From a virus, in IMG/VR virus record IMGVR_UViG_3300027972_000014, positions 1-55,182 of that record: a stretch of 55,182 nt of DNA; one strand, written 5' to 3'. Made by a program: the position numbers and the translations under genes. Below the pieces are notes generated by a model. The model was given only the letters and a program-made list of their open reading frames with translations, searched no databases and was not told where the DNA came from. Shown here in pieces: positions 1 to 55,182 of this stretch (positions within the stretch are counted from its first letter, which is position 1; each line of letters starts with the position of its first letter).

Positions 1-81
1 TTCGTGGATAAACACATTATCTGGGGGCAGGCCGAAATACTGATCAACTATCCAACCTGCAACACGTTTATTAACTAACAT
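1..81 (-). CDS. Hypothetical 68-aa protein, 5' fragment (duplicate of 54909-55115)
   Basis: This is the first 27 codons of the gene that is complete at 54909-55115, cut by the window edge and present because of the terminal redundancy. The start codon lies at 79-81. It is not a separate gene. The stop of the helicase gene follows at 91-93, so the two genes are adjacent on the circular map. Confidence 0.85.
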   Translation of the reverse strand, partial: MLVNKRVAGWIVDQYFGLPPDNVFIHE

Positions 82-148
82 TATTATCTCCTATTCCAGT
101 TTCTTGAAATTATAATCACCCATCATTAACGTGTGCGGCTCGAAATGC
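1..148. repeat. Terminal redundancy, left copy
   Basis: Bases 1-148 match bases 55035-55182 except at position 22 (T here, C at 55056). The genome is therefore circular, circularly permuted or terminally redundant, and the unit length is about 55,034 bp. The differing base is a third codon position (proline CCA versus CCG on the minus strand), so it is silent. Confidence 0.95.
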
Positions 149-1047
149 ACCGGCCAAATACCGCTCCCCTCATCGCCACGCTGTTTGAGTAATTTTATGA
201 GTAACAAAAACTTTTCTACCGGTATATCGTGACCGGCCACGTCTATCATTTCTCCAACCCGAATAACTTTCGCCGGTCTGAATAACGATATTTGCTTATC
301 AGCATCTTGCTCTATCGCACTGGCCCATTGGCAGTCCGCCATAGTCGGTATGGCTATCTTGTGCTGTTCAGTCTGGCGGCTGGCCTGCACCCCGGCGATA
401 ATTGGTACAGGCAATTCCATAGCCAGCATCTTGGTTTCGTGACTGGCCTCGGTCACTTCCTCCGTCCGGCTGCGCTTGCCCCTTATCGGTATCTTTTGTA
501 GATAGTCCAGGCATAATAGCACCGGTTCAATATTATGCTCATAGCGCAAAACGCGGATACATTCATAAATGGCGTCAATGGTCATTATAGGCTTTTTGCG
601 TTTGTCAGTCGCAGAATAACCAATGAGCCAAATAGGAAGATGAACGCGCTGAATAGCCTTGCGCCGTACAATATCCAGGTCAACACGTCCCCAGGCTAAA
701 TCGGTAGAATTATACTCCTCACCCGCCTGGAAAAATGCCTCAATTTGCTCTACCGGCTGCTCCCAAGATACGTATATAGCGCACTTGTTTGTCTCGCCGC
801 GCTCGACAATGCCCTGCGCCGTCCGTTTGGTCATATAGGCCATAAAGCTAGTTTTGTCGTGACCAGGCCGCCCAATAACGCTCATCACATCCCCAGGCAT
901 TAGAGGAATAACGTATTTGTCCATTATGCAGCCATAATTGATACGTGGAGCGGTTTGTAGAAATTCAGCCCACTTAACGTAATTGGTTGCGGTTTTGGCA
1001 GGGCTATGCAAGAATATGTCGGCAAAGTCTGTTGTCGGTTTGTTCAT
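91..1047 (-). CDS. DnaB-like replicative helicase, C-terminal domain only
   Basis: This is a 318-aa RecA-fold ATPase of the DnaB type, expected to unwind DNA at the phage fork. Walker A is GRPGHDKTS at residues 59-67. Walker B is in PVLLCLDYLQ near residue 181, followed by the DnaB-typical stretch with TEEVTEASHETKMLA and an arginine/glutamine-rich motif near 225. Bacterial DnaB is about 450 aa; the N-terminal primase-interaction domain is missing here, so loading probably depends on the adjacent initiator-like protein, whose stop overlaps this start by 4 bp. It is the last gene of the replication operon that begins near 4172. A KaiC/RecA-like recombinase is less likely because of the DYLQ motif. 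Confidence 0.85.
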   Translation of the reverse strand: MNKPTTDFADIFLHSPAKTATNYVKWAEFLQTAPRINYGCIMDKYVIPLMPGDVMSVIGRPGHDKTSFMAYMTKRTAQGIVERGETNKCAIYVSWEQPVEQIEAFFQAGEEYNSTDLAWGRVDLDIVRRKAIQRVHLPIWLIGYSATDKRKKPIMTIDAIYECIRVLRYEHNIEPVLLCLDYLQKIPIRGKRSRTEEVTEASHETKMLAMELPVPIIAGVQASRQTEQHKIAIPTMADCQWASAIEQDADKQISLFRPAKVIRVGEMIDVAGHDIPVEKFLLLIKLLKQRGDEGSGIWPVHFEPHTLMMGDYNFKKLE

Positions 1048-1895
1048 ACAGCACCAAAGGAAAGTTTCTCTGTAGGCTTAATTGGTGTCTCTTGCTCGTA
1101 AGTTTTTCGCCTCCAGGCTTCATAACTGCCTCCGGCGTGATACATTTCTATTGCCCGCGCCACCTTGCCCTGCCCCTTGTAATGGCGGGCGGTATCCATT
1201 ACCGCCAGTTCCCAACGAGGCGGTTCAAAGTCGGGCAGGGCAACCAGGGCTAAAATATCACTCTTCTCTACCTGGTTAAATTGTCCCAGGTTGACTTGCG
1301 CCACCCGCAGAGCCGGGTCGCGGTGCTGCCAATAAACGTCTTGCGGGTTGGGCGCGGTGTCCTCGCTCACTCCCTTATTGGCATATTCCAGTATGTCAGC
1401 TAACGGCTCTTTGGTTGGTTTTGTTCCGTTGGTTTTACCAGGGGGAGAAGGCTTACTCTCTTTAGTTATTATTGGATTAGTAATTGCTGATTCAGTAATA
1501 TCTATATCACCACTTTCTTCGACGTTCACACTTTTGACGTTCACATCTTCGACGGTCACATTCTGTATACATCGAACATTGTCCGGGTTCATTTCTTTGC
1601 GTTCGTAAATCTCTGTGACCCATTCAATTCTACCACGTCCAACCATAGCCGGTTTATAAACCTTGTACCGGCGCAAATAACCTGCCTTTTTTAGCTCTCC
1701 CAAGTATCCGTTAACCTTGCGCCTACCATCAGGCGACTTGCGGTAAAGGTCATAGTTACGAACCTCCCACCCGTCGGGCTTACTGAGAAGATAACCCATA
1801 ATACCACGCGCTCCCCAGGACATAGCCGGGTCGTTAAATGGTTCGTTACTGGCGTGAAAATAATTCTTATCTTTGGTAACTCTAACGATGCTCAT
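1044..1895 (-). CDS. Winged-helix replication initiator/helicase-loader-like protein
   Basis: The 283-aa protein has an N-terminal helix-turn-helix region (about residues 25-95; WEVRNYDLYRKSPDGRRKVNGYLGELKKAGYLRRYKVYK reads as a typical wing after SKPDG), an acidic and polar linker (105-165), and a C-terminal helical part ending in a tryptophan/tyrosine-rich segment (YEAWRRKTYEQ). This layout is common in phage replisome organisers and DnaD-like loaders. It overlaps the helicase start by 4 bp, which suggests translational coupling and a shared job. Origin binding is inferred; no iterons are evident inside the gene. Confidence 0.6.
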   Translation of the reverse strand: MSIVRVTKDKNYFHASNEPFNDPAMSWGARGIMGYLLSKPDGWEVRNYDLYRKSPDGRRKVNGYLGELKKAGYLRRYKVYKPAMVGRGRIEWVTEIYERKEMNPDNVRCIQNVTVEDVNVKSVNVEESGDIDITESAITNPIITKESKPSPPGKTNGTKPTKEPLADILEYANKGVSEDTAPNPQDVYWQHRDPALRVAQVNLGQFNQVEKSDILALVALPDFEPPRWELAVMDTARHYKGQGKVARAIEMYHAGGSYEAWRRKTYEQETPIKPTEKLSFGAV

Positions 1896-1896
1896 A

Positions 1897-1944
1897 TTAA
1901 ACTCCTTTGCTCACTAACCAATATCCTAAAAAGTAGCCATTCAT
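1897..1944 (-). CDS. 15-codon micro-ORF in front of the initiator gene
   Basis: The reading frame MNGYFLGYWLVSKGV has a strong Shine-Dalgarno (AAGGAGG, five bases before ATG) and its stop overlaps the ribosome-binding region of the initiator gene at 1895. It may be a leader peptide or a coupling device rather than a functional protein. Nothing in the sequence shows a structured attenuator here. Confidence 0.4.
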   Translation of the reverse strand: MNGYFLGYWLVSKGV

Positions 1945-1954
1945 ATAACCCTCC

Positions 1955-2626
1955 TTAATTATCAAACCAAAATACCAGTCTAACATCATCTGGATTGCCA
2001 AGCGATTTCATATTCTCCAACGTATCAAACCACTGTTTACCAATAGCATCGCGGTATGTTTCTTCCCAGGCGAGTTGAACATAGTATGATGTATTTTCGT
2101 CACGCTTAAACTCGCCAGAGATAATTTTATCCATTAAGGTTTGACATATTTCTTCTACATTTCTACCCGCCACATCACCGCAATAGCCTGTTTTTATCCC
2201 GTCTTTCTGAGCAATATATTCTTCTTCACTAAACACACCAAATAGAGTTGTCTTTTGCTCATAATCGTAATTTAGTACCTCAGACAATAACAGCCACGAA
2301 TGACCGTGTCCGTCCCCGTCCCATTTGTCACTATCAAGTTTTACATATTCCGTGACATCATCCGGCAGACCTCTTGGCATTGATATTGGCTTAAAACTAA
2401 CGCCGGTTGGACACCCGGCAAATCCGCGCCCGTTACGGACATTCGCCAGGACTGCAAAAAGATTATAGTTTCGGTGAATATAAAGCTTGCTGTCAATCAT
2501 TTTGTCCCAATTATATTCTGGCTCGCCGTCGTCATAAGTTCCACGTTGAAACTCTTTTTGCCAATCAAAATACTCCCATTGTCCATTCTTTTTTACTTCG
2601 ATATACGGATGAATATCGCAACCCAT
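1955..2626 (-). CDS. MGCDIH-family conserved phage protein
   Basis: The 223-aa protein starts MGCDIHPYIEVKK and contains the aromatic and acidic segments DWQKEFQRG and GDGHGHSWLLL typical of a widespread phage family of unknown function that opens with this conserved motif. The Cys-Asp-His near the N-terminus could bind a metal. It has its own strong promoter (2842-2870) and a roughly 210-nt leader carrying a large terminator-like hairpin, unlike the coupled genes around it, so it may be separately controlled. I can offer no biochemical role. Confidence 0.75.
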   Translation of the reverse strand: MGCDIHPYIEVKKNGQWEYFDWQKEFQRGTYDDGEPEYNWDKMIDSKLYIHRNYNLFAVLANVRNGRGFAGCPTGVSFKPISMPRGLPDDVTEYVKLDSDKWDGDGHGHSWLLLSEVLNYDYEQKTTLFGVFSEEEYIAQKDGIKTGYCGDVAGRNVEEICQTLMDKIISGEFKRDENTSYYVQLAWEETYRDAIGKQWFDTLENMKSLGNPDDVRLVFWFDN

Positions 2627-2662
2627 TTTATAAAATCCTTTCTATTTATTAAATATTTTACA

Positions 2663-2760
2663 ATAAAAAAACCCACTTTCGGTAGTATCCCCCCCAATAT
2701 CATAGCCTTTGGAGGTAGCGGCCCCCTTAATTAAAAAGGGGGATACTCCCGGAAATGGGT
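2663..2760 (-). promoter_or_regulatory. Terminator-like leader hairpin
   Basis: Arms 2671-2693 and 2738-2760 pair at 20 of 23 positions. On the minus strand the hairpin is followed by seven T residues. It lies between promoter 2842-2870 and the gene starting at 2626, so it is either a premature-termination (attenuation) structure or the terminator of the upstream operon. The loop contains a second small GGGGG/CCCCC pairing option. Confidence 0.6.
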
Positions 2761-2841
2761 CTTTTAACTTATCATATTTACTTCGGCTATGATACTTTGG
2801 TTAATTTGTTTCAACGATTGCCGCTAACAACCGTCAAATTC

Positions 2842-2870
2842 ATTATAAGCCACTTCGCTCAAAATGTCAA
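2842..2870 (-). promoter_or_regulatory. Sigma70-type promoter
   Basis: On the minus strand TTGACA and TATAAT are separated by 17 bp, a consensus match in both boxes. It overlaps the 3' end of the upstream gene (2859-3104) and reads toward 2626. Confidence 0.75.
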
Positions 2871-3104
2871 TAACCAATTCACCAACGCCCGGCACGTTAC
2901 CGGGTAAAACTTTTTAACCCTGTCTTGCTCCGTGATATTCTTGATAACAAAAACCGCATCGTCCGGCTTCATTATCTGCTTACCTCTGGCGTTCACCATC
3001 CGTGTAAATCTGGCTACGTCACCGGCACGAAATGCTTGTAAGTCGCACGCCAGAATTAAGGCGGTTTGTAAATTCAACTTTGCATGCATCTGATATACGT
3101 TCAT
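2859..3104 (-). CDS. Hypothetical protein downstream of primase
   Basis: The 81-aa basic protein follows the primase with a 4-bp overlap, so it belongs to the replication operon. It is mostly helical by appearance (QTALILACDLQAFRAGDVARFTRMV) and has no recognisable motif. Its last codons contain the promoter of the next gene. A small accessory replication factor is possible but unproven. Confidence 0.6.
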   Translation of the reverse strand: MNVYQMHAKLNLQTALILACDLQAFRAGDVARFTRMVNARGKQIMKPDDAVFVIKNITEQDRVKKFYPVTCRALVNWLLTF

Positions 3105-3997
3105 TTTATCCTATATCCCTGCTCCAAATACTTCGCCATATCCCTGACCGACGCCCCGTACAAAACAAGCATATCATCAGGCTTTGCCGGTAGGTGGCAC
3201 ACCCTCGTATCAAAACCAGCCGCGCCAAACAACGCGCCGGTCTTGATGGCCTGCTCCTCCGCGCCTGGGTCAAAGGCGATATAAACCGTTACGCCAACCG
3301 GGAACAATTTCAGCCACTTGGCCTTGAATGAGGATGCGCCCGGTACGCCAACCGTGCAAAAGCCACATTGGTTAAGTACCATTGCCTTAACCTCGCCCTC
3401 AACAATTATCACTTGCCAGTCAGAGTTAGCCAGCACATCAGCATCGAATAAGGCATTGGGAAGCCCTGCCATTTCCGGCCGATACTTACCGCAGCCATTG
3501 GGAGACACAAGCCGATGTCTGATGTTAAAAAGCCTGTTTTGGTATTTTATGGGAATTGTCCAGGATGCGCTGCCGGGGCAAGTCGGGCATATCTCAGAGT
3601 AGCCAAGTTGATATTTGTCTATCGTCTCATCATTTAACCCTTGCCTGTACCAGTAGCCCCGGTCGGACATTTGTTTGTGATACCGTTCCGCGTTGGGCGA
3701 GTTGGCTATTCGCTCCAAAGCTGGCCGGTAGGCTTCTGCTTCGCGTTCTTCCTGCTCCTGTTTCCACCTGGCATATTCAGCCGGGGGTAACGTCAAAATT
3801 AAACTGTCTTTGACAAAACCTTTTAGCCCACACTCCCTACACCAATAATTACCGGTATCATCCCAATACAAAAACCTCTTTGTTCCCCCACACCCAGGGC
3901 ATGTTGACGAATATTCGTGGCTTGTTTTTGACTTTTGTTGACGGTTGGGAAGTAACTCAATATCTGCTTTTGTCAGGCTAATTGCGGTTGTAGTCAT
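3101..3997 (-). CDS. DNA primase (zinc finger plus TOPRIM)
   Basis: The protein makes RNA primers at the phage replication fork. From the start used here (298 aa) it has a zinc ribbon with CPGCG at 33-37 and CRECG at 53-57, then a linker, then a TOPRIM fold with the acidic pair VIIVEGE (glutamate 200) and AFDPG (aspartate 243). This matches compact phage primases; there is no fused helicase, which is supplied by the gene at 91-1047. An upstream ATG at 4033 would add 12 residues, but it lies deep in the preceding gene. The gene overlaps 3978-4172 by 20 bp. Confidence 0.85.
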   Translation of the reverse strand: MTTTAISLTKADIELLPNRQQKSKTSHEYSSTCPGCGGTKRFLYWDDTGNYWCRECGLKGFVKDSLILTLPPAEYARWKQEQEEREAEAYRPALERIANSPNAERYHKQMSDRGYWYRQGLNDETIDKYQLGYSEICPTCPGSASWTIPIKYQNRLFNIRHRLVSPNGCGKYRPEMAGLPNALFDADVLANSDWQVIIVEGEVKAMVLNQCGFCTVGVPGASSFKAKWLKLFPVGVTVYIAFDPGAEEQAIKTGALFGAAGFDTRVCHLPAKPDDMLVLYGASVRDMAKYLEQGYRIK

Positions 3998-4172
3998 TTC
4001 CGGCAGCCTCCTCCAGCACGTCCAAAATATCAAGCCACGTTTTGGAGCGTGGCAATTGTCGCTCTAATGCCAACCGCCGTGACTTCCAAAATAGAAGTTG
4101 GTCACGGTGGTACTCTTCTTGTTGCAATGCTTCGTCTAATTCGTTACTGAGTTTTTTGGCTTCATTGTCCAT
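3978..4172 (-). CDS. Small coiled-coil protein at the head of the replication operon
   Basis: The 64-aa protein is charged and heptad-like throughout (SNELDEALQQEEYHRDQLLFW), with no metal or nucleotide motif. AGGATACA precedes the ATG. It is the first gene after the leader hairpin 4194-4284 and promoter 4353-4380 and overlaps the primase start. Function unknown. Confidence 0.6.
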   Translation of the reverse strand: MDNEAKKLSNELDEALQQEEYHRDQLLFWKSRRLALERQLPRSKTWLDILDVLEEAAGNDYNRN

Positions 4173-4193
4173 TGTATCCTGCTTTGTGGGGAA

Positions 4194-4284
4194 ATAAAAA
4201 ACCCGGCTCTCTCGTTAGCTTCGGCTCTAGCAGTCCGCCGGACACATAGAGCGGGTTAGCCAAAGCCAACGAGAGAAACGGGTT
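4194..4284 (-). promoter_or_regulatory. Long leader hairpin with T-tract before the replication operon
   Basis: Arms 4200-4226 and 4258-4284 pair over most of 27 bases, with an inner GTCC/GGAC hairpin. On the minus strand the structure ends in six T residues just upstream of the gene starting at 4172. It resembles an intrinsic terminator or attenuator lying between promoter 4353-4380 and the first replication gene. Confidence 0.55.
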
Positions 4285-4352
4285 TCCCTGTTGTTATGCG
4301 TCCTGTTGTATTACTTTGCCCGGCTGCTAGACGAGCATTAAGTTGTTAAGAT

Positions 4353-4380
4353 ATTATACCACATCCTGCGCCCGTGTCAA
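4353..4380 (-). promoter_or_regulatory. Sigma70-type promoter of the replication operon
   Basis: TTGACA and TATAAT are 16 bp apart on the minus strand, with an extended -10 (TGG before TATAAT). It reads through the leader hairpin toward primase, initiator and helicase. Confidence 0.7.
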
Positions 4381-4412
4381 TAACCAATCACCTCACCGAA
4401 ATTGGCGCAAGG

Positions 4413-4438
4413 AAGCCCCCGCCTTCAGGCGTGGGGCT
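4413..4438. terminator. GC-rich hairpin after the 70-aa gene
   Basis: AGCCCC-C-GCC-TTCA-GGC-GT-GGGGCT forms a tight hairpin just past the stop codon at 4442, so it can end leftward transcripts although no T-run follows. The same kind of stem (GCCCCCGCC-TTCA-GGCG) is also common at IS200/IS605 ends; no transposase or TnpB is present here. Confidence 0.45.
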
Positions 4439-4441
4439 AGT

Positions 4442-4654
4442 TTACCCGCTCCCAATACCCGCTATGTTGCTGTCCCCGGTATCCTGTGTTGGAAAATATT
4501 TATTTATAAATTCCGTGTCGGTATCGTCTATTATTTTAACACTAACAGACGACGCACCGAAATCAATATACTCTTTGAGTAATTTTCTAAATTGCTCCTT
4601 ATCCTCTTTATTTTCATTGCACCCATCTACCCACAAATCAATTATGAAATACAT
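4442..4654 (-). CDS. Hypothetical 70-aa acidic protein
   Basis: The start at 4654 is preferred because GGAGG stands five bases upstream; the longer frame to 4711 has no such site. The protein (MYFIIDLWVDGCNENKEDK) resembles in style the 56-aa product at 42377-42547: an acidic helix with ELLEKYG-like residues followed by a beta stretch. It is the last gene before a GC hairpin. Function unknown. Confidence 0.5.
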   Translation of the reverse strand: MYFIIDLWVDGCNENKEDKEQFRKLLKEYIDFGASSVSVKIIDDTDTEFINKYFPTQDTGDSNIAGIGSG

Positions 4655-4725
4655 TGTAACCTCCGTTGTCAAAATACTATCCACCATAGCTATCCTTGCC
4701 GCCAAAGCCAAACTCTATTTAACAT

Positions 4726-4857
4726 TCACCACCCCCAAATACGGGCTATCTCGTTTCCTAACCAGATACAAGCCGTAACTGCACCGCAGCCAAAGATGAG
4801 CGAGGTGATAACAATTACCAACCAACCGGGTATTTGCTCCAATAATTTGCTAAACAT
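4726..4857 (-). CDS. 43-aa single-pass membrane peptide
   Basis: MFSKLLEQIPGWLVIVITSL opens a short protein with one hydrophobic segment (about residues 11-34) and a tryptophan-rich end. AGGAG lies six bases before the ATG and the gene follows 4859-5074 by one base, so translation is credible despite the size. Its job is unknown; a small toxin or lysis accessory is conceivable. Confidence 0.5.
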   Translation of the reverse strand: MFSKLLEQIPGWLVIVITSLIFGCGAVTACIWLGNEIARIWGW

Positions 4858-4858
4858 A

Positions 4859-5074
4859 TCATTCTCCTGTCACAAAAAAATGTTTATCAGTTACTGACGA
4901 GTCAAGGCGCAACTCGATACCCGCCAATGTGATACCTTGCGCTTCACCAGGACGGAACAATACCACCGTCGCAGGTTTGCCAAACTTGACGGCGTACCGT
5001 TTTAAGCCGGTGGCAACCAGGGCGGCCAAGTCGTCTTTTGCGCCAAATGAGAATGCTAACATTAGTTGAGACAT
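4859..5074 (-). CDS. Hypothetical 71-aa protein (MSQL start)
   Basis: The start is placed at 5074, directly downstream of the stop of the RHH gene. The start codon is embedded in the dyad motif GTTGAGATGTCTCAAC, giving MSQL, exactly as at the start of the gene at 41572-42339. The product has alternating hydrophobic strands (ATVVLFRPGEAQGITLAGIE) and no known motif. Confidence 0.5.
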   Translation of the reverse strand: MSQLMLAFSFGAKDDLAALVATGLKRYAVKFGKPATVVLFRPGEAQGITLAGIELRLDSSVTDKHFFVTGE

Positions 5075-5080
5075 CTCAAC
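5065..5080. repeat. Dyad motif copy 1
   Basis: GTTGAGACATCTCAAC: seven-base arms around a CA/TG centre. One of five copies in the genome (see 7772, 28229, 42330 and 52855). Here it spans the start codon of the gene at 4859-5074. Confidence 0.8.
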
Positions 5081-5315
5081 CCGCCTTTTCTTTTTCAAGG
5101 TTTGCTAAAAACCCGTCAGTTTCTATTGCCTGCGACCATTGCGACGGTCTAAGTAATGGTCGGTTATTCTGCCAATATTGCAATGCCAGCCGTATGCCCC
5201 GGCTGACTTCACCATCACCGATTACCCGCGCCAGGTCGCGCAAGCTTTCGGGCAACACCGCCGAAACGCGGATACTTTTCTCTTTGCTTAAAAACTTACG
5301 TCCTCTTTTGGTCAT
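5076..5315 (-). CDS. Ribbon-helix-helix DNA-binding protein
   Basis: The 79-aa protein starts at 5315 (AGGATGG upstream). Residues 8-45 (FLSKEKSIRVSAVLPESLRDLARVIGDGEVSRGIRLAL) have the beta strand, two helices and spacing of an RHH (Arc/CopG) dimer; the C-terminal half is basic and aromatic. Such proteins repress their own operon or act as centromere binders. It lies three bases downstream of a short frame resembling the ParA N-terminus, an arrangement seen in plasmid partition modules, but ParA itself is not intact. Confidence 0.65.
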   Translation of the reverse strand: MTKRGRKFLSKEKSIRVSAVLPESLRDLARVIGDGEVSRGIRLALQYWQNNRPLLRPSQWSQAIETDGFLANLEKEKAG

Positions 5316-5317
5316 AG

Positions 5318-5443
5318 TTACCATCCTGTTATTAATTGACCGGCGGCCAGGTTGGTCGCCAGCGTCCATTGAATTCGCCGGTTGATTTGCAGTTGCGATA
5401 CCGGCTTGTGTTTTTGATTGAAAAATGCTATAATTTTGCTCAT
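5318..5443 (-). pseudogene. ParA-like N-terminal fragment
   Basis: The 41-codon frame begins MSKIIAFFNQKHKP, which matches the usual opening of ParA/Soj ATPases (MSKIIAFFNQKGGVGKTT) up to the Walker A motif, which is absent. It continues with TLATNLAAGQ, reminiscent of the residues that follow Walker A. It may be the remnant of a partition ATPase or an unrelated short peptide. It ends just before the RHH gene. There is no good Shine-Dalgarno. Confidence 0.35.
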
Positions 5444-5461
5444 AGTATTTTCATATTTTGT

Positions 5462-5493
5462 ATAGCTCCCCTGGGTCACACCGGGGGAGCTAT
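5462..5493. terminator. Hairpin between small genes
   Basis: ATAGCTCCCC at 5462-5471 pairs with GGGGAGCTAT at 5484-5493, with an inner GGT/ACC step. It follows the stop of the gene at 5498-5770 and could end or stabilise that transcript. No T-tract follows on the minus strand. Confidence 0.5.
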
Positions 5494-5497
5494 TGTT

Positions 5498-5770
5498 TTA
5501 TTCCTCACCTTGCCAATGCCCGCCGTTGTCAAATTCGCCGAACCTAAATTCCGGGTCATCTCTATCCTCTGGTAAGATACCTCCGCCGGAGTGATACCTT
5601 TCTCCAAGCTCTCGACATTGGTTCGGGAAAGCCATTAAAAGTCGTTCTTGATTGGTATTGTCTGCGAAACGAGCAGCAGCCATAATGAGGGCATAAAACG
5701 GGTCACTATCCAACTTCGCGGAGTGGGCTGCTATTTTAATTGACAATTGATAGTCTCTATATGACATCAT
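5498..5770 (-). CDS. Hypothetical 90-aa protein
   Basis: The protein (MMSYRDYQLSIKIAAHSAKL) is helical in its first 60 residues and ends in an acidic, glycine-rich tail. GAGG precedes the start within the 46-bp repeat 5765-5810. I see no domain. It belongs to the run of small accessory genes from 6861 leftward. Confidence 0.6.
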   Translation of the reverse strand: MMSYRDYQLSIKIAAHSAKLDSDPFYALIMAAARFADNTNQERLLMAFPNQCRELGERYHSGGGILPEDRDDPEFRFGEFDNGGHWQGEE

Positions 5771-5810
5771 TCCTCTTTGCCCGGCTATGAGCCGCCGGGC
5801 GTGGCTATTA
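5765..5810. repeat. 46-bp direct repeat, copy 1 (RBS hairpin)
   Basis: This segment and 6018-6063 are identical except for one base. On the minus strand it forms a GCCCGGC/GCCGGGC hairpin followed by AAAGAGG and the start codon, so the same translation-initiation unit was duplicated in front of two neighbouring genes. Confidence 0.85.
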
Positions 5811-5813
5811 TTT

Positions 5814-6023
5814 TTACATTCTCTCTTCGTGGTTTTTTAGTTCGTCAATTTGTTCTTGGAGTTTTGAAATTTTACCATAAACGGATTTTAAGGCGATAGC
5901 GGCTATAACTTCCCAGCAATTACCGCATACATATTTGGTACATTTCTCTCCCTCATAATCCATTTCCAGGGGGAACAAGCCTCTTGTCTTTTCACAAATT
6001 GCACATTTTCTATCATACATCAT
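5814..6023 (-). CDS. Small zinc-binding coiled-coil protein
   Basis: The 69-aa protein has CAICEK near residue 7 and CGNCWE near 33, a treble-clef or zinc-ribbon spacing, then a coiled-coil C-terminus (ISKLQEQIDELKNHEERM). It may bind nucleic acid or act as an adaptor. It is preceded by the second copy of the 46-bp RBS hairpin. Confidence 0.6.
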   Translation of the reverse strand: MMYDRKCAICEKTRGLFPLEMDYEGEKCTKYVCGNCWEVIAAIALKSVYGKISKLQEQIDELKNHEERM

Positions 6024-6063
6024 TCCTCTTTGCCCGGCTACGAGCCGCCGGGCGTGGCTATTA
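6018..6063. repeat. 46-bp direct repeat, copy 2 (RBS hairpin)
   Basis: Copy of 5765-5810 with a C for T in the hairpin loop. It supplies the ribosome-binding site of the gene starting at 6023. Confidence 0.85.
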
Positions 6064-6306
6064 AAGGACTATTGCTCTTTCCGGGGGATAACACCCCCAG
6101 TATTTCCACTCGCCCAGTTGCCCCGTCTCCAGGTCAATGTCGGCGTAGAAACATTCCACGCTGTTGTGTTCGTGTTTGTAGAAAAGAAACGGGGAAAGGT
6201 AATCGCAGTGAGTTGCGCGGGCCTCGCGGGCTACATTACGGTAAACGTGTCTCAGGTCTTGCAGGTGGTTTGCATCCACCCTGCCGCAAATAGTGCATTT
6301 TTCCAT
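6061..6306 (-). CDS. Hypothetical 81-aa protein with an N-terminal Cys pair
   Basis: MEKCTICGRVDANHLQDLRH has a CxxC followed by histidines, so a small zinc site is plausible. The rest is aromatic and acidic. CAGGAG precedes the ATG. The stop lies at the edge of the 46-bp repeat, so genes and hairpins alternate without other spacing. Function unknown. Confidence 0.6.
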   Translation of the reverse strand: MEKCTICGRVDANHLQDLRHVYRNVAREARATHCDYLSPFLFYKHEHNSVECFYADIDLETGQLGEWKYWGCYPPERAIVL

Positions 6307-6319
6307 TGGTTTCTCCTGT

Positions 6320-6366
6320 AGCCGCCGCCCGGTCTGGTTTGGTCTGGCGCGCCGGGCGTGGCGGCT
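6320..6366. repeat. GC-rich intergenic hairpin
   Basis: AGCCGCC at 6320-6326 pairs with GGCGGCT at 6360-6366, with an inner CCCGG/CCGGG stem. It stands between the stop at 6398 and the ribosome-binding site of the gene starting at 6306, like the other hairpins of this region. Confidence 0.6.
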
Positions 6367-6397
6367 GATAAGGCATTGCGCCGTCTCGCCTGGATAA

Positions 6398-6586
6398 CTA
6401 TTCTTCTCCGTCCAGGATATTTTGGATATAACGATAAGCCCTGCTTAATCCTTCATATTCTCCTTCGAGATAGATGGCGCGTAAATCATTGCCCGTGTTG
6501 CGATACTTATTCGCTCGTAGCTTTCTATCTTCGAGAATAGTATCGAGGTTTTTTAATTCGGCTTGTAACTTTTCTTTAAGTGTCAT
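6398..6586 (-). CDS. Small coiled-coil protein
   Basis: The 62-aa protein (MTLKEKLQAELKNLDTILED) is a charged amphipathic helix pair ending ILDGEE. The start at 6586 has AGGAG seven bases upstream; an ATG six bases earlier is too close to it. It is flanked on its 5' side by the attC-like palindrome 6605-6684. Function unknown. Confidence 0.55.
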   Translation of the reverse strand: MTLKEKLQAELKNLDTILEDRKLRANKYRNTGNDLRAIYLEGEYEGLSRAYRYIQNILDGEE

Positions 6587-6604
6587 TGTCATTCTCCTTT
6601 TTTG

Positions 6605-6684
6605 GTTTAACCGCTCCTCGAAGCCCGCGACCTTACCCGGACGGCTTGCGCCTCACCCGGCGGGGCTTCGAGCGGCGGTTAAGC
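6605..6684. repeat. attC-like palindrome between small genes
   Basis: On the minus strand the element begins GCTTAAC (RYYYAAC) and ends GTTAAAC (GTTRRRY), the two core boxes of integron attC sites, with long complementary arms (TTAACCG and CTCGAAGCCC against GGGCTTCGAG and CGGTTAA) and three mismatches. The TAA stop of the upstream gene lies inside the first box, as is usual in integron cassettes. No integrase is present in the window. Confidence 0.5.
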
Positions 6685-6861
6685 CGCTAAAGTATCAGGG
6701 TATGTTTGCTTTAGTAAAGTTAAAGCAGATTTTAGTAGTCCATTCGAACTTCGCAAAGTTGCTTCGTCTTCCCAGTCAGTGGGTGACATTTTTTGGAGTT
6801 TCATTTGAGCTTGTTTTAGTTCGTATAAAAGCTGTTGCATTTCTGATAATTTTTCGTTCAT
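6679..6861 (-). CDS. Small coiled-coil protein, first of the leftward accessory run
   Basis: The 60-aa protein (MNEKLSEMQQLLYELKQAQM) is heptad-rich in its first 30 residues. It is the first gene after promoter 6906-6935. The upstream region contains CACGAAAATGAACG with no strong Shine-Dalgarno. Its stop lies within the attC-like element. Function unknown. Confidence 0.55.
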   Translation of the reverse strand: MNEKLSEMQQLLYELKQAQMKLQKMSPTDWEDEATLRSSNGLLKSALTLLKQTYPDTLAA

Positions 6862-6905
6862 TTTCGTGTCTCCGTGTCGCTCATTTATTTCGTATCTTGA
6901 GGTCT

Positions 6906-6935
6906 ATTATATCATACTTAATTACCATTTGTCAA
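6906..6935 (-). promoter_or_regulatory. Sigma70-type promoter
   Basis: TTGACA and TATAAT are 18 bp apart on the minus strand. TTGACAAATGG at the -35 and GATATAATAGAC at the -10 are shared with the promoter at 50849-50877, so the two probably respond alike. The divergent region 6862-7175 otherwise holds only the rightward promoter below and no gene. Confidence 0.7.
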
Positions 6936-6997
6936 TACTTTTTCTAACTATTTAGCGCGAGTTTTGCCGAATTTACCTTAAAATTATACTGAACATA

Positions 6998-7026
6998 TTG
7001 CATAGTTTAGCGAGTTGTGGTACACT
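6998..7026 (+). promoter_or_regulatory. Rightward promoter of the plus-strand membrane operon
   Basis: TTGCAT and TACACT are 17 bp apart. AATTATACT occurs twice nearby (6982 and 7092), possibly as alternative -10 boxes or binding sites. It reads toward the gene starting at 7176. Confidence 0.5.
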
Positions 7027-7175
7027 CTTAATTGTAGCTCAGCAACATTGCGGAAATTTACGACGGGCTACCATCAAAAGCCTGCGCCGTTCGTGACAGT
7101 GAATTATACTAAAATTCGCGGGCTGCCGTACAGGCAACTTGACGGCGGCGCGGGCAATATCAAAGGAGTAAGGCA

Positions 7176-7394
7176 TTGAAACGAAACCCAGATAATGACG
7201 GGGTATGGATGTCACGCGCAGAAGCAGCCAGGTATCTTGGCACAACTCGGTCTACCGTTGCCAAACTGGAGAAAAGTGGAAAACTGATTGGCTGTAAGCC
7301 GGGTAGTTATTGTCTCGTATCCGTTGCCTCAATCAAGGCATACCTTGCCGGGGTGCAACAGATAAAAGATGAGGCGCTGGCGAAGGTGAAATGA
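7176..7394 (+). CDS. Excisionase/MerR-like helix-turn-helix protein
   Basis: The 72-aa protein starts with TTG (AAGGAG eight bases upstream). Residues 12-58 (MSRAEAARYLGTTRSTVAKLEKSGKLIG) form the winged HTH of the Xis/AlpA/MerR type that reads a short DNA site. It heads a plus-strand operon whose other members are membrane proteins. Xis usually partners an integrase, but I find none in the window, so a regulatory role for this operon is more likely. Confidence 0.65.
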   Translation: MKRNPDNDGVWMSRAEAARYLGTTRSTVAKLEKSGKLIGCKPGSYCLVSVASIKAYLAGVQQIKDEALAKVK

Positions 7395-7816
7395 AATACA
7401 TTGTTATCATCCTGGCGTTACTTGGACTCTTGTTTTTTGCTGTTGGCTATGCCAATAGCCGGGCTACGGAGCGCAACTATAGTGAGGCAGCCATTGTTCG
7501 CGCCCAGGCTGAAAGCCGGTTGACGACGGCAACAGCCGGGGCGATTACATCGGTGGCATTGTTACCCTGGGGAGTGTTGGGAATTGTAGGGGTGTTGGGG
7601 TTGGCGGTTACGGCCCTGGCGGGGAGTATTGTTCATTCCACGCTGATGCGCAACAAACATATCATCGAGCGGCAGGTTATATACTTGCCCGCTCCCGGTC
7701 AGTCCAGGGCGCAGGTGTGGGCCGGGGTGTCTAATGTGGCGCAACTTGGCGCGGGTGGTGATGCTATCTCGGTTGAGATGTCTCAACCGGCGAGGTGTAT
7801 CGAGGTGGTACGATGA
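7391..7816 (+). CDS. Two-pass membrane protein
   Basis: The 141-aa protein has an N-terminal hydrophobic segment (residues 3-20, possibly a signal anchor), a short charged loop (ATERNYSEAAIVRAQAESR), and a second transmembrane segment (about 52-77). The C-terminal 60 residues are soluble. It overlaps the upstream and downstream genes by 4 bp each (ATGA), so it is translationally coupled. The family is not recognised. Confidence 0.6.
   Translation: MKYIVIILALLGLLFFAVGYANSRATERNYSEAAIVRAQAESRLTTATAGAITSVALLPWGVLGIVGVLGLAVTALAGSIVHSTLMRNKHIIERQVIYLPAPGQSRAQVWAGVSNVAQLGAGGDAISVEMSQPARCIEVVR
7772..7787. repeat. Dyad motif copy 2
   Basis: GTTGAGATGTCTCAAC inside the membrane-protein gene, read there as VEMSQ, 25 bases before the next start codon. 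Confidence 0.8.
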
Positions 7817-8094
7817 CTCTATCCTCAACCGCAATTATGATATGGACACGCACCAATGACGCGCAGGAATTTATTGTACCATTTCAATTGCAGCGCAATT
7901 ACTCCAGGCAATTTTTACAAGCTGTTTTTATCTGGCTCATAGCAACAGGGATAACCGGTGAATGGGCAATTGACAGAATTGGTGAAGTTCTTGCCAATGG
8001 GATGTTTGTTGCGCTGATGTCTGTTGTTTTTGTTTGCGTAGGCATTGCCTATATTGAGGCATTATGCGAAAGAAGCAAAATGCGGCAACGGTAG
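7813..8094 (+). CDS. Two-pass membrane protein
   Basis: The 93-aa product (start ATG at 7813, overlapping the upstream stop) has an extramembrane N-terminus with aromatic and polar residues, then two hydrophobic segments (about 33-50 and 60-82) and a basic C-terminus. It overlaps the next gene by 31 bp. No homolog is recognised; the operon context suggests an assembled membrane complex. Confidence 0.55.
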   Translation: MTLSSTAIMIWTRTNDAQEFIVPFQLQRNYSRQFLQAVFIWLIATGITGEWAIDRIGEVLANGMFVALMSVVFVCVGIAYIEALCERSKMRQR

Positions 8095-8792
8095 GGATGC
8101 AGTTCCCTACTCAACCTGCAACAATACACCATCACGAAGCAAACCCTGCGGGGTTGTTTTTTGCTAAAGCGATAACCGTCACAATAGGTATTGTCCTGTT
8201 GTGGCTTGCGCTTTGCGGTCTGGTTGCGGCAATGGGTATAGAAGAACCCACTCGCGTGGTCTCCACCGGTATTGTATTTGTTGTTATCGGTGGGGGATTG
8301 CTCTACATTGCCGGTCTTGGACTGGTCGCAATTATCGACAAACTACTCGGTAGTGTCACCGAATTGCAGCGCGTCACCTGGGAAGGACGCGCAAGAGTCG
8401 AGCAGGTAAAATTACTCTCCGCGCAAACCAACGCAACCGGCCCACGTAGCAATGACGAGGACAATATTATGGTTGGCGCGGCTCTATGCGCCCTGGCAAA
8501 AGCCTACGAGTACACCAAAGCACACGGCCCGTATACCGGCGTCGGGCGGCCCTGGTCACGCAATAAAGCTTTGGGGTACAAAGTGCAAGGGCTAACTGAG
8601 AAACTGGCCGGACGCCTGGGTGAATGGATGAAGGATGAGGATTTGCTTACCTTTGACAACCAAATTAACGTGACTCGTTTCCCATCCTGGAACACAGCCC
8701 AACGGTATCTTAATGGTAAATACCTTGCCCCGATACTGATTAACAACCACCCTACCCCCTATCAAGAAAATACAAGTATCATTGATATTTAG
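8064..8792 (+). CDS. Membrane protein with cytoplasmic winged-helix-like tail
   Basis: The 242-aa protein has a basic N-terminus with histidines (PATIHHHEANP), two transmembrane segments (about 30-55 and 68-92), then a soluble domain of about 140 residues. The end of that domain (WNTAQRYLNGKYLAPILINN) looks helical and could be DNA- or protein-binding. A membrane anchor plus a possible nucleic-acid-binding domain would suit a sensor or exclusion protein, but this is inference. Confidence 0.55.
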   Translation: MRKKQNAATVGMQFPTQPATIHHHEANPAGLFFAKAITVTIGIVLLWLALCGLVAAMGIEEPTRVVSTGIVFVVIGGGLLYIAGLGLVAIIDKLLGSVTELQRVTWEGRARVEQVKLLSAQTNATGPRSNDEDNIMVGAALCALAKAYEYTKAHGPYTGVGRPWSRNKALGYKVQGLTEKLAGRLGEWMKDEDLLTFDNQINVTRFPSWNTAQRYLNGKYLAPILINNHPTPYQENTSIIDI

Positions 8793-8852
8793 CTAAAATT
8801 ACCGGGTCTGTGGGTGTGTGTGCGCCCACACACAAATGCTTTTGGAGGAATT

Positions 8853-9548
8853 ATGAACCGTGTAAAACTGATGTGGATAATTATGATAGCCTCTGCCGTG
8901 ACCGGCGTGGCTCAATACGTGCTGATGGGCGTTACCGGGTACAACCACGACCCACAGACATTCTCCTGGTGGTTTTGGGTAGTTGAGTTTTGCCTATGGG
9001 GGGTTCGCGCCCTGGTTGAATCAATATGCGTTGGCTACATTTTTATGACCATTGCCACACGTTGGCAGGACAAACTCTCTCTGTCACTGTTTGAGACCGT
9101 GATATTGCTGGAAATTGCGTTTACCGTCGGTATAATGACCGCCGCTGTAGGTAGTAGCAAAACAATTTATACAATGCTTGCCGAGTTATCCGGTCAGTAT
9201 TATTTCGCGTGGGCATTTGCAATGGGGGCTTATGCTCCGCTAATGATGGCGGGGTCAGGTATTGCGTTCCGTATTCAACCGGTTAGCGCGGGGCAAGTGG
9301 TTGTCAATGAGGAAGCAATAAAAGACACCGAAGCTTTGCGTCAACATTGCGCCGACTTGCAGGCAAGTAATGAGACGTTGCGCCTTGATAATAAATACAG
9401 TCAGATGTGGCAAGTGATGAGCGCCATTGACAAAGCGCGTGTATATGAGATTGTCAAAGCGTTTGCCAACGGCAACGGGCCGGAATTAGAACGAGCCGCA
9501 AAAATAGAATTGACAGCAACGGCTCGCAGCAGAGCCAAGAAAGGCTAA
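8853..9548 (+). CDS. Four-pass membrane protein with coiled-coil tail
   Basis: The start at 8853 is chosen for GGAGG seven bases upstream. The 231-aa protein has four hydrophobic segments (about residues 5-27, 38-65, 78-100 and 115-140) followed by a soluble helical tail with DTEALRQHCADLQASNETL and a basic end. A hairpin in the spacer before it (TGTGGG/CCCACA near 8810) may tune expression. It is the last gene of the plus-strand operon. Function unknown. Confidence 0.55.
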   Translation: MNRVKLMWIIMIASAVTGVAQYVLMGVTGYNHDPQTFSWWFWVVEFCLWGVRALVESICVGYIFMTIATRWQDKLSLSLFETVILLEIAFTVGIMTAAVGSSKTIYTMLAELSGQYYFAWAFAMGAYAPLMMAGSGIAFRIQPVSAGQVVVNEEAIKDTEALRQHCADLQASNETLRLDNKYSQMWQVMSAIDKARVYEIVKAFANGNGPELERAAKIELTATARSRAKKG

Positions 9549-9551
9549 TCA

Positions 9552-9842
9552 TTACTTAATTTTTAATTCTTCCTCATCACGTTTCTTTCTGTTCTTATAA
9601 TCCGCCTGTCCAAATATCAATTCCAATAAAACAGCCTCATCGGTCGGAATACTGGCTACAGATTTGTTAGCCAGTATTTTTTTTGTTTCACGTTCAATTA
9701 ACCGGCTCTTGCAATTTGCCAGTTTCTCGCTAAAAGCAGTCTCAAACCAGTCAAACGGTTCAATCAGGCTGTCGCCCAGGATAGCTATATCTTGGTCGGT
9801 AAACTCAATTAAAAATGTTTTTTTGTTTTTTGTAATTTTCAT
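9552..9842 (-). CDS. Hypothetical protein after the tail-tip gene
   Basis: The start at 9842 (GAGG upstream) gives a 96-aa acidic and basic mixed protein (MKITKNKKTFLIEFTDQDIA). It follows the tail-tip gene and is the last gene of the structural block, converging with the plus-strand operon. No motif is recognised. Confidence 0.55.
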   Translation of the reverse strand: MKITKNKKTFLIEFTDQDIAILGDSLIEPFDWFETAFSEKLANCKSRLIERETKKILANKSVASIPTDEAVLLELIFGQADYKNRKKRDEEELKIK

Positions 9843-9850
9843 AATAACCT

Positions 9851-10603
9851 CTATGATAATAGATAAGCGCAAAAATATGAGTGAAACGAGGTAGCTGCAC
9901 CATAGACATCTATCGTATCTCCGGCCTCACCTGCTATATCTATGTCTCCGGTCGCCGTGTCTAATATGTCCATATCTGCAATAGTCGAACAGTGAAAACC
10001 GCAATACCCCGCACTTTGTACCGCTCCAACTGCGCGATATGAGCCATAGTGAGGCCGGTTTGATGTCATTACTCTGCACCAGCCTAGCGTAGCTGCCGCA
10101 GTTATTCCGCTACATAATATCGTCAACTCAAATAAATATTTTGCAGTAACAGGAGCGGTAAATGTGCCGTTTGCTGTATTAAAATTTCCATTTCTATCGT
10201 ATATTTCTGTGCCGAAAACTACAGGATATGTAGTTCCAGCGCCGGTAACATTTGTAATCGTACTGGAAACGTGAGCCATAAATAGCGGTTGCACCGCTGC
10301 ACTTAAATAGCCGCTGGCGTCGGCGGATAGAGCCGGGTCTGGCGCACCGTCAGAGGCGACGAGTTTTGATACCTCAACAGCATCTTGCGCCAGTGTTCCT
10401 CCTTCGGCGGCGCTGGCGTGTGAATGAACGGCATCAGTCCATATATTATCCCAATCTAATTGCCCTCCCTCTGCATCACTTGAATGAGCATGGACAGCAT
10501 CCGTCCAGGTTTTATCCCAATCCAAACCAGTAACCTCACCGGTTTCGAGAGCCTCAACCCGTCGCTTTAAATCCTCTATCAGTCTGATAATTTCATCGCT
10601 CAT
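9851..10603 (-). CDS. Tail-tip protein with C1q-like domain
   Basis: The 250-aa protein has a short coiled coil (residues 1-20), two near-identical 21-residue repeats (LDWDKTWTDAVHAHSS and LDWDNIWTDAVHSHAS, about 27-68), then a C-terminal domain with the C1q/TNF signature NFNTANGTFTAPVTAKYLFE and aromatic strands to the end. C1q-like trimers are common at phage fibre tips and bind surface ligands. Its place at the end of the tail genes fits a receptor-binding role. Confidence 0.75.
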   Translation of the reverse strand: MSDEIIRLIEDLKRRVEALETGEVTGLDWDKTWTDAVHAHSSDAEGGQLDWDNIWTDAVHSHASAAEGGTLAQDAVEVSKLVASDGAPDPALSADASGYLSAAVQPLFMAHVSSTITNVTGAGTTYPVVFGTEIYDRNGNFNTANGTFTAPVTAKYLFELTILCSGITAAATLGWCRVMTSNRPHYGSYRAVGAVQSAGYCGFHCSTIADMDILDTATGDIDIAGEAGDTIDVYGAATSFHSYFCAYLLS

Positions 10604-11751
10604 TGTTCAACCTCAAGAGCTGTTCTAATTTCCTCTCTGCCTTCATTTAGAGTTATCTTGATGCCGTTTATTCGCGCCGTGTATGTTTCACTCTGAAAAC
10701 CTATCTGTATCCTATCGCCGAAGCCATAATCCACGCCATAACGTAACCCGCTGTCTGCCAAATTTCCATTGATAATTGTCTTTCGTTGGTATTTGTCGAG
10801 AGTTTCCTGGGCGATATTATTTAGCGACGCCTGTATTATTGTTTGGCGGGCATCGTAACTTTTTTCTATACGCCCGAACGGATATAAAGCAATTAATGCC
10901 GCATCGTCAGCTATGCCGATAAGTCTTACATCCTGCTGACCTGCGCCAAGAGCATAAGCCACGCTAATTTGATTGGTATAATCATTTGTCTTTTCTGTAT
11001 TTTTCAATGTTCCCGCCGCCTCGGATAAGACAATTTCTTGCCCGCTCCCGCTTCCTCTATCTATCCCTCGCTGTCCATTATAAATCCTAAACTCTAACAA
11101 ATTCCCGGCAATTACTACAATATCAAAATAGATATAAGTGCCAAGTTCTTTTGATTGCCTGGCTGCGTCTTGACATACCGCCAGGACAGATTTACCAATA
11201 GCATCACGCGAATTGATTGCCTCTCCAAAACCCATATCCGGCGCAAGACGAAAAACTGTAGCCGCATATCCACCCGCTTCCCAACGGTCGGCGTCGGCTG
11301 CCCCGACGATGTCCATATTCTCGTAGATAAATTCATAAATTACCGTACCGGCCACGTCTGATTTTGATGTGTGTGCCGACCCGGCAGGATAAGCTACAAT
11401 TGCTCTGTTCATTAACTCGATAGTATCCAGGGCAACAATTTCCAAACTAATACCCCCCTGACTGGATATTTCTCTGATTTTGCGTATCCTGAATTGTGTT
11501 TCTCCTTCCAGGTAAGCCCGCTTTGTCCCGGTTATTTTTCGCCATACCTCAATAATACTATCTGGTTGAATAAATTCAGTCGGGATGGTACTCTTTTCGG
11601 CTACAACTTTGAGCGAGCCAACTTCATTCGTTGCGCGTACCAATTCCAGGAATGTAAAATCGTCAATGATTTTTAGGAGTTGCCCCTGTGGGTTTTTGAG
11701 CCAGAGAGAATATTGAGCCTGATTGTCAGGAGAGAAAAAAACTGATGTCAT
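10600..11751 (-). CDS. ReqiPepy6 Gp37-like tail protein (baseplate hub)
   Basis: The 383-aa protein begins with a strand-rich domain that opens like tail-associated hub proteins (SLWLKNPQGQLLKIIDDFTFLELVR), continues with EVWRKITGTKRAYLEGETQFRIRKI, and ends with FGDRIQIGFQSETYTARINGI. These are the usual features of the siphovirus Gp37-like family that sits below the distal tail protein. It overlaps the tip gene by 4 bp. Confidence 0.75.
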   Translation of the reverse strand: MTSVFFSPDNQAQYSLWLKNPQGQLLKIIDDFTFLELVRATNEVGSLKVVAEKSTIPTEFIQPDSIIEVWRKITGTKRAYLEGETQFRIRKIREISSQGGISLEIVALDTIELMNRAIVAYPAGSAHTSKSDVAGTVIYEFIYENMDIVGAADADRWEAGGYAATVFRLAPDMGFGEAINSRDAIGKSVLAVCQDAARQSKELGTYIYFDIVVIAGNLLEFRIYNGQRGIDRGSGSGQEIVLSEAAGTLKNTEKTNDYTNQISVAYALGAGQQDVRLIGIADDAALIALYPFGRIEKSYDARQTIIQASLNNIAQETLDKYQRKTIINGNLADSGLRYGVDYGFGDRIQIGFQSETYTARINGIKITLNEGREEIRTALEVEQ

Positions 11752-11754
11752 TTA

Positions 11755-12105
11755 TCATCCATCAAAACTTAAATATTGATTATCCCATTGCATCGTCACT
11801 GTACAATTTACGCCAACAAAAATACTGATACTATTATCTCCGGGCAATAACCTAAATGTTGCTACATCACTGCCCTCTTGGATAGCCGCCTGCGAGAGAA
11901 GATTTCCGGCAAACGTAGAAACAAATGTCTTTTGTCCGGTGCGAAAATCCAATGTAGCTACCTCGCCGTCCTGCATTGCATAATTGAAATATATCTCATC
12001 ATCAGTTGAGGTGTTCTTGAGATGTGTCAAAACCGCCGTGCCACCGGAACAGGTAAATTTTACAACAGGGAATGCTATCGCCGAACCATTATTTGTTACT
12101 GCCAT
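11755..12105 (-). CDS. Distal-tail C-terminal domain as a separate protein
   Basis: The 116-aa protein contains FPVVKFTCSGG, DEIYFNYAMQDGEVATLDF and FAGNLLSQA...ATFRLLPGDN, the pattern normally found at the C-terminus of siphophage distal tail (Dit-like) proteins. Here it has its own start and a ribosome-binding site (AAGGGTGACTT) nine bases after the stop of the large upstream gene. The two products probably assemble together. I see this split directly; complex formation is inferred. Confidence 0.65.
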   Translation of the reverse strand: MAVTNNGSAIAFPVVKFTCSGGTAVLTHLKNTSTDDEIYFNYAMQDGEVATLDFRTGQKTFVSTFAGNLLSQAAIQEGSDVATFRLLPGDNSISIFVGVNCTVTMQWDNQYLSFDG

Positions 12106-12114
12106 AAGTCACCC

Positions 12115-15100
12115 TTAATTGACATACGCCGTTACAGCCGTACCACTGGTATCAAAACCTATAACGGTTATCGTTGGCGCGAATAGCATCGCCTCAACCG
12201 CCGCCGTCCCCGGCAAGTCTACGTCTATCGGCTTAAAATTGGTACCGTTCCAAACTGCTACCTTGTCCGGCAATGTTACCCCGCCCGCCGTCGTGAACGC
12301 GCCTCCAATGTAGACCAGCCCGGCGGCGTCGGTTTTTATAACGTAGCCCTGGTTATTGAGGCCGGTCGAAAGAGGTTGAAATTGTGTCCCGTTCCAGGCC
12401 GCTACGTAGTTAACGCCAGTTACCGTCCCGGCGGTGGTAAATGTGCCGGTCAGATAGACGCAGCCATTAGGCGTTATATCAATGCTGTTCACGTAACCGT
12501 TTGTGCCGTTCTCCAAAGCGGAAAAGGTGTCTGTCGCCGGGTCGTATAGGGCGACATAGTCATAGTCAGTTGCGCCGATGTGCCGGAATGAGCCGCCAAT
12601 GTAGAGTTTTCCGCTGGCGTCAAATTTGAGCGTATTTACCGCGCCGTCCGGCTCCGCTGATACCGCTTTCCAGGTTGCCGCCGAAATGTCGTAGTAGGCC
12701 AGGTTTTGAGTATTGGCAACGGAGTTGGTATCTAAGAATAGACCTCCGATATAAAGGTCTCCGTTAGGCGCAATCGCTGTCGCCAGCACCGTCCCGTTAA
12801 TGTCGCCGATGGAAGTCCACACGCTTCCTGATATGTCCCAAACGGCCATTCCTTGCGTAGCCGCCACGCCGCCCATCCCGGTGAAATTGCCCCCGGCTAC
12901 AATGTCCCCGTTGGCAAGTTCGGCCAGGGCATAAACCACGCCGTCATCCGCGCCAGTTCCGAGAGCATTCCAGGTTAAAAGTGTTGTATCCCAGTAGGAT
13001 ATTTTATCGGTATCGGCAACGGAGTCGGTATCAGAAAATCCACCTCCTACATAAATTTTGCTATCAATAGATTGAATAATATCTTTAGATGTTATCGCTA
13101 TCGTTTGCCATCCGTATCCATTCCAACGCGCAAATCGGGCCGTATTTGCCACTCCCCCCACGGATGTATGATTCCCGACGATATACAAATATCCATTTGG
13201 AGCTACTAAAAATTGATAGATATTACCACCTGCGCCGCCAGTACCCATTGCAAAAAAACCACTACTAAAATCATATCCGGCTACATATCCAGTATTTGCC
13301 AATCCGCCTGCCGTTGTAAATTTACCACACAAGTATAATTTATCCCCGTAAATAACAATGTCATAAACATCATCATCTGTTCCAGTTCCTATTGTGTTAA
13401 ATGAGTTCAATGTAATATCATACTCAACTATATAATTATGGGCCACTCCGTTAACTGTAGTAAATTCTCCCCCAAAATATACTTTTCCATTATAATATCT
13501 GGTAGCCCATACCGTTGCATCTGCCCCAGAACCAACAGCAGAAAATGTAGCCGTGCCAATATTATATTTTGCTACTCTATCTATAGCACTTCCACCAATC
13601 GTTGTAAACATTCCACCAACATATAAAATATTATTAATTGGGTCAATATCTATAGACGATGTTCTTGAATTTGCCCCGGTAGAAAGCGCACTCCAAGTAG
13701 TTGTAGCTATATGATACCGGGCGATATTATCAGAATTTGCATTGCCCTCCAGATTTGTAAAAGTTCCCACAATATACAAATAACCATTATAAATAAGCAT
13801 ATCATCTACAATTGTTACTACTGTTGTGGTTATTTGTGTCCAATTTACTCCATCCCAATAACTAACCCCCCAACCTCCACCGGCATAGATGTAACCCGTA
13901 TTCATATCCATAACCATAGAAGTAGGAGCTGCGGCTAAATTAGTAACATCTACCCAATCGGCTCCTGTCCAATAGGCTATTTCTTTCATTGCGACATTAC
14001 CACCAATGCTTGTAAAACTTCCTCCTATCCATACATTCCCAACTAAATCCATAGAAATACATCCAGAGAAATTATTGTCTGGTAAATCTGGCACAGTAAT
14101 CGTTAACCCATCTTCCGCCTTTGACCAGTTACCCTCACTGTCTTTCTGGATAATGTAATTAACCCCGGCAATACTTAATGTAGCCGTCGCTGCCAATGCC
14201 GCGTTTCCTCCTCCTCCTCCGTTCTCCCCTGCTGAACCGGCTGTGCCACTCGCACCCGTCCCTATACCATTGGCTATATTCGTCGCCGTAAATATACGCA
14301 AAAACTCACGCCAATACGGGTCAGTTGCCAACAGCCGCAATTGCACCACCTCGTTGGGACAGCCCAGGCAATTTCCTTCAAAACCGGCCTGATAATAAAA
14401 AGCCGCGTCAAGCATCTTGCCGCTGCCACTATAGCGAATATGGACAGGCTGTTGTGTGGCAAAACGATTAGGATTAAGTAGTCGCAAAATAGCCGACCTG
14501 GTAGCATGGTAGTCTATCAAGTCTGGTTCGTCTATTACCCCGTCCACTTGCATTGTGCGTTCACGGATAGCCTGCTTGCGGAACACCGCGCCGTCCTGAA
14601 CTGCCGGGCGAAGTGAGGTAATCTCAACCGCGCTCATTCCCGCCCCGGCTACCGGCCCGACCTGATAGCCATAATCGTACAGGCTTACCGGACGACCTGC
14701 TCCACTAAATTGCGCCTGGCGTGAACTGGTCGAGGTATGCTTTCCAGCCGTCCACAAACACCCATCAAGGTCTCCGTCGCAGTAGTCTGTTGCATATTGT
14801 TTGGCTTCAACCTGGAAGCCGTCAAGATAAAAAGCTGCAACGCTGGCATTACTATATTTGTATACTCTAACCTGGATAGCCGTATTCGCCCCGGTCTGAG
14901 CCGTGACTGCATATCTCGCCCAACCACCATCAGAGGTAAATGTTACCGGCGCTCCTAAAATAGTTGCGGCCACGCTATCATATATGTCGAAGTTGTAAGA
15001 GACACCGTCCACGCCCTTGATGTCAAATGAAAAAGTGTACCACGTTGCCGCAGTCAATGTTAGCGAGTATTTAGCTCCGTCGCTTAGAGCCGCCGACGGG

Positions 15101-15435
15101 GTGACGCGAAGCGAATAATTACCGCGCCACTGGTAAATCGCAGAGCGGGCAATTGCCGCAGCGCCAACCGCGCTGTAACCCGTCGTGGCATTTTCTACAC
15201 TTGGATTTGTTACGAGGTTGGTAGTAGTTTCAGGTACAACTATCCACCAAAGGTCGGTATTTTCTGCCATTGGTTTTGTTTCCTCTCTAGCCTGCACAAT
15301 AGGCAGGTAATTATTTTGCGTTGGTATTTCGTGCGTTGGCGTCCCGCAAGAAAGCGGGGGAGGGGGTTGGAATACGTTGGGGTAATAGGAGAAAATAATC
15401 AGAGCCAGAAATAGAGATGCTATTCTTTTGTACAT
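12115..15435 (-). CDS. Large distal-tail protein with carbohydrate-binding-like and beta-propeller domains
   Basis: The 1106-aa frame starts with a signal-like stretch (MYKRIASLFLALIIFSYYP), then from MAENTDLWW (alternative start 15270, AGAGAGG upstream) a CBM4/9-like jelly-roll (about 70-245), a Dit-like N-terminal region (about 250-400; VQLRLLATDPYWREFL), a glycine-rich hinge, and 13 repeats of about 48 residues with the core LYIGGSFTTxGGxxxxxVAxW, which should fold as one or two propellers. The usual Dit C-terminal domain is encoded separately at 11755-12105. Virion proteins do not need a signal peptide, so the true start is uncertain. It probably decorates the tail tip and binds glycans. 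Confidence 0.75.
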   Translation of the reverse strand: MYKRIASLFLALIIFSYYPNVFQPPPPLSCGTPTHEIPTQNNYLPIVQAREETKPMAENTDLWWIVVPETTTNLVTNPSVENATTGYSAVGAAAIARSAIYQWRGNYSLRVTPSAALSDGAKYSLTLTAATWYTFSFDIKGVDGVSYNFDIYDSVAATILGAPVTFTSDGGWARYAVTAQTGANTAIQVRVYKYSNASVAAFYLDGFQVEAKQYATDYCDGDLDGCLWTAGKHTSTSSRQAQFSGAGRPVSLYDYGYQVGPVAGAGMSAVEITSLRPAVQDGAVFRKQAIRERTMQVDGVIDEPDLIDYHATRSAILRLLNPNRFATQQPVHIRYSGSGKMLDAAFYYQAGFEGNCLGCPNEVVQLRLLATDPYWREFLRIFTATNIANGIGTGASGTAGSAGENGGGGGNAALAATATLSIAGVNYIIQKDSEGNWSKAEDGLTITVPDLPDNNFSGCISMDLVGNVWIGGSFTSIGGNVAMKEIAYWTGADWVDVTNLAAAPTSMVMDMNTGYIYAGGGWGVSYWDGVNWTQITTTVVTIVDDMLIYNGYLYIVGTFTNLEGNANSDNIARYHIATTTWSALSTGANSRTSSIDIDPINNILYVGGMFTTIGGSAIDRVAKYNIGTATFSAVGSGADATVWATRYYNGKVYFGGEFTTVNGVAHNYIVEYDITLNSFNTIGTGTDDDVYDIVIYGDKLYLCGKFTTAGGLANTGYVAGYDFSSGFFAMGTGGAGGNIYQFLVAPNGYLYIVGNHTSVGGVANTARFARWNGYGWQTIAITSKDIIQSIDSKIYVGGGFSDTDSVADTDKISYWDTTLLTWNALGTGADDGVVYALAELANGDIVAGGNFTGMGGVAATQGMAVWDISGSVWTSIGDINGTVLATAIAPNGDLYIGGLFLDTNSVANTQNLAYYDISAATWKAVSAEPDGAVNTLKFDASGKLYIGGSFRHIGATDYDYVALYDPATDTFSALENGTNGYVNSIDITPNGCVYLTGTFTTAGTVTGVNYVAAWNGTQFQPLSTGLNNQGYVIKTDAAGLVYIGGAFTTAGGVTLPDKVAVWNGTNFKPIDVDLPGTAAVEAMLFAPTITVIGFDTSGTAVTAYVN

Positions 15436-15447
15436 TTCTCCCGCTTT

Positions 15448-18351
15448 CTAGCCGAACGCCAACGCGCTCGACTTCATCAGTTCAAATTCTTGCCGCGCCG
15501 ACGGCACTCCGCCAAGAATAACCTGGCTAAAATTGTAATTGTTTATGATGTTGGTCGTGACACTATTCATCGCGTTTGATACTTTTCCTTCTCCATTGGT
15601 AATGCCCATCGCCAGACCGCTCATTAAATTTTGTCCAATTTCATTAAACACTGCCGACGGAGAAGCTATACCTAAAGTTTCCTTGATTTTTGCAACCAGA
15701 GCATCACCCAACTCTGCCGCCAGTCCGGTAATAGTGTCCCATCCACCTTGAATTCCCTTTTTAATTCCTTCGATAATATTGTCACCAATTTTGACAAAAC
15801 TTTCCACGGAGAATGCTTCAACTATACCATCAATAATTCCAGAAAATGAACTTCCCGAGAATGCGCTTTTGATACTTTCAATAATACTATCTGTTTTTGA
15901 CATAATATCTTCTTTAATCGTTGTAAATGATTCAACGATACTATCCCAGGCAGCATTCCATAAAGTTACCAAGCTTTCCTTAAATGCCGACCACGCTGTT
16001 TTTATTGCTAAAATTAACTCCGTAACCAATACGATTATAGCTTCTTTCCTGGTGGTAAAATATGCTACAATTGCATCCCACAATACCGACCAGATAGATA
16101 TTAACGTAGACTTGAATGCTTCCCATTGCCCACTGATGTAAATTATCAAAGCATCAATGGCGATAAATAACAAGTCCCTTGCTGCCCCCAGGATAGTCAT
16201 AATAAAGTCCCAGGTCAATTGCCAGTTACTTTGCAGGGCTTTACCGAAAGCCGTCCAGTCACCCTTGATGAGAGCAGCGACCATATCAATGACCCCGCCA
16301 ATAATACCCATTACGAACTTTACATAACCATAAATCAAGTCCCAAGCTACTTTGGTTACGGCTAAAATCGTGTCTCCCCACGTAGCCCAGAATTGCCGAA
16401 TAAATGACAATGCACCAACAATAAGCCCCCCGATAACCGTCAAAAACCCATTGACGATTACCATCACATTAGCCCCGTGTGCCGTCCACCAGGCGGTGAT
16501 GGTAGTCAATACCGTATTGACCACTTCCTGAATTTGAGTAAATACCTGCAAGAATATGGGGTATAAAACATTATTGAAAAAGTCGGTTAATGTTTGAATG
16601 GCTATAGGCACATTGACCGCCAACCAATTCCAAACCTCGACCAGGATAGGGTAGACCGACGCCCACACCTCAGTCAATGTATCACGTATCCCAAACCAGT
16701 TCCCGGCCCAGGCTGCACCAAGTAAGGCGGCAGCGGCAATTACGGCGACAATAGGCGATGATAGGGCTGTAATCAGGCCGATAACTACCGATATAACCAC
16801 AGACCCAGCCAGGACTGTCAATACCCCGGCAATAGCACCCTTGACAGATTCAAAGTTATCATTTAGCCAAATAATTGCTTTGTTGAGTAAATCTATTGCC
16901 CCTCCTTTTGATAATTTATCAAGCGATGGTATCAGCACCCCCATTATCATTCCTGCAAAACCGGACAACGTGCCGGTTATTTTTTTTATCAATTCCGATG
17001 TAGCCGGTGTCAAGCCCAATGCCCCCACCAGACCATCTTTTTTGACATTACTGATAAAGCCAACAATATCTTTTAATGCTCCGCCTACAAATTGCCCCAA
17101 ACTTTCACCCCAAGATTTTATGGAAGGTAGGCCCTCTTTTATCATATCCAAAAAATCAACTACATAAGGTCGTATTGCCTCAAAAGTGCCGGTAAAAAAT
17201 TCACGCAGAGCAATGTTTTTATATTCCTCCAAAGTCGAGGTAATACCGGCGAAACTTGTGGCCTGTTCCTTTGCCGCTCCGGTAAAGATTTCCATATCTT
17301 TCATTGTGGCTTCGATAAAATCATCGGCATTAACTAGCCCTTTTGATACGTCATCTAGACTAAAACCCATTCCCTTTAGAATTTCAGTTGTGCCAATACC
17401 GGCATTGGATAATTGAATAAGTTCCTGCCCGGACACCTTGCCCTTTGCCTGCATCTGGCCTAATGCCAGAGAAATTTGTTTTGTTACCTCTGACCCTGCC
17501 CCAGTTGCGGCAGCAAAGTCAACTTCTGCCTGAGTAAGACGTTTGGCTTCCTCAGCCGTAAAACCATATACCTGTGCCGTCTTGAATGCCTGCCCGATGT
17601 CCGTAGAATCGAACGGAGATTCGGCGGCCAGGTTCTCTATCCAGCCCAAAAGTTCCTTTGATTTTTCAGCTGCCAGCCCCATAGCTTCTTTCATACTAAT
17701 CTGACCGGTTCGGACTGATTGAAGCACATCAACATATCCGGCAGACTTATTTGTCAGTTCGCTTATTCGGGCAGTGTGCTCCGTTACTTTCTCGCTAGCT
17801 TCATTGAATTTGTAATTCAATTCATCCAAAGCTGCGCGTTTACGGTTTATGGCTTCCTCGTTGCGCTTGTCTGCCCCTTCCATTTTGGTTAGCTCGGCCT
17901 GGGTCAATTGTATTTTTATAGCCAGTTGGTCACGGCTATGAGTCTCATTGTCAATTTTACCAGATAGATTATCAAGTTCTTTTTGTTCTTTTTTGCTTAA
18001 TTCGACCTGAGCCGTACCAACTTTGACCATTTCCTCTACACCGCTGGTTCGCACCAACTCGCGGGCGTAAAGATTTTGAATAGCCAAGCCAAGCCTTTCG
18101 TGTGAGGCGATTTGCTCCAACGCGGATTTGGCGGCATACAAAAAACCGCCTGCCAGGGCGGTTACTCCGGCGAGCGCCACCCCACCGGCAACCAGGCCAA
18201 TGTTACCGAGAGAACCGCCAAGAGATGATAATTGCCCGACCAACCCTCCACCAACATTACCAAGATGAGACAAGGAATTGGTTACATCGTTCAGTGCGCC
18301 AGAGGCTTCATTTTTTCCGGTTATACGGATTTCAATAGTCCGGTCAGACAT
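15448..18351 (-). CDS. Tape measure protein
   Basis: The 967-aa protein sets tail length and is ejected with the DNA. It has the expected make-up: an N-terminal segment MSDRTIEIRITGKNEASGAL, glycine/alanine-rich hydrophobic parts (about 33-70), a coiled coil (110-200), the conserved tape-measure region with ESPFDSTDIGQAFK and AKGKVSGQELIQLSNAGI (about 240-320), several membrane-like stretches in the middle, and tryptophan-spaced repeats (WNAAWDSIVESF) near the C-terminus. Position right after the tail chaperones is standard. Confidence 0.92.
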   Translation of the reverse strand: MSDRTIEIRITGKNEASGALNDVTNSLSHLGNVGGGLVGQLSSLGGSLGNIGLVAGGVALAGVTALAGGFLYAAKSALEQIASHERLGLAIQNLYARELVRTSGVEEMVKVGTAQVELSKKEQKELDNLSGKIDNETHSRDQLAIKIQLTQAELTKMEGADKRNEEAINRKRAALDELNYKFNEASEKVTEHTARISELTNKSAGYVDVLQSVRTGQISMKEAMGLAAEKSKELLGWIENLAAESPFDSTDIGQAFKTAQVYGFTAEEAKRLTQAEVDFAAATGAGSEVTKQISLALGQMQAKGKVSGQELIQLSNAGIGTTEILKGMGFSLDDVSKGLVNADDFIEATMKDMEIFTGAAKEQATSFAGITSTLEEYKNIALREFFTGTFEAIRPYVVDFLDMIKEGLPSIKSWGESLGQFVGGALKDIVGFISNVKKDGLVGALGLTPATSELIKKITGTLSGFAGMIMGVLIPSLDKLSKGGAIDLLNKAIIWLNDNFESVKGAIAGVLTVLAGSVVISVVIGLITALSSPIVAVIAAAALLGAAWAGNWFGIRDTLTEVWASVYPILVEVWNWLAVNVPIAIQTLTDFFNNVLYPIFLQVFTQIQEVVNTVLTTITAWWTAHGANVMVIVNGFLTVIGGLIVGALSFIRQFWATWGDTILAVTKVAWDLIYGYVKFVMGIIGGVIDMVAALIKGDWTAFGKALQSNWQLTWDFIMTILGAARDLLFIAIDALIIYISGQWEAFKSTLISIWSVLWDAIVAYFTTRKEAIIVLVTELILAIKTAWSAFKESLVTLWNAAWDSIVESFTTIKEDIMSKTDSIIESIKSAFSGSSFSGIIDGIVEAFSVESFVKIGDNIIEGIKKGIQGGWDTITGLAAELGDALVAKIKETLGIASPSAVFNEIGQNLMSGLAMGITNGEGKVSNAMNSVTTNIINNYNFSQVILGGVPSARQEFELMKSSALAFG

Positions 18352-18366
18352 AGTCAGGCAAGCTCA

Positions 18367-18926
18367 CTATTGTTTACGTGTCTTTTCTTCTTCGGCTTCA
18401 TTTTCAGCTTGTATCATCTCGATATGCGCTGAAATTACCCGCCAATCCTCATCTTCTAATTCTGAGGGTAGACAGTGATACACGTCCCGGCATAGTACCA
18501 ATTCGGTATATTCACCTGGCGGCGGCTCAAATTCTTTTGATACTTTCTTCCATGCCCAGGCAGGATATTTATTCCTGGCCTCTAAATAGGTTTTGAGCCG
18601 CCGTCCAAGTTTTTTATTGCTTCCCCGCCAGTTAGACTTTCAGCCAGGAACTTAAATTCATCTGTCGTAAGCTTATCAATGATTGCGGGGTCATCATTGG
18701 GAATGGGCAACGGTTTATCGTTATCGTCTACCCAGTTCCATTCGATGATATGAGCGGCAATAGTATCAACCCCGATTTCGAGCGATACATCATCGGTAAT
18801 ATCTTTGCCAGTTTGTTTGCGGAGTTGCTTCACGTCACCCATTGTCAATTTACGGACAACAACAAACGACCCCTCACCCTGCACTACTTCGGAATTAAAG
18901 CGGGTTGTGCTTTTTCTTTGTGCCAC
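18367..18926 (-). CDS. Tail assembly chaperone gpGT (-1 frameshift product)
   Basis: The long chaperone form is made by -1 ribosomal frameshifting at AAAAAAC (18609-18615) near the end of the short form. About 106 residues in frame 0 are followed by 80 in the -1 frame (LGRRLKTYLEARNKYPAWAW ... ending EEEKTRKQ), stop at 18367-18369. The extension is charged and helical, as in lambda gpGT, which recruits the tape measure protein that follows 15 bases on. There is no separate start codon for the extension, which supports the fusion. Confidence 0.8.
18582..18926 (-). CDS. Tail assembly chaperone gpG-like (short form)
   Basis: The 114-aa protein (MAQRKSTTRFNSEVVQGEGS) lies between the tube protein and the tape measure, the usual position of chaperone G. 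It contains FVVVRKLTMGDVKQLRKQTG and ends LDGGSKPI in frame 0. The ratio of short to long form is set by the slippery heptamer inside its last codons. Confidence 0.8.
   Translation of the reverse strand: MAQRKSTTRFNSEVVQGEGSFVVVRKLTMGDVKQLRKQTGKDITDDVSLEIGVDTIAAHIIEWNWVDDNDKPLPIPNDDPAIIDKLTTDEFKFLAESLTGGEAIKNLDGGSKPI
18609..18615 (-). promoter_or_regulatory. -1 frameshift slippery heptamer
   Basis: A_AAA_AAC in the frame of the short chaperone (codons ATA AAA AAC). Slipping back one base joins the next open frame without a stop. A GGACGGCGGC stretch follows directly and may slow the ribosome. Confidence 0.8.
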
Positions 18927-18941
18927 AATTCACTTCTCTTT

Positions 18942-19391
18942 CTACGACGCTACGGTCGTCGGCACCATGGCCCCGGTGTTTTTCATCGAGGTTGAAATTA
19001 AAATAGGCGCGGCGTCGCTGCTACTGAACGGCAGTGACATCTTCTCCTGGATAACTTCAACGGTGTAAATATCCGACCCGGCGCTTGCATCAGGCACAAA
19101 TACCTGTAATGTCCGCGCCTCGCACTTGTGGTTAAACCACCAGTCGGTCAATAACGCCCGCGCTTCCAGGTGGTCGGTTGTGTAAAGCACTTCCAGGGTA
19201 ATGGCGACCTCGCCCTTGCAGCATAGGGTGATTTTCCAGTCGCTCCCAAAGACAGTTGCCGACCCGGTATCATTGGTCAGTTCAAACTTGACATTGTTAC
19301 TCGACCCAGAAATGTCGGTTAGAACGCCTGCGCTATTGTCCAATTTGATAACAACATCACAAGCATTTACTGCGGTAGTTGTTGCAGCCAT
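18942..19391 (-). CDS. Major tail tube protein
   Basis: The 149-aa protein is strand-rich with small residues (MAATTTAVNACDVVIKLDN; NVKFELTNDTG; KITLCCKGEVAITLEVLY), has the size of siphophage tube subunits, and sits directly upstream of the chaperone pair. A TTGGAGGAATATT Shine-Dalgarno region indicates strong translation. Confidence 0.8.
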   Translation of the reverse strand: MAATTTAVNACDVVIKLDNSAGVLTDISGSSNNVKFELTNDTGSATVFGSDWKITLCCKGEVAITLEVLYTTDHLEARALLTDWWFNHKCEARTLQVFVPDASAGSDIYTVEVIQEKMSLPFSSSDAAPILISTSMKNTGAMVPTTVAS

Positions 19392-19433
19392 AATATTCCT
19401 CCAAATTTCTAACTGAAATTATTTACAACCCCC

Positions 19434-19781
19434 TCACCCGCCGCGTCTGGCAGGTGGTGGAGCTAACCATATATTGACAATTTGCCCTTTCCAGGCTTCG
19501 ATAGTCTCATCTTTGACCCGGAATAGTTTCCTGATAGGTTCGTAGTCTGTAATGGCCAATAGTTGCGTAGCCGTGACTATGCCCAACGTTTCAAGTTTTG
19601 TTGCTCTGGCAGTCCAGCCGGGTAATTCGCGGAGCGGAGGTGGGGCAACCTCTGAGATTGCACCACCTGTAATAAGTTTATCTATGTTTTGAATCGGTAT
19701 CCCGGCCAGGTCGGTTATCTGACCTGTTGGGATAACTTTGTTGCCCTTTTGTAAGTTCCTATGCACTCGATAGAATGTCAT
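19434..19781 (-). CDS. Helix-hairpin-helix-containing protein in the tail block
   Basis: The start at 19781 overlaps the upstream stop (ATGA) and has AAGGG upstream. The 115-aa protein has an N-terminal strand region (FYRVHRNLQKGNKVIPTGQI) like neck or tail proteins and a C-terminal LPGWTARATKLETLGIVTAT...LLAITDYEPI segment typical of helix-hairpin-helix modules, ending in a proline/arginine tail. It may be a head-tail joining accessory; the DNA-binding-like fold in this spot is unusual. Confidence 0.55.
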   Translation of the reverse strand: MTFYRVHRNLQKGNKVIPTGQITDLAGIPIQNIDKLITGGAISEVAPPPLRELPGWTARATKLETLGIVTATQLLAITDYEPIRKLFRVKDETIEAWKGQIVNIWLAPPPARRGG

Positions 19782-20224
19782 CAAAATACCCTTATAGTGA
19801 TAATAAAGCGGCAAGCAATAAATAACTCACCGTTGTAATCAATAAGGACACGGTTAGCCGACCAGTGCATTGCGCGAATACCAACCAGGCCAAAATATGG
19901 TTTTGTTTTTTGCGCTTGCAAAATGTCTATAATTTGGTCTACGACCGGCTGTAGTCTTGCCATTTCTTCGCCCAGGTCTGGGCCACGCGGAGCTCCTAAC
20001 ACATCGGCGTGAAAAACAATGCTAACCTGTTCAACCCCACCGCGCATAGTAGACCGCTCGGTAGTAGTCTCTACTGCTTCCCAACTTTCAAAATACACTT
20101 GCAAAGTTGGGGTGTCAGCCATCCCCTCTGTCAATTCGTTAAAATCCTGCGACCGGGTCAGACCCGCCGCCGCCTCTAATGTCGTCTTTATCGCTGTGTT
20201 AATTTGCGCCGTTGTGATTGCCAT
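19781..20224 (-). CDS. Tail terminator-like protein
   Basis: The 147-aa protein has a helix-strand pattern (MAITTAQINTAIKTTLEAAA ... LIDYNGELFIACRFIITIRVF) and the position between an HK97 gp10-like protein and the tube protein that is normal for tail terminators or tail completion proteins. Sequence evidence alone is modest; synteny carries most of the call. Confidence 0.6.
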   Translation of the reverse strand: MAITTAQINTAIKTTLEAAAGLTRSQDFNELTEGMADTPTLQVYFESWEAVETTTERSTMRGGVEQVSIVFHADVLGAPRGPDLGEEMARLQPVVDQIIDILQAQKTKPYFGLVGIRAMHWSANRVLIDYNGELFIACRFIITIRVF

Positions 20225-20703
20225 TATTTGCCTATAATCCTTGTTACAGTATCATCAAAAATTTGCAGTATCCGTTCCCGGTTTTCGTCGAGACCTTTTT
20301 GCAGGAATAACTTGGCCTTGATACCGCGCCGGGCGATAGCCTTTTGTACACCCCGCGCCACCGCGTAAATTGCTGCACCGCTTGCCATTCGCTTGCGCCG
20401 TACCCATTCAGCGATAGGAGCATAAGGCGGCCAGAACGGGCGAGTACCCAATTCCTGAGCGGGCGCGTATCTCAGGTTACTACCGACTACGCCCTCAACC
20501 CGTTTACTCATTAAAACCACTTCGGGCATAATGCTAGCCCTGAGTGTTCCCCTATCTACCGGCGCGGCTCGTTTGGCCGAACCCGTTACCAGCAACGTTG
20601 CCTTATGCATTGCCTCGACCATTGGTTGTCCTGATAAGTCCTGGTCAACCTGCTTTAACTTCGCTTTTTGTTCGTCAATACCGTGAACGGTTACAGTTGT
20701 CAT
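20224..20703 (-). CDS. HK97 gp10-like head-tail joining protein
   Basis: From the start at 20703 the 159-aa protein shows the family signature AKRAAPVDRGTLRASI, VVGSNLRYAPAQELGTRPFWPP and a basic C-terminal half. These proteins close the head-tail joint or cap the tail. An upstream ATG (20745) would add 14 residues but lies inside a terminator-like hairpin. No Shine-Dalgarno is visible before 20703, which is odd. Confidence 0.75.
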   Translation of the reverse strand: MTTVTVHGIDEQKAKLKQVDQDLSGQPMVEAMHKATLLVTGSAKRAAPVDRGTLRASIMPEVVLMSKRVEGVVGSNLRYAPAQELGTRPFWPPYAPIAEWVRRKRMASGAAIYAVARGVQKAIARRGIKAKLFLQKGLDENRERILQIFDDTVTRIIGK

Positions 20704-20704
20704 A

Positions 20705-20795
20705 GTTTGTAAAACAAAAAACGGTCCGGTTAGCGATTTACGCATTCCGGGCCGTGTGAGTTTCCCCAGTGGGCCTTAGTTAAATTCAGTTGTTG
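20705..20795 (-). promoter_or_regulatory. Structured leader ending in a T-tract before the gp10-like gene
   Basis: On the minus strand GGCC-CAC-[TGGG GAAA CTCA]-CAC-GGCC forms a two-step hairpin directly followed by a terminator-like stem (ACGGCCCGG against CCGGACCGT, one mismatch) and TTTTTT. It stands only a few bases before the start codon at 20703. The motif CCCACTG...TCACACGGC is shared with 32985-33052. Confidence 0.6.
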
Positions 20796-20800
20796 AGAAT

Positions 20801-20829
20801 ATTATACCATATTTGACGACAATTGACTA
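20801..20829 (-). promoter_or_regulatory. Extended -10 promoter within the head-tail genes
   Basis: ATGGTATAAT (minus strand) has a full -10 with the TG extension; the -35 TAGTCA at 17 bp matches only 4 of 6. It reads through the structured leader 20705-20795. Confidence 0.5.
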
Positions 20830-21501
20830 TCCGATAGGCGGGCGAATATATCGTCCCAATTTCAGCAAAAAAACCGCATCTGGGTCAATCTCTTTTGTAT
20901 ACATAAGTTGACCGGTATCTGAACTTGCCAAAGTGTCAGACATCCCACTTTCGAAACGCTTGTAAAGTCTTACTGCCTGAATTAGAGTCGCCTCTTTTAC
21001 CGGCAACGGTGCTGTTACCGAATACCCCCACTTCGCCGTAACTTGCACCGTTGGTACTCCCCGCGAAGTCACTTTGGCGTCAATGTCGGGCGGGAATCCT
21101 TGCAGATTACTATACTGCCCGCCGGTGAAAATGCTATAATTCCCCGTAGGATTAACAATGAGCATCGTCTTGGGCGGGCTGTTAAAGTTCGGGTTTCTTG
21201 GGTCTCCCCGCGCCGTGATAAAATCACCCGCAACCCACGCCGTGTAAGTTGTATCGGTTACGCTTTCTTTAACCGCCACTGCTGATACCGATACGCATTC
21301 ATCAATCCATAGATATGACAAGCCACTCCCAGAATATTCCCGCGCCGTACCCACTGCCAACGCCTCAAAACCATCAGGCCGGTTACAATAATTGTTAATG
21401 GCAATCTCAGAGGCGGCAATAAGCGCGGTTAAAACCGCGTCCTGTCCCGCTCCTGTTTTGTTTAGCCTTGCCTTGAGTTCAGAAATTGTAGCGTAGCTCA
21501 T
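20827..21501 (-). CDS. Head-tail connector (gp6/adaptor-like)
   Basis: The 224-aa protein opens with helices typical of HK97 gp6/SPP1 gp15 adaptors (MSYATISELKARLNKTGAGQDAVLTALIAASEIAINNYCNRP), has a central strand region and returns to helices (EATLIQAVRLYKRFESGMSD) at the end. It forms the first ring below the portal. Position after the decoration-like genes fits. Confidence 0.75.
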   Translation of the reverse strand: MSYATISELKARLNKTGAGQDAVLTALIAASEIAINNYCNRPDGFEALAVGTAREYSGSGLSYLWIDECVSVSAVAVKESVTDTTYTAWVAGDFITARGDPRNPNFNSPPKTMLIVNPTGNYSIFTGGQYSNLQGFPPDIDAKVTSRGVPTVQVTAKWGYSVTAPLPVKEATLIQAVRLYKRFESGMSDTLASSDTGQLMYTKEIDPDAVFLLKLGRYIRPPIG

Positions 21502-21508
21502 AAGTCAC

Positions 21509-22066
21509 CTACCCAGAATAGCAATGAATACCTATGACAAAGCTAATTGTCCCGGCATTGGTAGTGCAACAACACCGCGCCCAATATTTGGCTGTAGAGG
21601 CGACGCGCTCGGATTGTACCAGGTGCGGCGCTTGTCGCAGGTTCGCAGGTATTATCGCTGCTGTCATCCCGGTTAAAACCTGCGCCCCGCTTTCGCCTTT
21701 CCCAAACTGAATATAATAAAGCCCACCGGCTACACTGGCTTGCGTTACCAAAATTTGATGCGGGTCATAGTATGCCCCATAAACCACACCCGCCCCATCG
21801 TCTAACTGCAACCAATTTCCGTAAGCCCCGGCATTGCCTGCCGTTAGTTGCCAGGCATTAAGACCATTTTCAATCATAAAGGTATCCTGGTCTTTGCCGT
21901 ACCAACGCCCCACACTATGCAAATGGACTTCTATTTCGTTGACATCATAACTTAAACTGTCAGTAGCGCCCGCCAGACCGTCAATAGCCTCGTGGTCAAT
22001 TGCCGCCGTGTAGCGCAAAATCGTTGCCAGGGTAGAGCTATCATCAATCGGATTATCAAGAGGCAT
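21509..22066 (-). CDS. Hypothetical virion-associated protein
   Basis: The start at 22066 overlaps the upstream stop and has GAGGGGG upstream. The 185-aa product is strand-rich with GNWLQLDDGAGVVYGAYYDP and ends with a cysteine cluster (YWARCCCTTN). Its place among head genes suggests a minor head or decoration protein; no family is recognised. Confidence 0.55.
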   Translation of the reverse strand: MPLDNPIDDSSTLATILRYTAAIDHEAIDGLAGATDSLSYDVNEIEVHLHSVGRWYGKDQDTFMIENGLNAWQLTAGNAGAYGNWLQLDDGAGVVYGAYYDPHQILVTQASVAGGLYYIQFGKGESGAQVLTGMTAAIIPANLRQAPHLVQSERVASTAKYWARCCCTTNAGTISFVIGIHCYSG

Positions 22067-22067
22067 T

Positions 22068-22472
22068 TTACACCCCCTCGTTAATGAGTAATCTGCAATT
22101 GGCAACGGTACTAATGGCATAAATTGCGCCGGTGTAAAGGTTATTTACACTGAGGTACATTTCATAACTGCCGCCGTTGGCATTCAGGCGAACACCCCTA
22201 TTCAACCCCGCCGCTCCGCCCAGTGATAAGTAAATCACCGTACCGCTATCATTGATAAAATTGCAATATTTGCGGGATGTATTGGGCGGTAGGACATTGA
22301 TACTAAGTAACCCCACGTCTACTATTGTTTGATTAATCGTTACCGCACTACCCACCACAACCGCACCACCGATAGCAACTACCTCAGCGTGGGTAGTGTC
22401 CCCCATATCCTTATATCTGGTTTGGGTTTCGAGCGGTATCTGTTCCCCTGATGCTAGAATCAAATCAGCCAT
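22068..22472 (-). CDS. Hypothetical phage structural protein
   Basis: The 134-aa protein carries the pattern SRKYCNFINDSGTVIYLSLGG and GVRLNANGGSYEMYLS, which I associate with small beta-sandwich proteins frequent in phage head regions. It precedes 21509-22066 with overlapping stop and start and follows the acyltransferase gene by four bases. The exact role is unknown. Confidence 0.6.
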   Translation of the reverse strand: MADLILASGEQIPLETQTRYKDMGDTTHAEVVAIGGAVVVGSAVTINQTIVDVGLLSINVLPPNTSRKYCNFINDSGTVIYLSLGGAAGLNRGVRLNANGGSYEMYLSVNNLYTGAIYAISTVANCRLLINEGV

Positions 22473-22476
22473 AATT

Positions 22477-22908
22477 TCACCTCAATATTAACCATCTATG
22501 CTTATCTACATATTGCCATTTTCCGTCTACCAACCGGGCTACAACTTGCGCCGGGTTTCCTTCGACCATAGTTCCCGGCGCAACCTCACATGATTTTACC
22601 ACTGCCCCGGCTGCGACAATTGCATCTTCACCAATGATACAATTATAGAGTAGCGCGAAAGACCCAATCCAGGCCCTCTCTTTAATAATTACTTTTTTAA
22701 GGACAGTATCCCCAACCTTGCCCTCGCTTATGTCGTGTGAGGCCGTCAACACTCTTACCCCGTAGCCCCAAATAACATTGGCGGCAATTTCTACCTCACC
22801 CCGATTGTCCATAAAACAACCACGCCGGATAAAAAAGCCTTTATCCTGTTTGATAGTATCAGCCCATTGCTCATTCAGGATAACCCCCAAATTCATAGCA
22901 TTGGTCAT
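22477..22908 (-). CDS. Left-handed beta-helix acyltransferase
   Basis: The 143-aa protein has hexapeptide repeats (IAANVIWGYGVRV, VIIKERAWIGSFALLYNCIIGEDAIVAAGAVV) and the ASHDI loop of the maltose/galactoside O-acetyltransferase group, with the catalytic-type histidine in that loop. It should acetylate a sugar hydroxyl. It is the last gene of the sugar/methyl-transfer cassette that ends before the head-tail genes. Confidence 0.8.
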   Translation of the reverse strand: MTNAMNLGVILNEQWADTIKQDKGFFIRRGCFMDNRGEVEIAANVIWGYGVRVLTASHDISEGKVGDTVLKKVIIKERAWIGSFALLYNCIIGEDAIVAAGAVVKSCEVAPGTMVEGNPAQVVARLVDGKWQYVDKHRWLILR

Positions 22909-23516
22909 TTTGCTATTTCACCTGCACGCCGTACCAACCCGGCTATACCGGAACTTGTATCGGTGTCCATTATCATCACGTCAAGTTCACGACCCAACGA
23001 GGCAGCCAGTTTGTTAACTGCCTCATAAATGGGGATGTAGTAAATCGGGCCGTAGTCGTGAAATAGAATTAGCCCGCCATCTTTGAGCCGGTTAAACCAG
23101 GGCAAGTCACGGACTATCAGCCCGTGATTGCCGTCTACAAAAATGAAGTCGAAGTTCTGACCGTAGTATATATCATGGTAATCCCAAGAGCACATTGCGA
23201 TAACAGAAACATTAGGCCAGGGCGCGAGATTCTGTTGAGCTAATTCATACTCACCCTTGCGCGGGTTGAGCGTTGTTATCCGCGCCAATGGAGCGCCTTG
23301 AGCAATCATCGAGGCCGAGTAGCCTACCGCAGTCCCTAACTCCAAAATATTAGCATCTGGCCTATTGTATTTGCTTGCCAGTCCATACAGAGCCATTGCC
23401 TGGTAATGTTTCTGTCCGCTTTTGATTGATTGGCTTTTATCAAGAGCCGTCTTTGCTCCTGGAAACGAGGCGTCAAGCTGTTGGGTGATATTTGCTATCG
23501 TATCGTGAATTATCAT
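22905..23516 (-). CDS. SAM-dependent methyltransferase (class I)
   Basis: The 203-aa protein has motif I ILELGTAVGYSAS, an acidic motif II (ITTLNPRKGE) and FDFIFVDGNHG, typical of Methyltransferase-24-like enzymes that methylate sugars or small molecules. It is paralogous to 24899-25507 (shared QAMxLxxLAxxYNRxDANILE). It overlaps the acyltransferase by 4 bp. Confidence 0.8.
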   Translation of the reverse strand: MIIHDTIANITQQLDASFPGAKTALDKSQSIKSGQKHYQAMALYGLASKYNRPDANILELGTAVGYSASMIAQGAPLARITTLNPRKGEYELAQQNLAPWPNVSVIAMCSWDYHDIYYGQNFDFIFVDGNHGLIVRDLPWFNRLKDGGLILFHDYGPIYYIPIYEAVNKLAASLGRELDVMIMDTDTSSGIAGLVRRAGEIAK

Positions 23517-24070
23517 AATGGTTTCCTGTATGCCTTTAATGCTCCTACGGTTTCCAATTCAATCCATTGGTTTTTGGCCTGCCATTTGTCTACTACTTTT
23601 TTAACATCAATGCCGGTTTTAATTATGCCATAATCGTGAATGGCTAAAATTCCACCCGGCATTATTTTATCAGGCCATACCGCCATATCTTTTGTTATTG
23701 CTGCTTTGCTATGGTCACTGTCAAGAAAACAAAATGCTACTTTGTTTGGGATATAGGTCGGCGCTTCCCAACTATTCATTTCCAGGGATAGAATTTCTAT
23801 ACCAAATTTATTCATCGTCGCCCAAAATCGAGCGCGGTTTTTTGAAGCCCAATTGTCTACGGCGTAGAATACCCCGCGCCCCCAACGAGCCTGCACCCAG
23901 GTCACAACCGAGCCGCCTTCATATACGCCACATTCTACCGCAGCGCCATTTGGGGCAAGTCTTGCCAGGTCGAAAAGATAATACAATTGAGTGGCGGTTT
24001 TAGTTTTATGGTCATAGAGCATAGAATTGGCCTCTATGCCTGCTCTTACCGCTTTATCCCTACCATCCAT
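23513..24070 (-). CDS. SAM-dependent methyltransferase (class I, TylF/Methyltransf_24-like)
   Basis: In this 185-aa protein motif I reads AAVECGVYEGGSVVTWV, followed by FYAVDNW and VAFCFLDSDHS, then ILAIHDYG. The pattern belongs to class I methyltransferases often found in polysaccharide and macrolide pathways. It overlaps both neighbours by 4-11 bp, indicating one transcript with the other transferases. Confidence 0.75.
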   Translation of the reverse strand: MDGRDKAVRAGIEANSMLYDHKTKTATQLYYLFDLARLAPNGAAVECGVYEGGSVVTWVQARWGRGVFYAVDNWASKNRARFWATMNKFGIEILSLEMNSWEAPTYIPNKVAFCFLDSDHSKAAITKDMAVWPDKIMPGGILAIHDYGIIKTGIDVKKVVDKWQAKNQWIELETVGALKAYRKPL

Positions 24071-24902
24071 CTGTTACCCCTTGTAATAACTGATACCCCA
24101 TAAAATCAGGCGTTGATTTTTTGGCAATCTCTTGTCCCCAATAGTCGAGCGGTTCATTGCCAAGAGTATACCGCCGCTTCATCCGGTCAATCAGAGCCGC
24201 TTTGTAGTTCGGCCAATTCCAGGTTTCATTACCAGGATAATGGAAACGCTTTTGCATCCCCTCAAATTCCTCTGGTAACAGGTTATACGAGGCGTCAACT
24301 AAACAAAGGTTATTAACATTTGGCGGAATTTCTGCCTGGGCAATATGCCGCGCTTTCATATCGGGATAAGAGGCCAGGATAACGGCTTCACTTAACCCGG
24401 TTGGGTTATACAATGCCTCGCGCCTGACAGGTGGGCCGTGTAACCTGTCGTGTACCTGTCCCATTGCCCAGCCATAGCCGGTTGTCGCCCCGTTTTGCTT
24501 AAATTCTAAACAATACTCACGCAATGTTTCTATATTTCGACGTGGCACATACCAATTGCTATGCGTGCTCATAATAACTTTATGACCGTCTTTGGTTGCC
24601 GCCCACCTGCCAATAGCCAGGTTACGCATGTGGAATTTGGTGAACCCGGACATTGTATTGCCGTCCATTATTGTCAAGGCTTCATCGCCCTCGCCTGGTT
24701 TATGATGCCACGTTGACGGGTCAGAGATAAGGGTAATGTTGCTATATTTATTTAGCAACTTATCAATGCCGGTTGAGTCGGCGGTTGACTGGATAAGATA
24801 AACCCGGTCGGCAAATTCGGCTTGACTGGCGATACACTCGTAAGCAGTCCACTGATAACCCCACTTATGAAGCGGGCCGCAGGCGCAAGAAATAGCTATC
24901 AT
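24060..24902 (-). CDS. Glycosyltransferase-like protein (GT-A fold likely)
   Basis: The 280-aa protein opens MIAISCACGPLHKWGYQWTA with a strand then a helix, has YLIQSTADST and HMRNLAIGRWAA, and ends with long helices. The mixed pattern resembles glycosyltransferases of phage and polysaccharide clusters, but no clear DxD is evident (MSTHSNW stands where one might expect it). The context of transferases supports a sugar-related role. Moderate certainty only. Confidence 0.5.
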   Translation of the reverse strand: MIAISCACGPLHKWGYQWTAYECIASQAEFADRVYLIQSTADSTGIDKLLNKYSNITLISDPSTWHHKPGEGDEALTIMDGNTMSGFTKFHMRNLAIGRWAATKDGHKVIMSTHSNWYVPRRNIETLREYCLEFKQNGATTGYGWAMGQVHDRLHGPPVRREALYNPTGLSEAVILASYPDMKARHIAQAEIPPNVNNLCLVDASYNLLPEEFEGMQKRFHYPGNETWNWPNYKAALIDRMKRRYTLGNEPLDYWGQEIAKKSTPDFMGYQLLQGVTDGW

Positions 24903-25507
24903 AATACCTCATCTCTTTGGCGATAAATACCGGCCATACCTATCAAGTTGGTATCTATTATCTGTATATCTAATGGCCTATTTATTAAGGCAGAAATTTT
25001 GTTTATCGTATTATAAACCGGCGGGCAGGCGATTGAACTGTAATCGTGGAAAAGGATTAGACCGCCAATTTTAAGCCAATTAAACCAGGGCAGGTCGCGC
25101 CCTACTCGCTTGTGGTCTCCGTCTACAAAAATCATATCAAGTTCCGGGCCAGTATATTCCGCTAAATATTTCCAGGAATAAACCTTAAACACTTTCACAT
25201 TTTTATACTGTGCCAAATTTCGGCATGATAAATCGAACTCGGCAGGCTTGGGTTCAAGTGTGACTATTTTAGCCAACGGCGCAGCCTGAGCCATAATAGA
25301 GGCCGAAAAGCCCAACGCTGTGCCTATTTCCAAAATATTAGCATCAGACCGGTTGTACTGTTGCGCCAGAACAAATAGGGACATCGCCTGGTAAGGCAGA
25401 ATTTGCGCCTTGATTTCCCGGCTGTTGTTCAGGGCTACTGCCACCTGGGGGAACGTCGTCTCTAGCTCTTTGGCTATCTCGTTCCCGCTCTTGTTTTGCT
25501 CGTTCAC
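24899..25507 (-). CDS. SAM-dependent methyltransferase (paralog of 22905-23516)
   Basis: The 202-aa protein starts with GTG (GGAG upstream) inside the 3' end of the previous gene. Motif I is ILEIGTALGFSAS; LDMIFVDGDH and LILFHDYSS follow. It is clearly a duplicate of 22905-23516. The first 164 bases are also read in another frame as the tail of the gene 25344-25994. Confidence 0.8.
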   Translation of the reverse strand: MNEQNKSGNEIAKELETTFPQVAVALNNSREIKAQILPYQAMSLFVLAQQYNRSDANILEIGTALGFSASIMAQAAPLAKIVTLEPKPAEFDLSCRNLAQYKNVKVFKVYSWKYLAEYTGPELDMIFVDGDHKRVGRDLPWFNWLKIGGLILFHDYSSIACPPVYNTINKISALINRPLDIQIIDTNLIGMAGIYRQRDEVL

Positions 25508-25994
25508 GAATTTGCTCCACTTCTAAATTTGATAATTTTTTTAGTGTTGCCACTACCGATGACTTACAATTATTCAGGTCACACCTGATAATGCTCCATT
25601 TTTTATCGGTATAAAAAAAGTGCTTATTTTCTTTCTCTAAAGCGGGGTCTAAAATATCAAATACCCCACGCCCAACCACATAACGATGGGTAGGGTCATT
25701 GTATGACGTTTCGCTGTCCCAGAATGGCAACTTAATTCCCAAATAACCACCCGGCTTGAGGATACGCCAGCACTCATTAAGTGCTTCTAGTAAAGTCAAG
25801 TCAAGATGTTCTAAAACCGCCCTGGCGCTGATTGTCTCAAAACTCTCATTCTCCCAGGGCCAGGGTAATACATTCAAGTCCCAGGCAATATCAATAGTTG
25901 GACTATGATAATACAAGTCGTGATTGACTGCATTGGCCGCGCAATGAGTGCCGGCGCCTAAATTAAGAATTGCCCTGGTTTGTTCTTCTATCAT
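25344..25994 (-). CDS. SAM-dependent methyltransferase (type 11) with overprinted tail
   Basis: The 216-aa protein has a short motif I (ILNLGAGTH), the sequence DLNVLPWPWENESFETISA and WRILKPGGYLGIKLPF, characteristic of type-11 methyltransferases in glycan clusters. The last 50 or so residues (REDxxRARDDVPPGGSS-like, proline and glutamine rich) overlap the next gene in a different frame and lack conserved features. It is paralogous to 25991-26440. Confidence 0.75.
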   Translation of the reverse strand: MIEEQTRAILNLGAGTHCAANAVNHDLYYHSPTIDIAWDLNVLPWPWENESFETISARAVLEHLDLTLLEALNECWRILKPGGYLGIKLPFWDSETSYNDPTHRYVVGRGVFDILDPALEKENKHFFYTDKKWSIIRCDLNNCKSSVVATLKKLSNLEVEQIRERAKQERERDSQRARDDVPPGGSSPEQQPGNQGANSALPGDVPICSGATVQPV

Positions 25995-26440
25995 TTTATC
26001 GGCCTCAATACCGCTTTCAGGTTACGCTCTTTAATAACACCACTGCTGACTATTGTCCATTTATACTTCGTGTAGTACCCGTTAGTTTGTCCATATCTGG
26101 TTGCCGGGTCTACAAAGTCAATCGCTTTTTCTGACCAGTACCATCTATGAGTAGGGTCATCGTGAATATTGATACTGGTAAATACCGGATACTTTAGTAC
26201 CAGAGACCCCCCTGGCTTGATTATTCGCCAGCACTCGTTTAGTGTTTCTATGAGGTTTAGTTTCAGGTGTTCGGCAACGCTAATTAACTGTACCTCATCA
26301 AAAGAATTATCAGGCCAGGGCCAGGGTAAAATATTCAGGTCGTGGGTTACGTCTATTTCTGGGCGGTGCTTGGTCAGGTCGTGGTTAATCACGTCGCCTG
26401 TCATCACCCTATCACCACACCCCAGGTTAAGGATGTGCAT
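25991..26440 (-). CDS. SAM-dependent methyltransferase (type 11)
   Basis: The 149-aa protein has ILNLGCGDRVM (motif I), DLNILPWPWPDNSFDEVQ and WRIIKPGGSLVLKYP, the same pattern as 25344-25994, so the pair arose by duplication. It lacks the C-terminal extension. It overlaps its neighbours by 4 and 14 bp. Confidence 0.8.
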   Translation of the reverse strand: MHILNLGCGDRVMTGDVINHDLTKHRPEIDVTHDLNILPWPWPDNSFDEVQLISVAEHLKLNLIETLNECWRIIKPGGSLVLKYPVFTSINIHDDPTHRWYWSEKAIDFVDPATRYGQTNGYYTKYKWTIVSSGVIKERNLKAVLRPIK

Positions 26441-28070
26441 TGGCTGCCTCCCATTTCTGCACCGCCGCCCACGCCTCTTTACTATCCAACCGCGCCGGGC
26501 CAGGTAAGGCGTGTTTGTCCCACCGCCGCGCTGTCATATTATGGTGAATGATAGCCAACGGGCCAGGCGGCAATGGGTAACGGTCGCTGGCATTGAATTG
26601 GTTCATCAGGACAAAAGTCCTCATCTGGTTAGTGTAAAACGAGCGTATCAAAGCACCCTGGTCGCGCTTGGCCCATTTCTGGTATTCCTCATTCCAACCT
26701 GCAAAAAATCTGGCGGTCGCATCGCAACGGCGAAAAGCAAACACCCCGCCGCCGTATTGCATCACCTGGTTAGTGCCGACCATGTCCTCGGTCTGGTCAC
26801 ATTCACGGTCATTGTCACCCCGGCGCATTTTGGCTAAATAGTGCCGTTCATCTTGGTCTTTGCAAATAATAAATTCCCACCCATCAGCCAAGAATTGAAA
26901 AACACTATCAAGCGGTTCGGTTGGTTCGGTATCAGCATCCAGATAGAGAACATAACGCCATTCTTTAGGAGCGAGTTCGTCTACTGCCAACTTTGCCAAC
27001 CGTCCCCCAATGTCACGGTCTGATTGCTTGATAAAAATATCCTCACCGGCGTTAATAGGTTCTGCGCCCACGAAGGCAATAGGAACATCTGGGTTGAATT
27101 GCTTAAAAGCCGGTATAAGACGCCTGGCGCAATCTCTGGATGGAGTACCAAAAGCCACACAATATGCGCCGCTATTGCCGCGCCAGCCAGGTAAGTTTTC
27201 CTTGACTGCCGGTTGTGTCCCCCATAAAAACTTCTCAAATGCTCTGATGTGGTCTAGTTTCCAGTTCTCGCGACTATACCCCTCTACTGCTGCCCTCAAC
27301 TGTTCCAGGTTAGCCGGTTTATCATTCAAGGCATATTCAAATACTTTAAGTAAGTCCTGATAGTCGCCCGCCTTAAAGCGGTAGATACCGTGTATATCCG
27401 GTAGGTCGTCCAGCATCCCCACGTTGCGCGGGATAATAACAGGTATGCCACAACTGAGCACCTCCAACGGGGGCATTGGTACGCCTTCAATACGGCTGGC
27501 GCAGATGAACAGGTCGAGTGATTGGTAAAAGTTTGGTAAGTCCTTCCAGGCATATCCTTTTGTAGGTACAGGCCAATCGCGCCCGCTCGCCCGCCAGTCA
27601 CAGGTACGCCCTGCAACAGATTGAACCAATTGCGTTATCAGGTCTTCGCCCTTGCGGTTATCGCTGTAAGAATAACCACTTAGACCAACCACACGCCCGC
27701 GTTTCTTTTTAACCGGCGTGAATACACTACGCTCAACCGCCGGTCTGACCATCTCTACCGGGCCAAATGGGGTCAGGTGAGGCTTGTATATTTGCGCTGT
27801 TAAGGTACGCAAGCCCACCCTTTGGGCTACACCATCCCAAAGGTTTGTTTTGTTTTTGTCGTTGGTATCACGGTGCGTAAACCACGCCGCTGTTAGCGTA
27901 TCTTTCCAGGTTCGTTTTTGTAATTCCAGGTAAGGGAAGAAATAGTTGAGTTTAGCCGTTACGCTTGGCACTTCGTCAATAGTCCACTTAGTTTCTTCGG
28001 CTAGGGTACGAGCCAATCTAGGCAAAACACGGTCGGCGTTAAGACGACCACAAACGATGTGTATATTCAC
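26427..28070 (-). CDS. Bifunctional glycosyltransferase (GT-B plus GT-A domains)
   Basis: The 547-aa protein fuses two transferases. Residues about 1-290 are GT4-like (GT-B), with YSDNRKGEDLITQL and the nucleotide-binding ICASRIEGVPMPPLEVLSCG (near 210-230). Residues about 300-540 are GT-A/GT8-like with VLYLDADTEP carrying a DxD metal site and YGGGVFAFRR. It overlaps the methyltransferase downstream and abuts the GT8-like gene upstream. It could build a disaccharide on host or virion glycans. Confidence 0.8.
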   Translation of the reverse strand: MNIHIVCGRLNADRVLPRLARTLAEETKWTIDEVPSVTAKLNYFFPYLELQKRTWKDTLTAAWFTHRDTNDKNKTNLWDGVAQRVGLRTLTAQIYKPHLTPFGPVEMVRPAVERSVFTPVKKKRGRVVGLSGYSYSDNRKGEDLITQLVQSVAGRTCDWRASGRDWPVPTKGYAWKDLPNFYQSLDLFICASRIEGVPMPPLEVLSCGIPVIIPRNVGMLDDLPDIHGIYRFKAGDYQDLLKVFEYALNDKPANLEQLRAAVEGYSRENWKLDHIRAFEKFLWGTQPAVKENLPGWRGNSGAYCVAFGTPSRDCARRLIPAFKQFNPDVPIAFVGAEPINAGEDIFIKQSDRDIGGRLAKLAVDELAPKEWRYVLYLDADTEPTEPLDSVFQFLADGWEFIICKDQDERHYLAKMRRGDNDRECDQTEDMVGTNQVMQYGGGVFAFRRCDATARFFAGWNEEYQKWAKRDQGALIRSFYTNQMRTFVLMNQFNASDRYPLPPGPLAIIHHNMTARRWDKHALPGPARLDSKEAWAAVQKWEAANAHP

Positions 28071-28672
28071 TATTTAGCCCTTCCAAAAAGGTGTTCTATC
28101 AATTCTCCGCCATTCCAACAGCGGCCTAATAAGCCAATCCTGACAGGTTCTCTATGTAACGCCCTGAGCAATGCTGCCTGGTCTTGTCCGTGCCAGCGTT
28201 GCCATTCTTCGCGCCAGGCAACAAATAGGTTGAGACATCTCAACCGGTTAAATGCCATCACCCCGGCTTGTAACTGTAATGGATAAGGGTTTCCCAGTTC
28301 TATCAAAGTTTCCCCGCGTTCCTCATTCCCTACGTGGCTCATCAGGTCACGCCCCTGGTTGACACTATAAGTTAATACCAGGTCGAATGTATTAAGCATT
28401 TTAACGAGCGGGTTAAGGTCGGTATTGATACGGGTATCAGCATCCAAATAAATAACCTTGTCCCAATCCACTATCCGGTCTATGTTCAGCTTTGCCCACC
28501 TCGCCCCCGCGCCCGGCTCATCAAATTTGATAAGTTGCGCGTCGCCTATCGGCTTCTCCCCAACTGTACAGACCGGCAAATCATTATACTTTTTCAGCGA
28601 AGCAATGCTGGCAGTTGCCTCGTCTCTGGCATTGTCTCCATAAGCCACATAGACAACCCCTACGCTTTCCAT
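28070..28672 (-). CDS. GT8-like glycosyltransferase
   Basis: The 200-aa protein has a GT-A core with VIYLDADTRIN (DxD) and LQLQAGVMAFNR, matching the second half of the bifunctional enzyme at 26427-28070, so one arose from the other. It starts the glycan cassette and overlaps the gene at 28660-29268 by 13 bp. Confidence 0.8.
   Translation of the reverse strand: MESVGVVYVAYGDNARDEATASIASLKKYNDLPVCTVGEKPIGDAQLIKFDEPGAGARWAKLNIDRIVDWDKVIYLDADTRINTDLNPLVKMLNTFDLVLTYSVNQGRDLMSHVGNEERGETLIELGNPYPLQLQAGVMAFNRLRCLNLFVAWREEWQRWHGQDQAALLRALHREPVRIGLLGRCWNGGELIEHLFGRAK
28229..28244. repeat. Dyad motif copy 3
   Basis: GTTGAGACATCTCAAC inside the GT8-like gene. On the minus strand it is read as LRCLN, a different reading frame from copies 1, 2 and 4. 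Confidence 0.8.
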
Positions 28673-29268
28673 ATTGACGGCAACGCCAGAACATAAGGCT
28701 TAACTTGATAAAGCACTCTCAAAAATGCCAGCCGTTCGTCGCCCTTTTCTTCTCGCCATAACCTAAATAATTCCTCTGTTGCCGTACACTGGCGAGCAAA
28801 GACCAGCCTTGTATCATAGACAGGCACTCTCATTTCGTGAATGATAGCCTGGGTATACTGTCGTTCTTTCTCTGTGCCGATGTCACGCGCCAGTAGGTTG
28901 TAGTCGGTAATCGGGACGGCAATTTCCCAACGGTCGAGCAGGTGTAATCCTATCGGTATCAGGTTCTTATTTAGCGGAAAGTCAGGAGACCATATAACGG
29001 TCTTTTCAAACTTGACTTCTAGCCCGCCCTCAATTACTTCCAACCCATCATATTCAAATTTAACATTCTTGCGTAGGACAATTCCAGCATCGGGGGGGAT
29101 AATATCTCGCCTGGCGACGATATTCAATATTTCGCATTGGCCGGTTGCCAACCAATTGCGGGCGTCGTGTTTGCCAACTTCGATAAAGTCACCGGCATAA
29201 CGCATTATCGTCTTGCCGTTCTCTTCGACTATCTGAGATGATAGCAGTTTGACCCAAACCTTACTCAT
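28660..29268 (-). CDS. Hypothetical protein between capsid and glycan genes
   Basis: The 202-aa protein starts MSKVWVKLLSSQIVEENGKT and has a small N-terminal beta domain (AGDFIEVGKHDARNWLATGQCEI) like a family of short phage proteins found after capsid genes; the C-terminal half (RDIGTEKERQYTQAIIHEMRVPVYDTRL) is helical and resembles none I know. It may bridge virion and glycan functions. A G-run/C-run hairpin follows the upstream stop near 29280-29300. Confidence 0.55.
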   Translation of the reverse strand: MSKVWVKLLSSQIVEENGKTIMRYAGDFIEVGKHDARNWLATGQCEILNIVARRDIIPPDAGIVLRKNVKFEYDGLEVIEGGLEVKFEKTVIWSPDFPLNKNLIPIGLHLLDRWEIAVPITDYNLLARDIGTEKERQYTQAIIHEMRVPVYDTRLVFARQCTATEELFRLWREEKGDERLAFLRVLYQVKPYVLALPSIWKA

Positions 29269-29323
29269 ATAGTTTATGGGGGGAGCGACTTGCCCCCCCC
29301 ATCCTTTCGTGTTTGAATTTGGC

Positions 29324-29761
29324 TCAGTCTACAATTTCAGTCCAGTTCGTGGTGGGAACAGCAGCGAAGCGAGGCTCAAGGCCAAACAGGGTATAAGCCA
29401 GTTCGACACCTGAAACCGTGATGACCATTCGCACCTGGACACAATCAAAGTCATTGTTGACATCAAGCTCTTCGGTGCGTAATTCGATACAACACAGGTC
29501 ATCCATATCACCCGGTTGGGTGAATTGCGTCAATTGCTTCCCGGTAATAGCTTTTGCTCCTGTGCCATTGGTATCCTGTGCCTGGCGCAATGATACGGTA
29601 CAGGTGGCCCCAGGGCCAGTATCGCCCAGGTTAAAAACCAAAGCCGCCCGGTGATAAGTAGACAACGACACCCAGGCGCTATCAATTGTCCCCGGTACTT
29701 GCTGGTCGGCAAATTCGGTGAGTAACGGATAGGCTAATTCAGTAAAACGTGCAGTATACAT
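29324..29761 (-). CDS. Hypothetical capsid-associated protein
   Basis: The 145-aa strand-rich protein (STYHRAALVFNLGDTGPGATCTVSLRQA, VQVRMVITVSGVELAY) follows the capsid gene, the usual place for a decoration protein. It has a repeated pattern of strands and no helices. Decoration is inferred from position. Confidence 0.6.
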   Translation of the reverse strand: MYTARFTELAYPLLTEFADQQVPGTIDSAWVSLSTYHRAALVFNLGDTGPGATCTVSLRQAQDTNGTGAKAITGKQLTQFTQPGDMDDLCCIELRTEELDVNNDFDCVQVRMVITVSGVELAYTLFGLEPRFAAVPTTNWTEIVD

Positions 29762-29794
29762 ATTGTGTTACCTCCTTAATATTTGTTTAACAAT

Positions 29795-31111
29795 TTAGCT
29801 CGAAGGCGTTGGGCCAAGTTTAACGAACGGCGAGACGGTCGTGGTCCCGTCACTGTAAGTCAACGGCGCTCGTAACCAGGGCTGACCATCCACACGGCTG
29901 ACACACCGCCACGAGGTCAGGTCATACCGGAAACGGTACGCCTTCGTGCTGTCAATGGTGATGCTGGTGCGGTCTCCAATCAGATACTTTGACCAGTCCA
30001 CCAAAAGCACGCTGCCGTCTTGCCCAGGTAACGGCATTTGCTCCACGTAAAAGACCGGGAAACCGAACAGCGTCGCCGGTGCGCCTTCGCGAGCGTTGGG
30101 AATGAACACATAGGACGGATTACCTACCGGGCCATTGAGCCGTAACAGTTGATCCATCCAACGGCGGTTGAGCATCCAGATTGGGTTTCTCCCCTGGAAG
30201 CTCATCAACATCGTGGTGAAGTCCTGCACCGCCAAAGCGTTGACTGCCTGCGGAGCAACTGAGATAGTCGCCCCTGCCCCGATAACTCCAAGCGGCATAC
30301 CCGCGCCAGTACCATTGATAAAGGCGTTCTGCCGTTCCCAGGAGGTCGCCCCGGCGAATGCAGCCCGCAAGATAGCCTCCAAAGAAACAATGCTATCTTC
30401 CAGGAGTTCGTCGCTGGCTTCGGTGTAACATACCAGCTTATGCGCTACAAGTTCAATCTGGTCAAAGGTCGGGTCGTTTTCGGTTTTGTAAGTCGCTTCC
30501 TCTGTCCAGTTAGCCTGCACGCCGCCCCACCAGTGCGGGACGCCTGCGGTCGTGGTCGTCTGGTGCAACACCGGGAAGGTGATACTGCGCCGTTTCATCG
30601 GGATTTTGGTGGCCCGGCTTTCGCAGACCATATTATCGCCGGTATCCTCCCATTGCAGCAGTGAAGTACCGGACTCGGTAGGAACAAGGAAACCGCCAGA
30701 CGTGCCGACATTTTCAACAGCAGTCTTGGTTTCAGGCCAGCCGCTTTCGCCTGTCTTTGGTTCGGCAGGTTCGCTGTTATCTCGGAATGATTTCAGGAAG
30801 CGGTTAGGTTTGCCCCCGTATTTCACCGCGTGTATTTCAGCCAGGAAGTCACCCAGGCTTTTGAAGCCCGTCGCCTGAGGTTCTGGTTTTGACGAGCCTC
30901 CGGCTGCGATAGCTTTGGCTGCCATTGCCTCGCCGGCCTCTTTGATTTGCAACAGGGCTTCGATGTCTTTGGTCAAGCTTTTGGCATCCTCGACCATTTT
31001 ATAAGCCGGAACTTTCTCGTCGTCGGTCACACCGGCTTTGGTTAAAATGGCTTCGGCGTCTTTGAGCAACTTAGTGTGTTGCTCCTTCAATTCTAAAATT
31101 CGGTCACTCAT
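29795..31111 (-). CDS. HK97-fold major capsid protein
   Basis: The 438-aa protein has an N-terminal coiled-coil delta domain (residues 1-110, LKEQHTKLLKDAEAILTKAG), then the E-loop and P-domain with VENVGTSGGFLVPTESGTSLL, QNAFINGTGAGMPLGVI, WMLNRRWMDQLLRLNGPVGN and LFGFPVFYVEQMP. Cleavage by the protease encoded just upstream would remove the delta domain, likely in the region KPNRFLKSFRDNSEPAEPKT. Confidence 0.95.
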   Translation of the reverse strand: MSDRILELKEQHTKLLKDAEAILTKAGVTDDEKVPAYKMVEDAKSLTKDIEALLQIKEAGEAMAAKAIAAGGSSKPEPQATGFKSLGDFLAEIHAVKYGGKPNRFLKSFRDNSEPAEPKTGESGWPETKTAVENVGTSGGFLVPTESGTSLLQWEDTGDNMVCESRATKIPMKRRSITFPVLHQTTTTAGVPHWWGGVQANWTEEATYKTENDPTFDQIELVAHKLVCYTEASDELLEDSIVSLEAILRAAFAGATSWERQNAFINGTGAGMPLGVIGAGATISVAPQAVNALAVQDFTTMLMSFQGRNPIWMLNRRWMDQLLRLNGPVGNPSYVFIPNAREGAPATLFGFPVFYVEQMPLPGQDGSVLLVDWSKYLIGDRTSITIDSTKAYRFRYDLTSWRCVSRVDGQPWLRAPLTYSDGTTTVSPFVKLGPTPSS

Positions 31112-31117
31112 AATTGT

Positions 31118-32128
31118 TTACCTCCATACATCGGCTTTTAGCCGTTCAATTTTGATTAAGGTTAAATAGTCAACGGGTGCATTCTTTCCCTCTTGCGGCC
31201 CGGTCTCTGGTAAGATGGGTGCAGGGACATTCTTTTGCGGCCCGGTTGTTTCTTCGGTTTCTTCTTCGTCATCATCAGCCAGCATTGCCAGGATACCGGC
31301 ATCGTCAAGAGCTTCTTTGAGCGCATCATAAGCTCGCTTGATACGGTCAGCATTACGGCGAGCCAGGACACGGCCAGCCTTTGCTTCTGTTACCGGCTCA
31401 TCAGCTTTACCTGGTGTAGGTTTGCCTTCGTCGGTGTTTGCATACAACGCCTCAACTTGCGCTATGGCTTCATCCTCCGTGTCGTGTTCGCCTAATGGCT
31501 TGCCGGTTGGTTTGCCGTCGGCGTCAAGCTTGTAGACGCGCCATTTGCCGTCTTCACGGATAGCGCGGTATGGCTTGCCTTCGGTTGGCTCGGCAGATTT
31601 GGCACTTAACGTAGTAGCCGCCTGATTCATCCCAAAAATTGTGGGCGAGTACTCATATAATTTTAGTGTTCTGAGGTTTCTAGCAGTTACTTCTTTGCCG
31701 TCTCTTTGCGCTATCGAATTATCGGAATCCATTGTATCGTAACCGATTGACCAATCACCCACTGCCCCTTGCTTGATACGTTCAAAAGCGCCCTTACCCT
31801 CTGGCGTATCAAGCAAAAATTGGGTCTTTGCCCAAAGAGCGCCGGTTGCCTCCGGGTATTCATTCAATAAGGATTGTGGTAACTCTACTTTCTCAAGTTC
31901 GCGGATAGATAGGGGCTTGCCAATAACCCGTAAAATACTATCCGTATTATGTGAATCAAGTACTCTAATTTTAAGACCACGTTCGCTTAACGTTTTACGA
32001 AAAGCCGATGGGTGGATAATATCATCACCCTCATCTAAGTTGCCCATAACAGCCACGATAGACTCAACGATACCCTGGTCAGTATCAAGTATCTTTGTTT
32101 CAAATGCTCTAAAAACTTTGTGTTCCAT
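31118..32128 (-). CDS. Prohead protease (S78) with C-terminal extension
   Basis: From ATG 32128 the 336-aa protein has the HK97 protease domain in its first 190 residues, with the catalytic-type histidine in VLDSHNTDS and serine in VGDWSIGYDT. The C-terminal part carries a YRAIREDGKWRVYKLDADGK repeat-like domain and an acidic tail (ADDDEEETEETT) that may act as scaffold. Scaffold is otherwise absent, so the fusion probably supplies it. Confidence 0.88.
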   Translation of the reverse strand: MEHKVFRAFETKILDTDQGIVESIVAVMGNLDEGDDIIHPSAFRKTLSERGLKIRVLDSHNTDSILRVIGKPLSIRELEKVELPQSLLNEYPEATGALWAKTQFLLDTPEGKGAFERIKQGAVGDWSIGYDTMDSDNSIAQRDGKEVTARNLRTLKLYEYSPTIFGMNQAATTLSAKSAEPTEGKPYRAIREDGKWRVYKLDADGKPTGKPLGEHDTEDEAIAQVEALYANTDEGKPTPGKADEPVTEAKAGRVLARRNADRIKRAYDALKEALDDAGILAMLADDDEEETEETTGPQKNVPAPILPETGPQEGKNAPVDYLTLIKIERLKADVWR

Positions 32129-32289
32129 CTTCTCCCCCAATTTGGCGAGCCTGCCAATTTGTGTTATAATTACTCAGGGATAGGATTGACCTAGCTAGTC
32201 AACCCGAAAAGTCCGTCACCGATAATGGGCCTTCCCAATTTCACTAAAAAATAATGTCGGTCGCTATCCTTTATCGGGAGGATTTTTCT

Positions 32290-32988
32290 ATGTCCAAAAA
32301 TCATATACCAAATAGAACTTGTATCAGATGTGGTAAACAATTCTTTACTATAAAAAGCAATCCTAAAAAATATTGTTCTTTTGAATGCTATGCTCAATAT
32401 AGACGCGAAGTGGAAAATACGAAATATAACCCAAGTTTCAAAGGGGTTGAATGTATATGTCAAAAATGCGGTAAAATATTTGTTATTAGTCAATGCGAAT
32501 TTGCAGCCGGATATGGAAAATATTGCTCTATGGCTTGCCGTAGACTTCCAAGAGAAGAATACATTTGTAAACTTTGTGGCAAGAAATTCTATCGGTTGCC
32601 ATGCCAAGTTGCCACAGAAGGATATGGTCAATTTTGCTCTATATCTTGTCGCCAAAAATATACTTGTATGACCGCTTTTCGTAGGAAACCGTCCTCTATC
32701 GAACAACTTCTTATAGATTCTCTTGACGCCAAAAATATTAACTACGAATTTCAGTACCCATTTATTAATTGTGTTCTTGATTTCGCTTTTCCGGCCCACA
32801 AATTGGCAGTCGAGGCCGATGGTACATATTGGCATAGCCTTGATAATGTCAAAGAAAAAGATAAGCGTAAAGATAAAAAGTTGATAGAGAATGGTTGGAC
32901 TATCCTTCATTTTACTGAGGATGAAATTCACGCTTCCCCATCGGTTTGTGTTGAAAAAATCGTTGCTCATCTAAATATCCAGAAATAA
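32290..32988 (+). CDS. Free-standing homing endonuclease (EDxHD/Vsr-like) with zinc ribbons
   Basis: The start at 32290 has GGGAGG upstream (alternative 32254). The 232-aa protein has three Cys-rich ribbons (TCIRCGKQF...YCSFECY; ICQKCGK...YCSMAC; ICKLCGKK...FCSISC) and a C-terminal PD-(D/E)XK-type domain: SSIEQLLIDSL, CVLDFAFPAHKLAVEADGTYWH, GWTILHFTEDEI. This is the layout of phage endonucleases of the Vsr/EDxHD class. It is on the opposite strand in the head operon, which marks it as a mobile intruder. Confidence 0.75.
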   Translation: MSKNHIPNRTCIRCGKQFFTIKSNPKKYCSFECYAQYRREVENTKYNPSFKGVECICQKCGKIFVISQCEFAAGYGKYCSMACRRLPREEYICKLCGKKFYRLPCQVATEGYGQFCSISCRQKYTCMTAFRRKPSSIEQLLIDSLDAKNINYEFQYPFINCVLDFAFPAHKLAVEADGTYWHSLDNVKEKDKRKDKKLIENGWTILHFTEDEIHASPSVCVEKIVAHLNIQK

Positions 32989-33052
32989 AAAACGGCCCTT
33001 GAGCCGTTCCTTTCGGTTTGCTCAAGAGCCGTGTGACTGCTAGTCAGTGGGC
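32985..33052 (-). terminator. Intrinsic terminator with conserved upstream hairpin
   Basis: On the minus strand ACGGCTCTTGAGC pairs perfectly with GCTCAAGGGCCGT (13 bp with one GT pair) and is followed by TTTTTT. It is preceded by GCC-CAC-[TGACT AGC AGTCA]-CAC-GGC, the same architecture as at 20705-20795. It ends leftward transcripts of the small genes at 33068-33432 before the opposing endonuclease gene. Confidence 0.75.
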
Positions 33053-33067
33053 GATATTATTAAGTTA

Positions 33068-33286
33068 CTATTCCCGTTTTCCTATCTTTGCCTCGGGCGG
33101 TAAGTAGCCAAGATTCAACTTGGCTAACAGGTACATCAGTGCCACAACTTGCCGAATTATCTGACACCACAATTCGGCCTTAGCCTCTATTGTACCATAT
33201 TTTTCGGTATTATTCAACTCTTCGTTTCTGTCGGGCCGGGTTTGCGTTGCTCCTGTACCGGCTTCACTAAGAATTCTAGTGTCCAT
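33068..33286 (-). CDS. Hypothetical 72-aa protein
   Basis: The start at 33286 has GGAG close upstream. The product (MDTRILSEAGTGATQTRPDR) overlaps the previous gene by 73 bp and contains a promoter-like pair inside it. It ends ahead of the terminator. I see no motif; the gene may be real or simply carried in a leader. Confidence 0.4.
   Translation of the reverse strand: MDTRILSEAGTGATQTRPDRNEELNNTEKYGTIEAKAELWCQIIRQVVALMYLLAKLNLGYLPPEAKIGKRE
33189..33217 (-). promoter_or_regulatory. Promoter-like pair inside small genes
   Basis: TTGAAT and TACAAT are 17 bp apart on the minus strand, with ATGG before the -10 as in other promoters of this genome. A transcript would be short and end at the terminator 32985-33052, so it may give a small RNA of about 150-200 nt. 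Confidence 0.45.
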
Positions 33287-33432
33287 AATGCTCCACATTT
33301 ACAACGTGAAACGTCCCCGGGCAACTCCCCCGACTGCGGGATGGTAACAATTTGCTTACAAGTCGGGCAGATGTAGTGAATCGTTACACCGGCATTGAGA
33401 TGTGAGATAACGTGGTTAAATGATTTTGTCAT
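33214..33432 (-). CDS. Small zinc-ribbon protein after the portal gene
   Basis: Starting at 33432 (GGGG upstream), the 72-aa protein has CPTC at residues 22-25 and CKCG near 44, a zinc ribbon. It lies immediately behind the portal-MuF gene. Such proteins are frequent near portal genes, but their job is unknown. Confidence 0.6.
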   Translation of the reverse strand: MTKSFNHVISHLNAGVTIHYICPTCKQIVTIPQSGELPGDVSRCKCGALWTLEFLVKPVQEQRKPGPTETKS

Positions 33433-33434
33433 AA

Positions 33435-35897
33435 TTATATCCCCTTCGGAATCACGGTGCAGCGACAATTACAAATTTCTCCAGCGGGTGCATTCATATC
33501 GCCCGGAAATTGCATATCATAACCACCTACGTTAAACGGTTTCCCCGTTTTAACCACTTGCCCATTAGCCGTTGCGTGCGTGTCTCGTACCCTGCTATCC
33601 ATAGTAGCCAGCCATTCTTTTTCAGGAGCACCCCACGCATCGTAAAGATTGGTCGAAACCACATTCATAGATTTTATGGTTTCTGTTCGTGCAATGTTTT
33701 CGCGCCGATACTGCGGCATTCTTTCAGTATACCACGCCAACTCATCAAGCGGCACGTCGCCGTCCATCCACTGCTTGAACATTACCTCTAACCGGCTGCG
33801 CATATTATCAATTGTCCAGCCCTCATCGGTAGCTTGCTCTACCATCCGCTTGATAGTCTCATTGGTTGTATCATTGATAGGCTGCGCGAAGCGGATAGTA
33901 TACTCATTGAACCATTGCTGCTTGAGTAACTTTGCCGCCGGGTAAGTTTGGTTAAATTCGCTATTAAGGTCTTTAACTTTGGCAGTCATTAGCGAGGTCA
34001 TTGGAGCGAGGAACGCATCCTTCCAAGTTACATTGTCGGTCAGGTATTTGGCAACGGACGCTCCAAACACCGCCCAGTCAATAGTGGCCTTTTGCCGCAA
34101 TGCCCCCGCTTTGCTCTTGCCAAGCAGGGCCAGTATAGCCCGCTTGTCCATTTCTAAAGCATTGACAGCCGCATCGCCAAATTCGCCCTCATAGTCACGG
34201 GCCAGTTGGTCAGCCTTATGCCAGAAGGCCGCTTTTTGTTCCTGACTCATTACCGACATTTTTATTGACTTTGCACCTGCTTCTTTTTCCTCTTCTTCTT
34301 CTTCTACCTCCGGCATACCTGCCTGGGTTTCATCTTGCGCGGGTTGTGGCTTAGGGATAGGTGTTGTCACTATTGGTTTGGCCGGCATACCTAATGAAGC
34401 AGCTACTATTCTTACCGCCCTGTCCTGAGCAATACCAACGGAGGTTAACAATTCGACGGCCACTAATTCAGCCATTGTACCGGCTGCTAATTGCGCCAAA
34501 ACATCTAACACGGAGGTGACTTGCGCCCCGTTTAATCCTACCGTACTGGCAAGATTTACCGGGCCTTCGTCGCCGCCTCCCGTTGGGGTACTACCTGCGG
34601 TTACGGCTTGTAGTTCTTTTTTGCTTCGCGCCGGTTGTTCGACAACTGACGTTGGCAATAGGTACACGTTACCATCATCTGCCGGGTCTTGCCCAATAGC
34701 AGCCCGGTACTCGTTGCGTAAAATACCACCGCTGATAAACGCCTGTCTCGCCTGTTCTCCTGCCTCTTGCGGGGTCATTGACAGGGCGGGCACTTTGGTG
34801 AAGTCAAACATCACGAACTCGCCGCGCTCGCCTTGCAGGTAATACTGATACTCTGCCTCAAATTCCTTTGTCTCAGACCACATTCTATCTTGCCAAAACA
34901 TCTTGCGGTCTTCACTGCGGTTATTGTATGTCGAGGCTACCAATTCCGGGCGGCTGGTAATGAGTGATAACGGCACACCAAAAGGCGCAACTATAAGCGA
35001 CTGGTTGCGCCCATCCAGCTTGCTCATATCCATTTCCGCAAACGTCAAACCAACGCGGGTGTACTTGCCGCCCTGGTCTAGCACGGCTAACTTCGCCCAT
35101 TCCTCATAGCCGCCGTATATTTCCATCAGCCGGGTACGAGCGGTCTTAATCTCATCATCAGTCATTGGCGTATCATAGCTAAAATAGCCGGGCGGCATTG
35201 CCCCGTTTTGAAAGAACAGTTGCAAGAAGTCTGTTATCATATTGTCAACGTTTATTGACTTTGCCGCAACAGAGCCGGGGGCAAGACCTTCGCCCAGTCC
35301 GTCAATATCGTCGCCAGGGTTGGGCATACGAATACACATTATCTCGCTGGCCTTGTAGGGTATGCCGTCATGCCAACCCCTGCCCTCCGGCACATAGTAG
35401 TAGCCAATAGGGTCAGGCCCGCGTGTTAGTGGCGTGATATAAACCCGGTCGGGTCGCAAGAGGTACATACTATCCGGCTGCCCGCCCACCTTCTTTATGT
35501 AAATGTAACAAGTTCCGGCAACGTTGGCAAAAATATCAGCCAACCCCTGGAAGGTCGGGCCGGACTGAAAGCGGTTAGGACGTAAGCATAACTTTTGGAG
35601 GGGATGGTCAGCCGGTAACAGTTCCGGCTTATCGAATGAGCCTTTATAGGCGCGAAGGGGTACGGACTTGAAGGCATAATACTTATACATTGCGGCGGAG
35701 TAGAGGATTGAGTTGCGATTGAAACCATCATTGATAAGTGACTGGTAGTCGCTGATGTGCCACATCGGGGTATTACTTTTCCACACCGGCCAGTAGAAGG
35801 GCAGGCCGCCCGCTTGTTTGGTTTGCAACGCGCCGAACCCGTGCCGGTAGAATTGAAAGGTGTATTTGAGCCGGTTAAATAACGATGGTTTTTTCAT
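33435..35897 (-). CDS. Portal protein fused to MuF-like head morphogenesis domain
   Basis: The 820-aa protein combines two virion parts. Residues about 1-420 are an HK97-type portal (RNSILYSAAMYKYYAFKSVPLRAY, YLLRPDRVYITPLTRG, YGGYEEWAKLAVLDQG). A low-complexity acidic/proline linker follows (near 520-545), then residues about 640-820 carry the Phage_Mu_F/SPP1 gp7 signature: ENIARTETIKSMN, WLATMDSRVRDTHATANGQ, FPGDMNAPAGEICNCRC. Fused forms are known but much less common than separate genes. The MuF part enters the capsid with the DNA. Confidence 0.88.
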   Translation of the reverse strand: MKKPSLFNRLKYTFQFYRHGFGALQTKQAGGLPFYWPVWKSNTPMWHISDYQSLINDGFNRNSILYSAAMYKYYAFKSVPLRAYKGSFDKPELLPADHPLQKLCLRPNRFQSGPTFQGLADIFANVAGTCYIYIKKVGGQPDSMYLLRPDRVYITPLTRGPDPIGYYYVPEGRGWHDGIPYKASEIMCIRMPNPGDDIDGLGEGLAPGSVAAKSINVDNMITDFLQLFFQNGAMPPGYFSYDTPMTDDEIKTARTRLMEIYGGYEEWAKLAVLDQGGKYTRVGLTFAEMDMSKLDGRNQSLIVAPFGVPLSLITSRPELVASTYNNRSEDRKMFWQDRMWSETKEFEAEYQYYLQGERGEFVMFDFTKVPALSMTPQEAGEQARQAFISGGILRNEYRAAIGQDPADDGNVYLLPTSVVEQPARSKKELQAVTAGSTPTGGGDEGPVNLASTVGLNGAQVTSVLDVLAQLAAGTMAELVAVELLTSVGIAQDRAVRIVAASLGMPAKPIVTTPIPKPQPAQDETQAGMPEVEEEEEEKEAGAKSIKMSVMSQEQKAAFWHKADQLARDYEGEFGDAAVNALEMDKRAILALLGKSKAGALRQKATIDWAVFGASVAKYLTDNVTWKDAFLAPMTSLMTAKVKDLNSEFNQTYPAAKLLKQQWFNEYTIRFAQPINDTTNETIKRMVEQATDEGWTIDNMRSRLEVMFKQWMDGDVPLDELAWYTERMPQYRRENIARTETIKSMNVVSTNLYDAWGAPEKEWLATMDSRVRDTHATANGQVVKTGKPFNVGGYDMQFPGDMNAPAGEICNCRCTVIPKGI

Positions 35898-35906
35898 TAT
35901 TCCTCC

Positions 35907-36098
35907 TTATTGTAGCCATATAAAAACGCCAGGATAGTAATGAATTACCACCGCCCCGACAATAAAACCGAGTACAAAAGATGCAAGTAACATGTTAAAG
36001 AGGGCAATATCCATAACTGATTTTTCTTTCACAATTTGCATCTGTATTTGTTCTTGTTCTTGTTCTATTTCTTTTATTAAAGAGTCTCGCTCATTCAT
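35907..36098 (-). CDS. Small membrane protein between terminase and portal
   Basis: The start at 36098 lies within the terminase stop region with GGGAG upstream. The 63-aa protein has an amphipathic coiled coil (LIKEIEQEQEQIQMQIVKE) and one transmembrane segment near the C-terminus (about residues 32-56). It could anchor the packaging motor or be a small lysis protein; nothing decides. Confidence 0.55.
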   Translation of the reverse strand: MNERDSLIKEIEQEQEQIQMQIVKEKSVMDIALFNMLLASFVLGFIVGAVVIHYYPGVFIWLQ

Positions 36099-37378
36099 CC
36101 CACAAAACTCCCTCGCCGCCCGCCCCCTGCGGCAAAATAGCGCAATACGTCCAAGTGATGCCACATACTCTTGTCGGCAATACCTTCTTTAGTGTCACGG
36201 ACGCAGTTCTCCAACTGGTCAATCGTCAAGGTCATATCACTGCAAACTTTTAGAATACCATTCTCAAACATTCTGTTTGTCAAATCTACTTGCGCCTCGA
36301 CATCGTCGGTTGGTGGTTGGCGAATGATAACACCCTCTTTTGAGTAGTCGAGCCGCTGTTGCTTCTCGCTTGGAGCGCCACCCCACCCGCCAACCACCTT
36401 GCGATTGACGAAATGCTTCTTCATCATCGCAGCCCTGGCCGGCGTTGTACCCTCCGGAAGTATCTCTTCGTAAACGAGATAGAACACGTCGCCTATCTTT
36501 GCGAATAGTCCAAAAGCCTCGTTAACTGCTCCAAAATCGTGAGCGTGATAAAACGAGGCGTTGGTCAAGTCGAGGTCGCCGGATGCAACCGCCAGACACT
36601 TGTCATTAAAGGCGTGGTAAACCAACCCGGCGCGGCGAATATTCCAGTCACCGTGTCGTAACCGTTGGAAGTCCACGCTGTCCAGTTGCGACAGGCCGCG
36701 CTCGTATTCGCTATTGCCATCAAGCCACAGGTACGGATTATCTTCCAACCTTGATTGAATGAATAACCTGGCCGTGCCAAGAGAGTCACCCGGCGTTGTC
36801 TCTGTATCCAATCCATTGACCCGCTTAAACCATTTCGGCTTGTCTGTAATGCCGGTATCCAGGAAACGCTTCTTAATCCAAAAGTGTCCAATGCCACCGG
36901 GGTTAAACGTTGAACGAATGTACAGGTTAACATCCGGGTTACTGCACCGGTTACGAGAGAACATAAACAAATAAGGTCTCTCTGAAAAATTCCCCAACTC
37001 GTCGAATCCAATCCAGGCATATTGCGGGCCGCTGATGTTCTCGATTGACTTCTCATCCTCAAGATAACTAAAACGGATAGTATTACCGTGATAATTTGGA
37101 AATGTCCAGGTGTAATTACCCTGATGGTAGACGCCGCCCAGGTGCGGGTATATCCTATGTGACAGGTTAACCAGGCCGTCGGCAGCCATAAGTTGTTTGT
37201 AGGTTCGCCGAAATAGAATTGCATTGTAGCCAGGTTTGGGCAATTGGTAAACCGCATCCAAGACCAGGCCAAAAGATTTAGCTCCGCCTGCTTGCCCACC
37301 AAAGCCAACCTCACGAATGGTTGAGCGGCATAGTTTCTCTTGTGGTGAGCCTGGAATAGGTCGTATCTCATTTGTCAT
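36095..37378 (-). CDS. terL: Terminase large subunit
   Basis: The 427-aa packaging ATPase-nuclease has Walker A GGQAGGAKS at residues 27-35, a Walker B-like YAWIGFDELGN at 120-130, coupling motif RSTFNPGG, and a C-terminal RNase H-like nuclease with AHDFGAVNEAFGLF and the aspartate-containing stretch to the end (MWHHLDVLRYF). It overlaps the small subunit by 11 bp. It is an orthodox phage terminase. Confidence 0.92.
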   Translation of the reverse strand: MTNEIRPIPGSPQEKLCRSTIREVGFGGQAGGAKSFGLVLDAVYQLPKPGYNAILFRRTYKQLMAADGLVNLSHRIYPHLGGVYHQGNYTWTFPNYHGNTIRFSYLEDEKSIENISGPQYAWIGFDELGNFSERPYLFMFSRNRCSNPDVNLYIRSTFNPGGIGHFWIKKRFLDTGITDKPKWFKRVNGLDTETTPGDSLGTARLFIQSRLEDNPYLWLDGNSEYERGLSQLDSVDFQRLRHGDWNIRRAGLVYHAFNDKCLAVASGDLDLTNASFYHAHDFGAVNEAFGLFAKIGDVFYLVYEEILPEGTTPARAAMMKKHFVNRKVVGGWGGAPSEKQQRLDYSKEGVIIRQPPTDDVEAQVDLTNRMFENGILKVCSDMTLTIDQLENCVRDTKEGIADKSMWHHLDVLRYFAAGGGRRGSFVG

Positions 37379-37898
37379 CTTTTGCCGGTAGAATAATCAG
37401 GGTTTGTTCAATTGGCCCGCCGCCTGCGCCGGTATGCTCCAATTTTGCAGGCGCATCTATACCAAGTATCTTACACCGCCGCTCGATACACCACTGTACA
37501 CCTTGCAAAAAACGAGGGTCGCCATTTCTGCCCTCTGCTTTTGAAATGGACTCAATAGGCGTTATCCTGGTTTCATCCTCTTGCCCCTGACGTTCTATTT
37601 TTGCGGCTCGTTGTTTAATTGATTTGCTCCTGAACTCTTCCAGGCTACGTTCCCACGCTTCCCAATTCGTCAATTCAAGCAAGTCAATACGGGCTAATTC
37701 TCTATTCTTGGCTTCGTTAAAATCAAATAGGGTATCCTTGCGCCACTGGGCGCGAATAAAGGTCAGGTCACGGCTAACCGTTGACTGGTCAACCTTAACC
37801 TGGTCGGCTATGTCCCATTGCGCCAGTCCCTTTAGGTATAATTCTGCTATTATTTTTCTATCGCGGTCTCTTTGAGCCGCCTGTCTTGTTTCTGCCAT
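37368..37898 (-). CDS. Terminase small subunit-like protein
   Basis: The 176-aa protein has an N-terminal helix-turn-helix (IIAELYLKGLAQWDIADQVKVDQSTVSRDL), then a coiled coil and a flexible C-terminus ending LIILPAKDDK. Immediately upstream of the large subunit, it should recognise the packaging site. Direct repeats TATGTACT at 37904 and 37915 lie in its leader. Confidence 0.75.
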   Translation of the reverse strand: MAETRQAAQRDRDRKIIAELYLKGLAQWDIADQVKVDQSTVSRDLTFIRAQWRKDTLFDFNEAKNRELARIDLLELTNWEAWERSLEEFRSKSIKQRAAKIERQGQEDETRITPIESISKAEGRNGDPRFLQGVQWCIERRCKILGIDAPAKLEHTGAGGGPIEQTLIILPAKDDK

Positions 37899-37903
37899 TA
37901 TGT

Positions 37904-37928
37904 TATGTACTCAGTATGTACTATTATA
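37904..37928 (-). promoter_or_regulatory. Extended -10 box and direct repeats upstream of small terminase
   Basis: On the minus strand TGTGGTATAAT (37923-37928 for TATAAT) is an extended -10, with no clear -35. Right after it AGTACATA occurs twice, 11 bp apart. This may be the late promoter and an operator or terminase-binding site. Confidence 0.45.
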
Positions 37929-38118
37929 CCACATTCCTACCCGGTTGCGTAACTGTCTCCGCTGCCTCTATCGCCTGCGCTACGACAGCCCTTAATGCGC
38001 AGGCTATTTCCGATAGCGCGTCTCGCTGCGCGTCGGTGAGCGAACGCAGAAACGCCGCCGGGTCGGTCGCGGCGAGGTACTGCTGTAAAATGGTTTGGCT
38101 TGCGGTTGGGTCAGGCAT
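37924..38118 (-). CDS. Small helical protein, paralog of 40284-40490
   Basis: The start at 38118 has GGAG seven bases upstream. The 64-aa protein contains ILQQYLAATDPAAFLRSLTDAQ, closely matching LLQQYLAASDRPAFLCTLTD of the gene at 40284-40490, so the two are duplicates. Both sit next to enzyme genes. Function unknown. Confidence 0.65.
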   Translation of the reverse strand: MPDPTASQTILQQYLAATDPAAFLRSLTDAQRDALSEIACALRAVVAQAIEAAETVTQPGRNVV

Positions 38119-39328
38119 TGGGACGCTCCAAGAGGACGGGCTGAATTTGAGTGTGGTCAAGGAAACGTTGCAAGCACACGCTAACGTAGGGTGGATGTAT
38201 TTCTATGCCGCGACAACGGCGGTTAAGGTTGTGGCAAGCGATAAGGGTTGTGCCACTGCCTAGAAATGGGTCAAAAATAACATTATTTTTAACCAAATTT
38301 ATTGCATCCTCAATAATACCTATAGGCTTTTGCGTTGGGTGTGGTTGTCTTTTTTCGCCAGCCTCTTTTATGTATCCGGCCCAAACGTGCCTACTTAATC
38401 TGTAACCGTTAAAGGAATTTGAAGCAGCAACCTCTACAGGGTTTCCTAGTCCATTCTCTCCACCGTCACCGCGTTTATCCCAAACTAATAAGCCGGTATA
38501 TTTTTCATCTCTAGCGATATACGGAAAACCAAACACAATCCACTCGTTATATTCATACACCCAAGATAAATCTAAATCCCCGCTATCGTTAGCAAGTTTA
38601 TCATCACTCAAGCAAGCTGGCTTTCCACGTTGCACATTCAACGTGGAAAGCCAGCTTGTGTCAACGTCAATTCCATAAGGCGGGTCTGTAACTATCGCCG
38701 CCTTCTCCCCCGCCATCACCCTTTCAACCGTTGCCCTATCCGTGCAATCGCCGCAGATAATCCGGTGCTCGCCACAGCCCCATAAGTCACCTAAATGCAC
38801 TTTCCAAACCTCTTGCAATTCCTCAGCGCGTGATATTTGCGGCTCTGTATCCTTGCCCGCGTCTCCCCCCTCCGCCGCCAGCATATCCCCCAGGGCGAAG
38901 GTGTCCTGCTGCCATTCTTTGAGCAAATCCTCATCGAAGCCAAAGCCGGTTAATGTGTCGGCGTCCAGCCCCCAATTCGCCAACTCGCTAAAGTCCCACG
39001 AACCGCCGTCAAGGTTCGCCTTGATATTAGCTGCAAGGCATTGCTCCGGCGTCCAGCGCACCGCCCGGTAACTGAATTGCTCCCCACGCCATTCTATGTA
39101 GCCCCGCGCAACCGTGCCGGTTCGCGTTGGTGTGTCAAACTGTTCGGTAATAACGGGTTGAATTTTGTCCAAGTCTAGCACCCGACAGCGTTGGTTGCCG
39201 CTTATCACCTGGTCGCTATTCAGGTCGTGGACAATGCCGCCCAGGTCGCCAAAATATTCCAGGTCGGTTGACAACTGCTCGAATTGTTTCTTGGATATTT
39301 TGCGCGGGTTATGGTCAAAAAACTTCAT
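38111..39328 (-). CDS. DNA methyltransferase (N4/N6 type) with ParB-like domain
   Basis: The 405-aa protein (start 39328, AAGGAAAC upstream) has a ParB/sulfiredoxin-like N-terminal domain (residues 1-60; HNPRKISKKQ, VISGNQRCRV), a helical linker, and a D21-class methyltransferase with ICGDCTDRAT, TDPPYGID (215-221) and FDPFLGSGTT near the end. It should methylate adenine or cytosine amino groups in phage DNA, perhaps against restriction. A perfect 20-bp inverted repeat (38613-38658) is embedded in its coding sequence. Confidence 0.88.
   Translation of the reverse strand: MKFFDHNPRKISKKQFEQLSTDLEYFGDLGGIVHDLNSDQVISGNQRCRVLDLDKIQPVITEQFDTPTRTGTVARGYIEWRGEQFSYRAVRWTPEQCLAANIKANLDGGSWDFSELANWGLDADTLTGFGFDEDLLKEWQQDTFALGDMLAAEGGDAGKDTEPQISRAEELQEVWKVHLGDLWGCGEHRIICGDCTDRATVERVMAGEKAAIVTDPPYGIDVDTSWLSTLNVQRGKPACLSDDKLANDSGDLDLSWVYEYNEWIVFGFPYIARDEKYTGLLVWDKRGDGGENGLGNPVEVAASNSFNGYRLSRHVWAGYIKEAGEKRQPHPTQKPIGIIEDAINLVKNNVIFDPFLGSGTTLIACHNLNRRCRGIEIHPPYVSVCLQRFLDHTQIQPVLLERPNA
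38613..38658. repeat. Perfect 20-bp inverted repeat inside the methyltransferase gene
   Basis: Bases 38613-38632 are the exact complement of 38639-38658, with a 6-base loop. It lies just after the DPPYGID motif and codes for DTSWLSTLNVQRGKPACLS. So long a perfect hairpin inside coding DNA is unusual; see findings. Confidence 0.9.
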
Positions 39329-39540
39329 TTTGTTTCCTTGCACGTTTTAACTTTGGTATCCTTTAGCGGTAAACAGGAAATATCCTCCGTAGCCGAAATG
39401 AAACATAGCACGCCAATCTTATCGTTGCACCACACGTCAAGTTCTGCTTTTGGAGCAGGCGCAGCGCCAACGTTGTAAGCCATAACCAATATCAGGATAA
39501 AAAAGATTACAGCGGGTAAAGCAGGTAAAATGTATCTCAT
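39325..39540 (-). CDS. Small secreted or membrane-anchored cysteine-rich protein
   Basis: The 71-aa product begins with a signal-like segment (MRYILPALPAVIFFILILVM, cleavage plausible after GAA) followed by a short four-cysteine domain (VWCNDKIGVLCF...DISCLPL...VKTCKE). It could be a spanin-like or periplasmic/exported accessory near the lysis genes, or an exclusion factor. It overlaps the methyltransferase start by 4 bp. Confidence 0.55.
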   Translation of the reverse strand: MRYILPALPAVIFFILILVMAYNVGAAPAPKAELDVWCNDKIGVLCFISATEDISCLPLKDTKVKTCKETK

Positions 39541-39553
39541 CTCTACGCCATTC

Positions 39554-39676
39554 TAGCGCCCGGCCCTGGTCGCTCGGCGTTCCGATGCCGCCGCCTTTTC
39601 CAATTGGCAGGCCAACGCCATAGCCCCGGATAATTACGCCACTTTCGACGCGCCGCCCCGGTGTTGCCGGGCGCTA
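39554..39676. repeat. Long intergenic palindrome
   Basis: TAGCGCCCGGC at 39554-39564 is the exact complement of 39666-39676, enclosing about 100 GC-rich bases with further partial pairing. It fills the gap between the SpoIID gene and the small secreted protein. Confidence 0.7.
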
Positions 39677-39681
39677 ATAAC

Positions 39682-39687
39682 ATTATA
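39682..39687 (-). promoter_or_regulatory. Extended -10 element
   Basis: ATGGTATAAT on the minus strand at the very end of the SpoIID gene, directly before the palindrome 39554-39676. No convincing -35 is present. Confidence 0.35.
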
Positions 39688-39690
39688 CCA

Positions 39691-40287
39691 TTAAACGGTA
39701 TTATTTCGCACACCAATTTCATTTGTACCGGCTAATTTCGCGCCCCTGTAATAGTACGCCAGAATCGCCTGCCAGTCGCAGCTATTGCCAACGCAGTCAG
39801 GCGTAGCCATTGCCTTCGCTCCGTATTGGCATAGCCCGACGCCGTGTCCATTGCGCCGCTTACCGCAGGGACAATCCACACTAATCAGGTAAGGCACTTC
39901 GTTGCGCCACACTTCCAGGGCTGATGCTGTATAACCGCCACAAGAGGAGTGATAAACGGCGTCAATAACCTGGTCGTTGTAAGTCAAGATGATACCGGCT
40001 GTTTCCGTAACCGCCCGGCTAATGGCGTCTATGGAGTGCTGTTCTTTCGGTGGACGTTCCAAGTAATTTTGGCAATGAGAACGGGTGCACACGTCCGCGC
40101 CTTCCAGCTTGTGCTTCCCGCCGCGCATAATCTTTTGAACGGCATAAGTTCTCGCCGCCACCGCCTGCGCTTTGAGCGCGTCAACAGGCCACGATGCGGG
40201 CATTTCAGCAGGCACCACACGGAGCAGGTAATCCTCCAATTCCATTATCTTGACTTTTCCTGATGGAAGCAATATGCGAATTTTCAT
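39691..40287 (-). CDS. SpoIID/LytB-domain lytic enzyme (candidate endolysin)
   Basis: The 198-aa protein is a complete SpoIID/LytB domain: MELEDYLLRVVPAEMPASWP (catalytic-type glutamate), ALKAQAVAARTYA, VYHSSCGGYTAS, and GHGVGLCQYGAKAMA. SpoIID is a peptidoglycan lytic transglycosylase acting on denuded glycan in sporulating bacteria. No other endolysin was found, so this is the best candidate for wall digestion. No signal peptide is visible, which fits export through a holin. Confidence 0.75.
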   Translation of the reverse strand: MKIRILLPSGKVKIMELEDYLLRVVPAEMPASWPVDALKAQAVAARTYAVQKIMRGGKHKLEGADVCTRSHCQNYLERPPKEQHSIDAISRAVTETAGIILTYNDQVIDAVYHSSCGGYTASALEVWRNEVPYLISVDCPCGKRRNGHGVGLCQYGAKAMATPDCVGNSCDWQAILAYYYRGAKLAGTNEIGVRNNTV

Positions 40288-40490
40288 TGTGTCCCTTCCT
40301 GTGGCGGCTTATTGCCAGCCGCTATATCCCGCGCCGTAAATGCGATGTCGCACATTATCCGCCCCACGTCGCCGGTCAGTTCTATAAGTTGGTCATCAGT
40401 TAAGGTGCACAAAAACGCGGGCCGGTCGGAAGCGGCCAGATATTGTTGCAATAGCGTGATAACGAGCGGAGGTGGATGTTTTTCGTTCAT
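40284..40490 (-). CDS. Small helical protein, paralog of 37924-38118
   Basis: The 68-aa product (LLQQYLAASDRPAFLCTLTDDQLIELTG) duplicates the theme of 37924-38118. It overlaps the SpoIID gene by 4 bp and the TIM-barrel gene by 4 bp. A role in lysis timing is possible but only by position. Confidence 0.6.
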   Translation of the reverse strand: MNEKHPPPLVITLLQQYLAASDRPAFLCTLTDDQLIELTGDVGRIMCDIAFTARDIAAGNKPPQEGTQ

Positions 40491-41575
40491 TCTATTATAT
40501 CACCGGCTGATTCTAGTTTTTTGTCAATATCTCGTAAGTCAGTAATATGATTTTTTACTCGCTCAGATAAAACCAGGAGACTATCAGCCAAATCCATAGC
40601 AATAACTGCGTTTTCATCTAATTTTTGAACAGTTTCTTTCATTTCAACGATGATTGATTTTTCGTCAATCGCGTTCATCATTTCGTCAGTTACGCGATTG
40701 TCAAAGATACCAACACGCTCGAAATCAAGACATAGATTGTACTGGTCAACAAAGTTTTGTACTGTCCTTAATGGTTCCCCCCCTATAGTGGTTTCCATAG
40801 CAGCGATGCACGGTATAATGTATGGTCGGTATTTTATATCCCACGAATTAATAGCCCACTCGAAGGTTTTTTTTATATCTTTTCCGAACGTGTGAGCGGA
40901 ATCATAATATGCAGATGTAATAACAAAATCAATAGTATGACTATCCAGTAATTTATCCCAACATTGACATAAATAATATCCGTAATAATCCAACATCGCG
41001 TGAATACCAAATTTGTAATTTCCCGCACAGGCTTCTTTGCCCGCCTGCGCCGCATTTGCCAGATATTCCGGCGCATCATTCCCATACAAATCACGCGCCT
41101 CAAGCCCACTGCCGGGAGGAACTCCGTAGATAAAATTATCCAAAGTCACTCCCGCCAATGTTGGATAATTTTTAAGTATTTCCTTGATAAAATCATTGAT
41201 AAATGGAGCAACGGTAGGAACGCGCCAATCTAAAAAATGGAAGTCGGTGAATTTGTCGCCCAATGTCGCCGTATCCCAATTTGGAAAATCCTTCTCTATT
41301 TGATAACCAGACCAATAGCGTGGAATTTTGCCCGCATTCCACCAGGCATATACTCTAATATTTCTACGTATAGCCGTATCAAGCAAGGCGGCGAGGGTAT
41401 CGAATGAACTTAAAGATGCGGGCTCACCAATTAGCGTATTGTGGCAATATACCGGGCAACAGCCAATATATAAAATAATCTCATCTATGTTGTGCATCAC
41501 ACAACGAGATATTAAATTATCAATTTTTGTTTGGCTATTTGCATCAATAATGTGTATTTTAAGTGTTTTTTTCAT
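40487..41575 (-). CDS. Glycosidase-like TIM-barrel protein with coiled-coil tail
   Basis: The 362-aa protein has strand-helix alternation with VYAWWNAGKIPRYWSG, FHFLDWRVPTVAPFINDFIKEIL and LAGVTLDNFIYG, resembling the GHL10-like family of putative glycoside hydrolases. Residues about 300-362 form a coiled coil (EMKETVQKLDENAVIAMDLA). The pairing with the SpoIID enzyme suggests surface or wall glycan degradation. Catalytic acids cannot be assigned with confidence. Confidence 0.6.
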   Translation of the reverse strand: MKKTLKIHIIDANSQTKIDNLISRCVMHNIDEIILYIGCCPVYCHNTLIGEPASLSSFDTLAALLDTAIRRNIRVYAWWNAGKIPRYWSGYQIEKDFPNWDTATLGDKFTDFHFLDWRVPTVAPFINDFIKEILKNYPTLAGVTLDNFIYGVPPGSGLEARDLYGNDAPEYLANAAQAGKEACAGNYKFGIHAMLDYYGYYLCQCWDKLLDSHTIDFVITSAYYDSAHTFGKDIKKTFEWAINSWDIKYRPYIIPCIAAMETTIGGEPLRTVQNFVDQYNLCLDFERVGIFDNRVTDEMMNAIDEKSIIVEMKETVQKLDENAVIAMDLADSLLVLSERVKNHITDLRDIDKKLESAGDIIE

Positions 41576-42339
41576 TGCAATACCTCAATTTTAAACATAC
41601 CCGGCGCTATGGCGTCCAGGCGTTGCAACATTAGCTCTGCCGCCTCACGCGCCATTGGCTTTGACGCTAACCGCGTCATAATCTCAATCGGTAAGCCGGT
41701 TGTCTCAAAAGATAACTTTATAAACCGCTTGTCGCCATATACGGGTACGACGAATTGATACTCGCCAACTCTGACACGATACTCACCATCGCCCCGCGTG
41801 TAACCCACTTCGCAGCTATTTGGGCCAAACTCCGTACCCTTCGCGCCGGTTACGGTACGATTTATGATACTGCTATCTGGAGCTACAAGCTCAACCTGGA
41901 CGCCCGCTTCAAACCAACTCATAACGATATATGGCAAACCGTTTTTGCGCTCAATATTCATTTTTATGGTCATTTCTTGCTCCTCTGGTGGGTCAACTGG
42001 GGGGATAACAACAGGCGGTGGGTCTATGGGCGGTAGGTCTATGGGCGGTATAATGGGCGGTGGGTCTACCGGAGGAGGTTGGGGTGTTCTAAACCACGTT
42101 AGCCGCTCCGGTTGCAATCCTGGTTCAGGGCCAGGGTATTTACTCCCCATCGGTTGCAAATCCGAAACCAATTCACGGTTGATACTCCATTTGTCTTTTT
42201 CGTGATACCGCACCAAAATATCAGGTTCTCTACCGTTGACAATAACAGTATTCTTGAAAAAACCCAGGACGTAGCATTTCCAAAATTGGTGTTGCCCGCT
42301 TATTTTCTTGCAAATATCATAGACCGAAAGTTGAGACAT
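41572..42339 (-). CDS. Proline-linked two-domain protein
   Basis: The 255-aa protein has an N-terminal domain (MSQLSVYDICKKIS to about 80), a proline-rich linker (DPPPIIPPIDLPPIDPPP) and a C-terminal beta domain (MTIKMNIERKNGLPYIVMSW; VGEYQFVVPVYG). The linker suggests a virion or secreted binding protein working with the adjacent glycosidase-like enzyme. Its start codon lies inside dyad motif copy 4. Confidence 0.55.
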   Translation of the reverse strand: MSQLSVYDICKKISGQHQFWKCYVLGFFKNTVIVNGREPDILVRYHEKDKWSINRELVSDLQPMGSKYPGPEPGLQPERLTWFRTPQPPPVDPPPIIPPIDLPPIDPPPVVIPPVDPPEEQEMTIKMNIERKNGLPYIVMSWFEAGVQVELVAPDSSIINRTVTGAKGTEFGPNSCEVGYTRGDGEYRVRVGEYQFVVPVYGDKRFIKLSFETTGLPIEIMTRLASKPMAREAAELMLQRLDAIAPGMFKIEVLQ

Positions 42340-42345
42340 CTCAAT
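42330..42345. repeat. Dyad motif copy 4
   Basis: GTTGAGACATCTCAAT: one mismatch at the last base. It spans the start codon of the gene at 41572-42339 (MSQL), as copy 1 does for 4859-5074. Confidence 0.75.
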
Positions 42346-42376
42346 TCACTATTATGGAAATTGGTGGGGTATAACC

Positions 42377-42547
42377 TCATCCTTCAGCTATTTCAGAAAG
42401 CGGAATATAAAATTCCCTGCTATCTAAATAGTAATAAGGAGGAGTATTATCGCCGGTACAATTATCAACCTTTATTATTACTCCATATTTTTCAAGTAAA
42501 GATTTTAGTTCGTCTAAAAATTCCAGTTTTTTTTCATTGCTATCCAT
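42377..42547 (-). CDS. Hypothetical 56-aa protein
   Basis: The start at 42547 has AAAGGTG eight bases upstream. The protein (MDSNEKKLEFLDELKSLLEKYG) resembles the 70-aa product at 4442-4654 in its acidic helix and following strands. Function unknown. Confidence 0.5.
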   Translation of the reverse strand: MDSNEKKLEFLDELKSLLEKYGVIIKVDNCTGDNTPPYYYLDSREFYIPLSEIAEG

Positions 42548-42560
42548 TATTATAACACCT

Positions 42561-43415
42561 TTATGGAAATTGAGGAATAACCTCAATTCTTTGGTGAGCC
42601 TCACTATGAGGTCGTAAAATTATCTTGATATACCCTACCGGCAATGCCGGATAACCCTTTGTCGTGGCATAGGTGTCATAACCTATACCGTCAAAAAACG
42701 TACCACAAAAAGCGCCCTGCCGAATTTTGCCGCGCATATTGTAGCCGTTGTCAACCTCCTCAACGGTTAGAGCCAATGGAAAAGTGCGATGGTTATGTCC
42801 CAATAGAGCCAGGTCGCAGTCATGGCGCAGCAGCACCCGCTCTAAAACCAACGCCGGGCCACCAGCCAATTGCCCCCCTCCGTGTCCGTGATGAACAAAG
42901 ATTTTTATTTTGGAGACAGCGTTCCTTCTCTCTTTATCCTGATAAAAATTCAGGATTAGCCAACCTGAATAACCAAATTCAAGTTTGTGTTCTGATGGAA
43001 ATTTACCCAATTCTTTGACACCGCAAATTGTTTCCCGATATATATCCCTCTCGAAATATTTACGAATCATAGCCTCGTGATTACCTTCGACTAATCCCAA
43101 ACACTGCCGGGCTATGGGTTTTATCAAGTTGAGGTAATGATTGCTTTGTGCTTTTGCCAGGTCTGACAGGTCATTTATGGTTAGCCAGTCAGCCAGAATT
43201 TCAGGTGAGAAACGGGGGTCGGAACGATTGATAAAGTCGCAACGGTCGCCCAGGTCAAGCCAGTAATTGAGAGGGGATGAAGCTATTTCGGATACCACCC
43301 GCGCCAGTTTGTCTTCCCGGCACGGCTTGATACCACTATGGATGTCAGTCAGGATATAGAGGTAAAACTCATCGGAGCGACTGACGCCGTAAAAATCCTT
43401 GCGGATTGTGTTCAA
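42561..43415 (-). CDS. Calcineurin-like metallophosphoesterase
   Basis: The 284-aa enzyme has the full motif set: TDIHSG (residues 23-28), DLGDRCDF, EGNHEAM, VHHGHGGG and LLGHNHR. These bind two metals and cleave phosphoesters. Phage versions act on nucleic-acid ends or nucleotides. It stands between a small gene and the coiled-coil holin-like gene, so its process is not clear from context. Confidence 0.85.
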   Translation of the reverse strand: MNTIRKDFYGVSRSDEFYLYILTDIHSGIKPCREDKLARVVSEIASSPLNYWLDLGDRCDFINRSDPRFSPEILADWLTINDLSDLAKAQSNHYLNLIKPIARQCLGLVEGNHEAMIRKYFERDIYRETICGVKELGKFPSEHKLEFGYSGWLILNFYQDKERRNAVSKIKIFVHHGHGGGQLAGGPALVLERVLLRHDCDLALLGHNHRTFPLALTVEEVDNGYNMRGKIRQGAFCGTFFDGIGYDTYATTKGYPALPVGYIKIILRPHSEAHQRIEVIPQFP

Positions 43416-43422
43416 AATTAAC

Positions 43423-43764
43423 CTATAGATATTTAATAATGAGCGAAATAATAACAGCAGATATTATTATCCAGATTTTATCAGATAATAAAAAAGCAAC
43501 CCGTTTTTGTCCTTGTTCTATTTTTCTTTCGGCCTCAATTATACTGACACGCTTTTCTATTTCGTCTATACGTTTTATCAAATCGGTCTTGATAGACGCC
43601 AGGTCGTTACATAAATCGTCAAATTTATCACGCCTGATAATGTCCTTTGCCAATTGAGTGAGACCGTCGGCTACATCCTGTAACTTTTTCTCATGTGCTT
43701 TAAGGCGCTCGTCGAAATAATCCCGTATCGGTACCGTTATATCAGACTGTTTAACAGGAGGCAT
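43423..43764 (-). CDS. Coiled-coil protein with C-terminal membrane anchor
   Basis: The 113-aa product has a long heptad region (residues 20-85; IDEIEKRVSIIEAERKIEQ) and one terminal transmembrane segment (IWIIISAVIISLIIKYL). This matches XhlA-type hemolysin/holin partners found beside phage holins. The two-TM holin-like gene follows at 43844. Confidence 0.6.
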   Translation of the reverse strand: MPPVKQSDITVPIRDYFDERLKAHEKKLQDVADGLTQLAKDIIRRDKFDDLCNDLASIKTDLIKRIDEIEKRVSIIEAERKIEQGQKRVAFLLSDKIWIIISAVIISLIIKYL

Positions 43765-43797
43765 GTTTTCCTTAACAATTCTAACTTTTATCAGATA

Positions 43798-43830
43798 GCA
43801 TAAAGCCGGGCATTTAACCCGGCTTTATGC
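43798..43830. terminator. Perfect GC hairpin after the holin-like gene
   Basis: GCATAAAGCCGGG at 43798-43810 is the exact complement of 43818-43830. It follows the stop at 43844 for leftward transcription and has A/T stretches on both sides of the stem. Confidence 0.7.
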
Positions 43831-43843
43831 GCTTGCTGTAAAT

Positions 43844-44161
43844 CTATAACTTTTTTGTGGCTGACACTTTCTTTAGCCACTTGTCGGCGTAGTGGGCTAT
43901 TTGGCTGACAAGCCAGGCCACGACGGGCACAAACAGGTAAAATAGCGACGTGACTACTTGCTGCGCGTCTCCAAATTCCGGCTTCCACCAGCCACCGACC
44001 CAGGTCAGGACTGCCGGTAGCCCCCAGGCAAATGTAGCATTAATAACCTGCTTCAACCCGGCGCTTCCGATGTCGGCAAATTTACCGATACGCTCCTCAA
44101 TGAACGAGACGGCCATACCCCATATTGCCAATATCAAAACCTGCATTGCTGTTAATTCCAT
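43844..44161 (-). CDS. Holin-like membrane protein
   Basis: The 105-aa protein has hydrophobic segments at about residues 7-22, 40-57 and 67-87 and a basic C-terminus (WLKKVSATKKL). Size, charge and position near the SpoIID enzyme fit a holin that would release it. Direct proof would need expression data. Confidence 0.6.
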   Translation of the reverse strand: MELTAMQVLILAIWGMAVSFIEERIGKFADIGSAGLKQVINATFAWGLPAVLTWVGGWWKPEFGDAQQVVTSLFYLFVPVVAWLVSQIAHYADKWLKKVSATKKL

Positions 44162-44185
44162 AGTTTTTTCTCCTTAAAATAAAAT

Positions 44186-44259
44186 GCCGCAAGCGACACT
44201 TGCGGCTATACAGTATCGTTTGATACTGTTATTTTACACTATTTTACTTTTTTTTGCAA
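44186..44259 (-). promoter_or_regulatory. Promoter, operator-like repeat and hairpin of the holin-like gene
   Basis: On the minus strand TTGCAA and TAAAAT are 17 bp apart. Downstream come a perfect inverted repeat ACAGTATC-AAAC-GATACTGT (44210-44229) and a GCCGCAAG/CTTGCGGC hairpin (44186-44206) followed by CATTTTATTTT, just before the start at 44161. It looks like a tightly controlled leader. Confidence 0.5.
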
Positions 44260-44289
44260 TGAGTGTTCGCCCGTCCGCTGCAAATGCTT

Positions 44290-44296
44290 GTTAGCT
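44290..44296. other. Half attC-like site
   Basis: Read on the minus strand, AGCTAAC followed by AAGCATTTGCAGCGGACG has the appearance of the 5' half of an integron attC site, right behind the stop of the gene at 44304-44504. No matching second half is nearby, so it may be truncated. The site AGCTAAC...GTTGGGC at 44334-44381 (plus strand) lies inside that gene. Confidence 0.35.
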
Positions 44297-44303
44297 GGCG
44301 TTT

Positions 44304-44504
44304 TTAGTATCGCTTGACCCAACTCGTCATTTTAGCTAACCGAGACGCCTGTTCAGCGCCCGCTCCATTGGCTTGTTGGGCGGATACTTCGACTATCCAT
44401 ATTGCCGATGCCCTGCCGTAAGACTTAAATTCATATTTTCTACCACATTTACATTTATTCTTTATCGCACCAGACCCACATCGGCAGTACAACCATTCCA
44501 TCAT
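44304..44504 (-). CDS. Small zinc-ribbon protein in a cassette-like slot
   Basis: The 66-aa protein has CRCGSGAIKNKCKCGRKY at residues 8-25, a compact zinc ribbon. The C-terminal half (AQQANGAGAEQASRLAKM) is encoded by sequence resembling an attC arm, so the gene may have grown into a recombination site. It is framed by two copies of CTTGTTAGCTGG (44287 and 44542). Confidence 0.5.
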   Translation of the reverse strand: MMEWLYCRCGSGAIKNKCKCGRKYEFKSYGRASAIWIVEVSAQQANGAGAEQASRLAKMTSWVKRY

Positions 44505-44523
44505 ATTTTTATCCTGATGTTTC

Positions 44524-44551
44524 GTCCAACTACAATAATAACTTGTTAGCT
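44524..44551. repeat. Short attC-like hairpin
   Basis: On the minus strand AGCTAAC ... GTTGGAC match RYYYAAC (one mismatch) and GTTRRRY, with GTCCA/TGGAC pairing outside. The TAA stop of the gene 44546-44947 lies inside the first box. At 28-33 bases it is shorter than classical attC sites. Confidence 0.4.
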
Positions 44552-44947
44552 GGACGTAAAATCTACCTCGTGCCAGTCCGCATAATAACCAAAATCACAA
44601 AATTGGATAGGATTTTTACAATCTTTGATGCCAGTCAATACTCCGTACCACAGACGACGGGCCACTTCATCGCCAACCTCATCATCAATAGTGATTGGCT
44701 GTTGCGTGTAAGCCGCGCCAGAGTCGGCTTCCGTCATTGCGTCTTGCAAGTCGCCGGAAAATTCTCTGTTTCCTGCTCCGGTGTGGTAATTAATGGTATA
44801 TGTTTTTTTACTCATCTTAATCTCCTTAGTATGTAGATGCTCCGCCATAGCGATTATCGCCTTAGCCTGCGATCCGTAAGTTTTAGCCAATTCGTTTATT
44901 TGTTTGATTGTTGGTTTCGGTAATCTGACGTTTAGTTGGATAGTCAT
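44546..44947 (-). CDS. RHH-like N-terminus with second, internally started protein
   Basis: The 133-aa frame begins MTIQLNVRLPKPTIKQINEL, a ribbon-helix-helix-like start. A strong internal start (ATG 44815, AAGGAG six bases upstream) would give an 89-aa protein MSKKTYTINYHTGAGNREF with aromatic C-terminus. Either a fusion or two nested products are possible. The upstream ATG has only a weak ribosome-binding site. Confidence 0.5.
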   Translation of the reverse strand: MTIQLNVRLPKPTIKQINELAKTYGSQAKAIIAMAEHLHTKEIKMSKKTYTINYHTGAGNREFSGDLQDAMTEADSGAAYTQQPITIDDEVGDEVARRLWYGVLTGIKDCKNPIQFCDFGYYADWHEVDFTSS

Positions 44948-44992
44948 CTTTATGCGCTTTGCCGGGCTTGGCCCCCCGGCTGGGCTAAAAGT

Positions 44993-45268
44993 TCAATCTT
45001 GGAAATCTGGATGATGAGAGTCCAAAAAGTCGCGTGCGTCAAATTCCTCTCCATATCCCTCGGTCTGCAACATCATCATCGCTCGTTGTCGCTCTTTTTC
45101 TTCCCGGTTAATTTGCGATTCTGAGATTAGCCAGCCGCTTCCATCCTCAACCATTCCGCTAATTGGCTTTCCGTCTGAACTCATTCTTGCACCACAAGCG
45201 CATATACTTAATTTGATGTCACCAAACGGTAAGGTTCTTGTTTCTTTTGCTTTGTGTATGTGTTTCAT
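44993..45268 (-). CDS. Hypothetical 91-aa protein
   Basis: The product (MKHIHKAKETRTLPFGDIKL) has an early ICACGA, histidines at both ends and a charged middle (NREEKERQRAMMMLQ). AAAGGAG lies before the start. It is the first gene after the palindromic promoter/operator 45315-45343. No family is recognised. Confidence 0.55.
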   Translation of the reverse strand: MKHIHKAKETRTLPFGDIKLSICACGARMSSDGKPISGMVEDGSGWLISESQINREEKERQRAMMMLQTEGYGEEFDARDFLDSHHPDFQD

Positions 45269-45314
45269 TTTTTAGCTCCTTTATTGCGTGCAATTGATTG
45301 ACTTGATTGTATAT

Positions 45315-45343
45315 AGTATAGCATATATGCTATACAATGTCAA
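45315..45343 (-). promoter_or_regulatory. Promoter overlapped by a perfect 20-bp palindrome
   Basis: TTGACA and TATACT are 17 bp apart on the minus strand. The spacer and part of the -10 form the perfect palindrome GTATAGCATATATGCTATAC (45316-45335), a likely repressor site. It drives 45268 leftward. Confidence 0.75.
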
Positions 45344-45402
45344 GGGTTTTTGCAATGAGTTTTTGTACCAATTTTGGTACACTCAGGAGCTACAATCAGT
45401 TC

Positions 45403-45526
45403 AGCTAACGGACGGCGCATCACCGGCTGCCGGTGTGGGCGATGCGACCCCCGCGATAATGTGATTTTGTTAGCGCACACTGCCCGATAACGCGCTATAG
45501 GCAGTCCGGTGATGCGCTTGTTAGGT
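45403..45526. repeat. attC-like palindrome directly downstream of csf3
   Basis: On the minus strand the element starts ACCTAAC (RYYYAAC) and ends GTTAGCT (GTTRRRY, one mismatch). The arms AAGCGCATCACCGGACTGCC and GGCAG-CCGGTGATGCGC pair almost perfectly with one unpaired base, as in attC sites, over 124 bp. The first box lies 10 bp past the csf3 stop. No integron integrase is in the window. Confidence 0.55.
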
Positions 45527-45536
45527 TTACGTAAAA

Positions 45537-46214
45537 TCAAGGCTGCATAATAGTATACCCGTATTTATCACCAATCTCACAGCACGCCACCCGTCCGTTA
45601 TTGTTCCAATACGGAGGCCGAAGACGTACTTCGCGCAAGCCGTTTTTGTCGGGTAAATAGCGCATTGCAAGACCGTCTCGTACCAGTGAGTAGTCATTAT
45701 CAATTATTTCAACGGCAATCTCCTCAATACGCCCCATCCCCCGTCGCCGCTTGGTCGCCAAATATCGCACATTACGCTGTAGTAGGTCATTGATACGCTT
45801 GCGATTACCAACACAGTAGCCAACCATTCGCACCGGCATCTGTTTATTATAAGGGATGTCCCAACTACGAGTTGGACCGGTTTTGGTGTTAATCGTGCCG
45901 ACGGTCAGGTATAAAAACGACTCCCGGAATCGCTTACGAAAATGGACAATAGATTCCTCGATCTCGCCGTCATCCGATTCTGGGTGCAAGGCCGACGCGC
46001 ACCAGCCCCAATAATCGCCAATATGCCACGTGCCAAGCGGTAGGCGAATTTCCTCTGGCTCACCATCGCGGGTAGGCGCGATTTCACTTTGACGCACCAT
46101 TGGGCTTAAAGCCCAGTCAATGATACCGTCAAGTGTGGGCGGCACAAATGGGTCATAAATTATCCCAAACGGGTCTATCCAAAAAGTTACCTTTAACGGA
46201 GTTATAGCGCTCAT
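45537..46214 (-). CDS. csf3: Csf3-like Cas5 subunit of a type IV CRISPR effector
   Basis: The start at 46214 has GGAG upstream. The 225-aa protein opens with the RAMP strand LKVTFWIDPFGIIYDPF, has PTLDGIIDWALSP, and near the C-terminus YLATKRRRGMGRIEE (residues 151-165), where the Gly-rich loop KRRRGMGRI is typical of Cas5/Csf3. Length matches Csf3 (about 215-230). In type IV complexes Cas5 caps the crRNA 5' handle. It starts directly after the radical-SAM stop and is the last gene of the operon. Confidence 0.8.
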   Translation of the reverse strand: MSAITPLKVTFWIDPFGIIYDPFVPPTLDGIIDWALSPMVRQSEIAPTRDGEPEEIRLPLGTWHIGDYWGWCASALHPESDDGEIEESIVHFRKRFRESFLYLTVGTINTKTGPTRSWDIPYNKQMPVRMVGYCVGNRKRINDLLQRNVRYLATKRRRGMGRIEEIAVEIIDNDYSLVRDGLAMRYLPDKNGLREVRLRPPYWNNNGRVACCEIGDKYGYTIMQP

Positions 46215-46216
46215 AA

Positions 46217-47476
46217 TTATCTCCACGCGGGGTTAATATATCTTGCCCCGTCCAGTAGTATTGTTTCGTCCCCCTGAGTAAGAGCAATTTGTCGGGCGTG
46301 GCTTTTTGCTGACATGATGCCATCACACTCAACGCTCCACCCTGGATTTGTTTTGGGGCGTCGAACGTTATCGTGCCACGCCTTTATTAAATTCGCTATT
46401 TCCTGATGGTATACCGCCTTTGCCCCTCCAAGCGGCGTTACGGGTTGCGGGATAAGCGGCGTCCATTTAATACGCAATGATACGGACTTTTTGAGAGGTA
46501 TCGCAAATACGGCTCCCATAACCCTCTCCCATTGTTTAAAATCCTCTTTTGGACGCTCCCAGGGATGGGCAAACATCTGAAATATTTTAAAGTTGACGTG
46601 TCCTTGAGTAATCATTATCCGAAAATAATCAACTATTTGTTTATCGGTGATTTTTTTATTAACCAGAAAGCGAGTTTCTTCGGTTAGTCCATCAATCCCT
46701 ACTCTAACAAGTTGGTTATTATCTACCGGAACACCCCCTTTTTTGATAATTTTATCAAGCCGGTATGAGCCAAACGCCTGTCGTAGTCCAAGTTCGCGCG
46801 CTTTAGCCAGATATAAGTTATACCAGGGTGTACTGGCTTCATCCGGCGCAAAAAAAACTATCTTTTTGGCTTGCAATGTATCAAGCGATTCCATCATCGC
46901 TAAAACATCCTCCGCTTTACGGTAGCGGAATGGCATCGAATGCCCTAACTCGCAATAGTGACAACGGAATGGGCAACCGCGAGCAACCTCTATATACCAG
47001 GCGGCAGATAACGTATTGGGGCGGTTAAGGTATGGTGGGTTGTCCGGCAGTGGTTTTTCATAATTACGTGGTGGAATTTCACCACCTTTCCATAATTCTG
47101 TAATAATCGTCCCGGGTAAATCCTTGAGCGCTATTATTACCCGCTCTTTGTCAAGTAACCTTGCCGCGTTTTTAATCCACGTCTCCCCGTCACCGAGGCA
47201 GATAACATCCATTAATGGAATCATCGGACGTGGATTGTTGTAAGTGACGTGCCCTCCCCCAATTCTGATTTTGCCGTGTTTAGGGGTTGTTTTTAGCCGC
47301 TCGTAATCCTCCGGGTGGTGGACACTAATCAACTCCACATCGTAATGATACCTTGAAGTATGAGGCGCAATCACATCAACTACATGCCCCATCCGGCGTA
47401 ATTGTTCTGCGACAAAAAACGCGCCGATTGACCCCACTTCTTCATCACCGGCAGGCTCTATTATACAAAAATTCAT
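46217..47476 (-). CDS. Radical-SAM protein with B12-binding-like N-terminal domain, inside the csf operon
   Basis: The start at 47476 overlaps the csf1 stop (ATGA) and has GGGGG upstream. The 419-aa protein has a Rossmann-like N-terminal domain (residues 1-130; GGGH at 73-76, VICLGDGET at 91-99) as in cobalamin-binding radical-SAM enzymes, then the [4Fe-4S] motif CPFRCHYC (Cys168, 172, 175) and a TIM-barrel part with KIVFFAPDEAS and LVRVGIDGLTEETR. The DxHxxG cobalamin motif is not seen. Its 3' end abuts csf3, so it is co-translated with the effector. Substrate unknown; a nucleotide, crRNA or protein modification is conceivable. Confidence 0.85.
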   Translation of the reverse strand: MNFCIIEPAGDEEVGSIGAFFVAEQLRRMGHVVDVIAPHTSRYHYDVELISVHHPEDYERLKTTPKHGKIRIGGGHVTYNNPRPMIPLMDVICLGDGETWIKNAARLLDKERVIIALKDLPGTIITELWKGGEIPPRNYEKPLPDNPPYLNRPNTLSAAWYIEVARGCPFRCHYCELGHSMPFRYRKAEDVLAMMESLDTLQAKKIVFFAPDEASTPWYNLYLAKARELGLRQAFGSYRLDKIIKKGGVPVDNNQLVRVGIDGLTEETRFLVNKKITDKQIVDYFRIMITQGHVNFKIFQMFAHPWERPKEDFKQWERVMGAVFAIPLKKSVSLRIKWTPLIPQPVTPLGGAKAVYHQEIANLIKAWHDNVRRPKTNPGWSVECDGIMSAKSHARQIALTQGDETILLDGARYINPAWR

Positions 47477-48180
47477 TTTACGCCCCCACTCAATTCCTCC
47501 TGGCTCGGCAACAGGTACTCCATAAACTGATACAACGGCGCTTGATAATGCGCACGTGCCCAACGATAAAACGGCTGCCACACCGCGCCGATTTTATAGA
47601 TCATACCCACCGGGGCATCAAGTGTTTTGATAGCTGTACGCCAAACGCCAGCGTCCTGAACCTCACGCATTATGCGCCAATACTCAGTGACAGTGTCGAT
47701 ATTTGCATTAACCAGCAGATCGTTAAATCCCCACACGCCGTAGGGCCGCCCGTTGACCGGAGAACGTAGAGAACCGTGTTTTTTGTAGGTGGTCGTCACC
47801 CACCCAGCCCAATGTTTTGCGGTTGTGCCGTTAAGCACCAAATCTCTAATCTTTGGCTTGCCGACCTCGATAAATTGCTCTCCATCACACCACCAACAAG
47901 CCATCATTTCTGGCTTTTTCTTACGCTTTTTTGGGGTATCGTCCTCGTTAGTGCCATACTCTCCATATTGCCAGGCGTACCAGGCGTTAAGTCCTACCCT
48001 GTCACTATCAGGAGCAGCCAGCAGTGACGTATCACTAAAATTACTACTGAGTAATCTAGAGCGAGGGATAGTATCCCCCGCTCTACCTGTGATACAGCAC
48101 ATACCAAATTGCGGTTCGATTGGCGGCGGCTCACGATTTGTTATAGGTATAGCTTGTGCTAATAGGTCTACAGTGTGCAT
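47473..48180 (-). CDS. csf1: Csf1-like large subunit of a type IV CRISPR effector
   Basis: The 235-aa protein has the Csf1 pattern: an N-terminal Cys site (MCCITG at 27-32), NFSDTSLLAAPDSDRV (47-62; compare F-T-D-x-x-L-L-x-A-P), a Lys/Arg-rich insertion, CWWCDG at 95-100, KKHGSLRSPVNGRPYGVW and APLYQFMEYLLPS. In known Csf1 a second Cys pair follows the A-P-x-S segment; here that place reads VGLNAWYAW and the CxxC comes later. AAGGAGG precedes the start. It should bind the crRNA 5' end or target. Confidence 0.75.
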   Translation of the reverse strand: MHTVDLLAQAIPITNREPPPIEPQFGMCCITGRAGDTIPRSRLLSSNFSDTSLLAAPDSDRVGLNAWYAWQYGEYGTNEDDTPKKRKKKPEMMACWWCDGEQFIEVGKPKIRDLVLNGTTAKHWAGWVTTTYKKHGSLRSPVNGRPYGVWGFNDLLVNANIDTVTEYWRIMREVQDAGVWRTAIKTLDAPVGMIYKIGAVWQPFYRWARAHYQAPLYQFMEYLLPSQEELSGGVK

Positions 48181-48206
48181 TACGCCTCCTTAAACATCGG
48201 TGTTTT

Positions 48207-49484
48207 TTAGTTATCTGACTGCTTTTGCGAGGCGAATCCGCCAATTTGCCGGAGGTAGTCTATAATCGCCTGCTTATTATCGGCCAGGTAGCGATTATAC
48301 AATGATCCATTAAGTGTTAATTTGGACTGATACTCAATAGTCGCCCGGCCAAAACCCCGGTGAACCTTGCCACCAAGATAACCAAACTGCTGCATCATTT
48401 CTAATCCCTTAGCCAGCGCAGATATTTCTACGTCGGTGATGTGTAGGTCAACGTCAATACCGCCCTCTAGCACTGCCCCCTCTATAAGACATTCATAATT
48501 GGCAATCATTGACTTGTTAGCCATATCGCCATTGCCAGTTTCTTTAGCTTGCAACTTGCTGATTTTATTCTCAAGGTCATCACGATTGACGATGTATCGC
48601 CAGTCCATTAACATTTCCACTGATTCATCGCCATTCCCCCATTCGACGCATTGCGGGCGTAGATCGTTGATGTACACACGACCCTCAAGCGGGCTTTTGC
48701 CCACACCACCCAACAACGAAAAATAAGGAATCATATTTCGCAATTGGATCGCCCCGTTTACTTTTATTGCCCCGGCTACGTTGCCAGTTAAGGCTGCCTC
48801 GAATAATTTAGGGATCGCTCCATCGGCCATAATGCCGCCAGATGTCAGTAAGTGCAAAAACCAAGGCGCAAATAACCGCTCTCGGCTTTTAGTATCGTAA
48901 CCAAGCGCGGTGACAAAATGCTTTGCAAACAGGTCACGCATCTGTCCCGCCCAGGCGTTGGCTGAATAGTACGGTAATTCTTGGCCGCCTCGCACGCTAC
49001 CACGGCGAAACAAAGTATTGTTACCGGCCTTTTTGTCATCGCCGTGAGTAAAAGCGTTTTCTAGCGTGGCTATAATGCCAATATCAAACGGGCGACGGCG
49101 GTGCATTTGCACATTTTTAACTATTCGTGGTTCGTAAGCCGCGCAAAAGTCGGTAATCATTTTTGGCCTATTGTCCATGCTGGCCGTCGCCATTGATATG
49201 GAAATTGACGGTTGCTCTCGGAGCCAAATATAACACGAATCGGCATCTTCTGCAGCAGCTGCGCTCATAAGCCCCTGCGTTGTAGTACCGCGTAGTACGG
49301 GACTTCCCAATAGCTCGCCAAACCGATTAATAGTAGATAGTAACTTACCGGACGTGCAAGCAACACGAAGCCTCCCGGCAAAGAAATCATATTTGCCGGT
49401 TGAGCCACTTTTTACAGATGCGTTATTCATAATCTCGCCCAATGCGGCGAGGGTCTTTCCAACGGTATCGGTCGTAAGTTTCAT
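48207..49484 (-). CDS. csf2: Csf2-like Cas7 backbone subunit of a type IV CRISPR effector
   Basis: The 425-aa RAMP protein contains LFRRGSVRGGQELPYYSANAWAGQMRD (given in parts: RRGSVRGG at 160-167, PYYSANAWAGQMRDL at 171-185), the hallmark Cas7/Csf2 segment, and the C-terminal GGKVHRGFGRATIEY loop near 371-385. It is longer than the usual 340-350 residues; the extra is in the N-terminal third. Cas7 copies coat the crRNA. AAAGGAC lies five bases before the ATG. It follows the HTH gene by two bases. Confidence 0.8.
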   Translation of the reverse strand: MKLTTDTVGKTLAALGEIMNNASVKSGSTGKYDFFAGRLRVACTSGKLLSTINRFGELLGSPVLRGTTTQGLMSAAAAEDADSCYIWLREQPSISISMATASMDNRPKMITDFCAAYEPRIVKNVQMHRRRPFDIGIIATLENAFTHGDDKKAGNNTLFRRGSVRGGQELPYYSANAWAGQMRDLFAKHFVTALGYDTKSRERLFAPWFLHLLTSGGIMADGAIPKLFEAALTGNVAGAIKVNGAIQLRNMIPYFSLLGGVGKSPLEGRVYINDLRPQCVEWGNGDESVEMLMDWRYIVNRDDLENKISKLQAKETGNGDMANKSMIANYECLIEGAVLEGGIDVDLHITDVEISALAKGLEMMQQFGYLGGKVHRGFGRATIEYQSKLTLNGSLYNRYLADNKQAIIDYLRQIGGFASQKQSDN

Positions 49485-49486
49485 TT

Positions 49487-49858
49487 TTAGTCCTTTCTAA
49501 AATCCATATCGTTGTAATTTTCCCAGGGATGGCGTTTGCCCCCCCCTCTATATTTTTTTCTTGCTTCGTTCATTATGGGCACTTTCTTGAGCGCAGCCTT
49601 GTGAGCCGCATCTGTTTTATGTTTAACCTCAACAATCTCCGGCGGCGTCCACCGGTTGACGGTCATAATATGCACACCCAACTTATTAGCTACCTGTTCT
49701 ACGGTCAACCCTTCGCCGATGCGTAAATATTGAATCACGTCTGATGGATGGCGGCCAGGGAGTATATCCGCACATGCCCTCACCATCTTTGTGTGCCATA
49801 AAAATATTCTGTCTGTGTTGACTTTTCGCAACCTGGTTTTTTGGTTAGTAGATAGCAT
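49487..49858 (-). CDS. Helix-turn-helix protein leading the csf operon
   Basis: The 123-aa basic protein has an HTH of the sigma/resolvase type (LTVEQVANKLGVHIMTVNRW, residues 52-71) and a Lys/Arg-rich C-terminus. It starts the csf block and ends two bases before csf2. It may be a regulator of the operon; a degenerate small subunit (Cas11-like) is less likely because of the clear HTH. Confidence 0.6.
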   Translation of the reverse strand: MLSTNQKTRLRKVNTDRIFLWHTKMVRACADILPGRHPSDVIQYLRIGEGLTVEQVANKLGVHIMTVNRWTPPEIVEVKHKTDAAHKAALKKVPIMNEARKKYRGGGKRHPWENYNDMDFRKD

Positions 49859-49869
49859 TGTCTTAGTAA

Positions 49870-49902
49870 ACCTAACGCCCCCGGTTTCGCCGGCTGGCGC
49901 GT
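49870..49902. other. attC-like half-site before the csf operon
   Basis: On the minus strand GCGCC-AG-CCGG-CGAAA-CCGG-G-GGCGTTAGGT ends in a full GTTRRRY box, just upstream of the HTH gene, as the end of a preceding cassette would. The opposite box is degenerate (TATTACG), so the call is tentative. Confidence 0.35.
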
Positions 49903-49909
49903 AATAAAA

Positions 49910-50155
49910 CTACTTGATTTCTAAACTCATTTTCATTTGCCCGGCTTCCACCAGTCCGGCGCAAACCGTTGTTGGGTGGCTGTTTGCGCTGCGCCAAATT
50001 CCATTGACATATTTATACCCATTTTCTTGCATAATGATAGGGTAGCAATCGTCACAGATGTTACGAAAAGCGTCTTTTTCCCTGGAATTTTTAGCGGGCA
50101 TCATTACCCGCACCGCACTTTCCAGATTAGATTTTTTGCACCTATAACACTTCAT
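49910..50155 (-). CDS. Small zinc-binding protein upstream of the csf operon
   Basis: The start at 50155 has AGGAG upstream. The 81-aa protein has CYRCKKSN at 3-10 and ICDDCYP near 34-40, two CxxC pairs that suggest a zinc ribbon, and an aromatic-hydrophobic end. It probably shares the promoter at 50849-50877 with the csf genes. Function unknown. Confidence 0.6.
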   Translation of the reverse strand: MKCYRCKKSNLESAVRVMMPAKNSREKDAFRNICDDCYPIIMQENGYKYVNGIWRSANSHPTTVCAGLVEAGQMKMSLEIK

Positions 50156-50172
50156 AATATTTTCTCCTGGTG

Positions 50173-50210
50173 ACGTGACGCCCAACGCCGCATTTCAGGG
50201 GCGGTCACGT
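50173..50210. repeat. Hairpin with attC-like end box
   Basis: ACGTGACGCCC at 50173-50183 pairs with GGGGCGGTCACGT at 50198-50210. The minus strand carries GTTGGGC (GTTRRRY) on one side only. It precedes the ribosome-binding site of the gene starting at 50155. Confidence 0.5.
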
Positions 50211-50227
50211 ATACTTTACATTTGCAA

Positions 50228-50362
50228 TTATCTAATTTCCCGCCTGATAATAATACCACATATTCCACAAATTACATCACGTACCAACGCCACAATACCG
50301 CCACGTAATACGGTTTCAAGCCAGGGGGTATATCTATGATTATATTCGGGATGATTACACAT
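50228..50362 (-). CDS. 44-aa cysteine/histidine peptide
   Basis: The frame MCNHPEYNHRYTPWLETVLR with CGICG near the end has GAGG four bases before the ATG and overlaps the stop region of the gene at 50369-50812. The Cys/His content allows a small zinc site. It was too short for routine gene calling; translation is plausible but unproven. Confidence 0.45.
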   Translation of the reverse strand: MCNHPEYNHRYTPWLETVLRGGIVALVRDVICGICGIIIRREIR

Positions 50363-50368
50363 TATTCC

Positions 50369-50812
50369 TCAATTCTCTGGTTGTAACCCGTAGCTGTCAT
50401 CGTCAACCCCGTCGCCAGGTTTGCCGTCAAACGAGATGTCATTACCTATGGCATCAATTGCCTCAACTGCCCTACGTGGATGTCCAAAGTTGGGATATTC
50501 TGCAATCAATTCAGCCACAATTCCCGGCAATTCCGAGGCGTCAATTTCGTGACGTTTAACATCGCGCCTGAATGTAATAGTCATTTTATCCGATGATACA
50601 TTCAGCCAGGCTAATTCAACCACACGGTCATTGTCGAAAGCCGTGTAGGTGTAAGTATCCCACCCGCTAATACTTTGACGAATATCGAAGCCAAGTCGGG
50701 TTATAGCCGGGTCGCCCTGACCGGGGTCGGTTATTTTTCGAAATGCTTTTTGGCTAACATTACCCTTACCGCGTTCTTGCGCTGTTAAAAACCATAACAT
50801 TGATGCGTTCAT
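50369..50812 (-). CDS. Hypothetical 147-aa protein, first of the csf-containing transcript
   Basis: The product (MNASMLWFLTAQERGKGNVS) has a beta-rich middle (DTYTYTAFDNDRVVELAWLN) and an acidic C-terminus. It is the first gene after promoter 50849-50877, and all genes from here to 45537 lie head to tail with small gaps, so they may form one transcript ending in the type IV effector. Confidence 0.6.
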   Translation of the reverse strand: MNASMLWFLTAQERGKGNVSQKAFRKITDPGQGDPAITRLGFDIRQSISGWDTYTYTAFDNDRVVELAWLNVSSDKMTITFRRDVKRHEIDASELPGIVAELIAEYPNFGHPRRAVEAIDAIGNDISFDGKPGDGVDDDSYGLQPEN

Positions 50813-50848
50813 TGTCGTGTCTCCTGTCTAATTCAATCCTATGTGTCT

Positions 50849-50877
50849 ATTATATCGCACTTTATTCCATTTGTCAA
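50849..50877 (-). promoter_or_regulatory. Consensus promoter of the leftward csf-containing operon
   Basis: TTGACA and TATAAT are 17 bp apart on the minus strand; -35 and -10 surroundings match the promoter at 6906-6935. Genes 50812 to 45537 follow without a clear terminator. Confidence 0.8.
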
Positions 50878-50913
50878 TAACTATATTACATAATATACAC
50901 CCAATATTGATTA

Positions 50914-50942
50914 TTGACATTTAGGACAAGTTGGGTTATAAT
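50914..50942 (+). promoter_or_regulatory. Consensus rightward promoter
   Basis: TTGACA and TATAAT are 17 bp apart; it drives the gene starting at 50991. With 50849-50877 it forms a divergent pair 37 bp apart. Confidence 0.8.
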
Positions 50943-50990
50943 GAAGGTATCTATTCAATATATTTATGCCAGTCAAAGAAAGGTTATAAA

Positions 50991-51803
50991 ATGTCTGACC
51001 AAAATTTCTATGAACAAGATTTTGATTTTATTGATGAGACTCAGGCCGAGGCGGTTCTGCCCCCGCTTATCCAGTGGCATCGCGGAGACTTGCAGAACGT
51101 CAACGAGATGCTCAAAGTAGGTTGTTTCCAGTTGCCGGTAGAGCGGTATAGCCTGGACAACCAAGAGCCAGTTGATGTGCTGCACGGCACGGTTGTCATC
51201 CCCTCCTATCTATTCAAGGGATTGCATATTGCTATCCTGGCTTACCGCAAAGATTGGTTTACCGGGCGCGGTAAGGAAAGCCGCCCACAGGTTTCCTTTG
51301 ACCCCAACGCCAAAGCTTGGAGTCGTATCCAAGTATGGGCAATAGTAAAACAACTGGATAATGCCCAATTTATTCTTACTTTTTCCCGCTCGAACGCAAT
51401 GGGGATTGAGGAAACTATCAAGCAATTTCGCAATGTTGTTATTGGCCCGGTTAGCCAAAAAGTCAAGAAAAATTTCCCGCTCTATTCCTTTTGGTGTCCT
51501 ATCGGCCCGGACAAGCCAAAGGAATTTAAGGAACAGGGCACTTATGCCACACCTCCCAAATTATTCTTGACCCCGCCGGTATCAGAAAATAAACTAAAAG
51601 AATTATTCACCGGCAAAGATATAGTCGAAATGGCCGCCGGTATCTATCCTCTCGCCAAAAAATGGTCAAAACAACCATTGGGACAGCGGGAAGAAACAAC
51701 AGTAATCCCCGATGAAACTTTACCTGATACCGGCGATGTGCAACCGCCGCCATTTCTGCCAAATGAAGAAACAATTATAACCGATGAAGAATTTCCTTTT
51801 TAG
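50991..51803 (+). CDS. SSB-like protein with acidic phenylalanine-ended tail
   Basis: The 270-aa protein (start 50991, AAAGG upstream) has a strand-rich core (HGTVVIPSYLFKGLHIAILAYR; AWSRIQVWAIVKQLDNAQFILTF) that could be an OB or similar fold, and a disordered acidic tail ending ITDEEFPF. This tail copies the SSB C-terminal peptide (D-D-D-I-P-F) that recruits replication partners. I infer a single-stranded-DNA-binding or annealing role; the core is not a recognised SSB. Confidence 0.55.
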   Translation: MSDQNFYEQDFDFIDETQAEAVLPPLIQWHRGDLQNVNEMLKVGCFQLPVERYSLDNQEPVDVLHGTVVIPSYLFKGLHIAILAYRKDWFTGRGKESRPQVSFDPNAKAWSRIQVWAIVKQLDNAQFILTFSRSNAMGIEETIKQFRNVVIGPVSQKVKKNFPLYSFWCPIGPDKPKEFKEQGTYATPPKLFLTPPVSENKLKELFTGKDIVEMAAGIYPLAKKWSKQPLGQREETTVIPDETLPDTGDVQPPPFLPNEETIITDEEFPF

Positions 51804-51812
51804 GATAACCCA

Positions 51813-52037
51813 ATGACACCGCAAGAGCTAATTGATGACATCAATACCCAAGTGTCCACACCAACCGCTCGTTTCCGTTGCCCGATGCACTTCTACCGGA
51901 CAATGCGCAAACATTACAACCCGTCCTGGACGTGGCCCAAGCCTGATGCGCCGGCGAGTGAATGGGCGTGGCTCTACGGTTACGGCGTTGAATACGCCAA
52001 ACAAAAGGAGGTGATGCAACAACAAATAGAGGAATAA
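51813..52037 (+). CDS. Hypothetical 74-aa protein after the SSB-like gene
   Basis: The product (MTPQELIDDINTQVSTPTAR) contains SEWAWLYGYGVEYAKQKEVM and many aromatic residues. It follows the SSB-like gene by nine bases and ends before the bidirectional terminator. Function unknown. Confidence 0.55.
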   Translation: MTPQELIDDINTQVSTPTARFRCPMHFYRTMRKHYNPSWTWPKPDAPASEWAWLYGYGVEYAKQKEVMQQQIEE

Positions 52038-52054
52038 CCACAATAGCCTAAAAC

Positions 52055-52095
52055 AAAAAAAGCCGGGTGAGTTTAGACGCTCACCCGGCTTTTTT
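52055..52095. terminator. Bidirectional intrinsic terminator
   Basis: A-run, AGCCGGGTGAG, an 8-base loop, CTCACCCGGCT and T-run: perfect on both strands. It separates the converging genes 51813-52037 and 52114-52305. Confidence 0.92.
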
Positions 52096-52113
52096 ATAAT
52101 TTACTTAGGCTTA

Positions 52114-52305
52114 TTAGTTGTGTTTTGCTATAGCAACGCGCACAGCCTCGACAATAAACCCATTGCGGTTATCAATGTTTGCCGCCAGCCATTCTAGCGC
52201 ATCTGGCGGGAGTTTAAGGGTGATGCTGACGTACTTTTCTGCTGCCGGTTTTGGTGGGCGGCCTCCTGGTGGATTGCGGAGGCCGCCGCGCTTTGATTTT
52301 TCCAT
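52114..52305 (-). CDS. RHH regulator with AT-hook-like N-terminus
   Basis: The 63-aa protein has a basic GGRPPKP AT-hook-like start and an RHH pattern (KYVSITLKLPPDALEWLAANI). It follows 52306-52647 without a gap and may repress that operon through the inverted repeat at 52697-52717. Confidence 0.65.
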   Translation of the reverse strand: MEKSKRGGLRNPPGGRPPKPAAEKYVSITLKLPPDALEWLAANIDNRNGFIVEAVRVAIAKHN

Positions 52306-52647
52306 TTACGCCCCCATACTCACGAGGCCGGAGGCGTAAACATAATCATAAACTGGTTTGTCTGCCCATTCCAGACCTTCGCCAGTAAACTCAACAAACT
52401 TGATAGCCGGGTCAATGTCCAAGCCAGACTGGGTACAGATGATAGTGCTGGCGGTAGTGAAACCAATCACCTTATACATCCGGCCAGACCGGGATACTAA
52501 ACGCATCCCGATATTGACGGTCAGCCATTTAGCCCAACCTTCGGCATCGTAGCCGGTTACTACATCCAGGATGATTGCCGGGCTTAAAGGGGCGGTAAAT
52601 TCCGCGTCCCCGGTGAGGGTGGTAAGGGTTTGAAGTTGAGCGGCCAT
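52306..52647 (-). CDS. Hypothetical 113-aa protein
   Basis: The start at 52647 is chosen for AAAGGAGG upstream. The product (MAAQLQTLTTLTGDAEFTAP) is a compact strand-rich protein with MRLVSRSGRMYKVIGFT; in phages such short beta proteins are often structural or accessory. It has its own consensus promoter. Function unknown. Confidence 0.6.
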   Translation of the reverse strand: MAAQLQTLTTLTGDAEFTAPLSPAIILDVVTGYDAEGWAKWLTVNIGMRLVSRSGRMYKVIGFTTASTIICTQSGLDIDPAIKFVEFTGEGLEWADKPVYDYVYASGLVSMGA

Positions 52648-52696
52648 TTGGCCTCCTTTCGGGCTTTCGCCCTCACCGATTGGGCCGGTGTAACCC

Positions 52697-52752
52697 ATAA
52701 GCTATTGATTAGCTTATAGTTACAGTATATACCATAACCTAAGAATTGTCAA
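52697..52752 (-). promoter_or_regulatory. Consensus promoter with operator-like inverted repeat
   Basis: TTGACA (52747-52752) and TATACT (52724-52729) are 17 bp apart on the minus strand. ATAAGCTA-TTGAT-TAGCTTAT (52697-52717) lies just downstream of the -10 and would block the polymerase if bound. Confidence 0.8.
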
Positions 52753-52783
52753 TAGGTTTTGCCACGAGTTTTTAACGAGTTTT

Positions 52784-53470
52784 TTATTGTAAAGTTGCCA
52801 ATATTTTCAGCACCCCCCACAAACCCCGCTCCGCCTTGCTCAGTTGCCGCGCCAGTTGAGATGTCTCAACCGCCATTTGTTTCAATTCTACTCCCCGCTC
52901 CTGATGCTTAATTTCCAGGTTGTACAATTCTTTGGTGAGGTCATACTTCCTGTCACTACTATTGCCTGGCGGCGGAGGTGGAGTCGTTTTTAACTCTCGG
53001 TAGTTCTCCGCCACATAACTATTAAATGTAGTATAAGTCATATTGCCGTCAAAACACGCTCCTAGTGCCTCTGGTTGCGTCTCAGGTGGTAATTTGGCAA
53101 CTATCCTATGAAACCATAATGACAATTCTGAACGGCGGTTCTCAGAGGGAACATTGCGCTCTACATAAGACCATTGCTCGATTGTTTCAGGCTTGACACT
53201 AAACCCGCTCACTGCTACTGCTTTCTCGTAGGCATTGCCGCCGAATCGCTTCCGGTACTCATTAGCCCACGCCCCAATTTGCCAACGCAACTTATCAAGG
53301 TTCGTTGCCAGTTGCAAAGCACACAAGTCAAAATGCTGTTGTGTCGGCGCGCCGATGATGGTCAACCCGGTATCGGTAAAGGTAAAATATTTGGCTAAAA
53401 TTTCTTCCGGCGTCTGGTCTGCGACAAATGTCACCTTCCCGGCGGTGTAGGTGGTCTTGGTTTCTGTCAT
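52784..53470 (-). CDS. Putative DNA-binding protein with coiled-coil tail
   Basis: The 228-aa protein has a helical core (CALQLATNLDKLRWQIGAWANEYRKRFG; VKPETIEQWSYVERNVPSENR; LSLWFHRIVAKLPPETQPEAL) that resembles the helix-turn-helix domain of ParB-like and phage regulatory proteins. A PPPPPG linker and a coiled coil follow. Dyad motif copy 5 lies in its coding sequence. Binding to that motif is an attractive but untested idea. Confidence 0.5.
   Translation of the reverse strand: MTETKTTYTAGKVTFVADQTPEEILAKYFTFTDTGLTIIGAPTQQHFDLCALQLATNLDKLRWQIGAWANEYRKRFGGNAYEKAVAVSGFSVKPETIEQWSYVERNVPSENRRSELSLWFHRIVAKLPPETQPEALGACFDGNMTYTTFNSYVAENYRELKTTPPPPPGNSSDRKYDLTKELYNLEIKHQERGVELKQMAVETSQLARQLSKAERGLWGVLKILATLQ
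52855..52870. repeat. Dyad motif copy 5
   Basis: GTTGAGATGTCTCAAC inside the gene 52784-53470, read on the minus strand as VETSQ. Confidence 0.8.
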
Positions 53471-53519
53471 AAAAAGAACTCCTTAACTGAGGATAAAAAG
53501 CGAGGTTTAGACTTTCATT

Positions 53520-53861
53520 TTACTCTGTTTTGGCGGAGGTGTCAATGCCTACTACCGCCAGCGCCGCCGCCGCGTCGGTAATAATGTTGTATCGGCAACC
53601 TGCGGCTTGCACTAGCATCATTGTTGCTACTTCGTTTGGCGTTAACATTGCCTCAAGTTGCTCCCTGGAACAATGCCGCCTGTCAACGTTCTTTACCTCG
53701 ACAAAATACACGAAGCCAAGATATAGCAAGAGTAAGTCATAGCCCGCGCTCTTATCTTGTAGCAATACCGTCACGCCGTTTTGCCGTAATCGGCGAACAA
53801 TATCAGCCTCATTTTTGTCGCGTTGTTGGTTGCGAAGGTCAATATGTTTTCTATACATCAT
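53520..53861 (-). CDS. PD-(D/E)XK nuclease (VRR-NUC-like)
   Basis: The 113-aa protein has NEADIVRRLRQNG, SAGYDLLLLYLGFVYFVEVKN (acidic D and ExK catalytic pattern) and LTPNEVATMMLVQAAG, the compact layout of phage VRR-NUC enzymes that cut DNA junctions or recombination intermediates. It overlaps the next gene upstream by 4 bp. Confidence 0.75.
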   Translation of the reverse strand: MMYRKHIDLRNQQRDKNEADIVRRLRQNGVTVLLQDKSAGYDLLLLYLGFVYFVEVKNVDRRHCSREQLEAMLTPNEVATMMLVQAAGCRYNIITDAAAALAVVGIDTSAKTE

Positions 53862-54190
53862 TCCACTCCCGGCAACTCTTGCGCCACCGGTCGCTTATAT
53901 TTCGGCAACCCCGCTGCTACCGCTGCCTGCGCCATAAATAACTTGTCGCTATCTGGAAGCTTTACGCTGTGGCAACGCCAACGGTATTTATCATCGTCAA
54001 CCCAGGGCGGAACAGTCCAGCGTAACACGCCAAACATATCAACATAATAAATGGCGTAAAAATGAACGTTCTTCGCCGCCGTTTCCCGGCTAACCGGTAT
54101 CAGCATTCCCCGGTGACGGTCACAAGTACGACACGTACCGGTTGGACAAAAATAATGCTTGTGAGCGGACGCGCAGTATTTAGTTGTCAT
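53858..54190 (-). CDS. Cys/His-rich hypothetical protein
   Basis: From ATG 54190 the 110-aa product starts MTTKYCASAHKHYFCPTGTC with Cys/His clusters that suggest a zinc site (CRTCDRHRG), then an aromatic middle (YAIYYVDMFGVLRW). No family is recognised. It overlaps both neighbours by 4 bp. Confidence 0.55.
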   Translation of the reverse strand: MTTKYCASAHKHYFCPTGTCRTCDRHRGMLIPVSRETAAKNVHFYAIYYVDMFGVLRWTVPPWVDDDKYRWRCHSVKLPDSDKLFMAQAAVAAGLPKYKRPVAQELPGVE

Positions 54191-54510
54191 TGGTCTGTCC
54201 TCGCTAATTCTATCAATACATCGCCGTGACAATTATCAGATTCTCCGCACCAACAGGCAATAAATTCAGCATCTCTTATCAGGTACAGGTGGTCGAGTAT
54301 CCACCTGCGTTTGTCGGCGCGCCCGTATTCGCCTTTTGATAGCCAATGCTCATATTTCGAGCTAGCATACTCCTTTTTTAGTTCCGGCGTTGCACCCATC
54401 ATATCTCGCCAGTCAAACGGGTTTCCCCACTTGCTTGGTCTACTTACCACCACCGTTCCCGGCGGCAACTTTGAGCCCCTCTTGCGACTGAGTTGGATAC
54501 GTGTTGTCAT
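54187..54510 (-). CDS. DUF4326-family protein
   Basis: The 107-aa protein (start 54510) has RIQLSRKRGSKLPPGTVVVS, PSKWGNPF and ACWCGESDNCHGDVLIELA, the complete DUF4326 pattern; the two cysteines and the histidine may hold a metal. The family is frequent in phages and of unknown function. Confidence 0.8.
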   Translation of the reverse strand: MTTRIQLSRKRGSKLPPGTVVVSRPSKWGNPFDWRDMMGATPELKKEYASSKYEHWLSKGEYGRADKRRWILDHLYLIRDAEFIACWCGESDNCHGDVLIELARTDQ

Positions 54511-54680
54511 TCTGTCACCCACCACCACCACCCAAATAGTGTCATCAGCACCCAACCACGAACACGCCACCAAAACCGCTTCAAATTTGTTAACGGCAAG
54601 TTCTGGTCGTGAGCGCAAATGTCATCACCGCAGCCGGAAGCCCATAAATTAAAACACCATACAGGTTTAGGATTGCTCAT
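54507..54680 (-). CDS. Tryptophan-rich small protein
   Basis: The start at 54680 gives a 57-aa product (MSNPKPVWCFNLWASGCGDD) ending RGWVLMTLFGWWWWVTE. The last 15 residues could be a short membrane segment. Its Shine-Dalgarno is weak. Function unknown. Confidence 0.45.
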   Translation of the reverse strand: MSNPKPVWCFNLWASGCGDDICAHDQNLPLTNLKRFWWRVRGWVLMTLFGWWWWVTE

Positions 54681-54912
54681 AACTGCACCACCATTCTTGA
54701 TATTTGAATTTTTCTTGACCGTTCTTTTCAAACCCCACCGATTCAAAACCTCGGAGTCGAATACCATCAGGGGTAATACTTATGACTTCCACCTTACGCA
54801 GTAGATATGTTTGTAAACTGTAAAAAAAGAACCCGTCACCACTATCAATTGCCAACGCCCCAACGCCAATAGTTTTTGTTTTTGGTAGTAAAATATTCAA
54901 AGTATATTTCAT
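54667..54912 (-). CDS. Hypothetical 81-aa protein
   Basis: The product (MKYTLNILLPKTKTIGVGAL) looks like a small beta protein with an aromatic end. It overlaps its upstream neighbour by 4 bp and the next by 14 bp. No motif is recognised. Confidence 0.55.
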   Translation of the reverse strand: MKYTLNILLPKTKTIGVGALAIDSGDGFFFYSLQTYLLRKVEVISITPDGIRLRGFESVGFEKNGQEKFKYQEWWCSYEQS

Positions 54913-55115
54913 TCCGTAATCTCCTCAATAAACGGCCCGTTTGCCCACTCTACAAAATGCAAAAACCGGTCGCAGTGTATCAATGCTTCTTTTGCAATTT
55001 CCGCCTCGGTCGCCGTATCCTCTACGGTAACAGCTTCGTGGATAAACACATTATCCGGGGGCAGGCCGAAATACTGATCAACTATCCAACCTGCAACACG
55101 TTTATTAACTAACAT
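54909..55115 (-). CDS. Hypothetical 68-aa protein
   Basis: The product (MLVNKRVAGWIVDQYFGLPP) is acidic and helical, ending NGPFIEEITE. AGGAGATAATA precedes the start. It follows the helicase gene on the circular map. Its 5' end is repeated at 1-81. Confidence 0.6.
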   Translation of the reverse strand: MLVNKRVAGWIVDQYFGLPPDNVFIHEAVTVEDTATEAEIAKEALIHCDRFLHFVEWANGPFIEEITE

Positions 55116-55182
55116 TATTATCTCCTATTCCAGTTTCTTGAAATTATAATCACCCATCATTAACGTGTGCGGCTCGAAATGC
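55035..55182. repeat. Terminal redundancy, right copy
   Basis: Second copy of 1-148, with C at 55056 where the left copy has T. See the left copy. Confidence 0.95.
55125..55182 (-). CDS. DnaB-like helicase, 3' fragment (duplicate of 91-148)
   Basis: This is the last 18 codons and stop of the helicase gene that is complete at 91-1047, present because the contig end repeats its start. It is not a separate gene. Confidence 0.85.
   Translation of the reverse strand, partial: HFEPHTLMMGDYNFKKLE

Follow-up and report, generated by a model that had tools for sequence, protein, structure and literature searches.

A block of putative glycosyltransferase (GT) genes was found in a near-fixed place next to the major capsid protein (MCP) gene in more than 100 dereplicated environmental viral loci, pointing to self-glycosylated particles in a large, uncultivated group of tailed viruses. 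One such locus lies in the window, the 55,182-nt stretch of DNA analysed here (IMG/VR record IMGVR_UViG_3300027972_000014). Judged from sequence and by analogy, the cassette is probably (about 70%) a cytoplasmic virion-glycosylation machine like the GT/O-methyltransferase loci of phages Corndog and Che8; its GTs show no detectable homology to the GTs of these phages. Virion glycosylation of this kind is known from mycobacteriophages; the synteny of core GT genes with the MCP gene in a large environmental virus group is new.

Organization of the cassette and its synteny with the capsid gene

Nine same-strand ORFs take up the whole of positions 22477 to 28672 on the minus strand (Table 1). On one flank lie genes for a protease, the MCP and a phrog_28483 protein, and on the other those for a head-tail adaptor and a neck protein; PHROG matches thus confirmed a location between capsid-associated and connector genes, as given in a preliminary description made from the sequence alone. 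That description ended the cassette at 28672 and missed X202; the block is better drawn to 29268, as X202 is a conserved GT-A-like member of the core. X202, G8 and FUS are referred to below as the core genes, and the genes behind them as the variable slot. Overlaps of a few bases, claimed for all genes, were identified at seven of the eight junctions (1 to 14 nt), while 24899-25507 and 25344-25994 overlap by 164 nt.

Pfam matches above the cut-off supported the predicted five methyltransferases (three PF13578 and two PF08241) and single acetyltransferase, the last as a hexapeptide acyltransferase. The duplications also held: the Methyltransf_11 pair shares 47% identity over 129 columns, the Methyltransf_24 pair 51% over 192 columns, and the GT-A part of FUS (residue 301 onward) 30% with G8 (E value, 3e-23). 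The further GT-like protein (24060-24902) could not be substantiated. No Pfam or PHROG match was obtained, the best match among PDB sequences had an E value of 0.87, hhalign gave no usable match to a small GT2 alignment, and the AF2 model was unusable (mean pLDDT, 47.5). No viral contig matched its patterns, and relatives were found in loci L093 and L146 only. D145 is conserved behind the MCP gene in the window's lineage (16-row alignment), has no Pfam match and gave a best E value of 0.14 against PDB sequences.

Table 1. Features of the capsid-adjacent locus in the window
Feature	Position	Strand	Basis
MCP, 438 aa; locus anchor, candidate acceptor	29795..31111	-	phrog_10 major head protein, E 5e-46
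D145; candidate virion protein or acceptor	29324..29761	-	phrog_28483 (unknown function), E 2.2e-18
X202; N-terminal beta domain and GT-A-like domain without DxD	28660..29268	-	Predicted structure, profile comparison
G8; GT8-like glycosyltransferase, 200 aa	28070..28672	-	PF01501 below cut-off; PDB profile matches
FUS; GT4-type GT-B domain fused to GT8-like GT-A domain, 547 aa	26427..28070	-	PF00534 above cut-off
Methyltransf_11 methyltransferase, 149 aa	25991..26440	-	PF08241 above cut-off
Methyltransf_11 methyltransferase, 216-aa ORF; paralogue of 25991..26440	25344..25994	-	PF08241 above cut-off
Methyltransf_24 methyltransferase, 202 aa	24899..25507	-	PF13578 above cut-off
280-aa protein, previously described as GT-like	24060..24902	-	No Pfam or PHROG match
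Methyltransf_24 methyltransferase, 185 aa	23513..24070	-	PF13578 above cut-off
Methyltransf_24 methyltransferase, 203 aa; paralogue of 24899..25507	22905..23516	-	PF13578 above cut-off
Hexapeptide-repeat acyltransferase (probably acetyltransferase), 143 aa	22477..22908	-	PF00132, 30.7 bits, cut-off 27
134-aa protein behind cassette; possible virion protein	22068..22472	-	No PHROG or Pfam match; counterparts at same place in L004, L005
203-aa protein behind cassette; possible virion protein	21509..22120	-	No PHROG or Pfam match
Head-tail adaptor, closing the slot	20827..21501	-	phrog_442, E 5.2e-10

A single-sequence scan of viral contigs confirmed no FUS relatives, whereas a scan with a three-row profile succeeded. 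Of 48 informative dereplicated loci, 45 had FUS downstream of the MCP gene in the same orientation, and in 25 the two were no more than 151 nt apart. In the reverse direction, for which the best 80 of 577 and the best 80 of 594 MCP relatives were taken, 70 MCP clusters were new relative to the FUS scan, and 66 of them carried FUS, G8 or X202 within 3.5 kb; the four lacking the core genes were L140, L149, L150 and L177. Where at least 5.5 kb was available behind the MCP gene, a FUS-labelled ORF was identified in 20 of 29 loci of the window's lineage and 22 of 25 of a second lineage, and the place directly behind the MCP gene holds in both. The arrangement is more than chance, because it recurs in many divergent viruses. 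Between the lineages, FUS identity is ∼42%, compared with ∼19% for the MCP. FUS and MCP identities were correlated (Mantel r, 0.84; 42 viruses; ∼0.5 inside each lineage), which is no proof of function because it is largely expected from physical linkage.

The genes behind the core vary, with Methyltransf_24 and Methyltransf_11 methyltransferases recurring in many loci. In relatives, nine slot proteins had a Pfam match, and six of these (two sulfotransferases, a UDP-sugar dehydrogenase, an epimerase, a cupin and a GT2) have functions compatible with the activation, transfer or capping of sugars; the slot also holds a radical SAM protein and halves of a transketolase.

A search of 50,697 phage records gave matches to the MCP in 301 but to X202, G8 or FUS in none, and no DNA-level relatives of the block were identified in phage records. 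The nearest isolate MCP relatives opened, Dagobah and TMCBR2, carry no such genes. Of 396 genomes sampled from the class to which G002, an Anaerolineae metagenome-assembled genome, belongs, 4 contained FUS (G002 among them), and FUS-bearing contigs of such genomes were labelled Anaerolineae, Anaerolineales, Zixibacteria and Thermoprotei; in both cases these may be binned viral contigs. Titles and the beginnings of abstracts revealed no published account of this capsid-adjacent arrangement, in a search that mostly lay outside the subscription literature.

Putative glycosyltransferases and their proposed GT-A-like partner

FUS proved to be a fusion of GT-A and GT-B domains as described, but in the opposite order, with the GT-B domain N-terminal and the GT-A domain second. 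The N-terminal half matched PF00534 (38.0 bits; cut-off, 26.4), a GT4-type GT-B, and K140, E195 and E203 are kept in 101 of 101 relatives; the two glutamates make up the E-x7-E catalytic motif. Against PDB sequences, this half gave weak matches to other GT-B enzymes (5n7z; E value, 7.8e-4). In the GT-A half, D378 and D380 of the DxD are each kept in 96 of 101 relatives, and the Pfam search returned no PF01501 row for FUS. G8 is GT8-like, with a PF01501 score of 19.7 bits that falls below the 24.3 cut-off. D77 and D79 of its DxD are conserved in 80 and 76 of 80 relatives, and its profile matched a GT8 structure (E value, 0.0061) and chain residues 378 to 450 of WbbM (6u4b; E value, 9.6e-4), a two-domain bifunctional GT of bacterial polysaccharide synthesis. 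Overall, the nearest PDB sequence matches of the cassette GTs are lipopolysaccharide (LPS) and polysaccharide GTs. No membrane-like segment was identified in 13 proteins tested (the cassette, X202, D145 and the two small proteins behind the cassette), none having a 19-residue hydropathy mean above 1.7.

The AF2 model of X202 had a mean pLDDT of 94.8. Residues 55 to 202 are GT-A-like (best structural Z-score, 7.8, with all scores below 8), Foldseek found no match at an E value of ≤0.001, and hhalign related X202 to G8 with a probability of 97%. A DxD at the aligned place was present in none of 125 relatives. Some genuine GT-A enzymes also lack this motif. We infer that X202 is catalytically inactive and propose that it serves as a noncatalytic docking partner, which would make it a candidate GT pseudoenzyme acting as a docking factor. 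Equivalence of its N-terminal beta domain in the window's lineage to the C-terminal tail found on second-lineage X202 was not supported (hhalign, 1.3%), whereas hhalign did relate the tail to the beginning of a following small gene (98%; six such genes aligned).

Proposed virion glycosylation and alternative readings

If the cassette glycosylates virions, its products would be made together with those of the head genes and act in the host cytoplasm. G8, the GT-A half of FUS and its GT4-type half could move sugars from nucleotide-sugar donors to the MCP, D145 or a neighboring virion protein, sequential transfer building a short glycan. X202 would bind rather than catalyze, docking the enzymes on the head or the acceptor, and the methyltransferases and acyltransferase could then cap the glycan.

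The preliminary description had left it between decoration of virions and remodeling of the host glycan. The data favor virions, because, whichever gene the search started from, almost every informative locus has GT genes following the MCP gene; the lack of anything membrane-like in the proteins tested, the lack of GtrA and the Corndog-type precedent in a head operon point the same way. Gene position shows coexpression and does not identify the substrate. Alteration by the enzymes of a glycan on the surface of the infected host, or of that glycan's cytoplasmic precursor, for instance to block superinfection or release progeny from receptors, would suit the LPS and polysaccharide GTs nearest in the PDB, and GT4, GT8-like, O-methyl- and acyltransferases are also found in bacterial polysaccharide loci. 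It is nevertheless unlikely given the cassette's place in both lineages and the 13 proteins without membrane-like segments. Moreover, GtrA (PF04138) was absent from all 20 records searched, window included, while 7 of 14 control genomes were positive, and a tyrosine integrase was identified in one of the 20, not the window. No serine recombinase was identified in the window.

It is slightly less probable still that action on the virion is confined to the core and that the slot is filled with miscellaneous cargo, accumulated there and not acting on the same glycan. The high variability of the slot and its odd genes would fit such cargo, but the predominance of sugar-related functions among its Pfam-matched proteins and the recurrent methyltransferases speak against it. 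Modification of viral DNA (hypermodified bases) rather than protein by the GTs and methyltransferases is very improbable. A thymidylate-synthase-family enzyme (PF00303), which is one of several routes to hypermodified bases, turned up in none of 20 records but in 9 of 14 control genomes, and the cassette sits in the head operon, away from replication genes. Some PHROG names of the window's methyltransferases do read "DNA methyltransferase," whereas Pfam places these enzymes in Methyltransf_24 and Methyltransf_11; DNA-glycosylating GTs of phages are named in the accessible text of PMC12619734.

Virion glycosylation might, more tentatively, be a standing part of head assembly, in which a GT-B/GT-A enzyme, either fused or paired and produced immediately after the capsid protein, is recruited to the capsid through a catalytically inactive GT-A-like protein, and the methyl-, sulfo- and acyltransferase and sugar-nucleotide enzyme genes, being exchangeable, form a swappable "capsid serotype" locus comparable to bacterial O-antigen loci. 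If virions are indeed glycosylated, a sugar coat would be the norm across a large group of uncultivated viruses. This would bear on virion avoidance of receptors, proteases, particles or antibodies, and the viruses would supply new enzymes with which to glycosylate proteins. The cassette is small and can be expressed, and the gene for its likely acceptor lies beside it.

Comparison with known virion-glycosylation systems

In chlorovirus PBCV-1, the virus-encoded A64R, with GT-A and O-methyltransferase domains, is linked to the capsid glycan in the accessible text of PMC4691112. The A64R GT structure (2p72) was among the best matches to X202 (Z-score, 7.7; root mean square deviation, 2.9 over 120 residues), a score that, being below 8, is no sign of kinship; PBCV-1 is a eukaryotic virus with another capsid, and X202 lacks the DxD.

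For tailed phages, the virion glycosylation found in print, as far as the accessible texts go, is that of mycobacteriophages, with glycosylated proteins reported for Che8, Corndog and Myrna (PMC12363180). Profiles of FUS, G8 and X202 had no match, at the sensitivity of HMMER, in Che8 gp108-110 or Wildflower gp34-36. The Che8 GTs are GT2 and GT25 rather than GT4-type and GT8-like, and are encoded at 56171 to 58673 of 59472, far from the MCP gene (5051 to 5872), which is followed directly by the adaptor gene with no cassette between. As in the window, they accompany a Methyltransf_24/TylF domain (PF13578 in gp108).

In the cluster O phages (Corndog gp35-38; Wildflower gp33-36), the head operon also contains an O-methyltransferase and several GTs, for which the authors proposed modification of the capsid, according to the accessible text of PMC4351075. 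The annotated order in Wildflower is portal, O-methyltransferase, three GTs, protease and MCP, so that in these phages the block sits between portal and protease, unlike in the window, where it lies behind the MCP gene. The Wildflower GTs are GT25, GT2-like or unassigned, with neither a GT-B/GT-A fusion nor X202, but its O-methyltransferase (gp33) belongs to PF13578/TylF, the family shared with three methyltransferases of the window.

Gene order and setting of the cassette

The virus record of 55,182 bases is probably a complete genome, because the same 148 bases, apart from one mismatch, open and close it. Head genes on the minus strand follow an HK97-like order of terminase, portal, protease, major capsid protein (MCP), head-tail adaptor, and neck protein. 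The genes separating MCP from the adaptor are, in transcription order, the small protein D145, the GT-A-like protein X202, the GT8-like glycosyltransferase (GT) G8, the fusion protein FUS (GT4-type GT-B domain joined to a GT8-like GT-A domain), two Methyltransf_11 genes, one Methyltransf_24, a 280-aa unknown, two more Methyltransf_24, a hexapeptide acyltransferase, and two small unknowns. The genes listed in a preliminary description of the cassette are present and the duplications it noted are real by sequence comparison, but the core extends further, to X202, and its GT label for the 280-aa protein was not borne out. The second Methyltransf_11 ORF overlaps the following gene by 164 nt and encodes 216 aa versus 187 to 194 aa for relatives in the related loci L004, L005, and L006; thus, its C terminus may be altered, or the sequence may contain an error.

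Coordinates of features in the window and in two related loci
Feature	Position	Strand	Remarks
Direct repeat of record ends	1-148 and 55035-55182		
Tail protein, 1106 aa	12115-15435	-	Weak Sipho_tail match; long region resembling a beta-propeller (Rax2 C-terminal propeller, E 2.3e-24)
Gene after second Methyltransf_11	24899-25507		
Second Methyltransf_11 ORF	25344-25994		
X202	28660-29268	-	No match in Pfam or PHROG
HNH/homing-endonuclease-like gene	32254-32988	+	Between portal and protease, opposite strand; phrog_559, E 1.8e-15
DNA methyltransferase joined to ParB-like domain	38111-39343	-	phrog_498 and phrog_620
L028, X202 tail and small gene	6422-7436		Second lineage
L072, FUS and X202	7311-11616		Upstream of portal/MCP; contig binned, as labelled, as Thermoprotei archaeon

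Conserved place behind the capsid gene

A profile of three FUS proteins identified 67 loci in IMG/VR and four contigs from metagenome-assembled genomes. Of the 73 loci in the census, all but L035 and L071 had a FUS-labelled ORF, and these 71 formed 60 clusters at 95% identity, 48 of whose representatives extended 2.5 kb or more upstream of FUS. MCP was upstream on the same strand in 45 of the 48, within 151 nt in 25 of those 45. The exceptions were L075, where MCP does adjoin FUS but overlaps it by more than the script permitted, L072, where FUS precedes portal and MCP, and L057, where no MCP was seen. The arrangement was MCP-D145-X202-G8-FUS in the window's lineage. A second lineage had MCP-FUS and carried X202 farther downstream. 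Two consecutive FUS-labelled ORFs, GT-B then GT-A, were found in 26 loci, some of them fragments or frameshifts, with a 4-nt overlap in 7; the FUS halves therefore also occur as a gene pair.

The reverse search used one MCP profile per lineage (at least 577 and at least 594 relatives; best 80 of each taken) and newly fetched 141 loci, some on contigs already in the FUS census. Among loci extending 2.5 kb or more past MCP, FUS, G8, or X202 lay within 3.5 kb of it in 43/46 (window's lineage) and 40/41 (second lineage), and in 66 of 70 MCP clusters once earlier-found 95% clusters were removed; the core genes were absent from this distance in L140, L149, L150, and L177. FUS itself was less universal (20/29 and 22/25 loci, respectively, that reached 5.5 kb or more past MCP). 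As FUS-bearing loci supplied the sequences for the models and the best 80 relatives alone were taken per lineage, these counts describe the neighborhood of the clade rather than every distant relative. In L107, L116, L153, L154, L156, L171, L189, and L193, the FUS-labelled ORF was absent and two G8-labelled proteins, some of 398 to 488 aa, were found behind MCP, often around a methyltransferase; these combinations are further versions of the core.

Using tblastn, FUS, G8, and X202 had no match among 50,697 phage records, and MCP matched 301 of the same records, each below 60% identity. In the stretch examined of the isolates Dagobah and TMCBR2, no GT was annotated, and the core profiles did not match its forward frames.

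Apparent exchange, catalytic motifs, and X202

Between lineages, FUS was ∼42% identical versus ∼19% for MCP (42 viruses). The gene set behind FUS differed from locus to locus. Nine of ten chosen slot proteins matched Pfam: two sulfotransferases (one below cut-off), a UDP-sugar dehydrogenase, an NAD-dependent epimerase, a GT2, a cupin that also matched polysaccharide synthesis, a radical SAM protein, and two transketolase halves. Trees of FUS and of MCP disagree on the position of the window, which grouped with L004/L005/L084 by FUS (support, 100) and with L013/L015 by MCP (support, 93 in a 43-row tree and only 77 in a 39-row tree). With groups picked after the trees were seen, the FUS grouping was rejected on MCP data (AU P, 4e−35) and the MCP grouping on FUS data (P, 1e−5). 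Gene-by-gene identities agree: the window's FUS is 66% identical to that of L004 and 44 to 45% to those of L013/L015, versus 43% and 59 to 60% for MCP. Given these conflicts, the cassette seems to have been exchanged between capsid backgrounds while keeping its place.

In the GT-B half of FUS, K140, E195, and E203 were present in 101/101 proteins, and in the GT-A half D378 and D380 each in 96/101; G8 carried D77 in 80/80 and D79 in 76/80. Judged by sequence, both enzymes look active. The predicted structure of X202 (mean pLDDT, 94.8; 38-row alignment) resembled GT-A enzymes and nucleotidyltransferases over residues 55 to 202 (best Z, 7.8; rmsd, 3.1 over 129 residues), with Z values below 8 that are not decisive alone; the best Foldseek E value was 1.3e−3. 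Profile comparison related this part to G8 (hhalign, 97%), the G8 DxD aligning with S-P-D. None of 125 X202 proteins had D at both places, and W114, P197, and W200 were kept in 123 to 124 and P119 in 107. X202 is thus a putative GT-A pseudoenzyme. In the second lineage (L028 and relatives), the C-terminal tail of X202 and the beginning of a small gene that follows it, ahead of the connector, are related (hhalign, 98%) and could represent a shared docking element; this small gene in L028 had a helix-hairpin-helix match. The N-terminal beta domain of X202 in the window's lineage had no detectable relation to this tail.

Likely function and precedents

The cassette's place directly behind MCP is evidence for co-expression, not substrate, and the 13 proteins tested appeared cytosol-like (highest 19-residue hydropathy, 1.68). 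GtrA and the thymidylate-synthase family were each found in 0/20 records and a tyrosine integrase in only one, not the window. Together these features lead us to favor virion modification over lysogenic conversion or DNA modification. In the pathway that we infer, its order of steps included, X202 would act as a pseudoenzyme and the methyltransferases and acyltransferase as capping enzymes. Freeman et al. 2023 reportedly describe experimental work on phage virion glycosylation.

The nearest precedent is the mycobacteriophage Corndog. Its description places O-methyltransferase and GT genes between portal and protease, with capsid modification proposed by the authors, and reports the enzymes as detected in infected cells and absent from virions (PMC4351075). 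Glycosylated proteins are listed for Corndog, Che8, and Myrna in a further report (PMC12363180). Wildflower, with the order portal, O-methyltransferase, GTs, protease, MCP, fits the Corndog description. Its O-methyltransferase and Che8 gp108 carry PF13578, as do three window methyltransferases, whereas the Che8 and Wildflower GTs had no homology to those of the window at the sensitivity used. The cassette would thus work like the Corndog- and Che8-type loci while standing outside their GT families.
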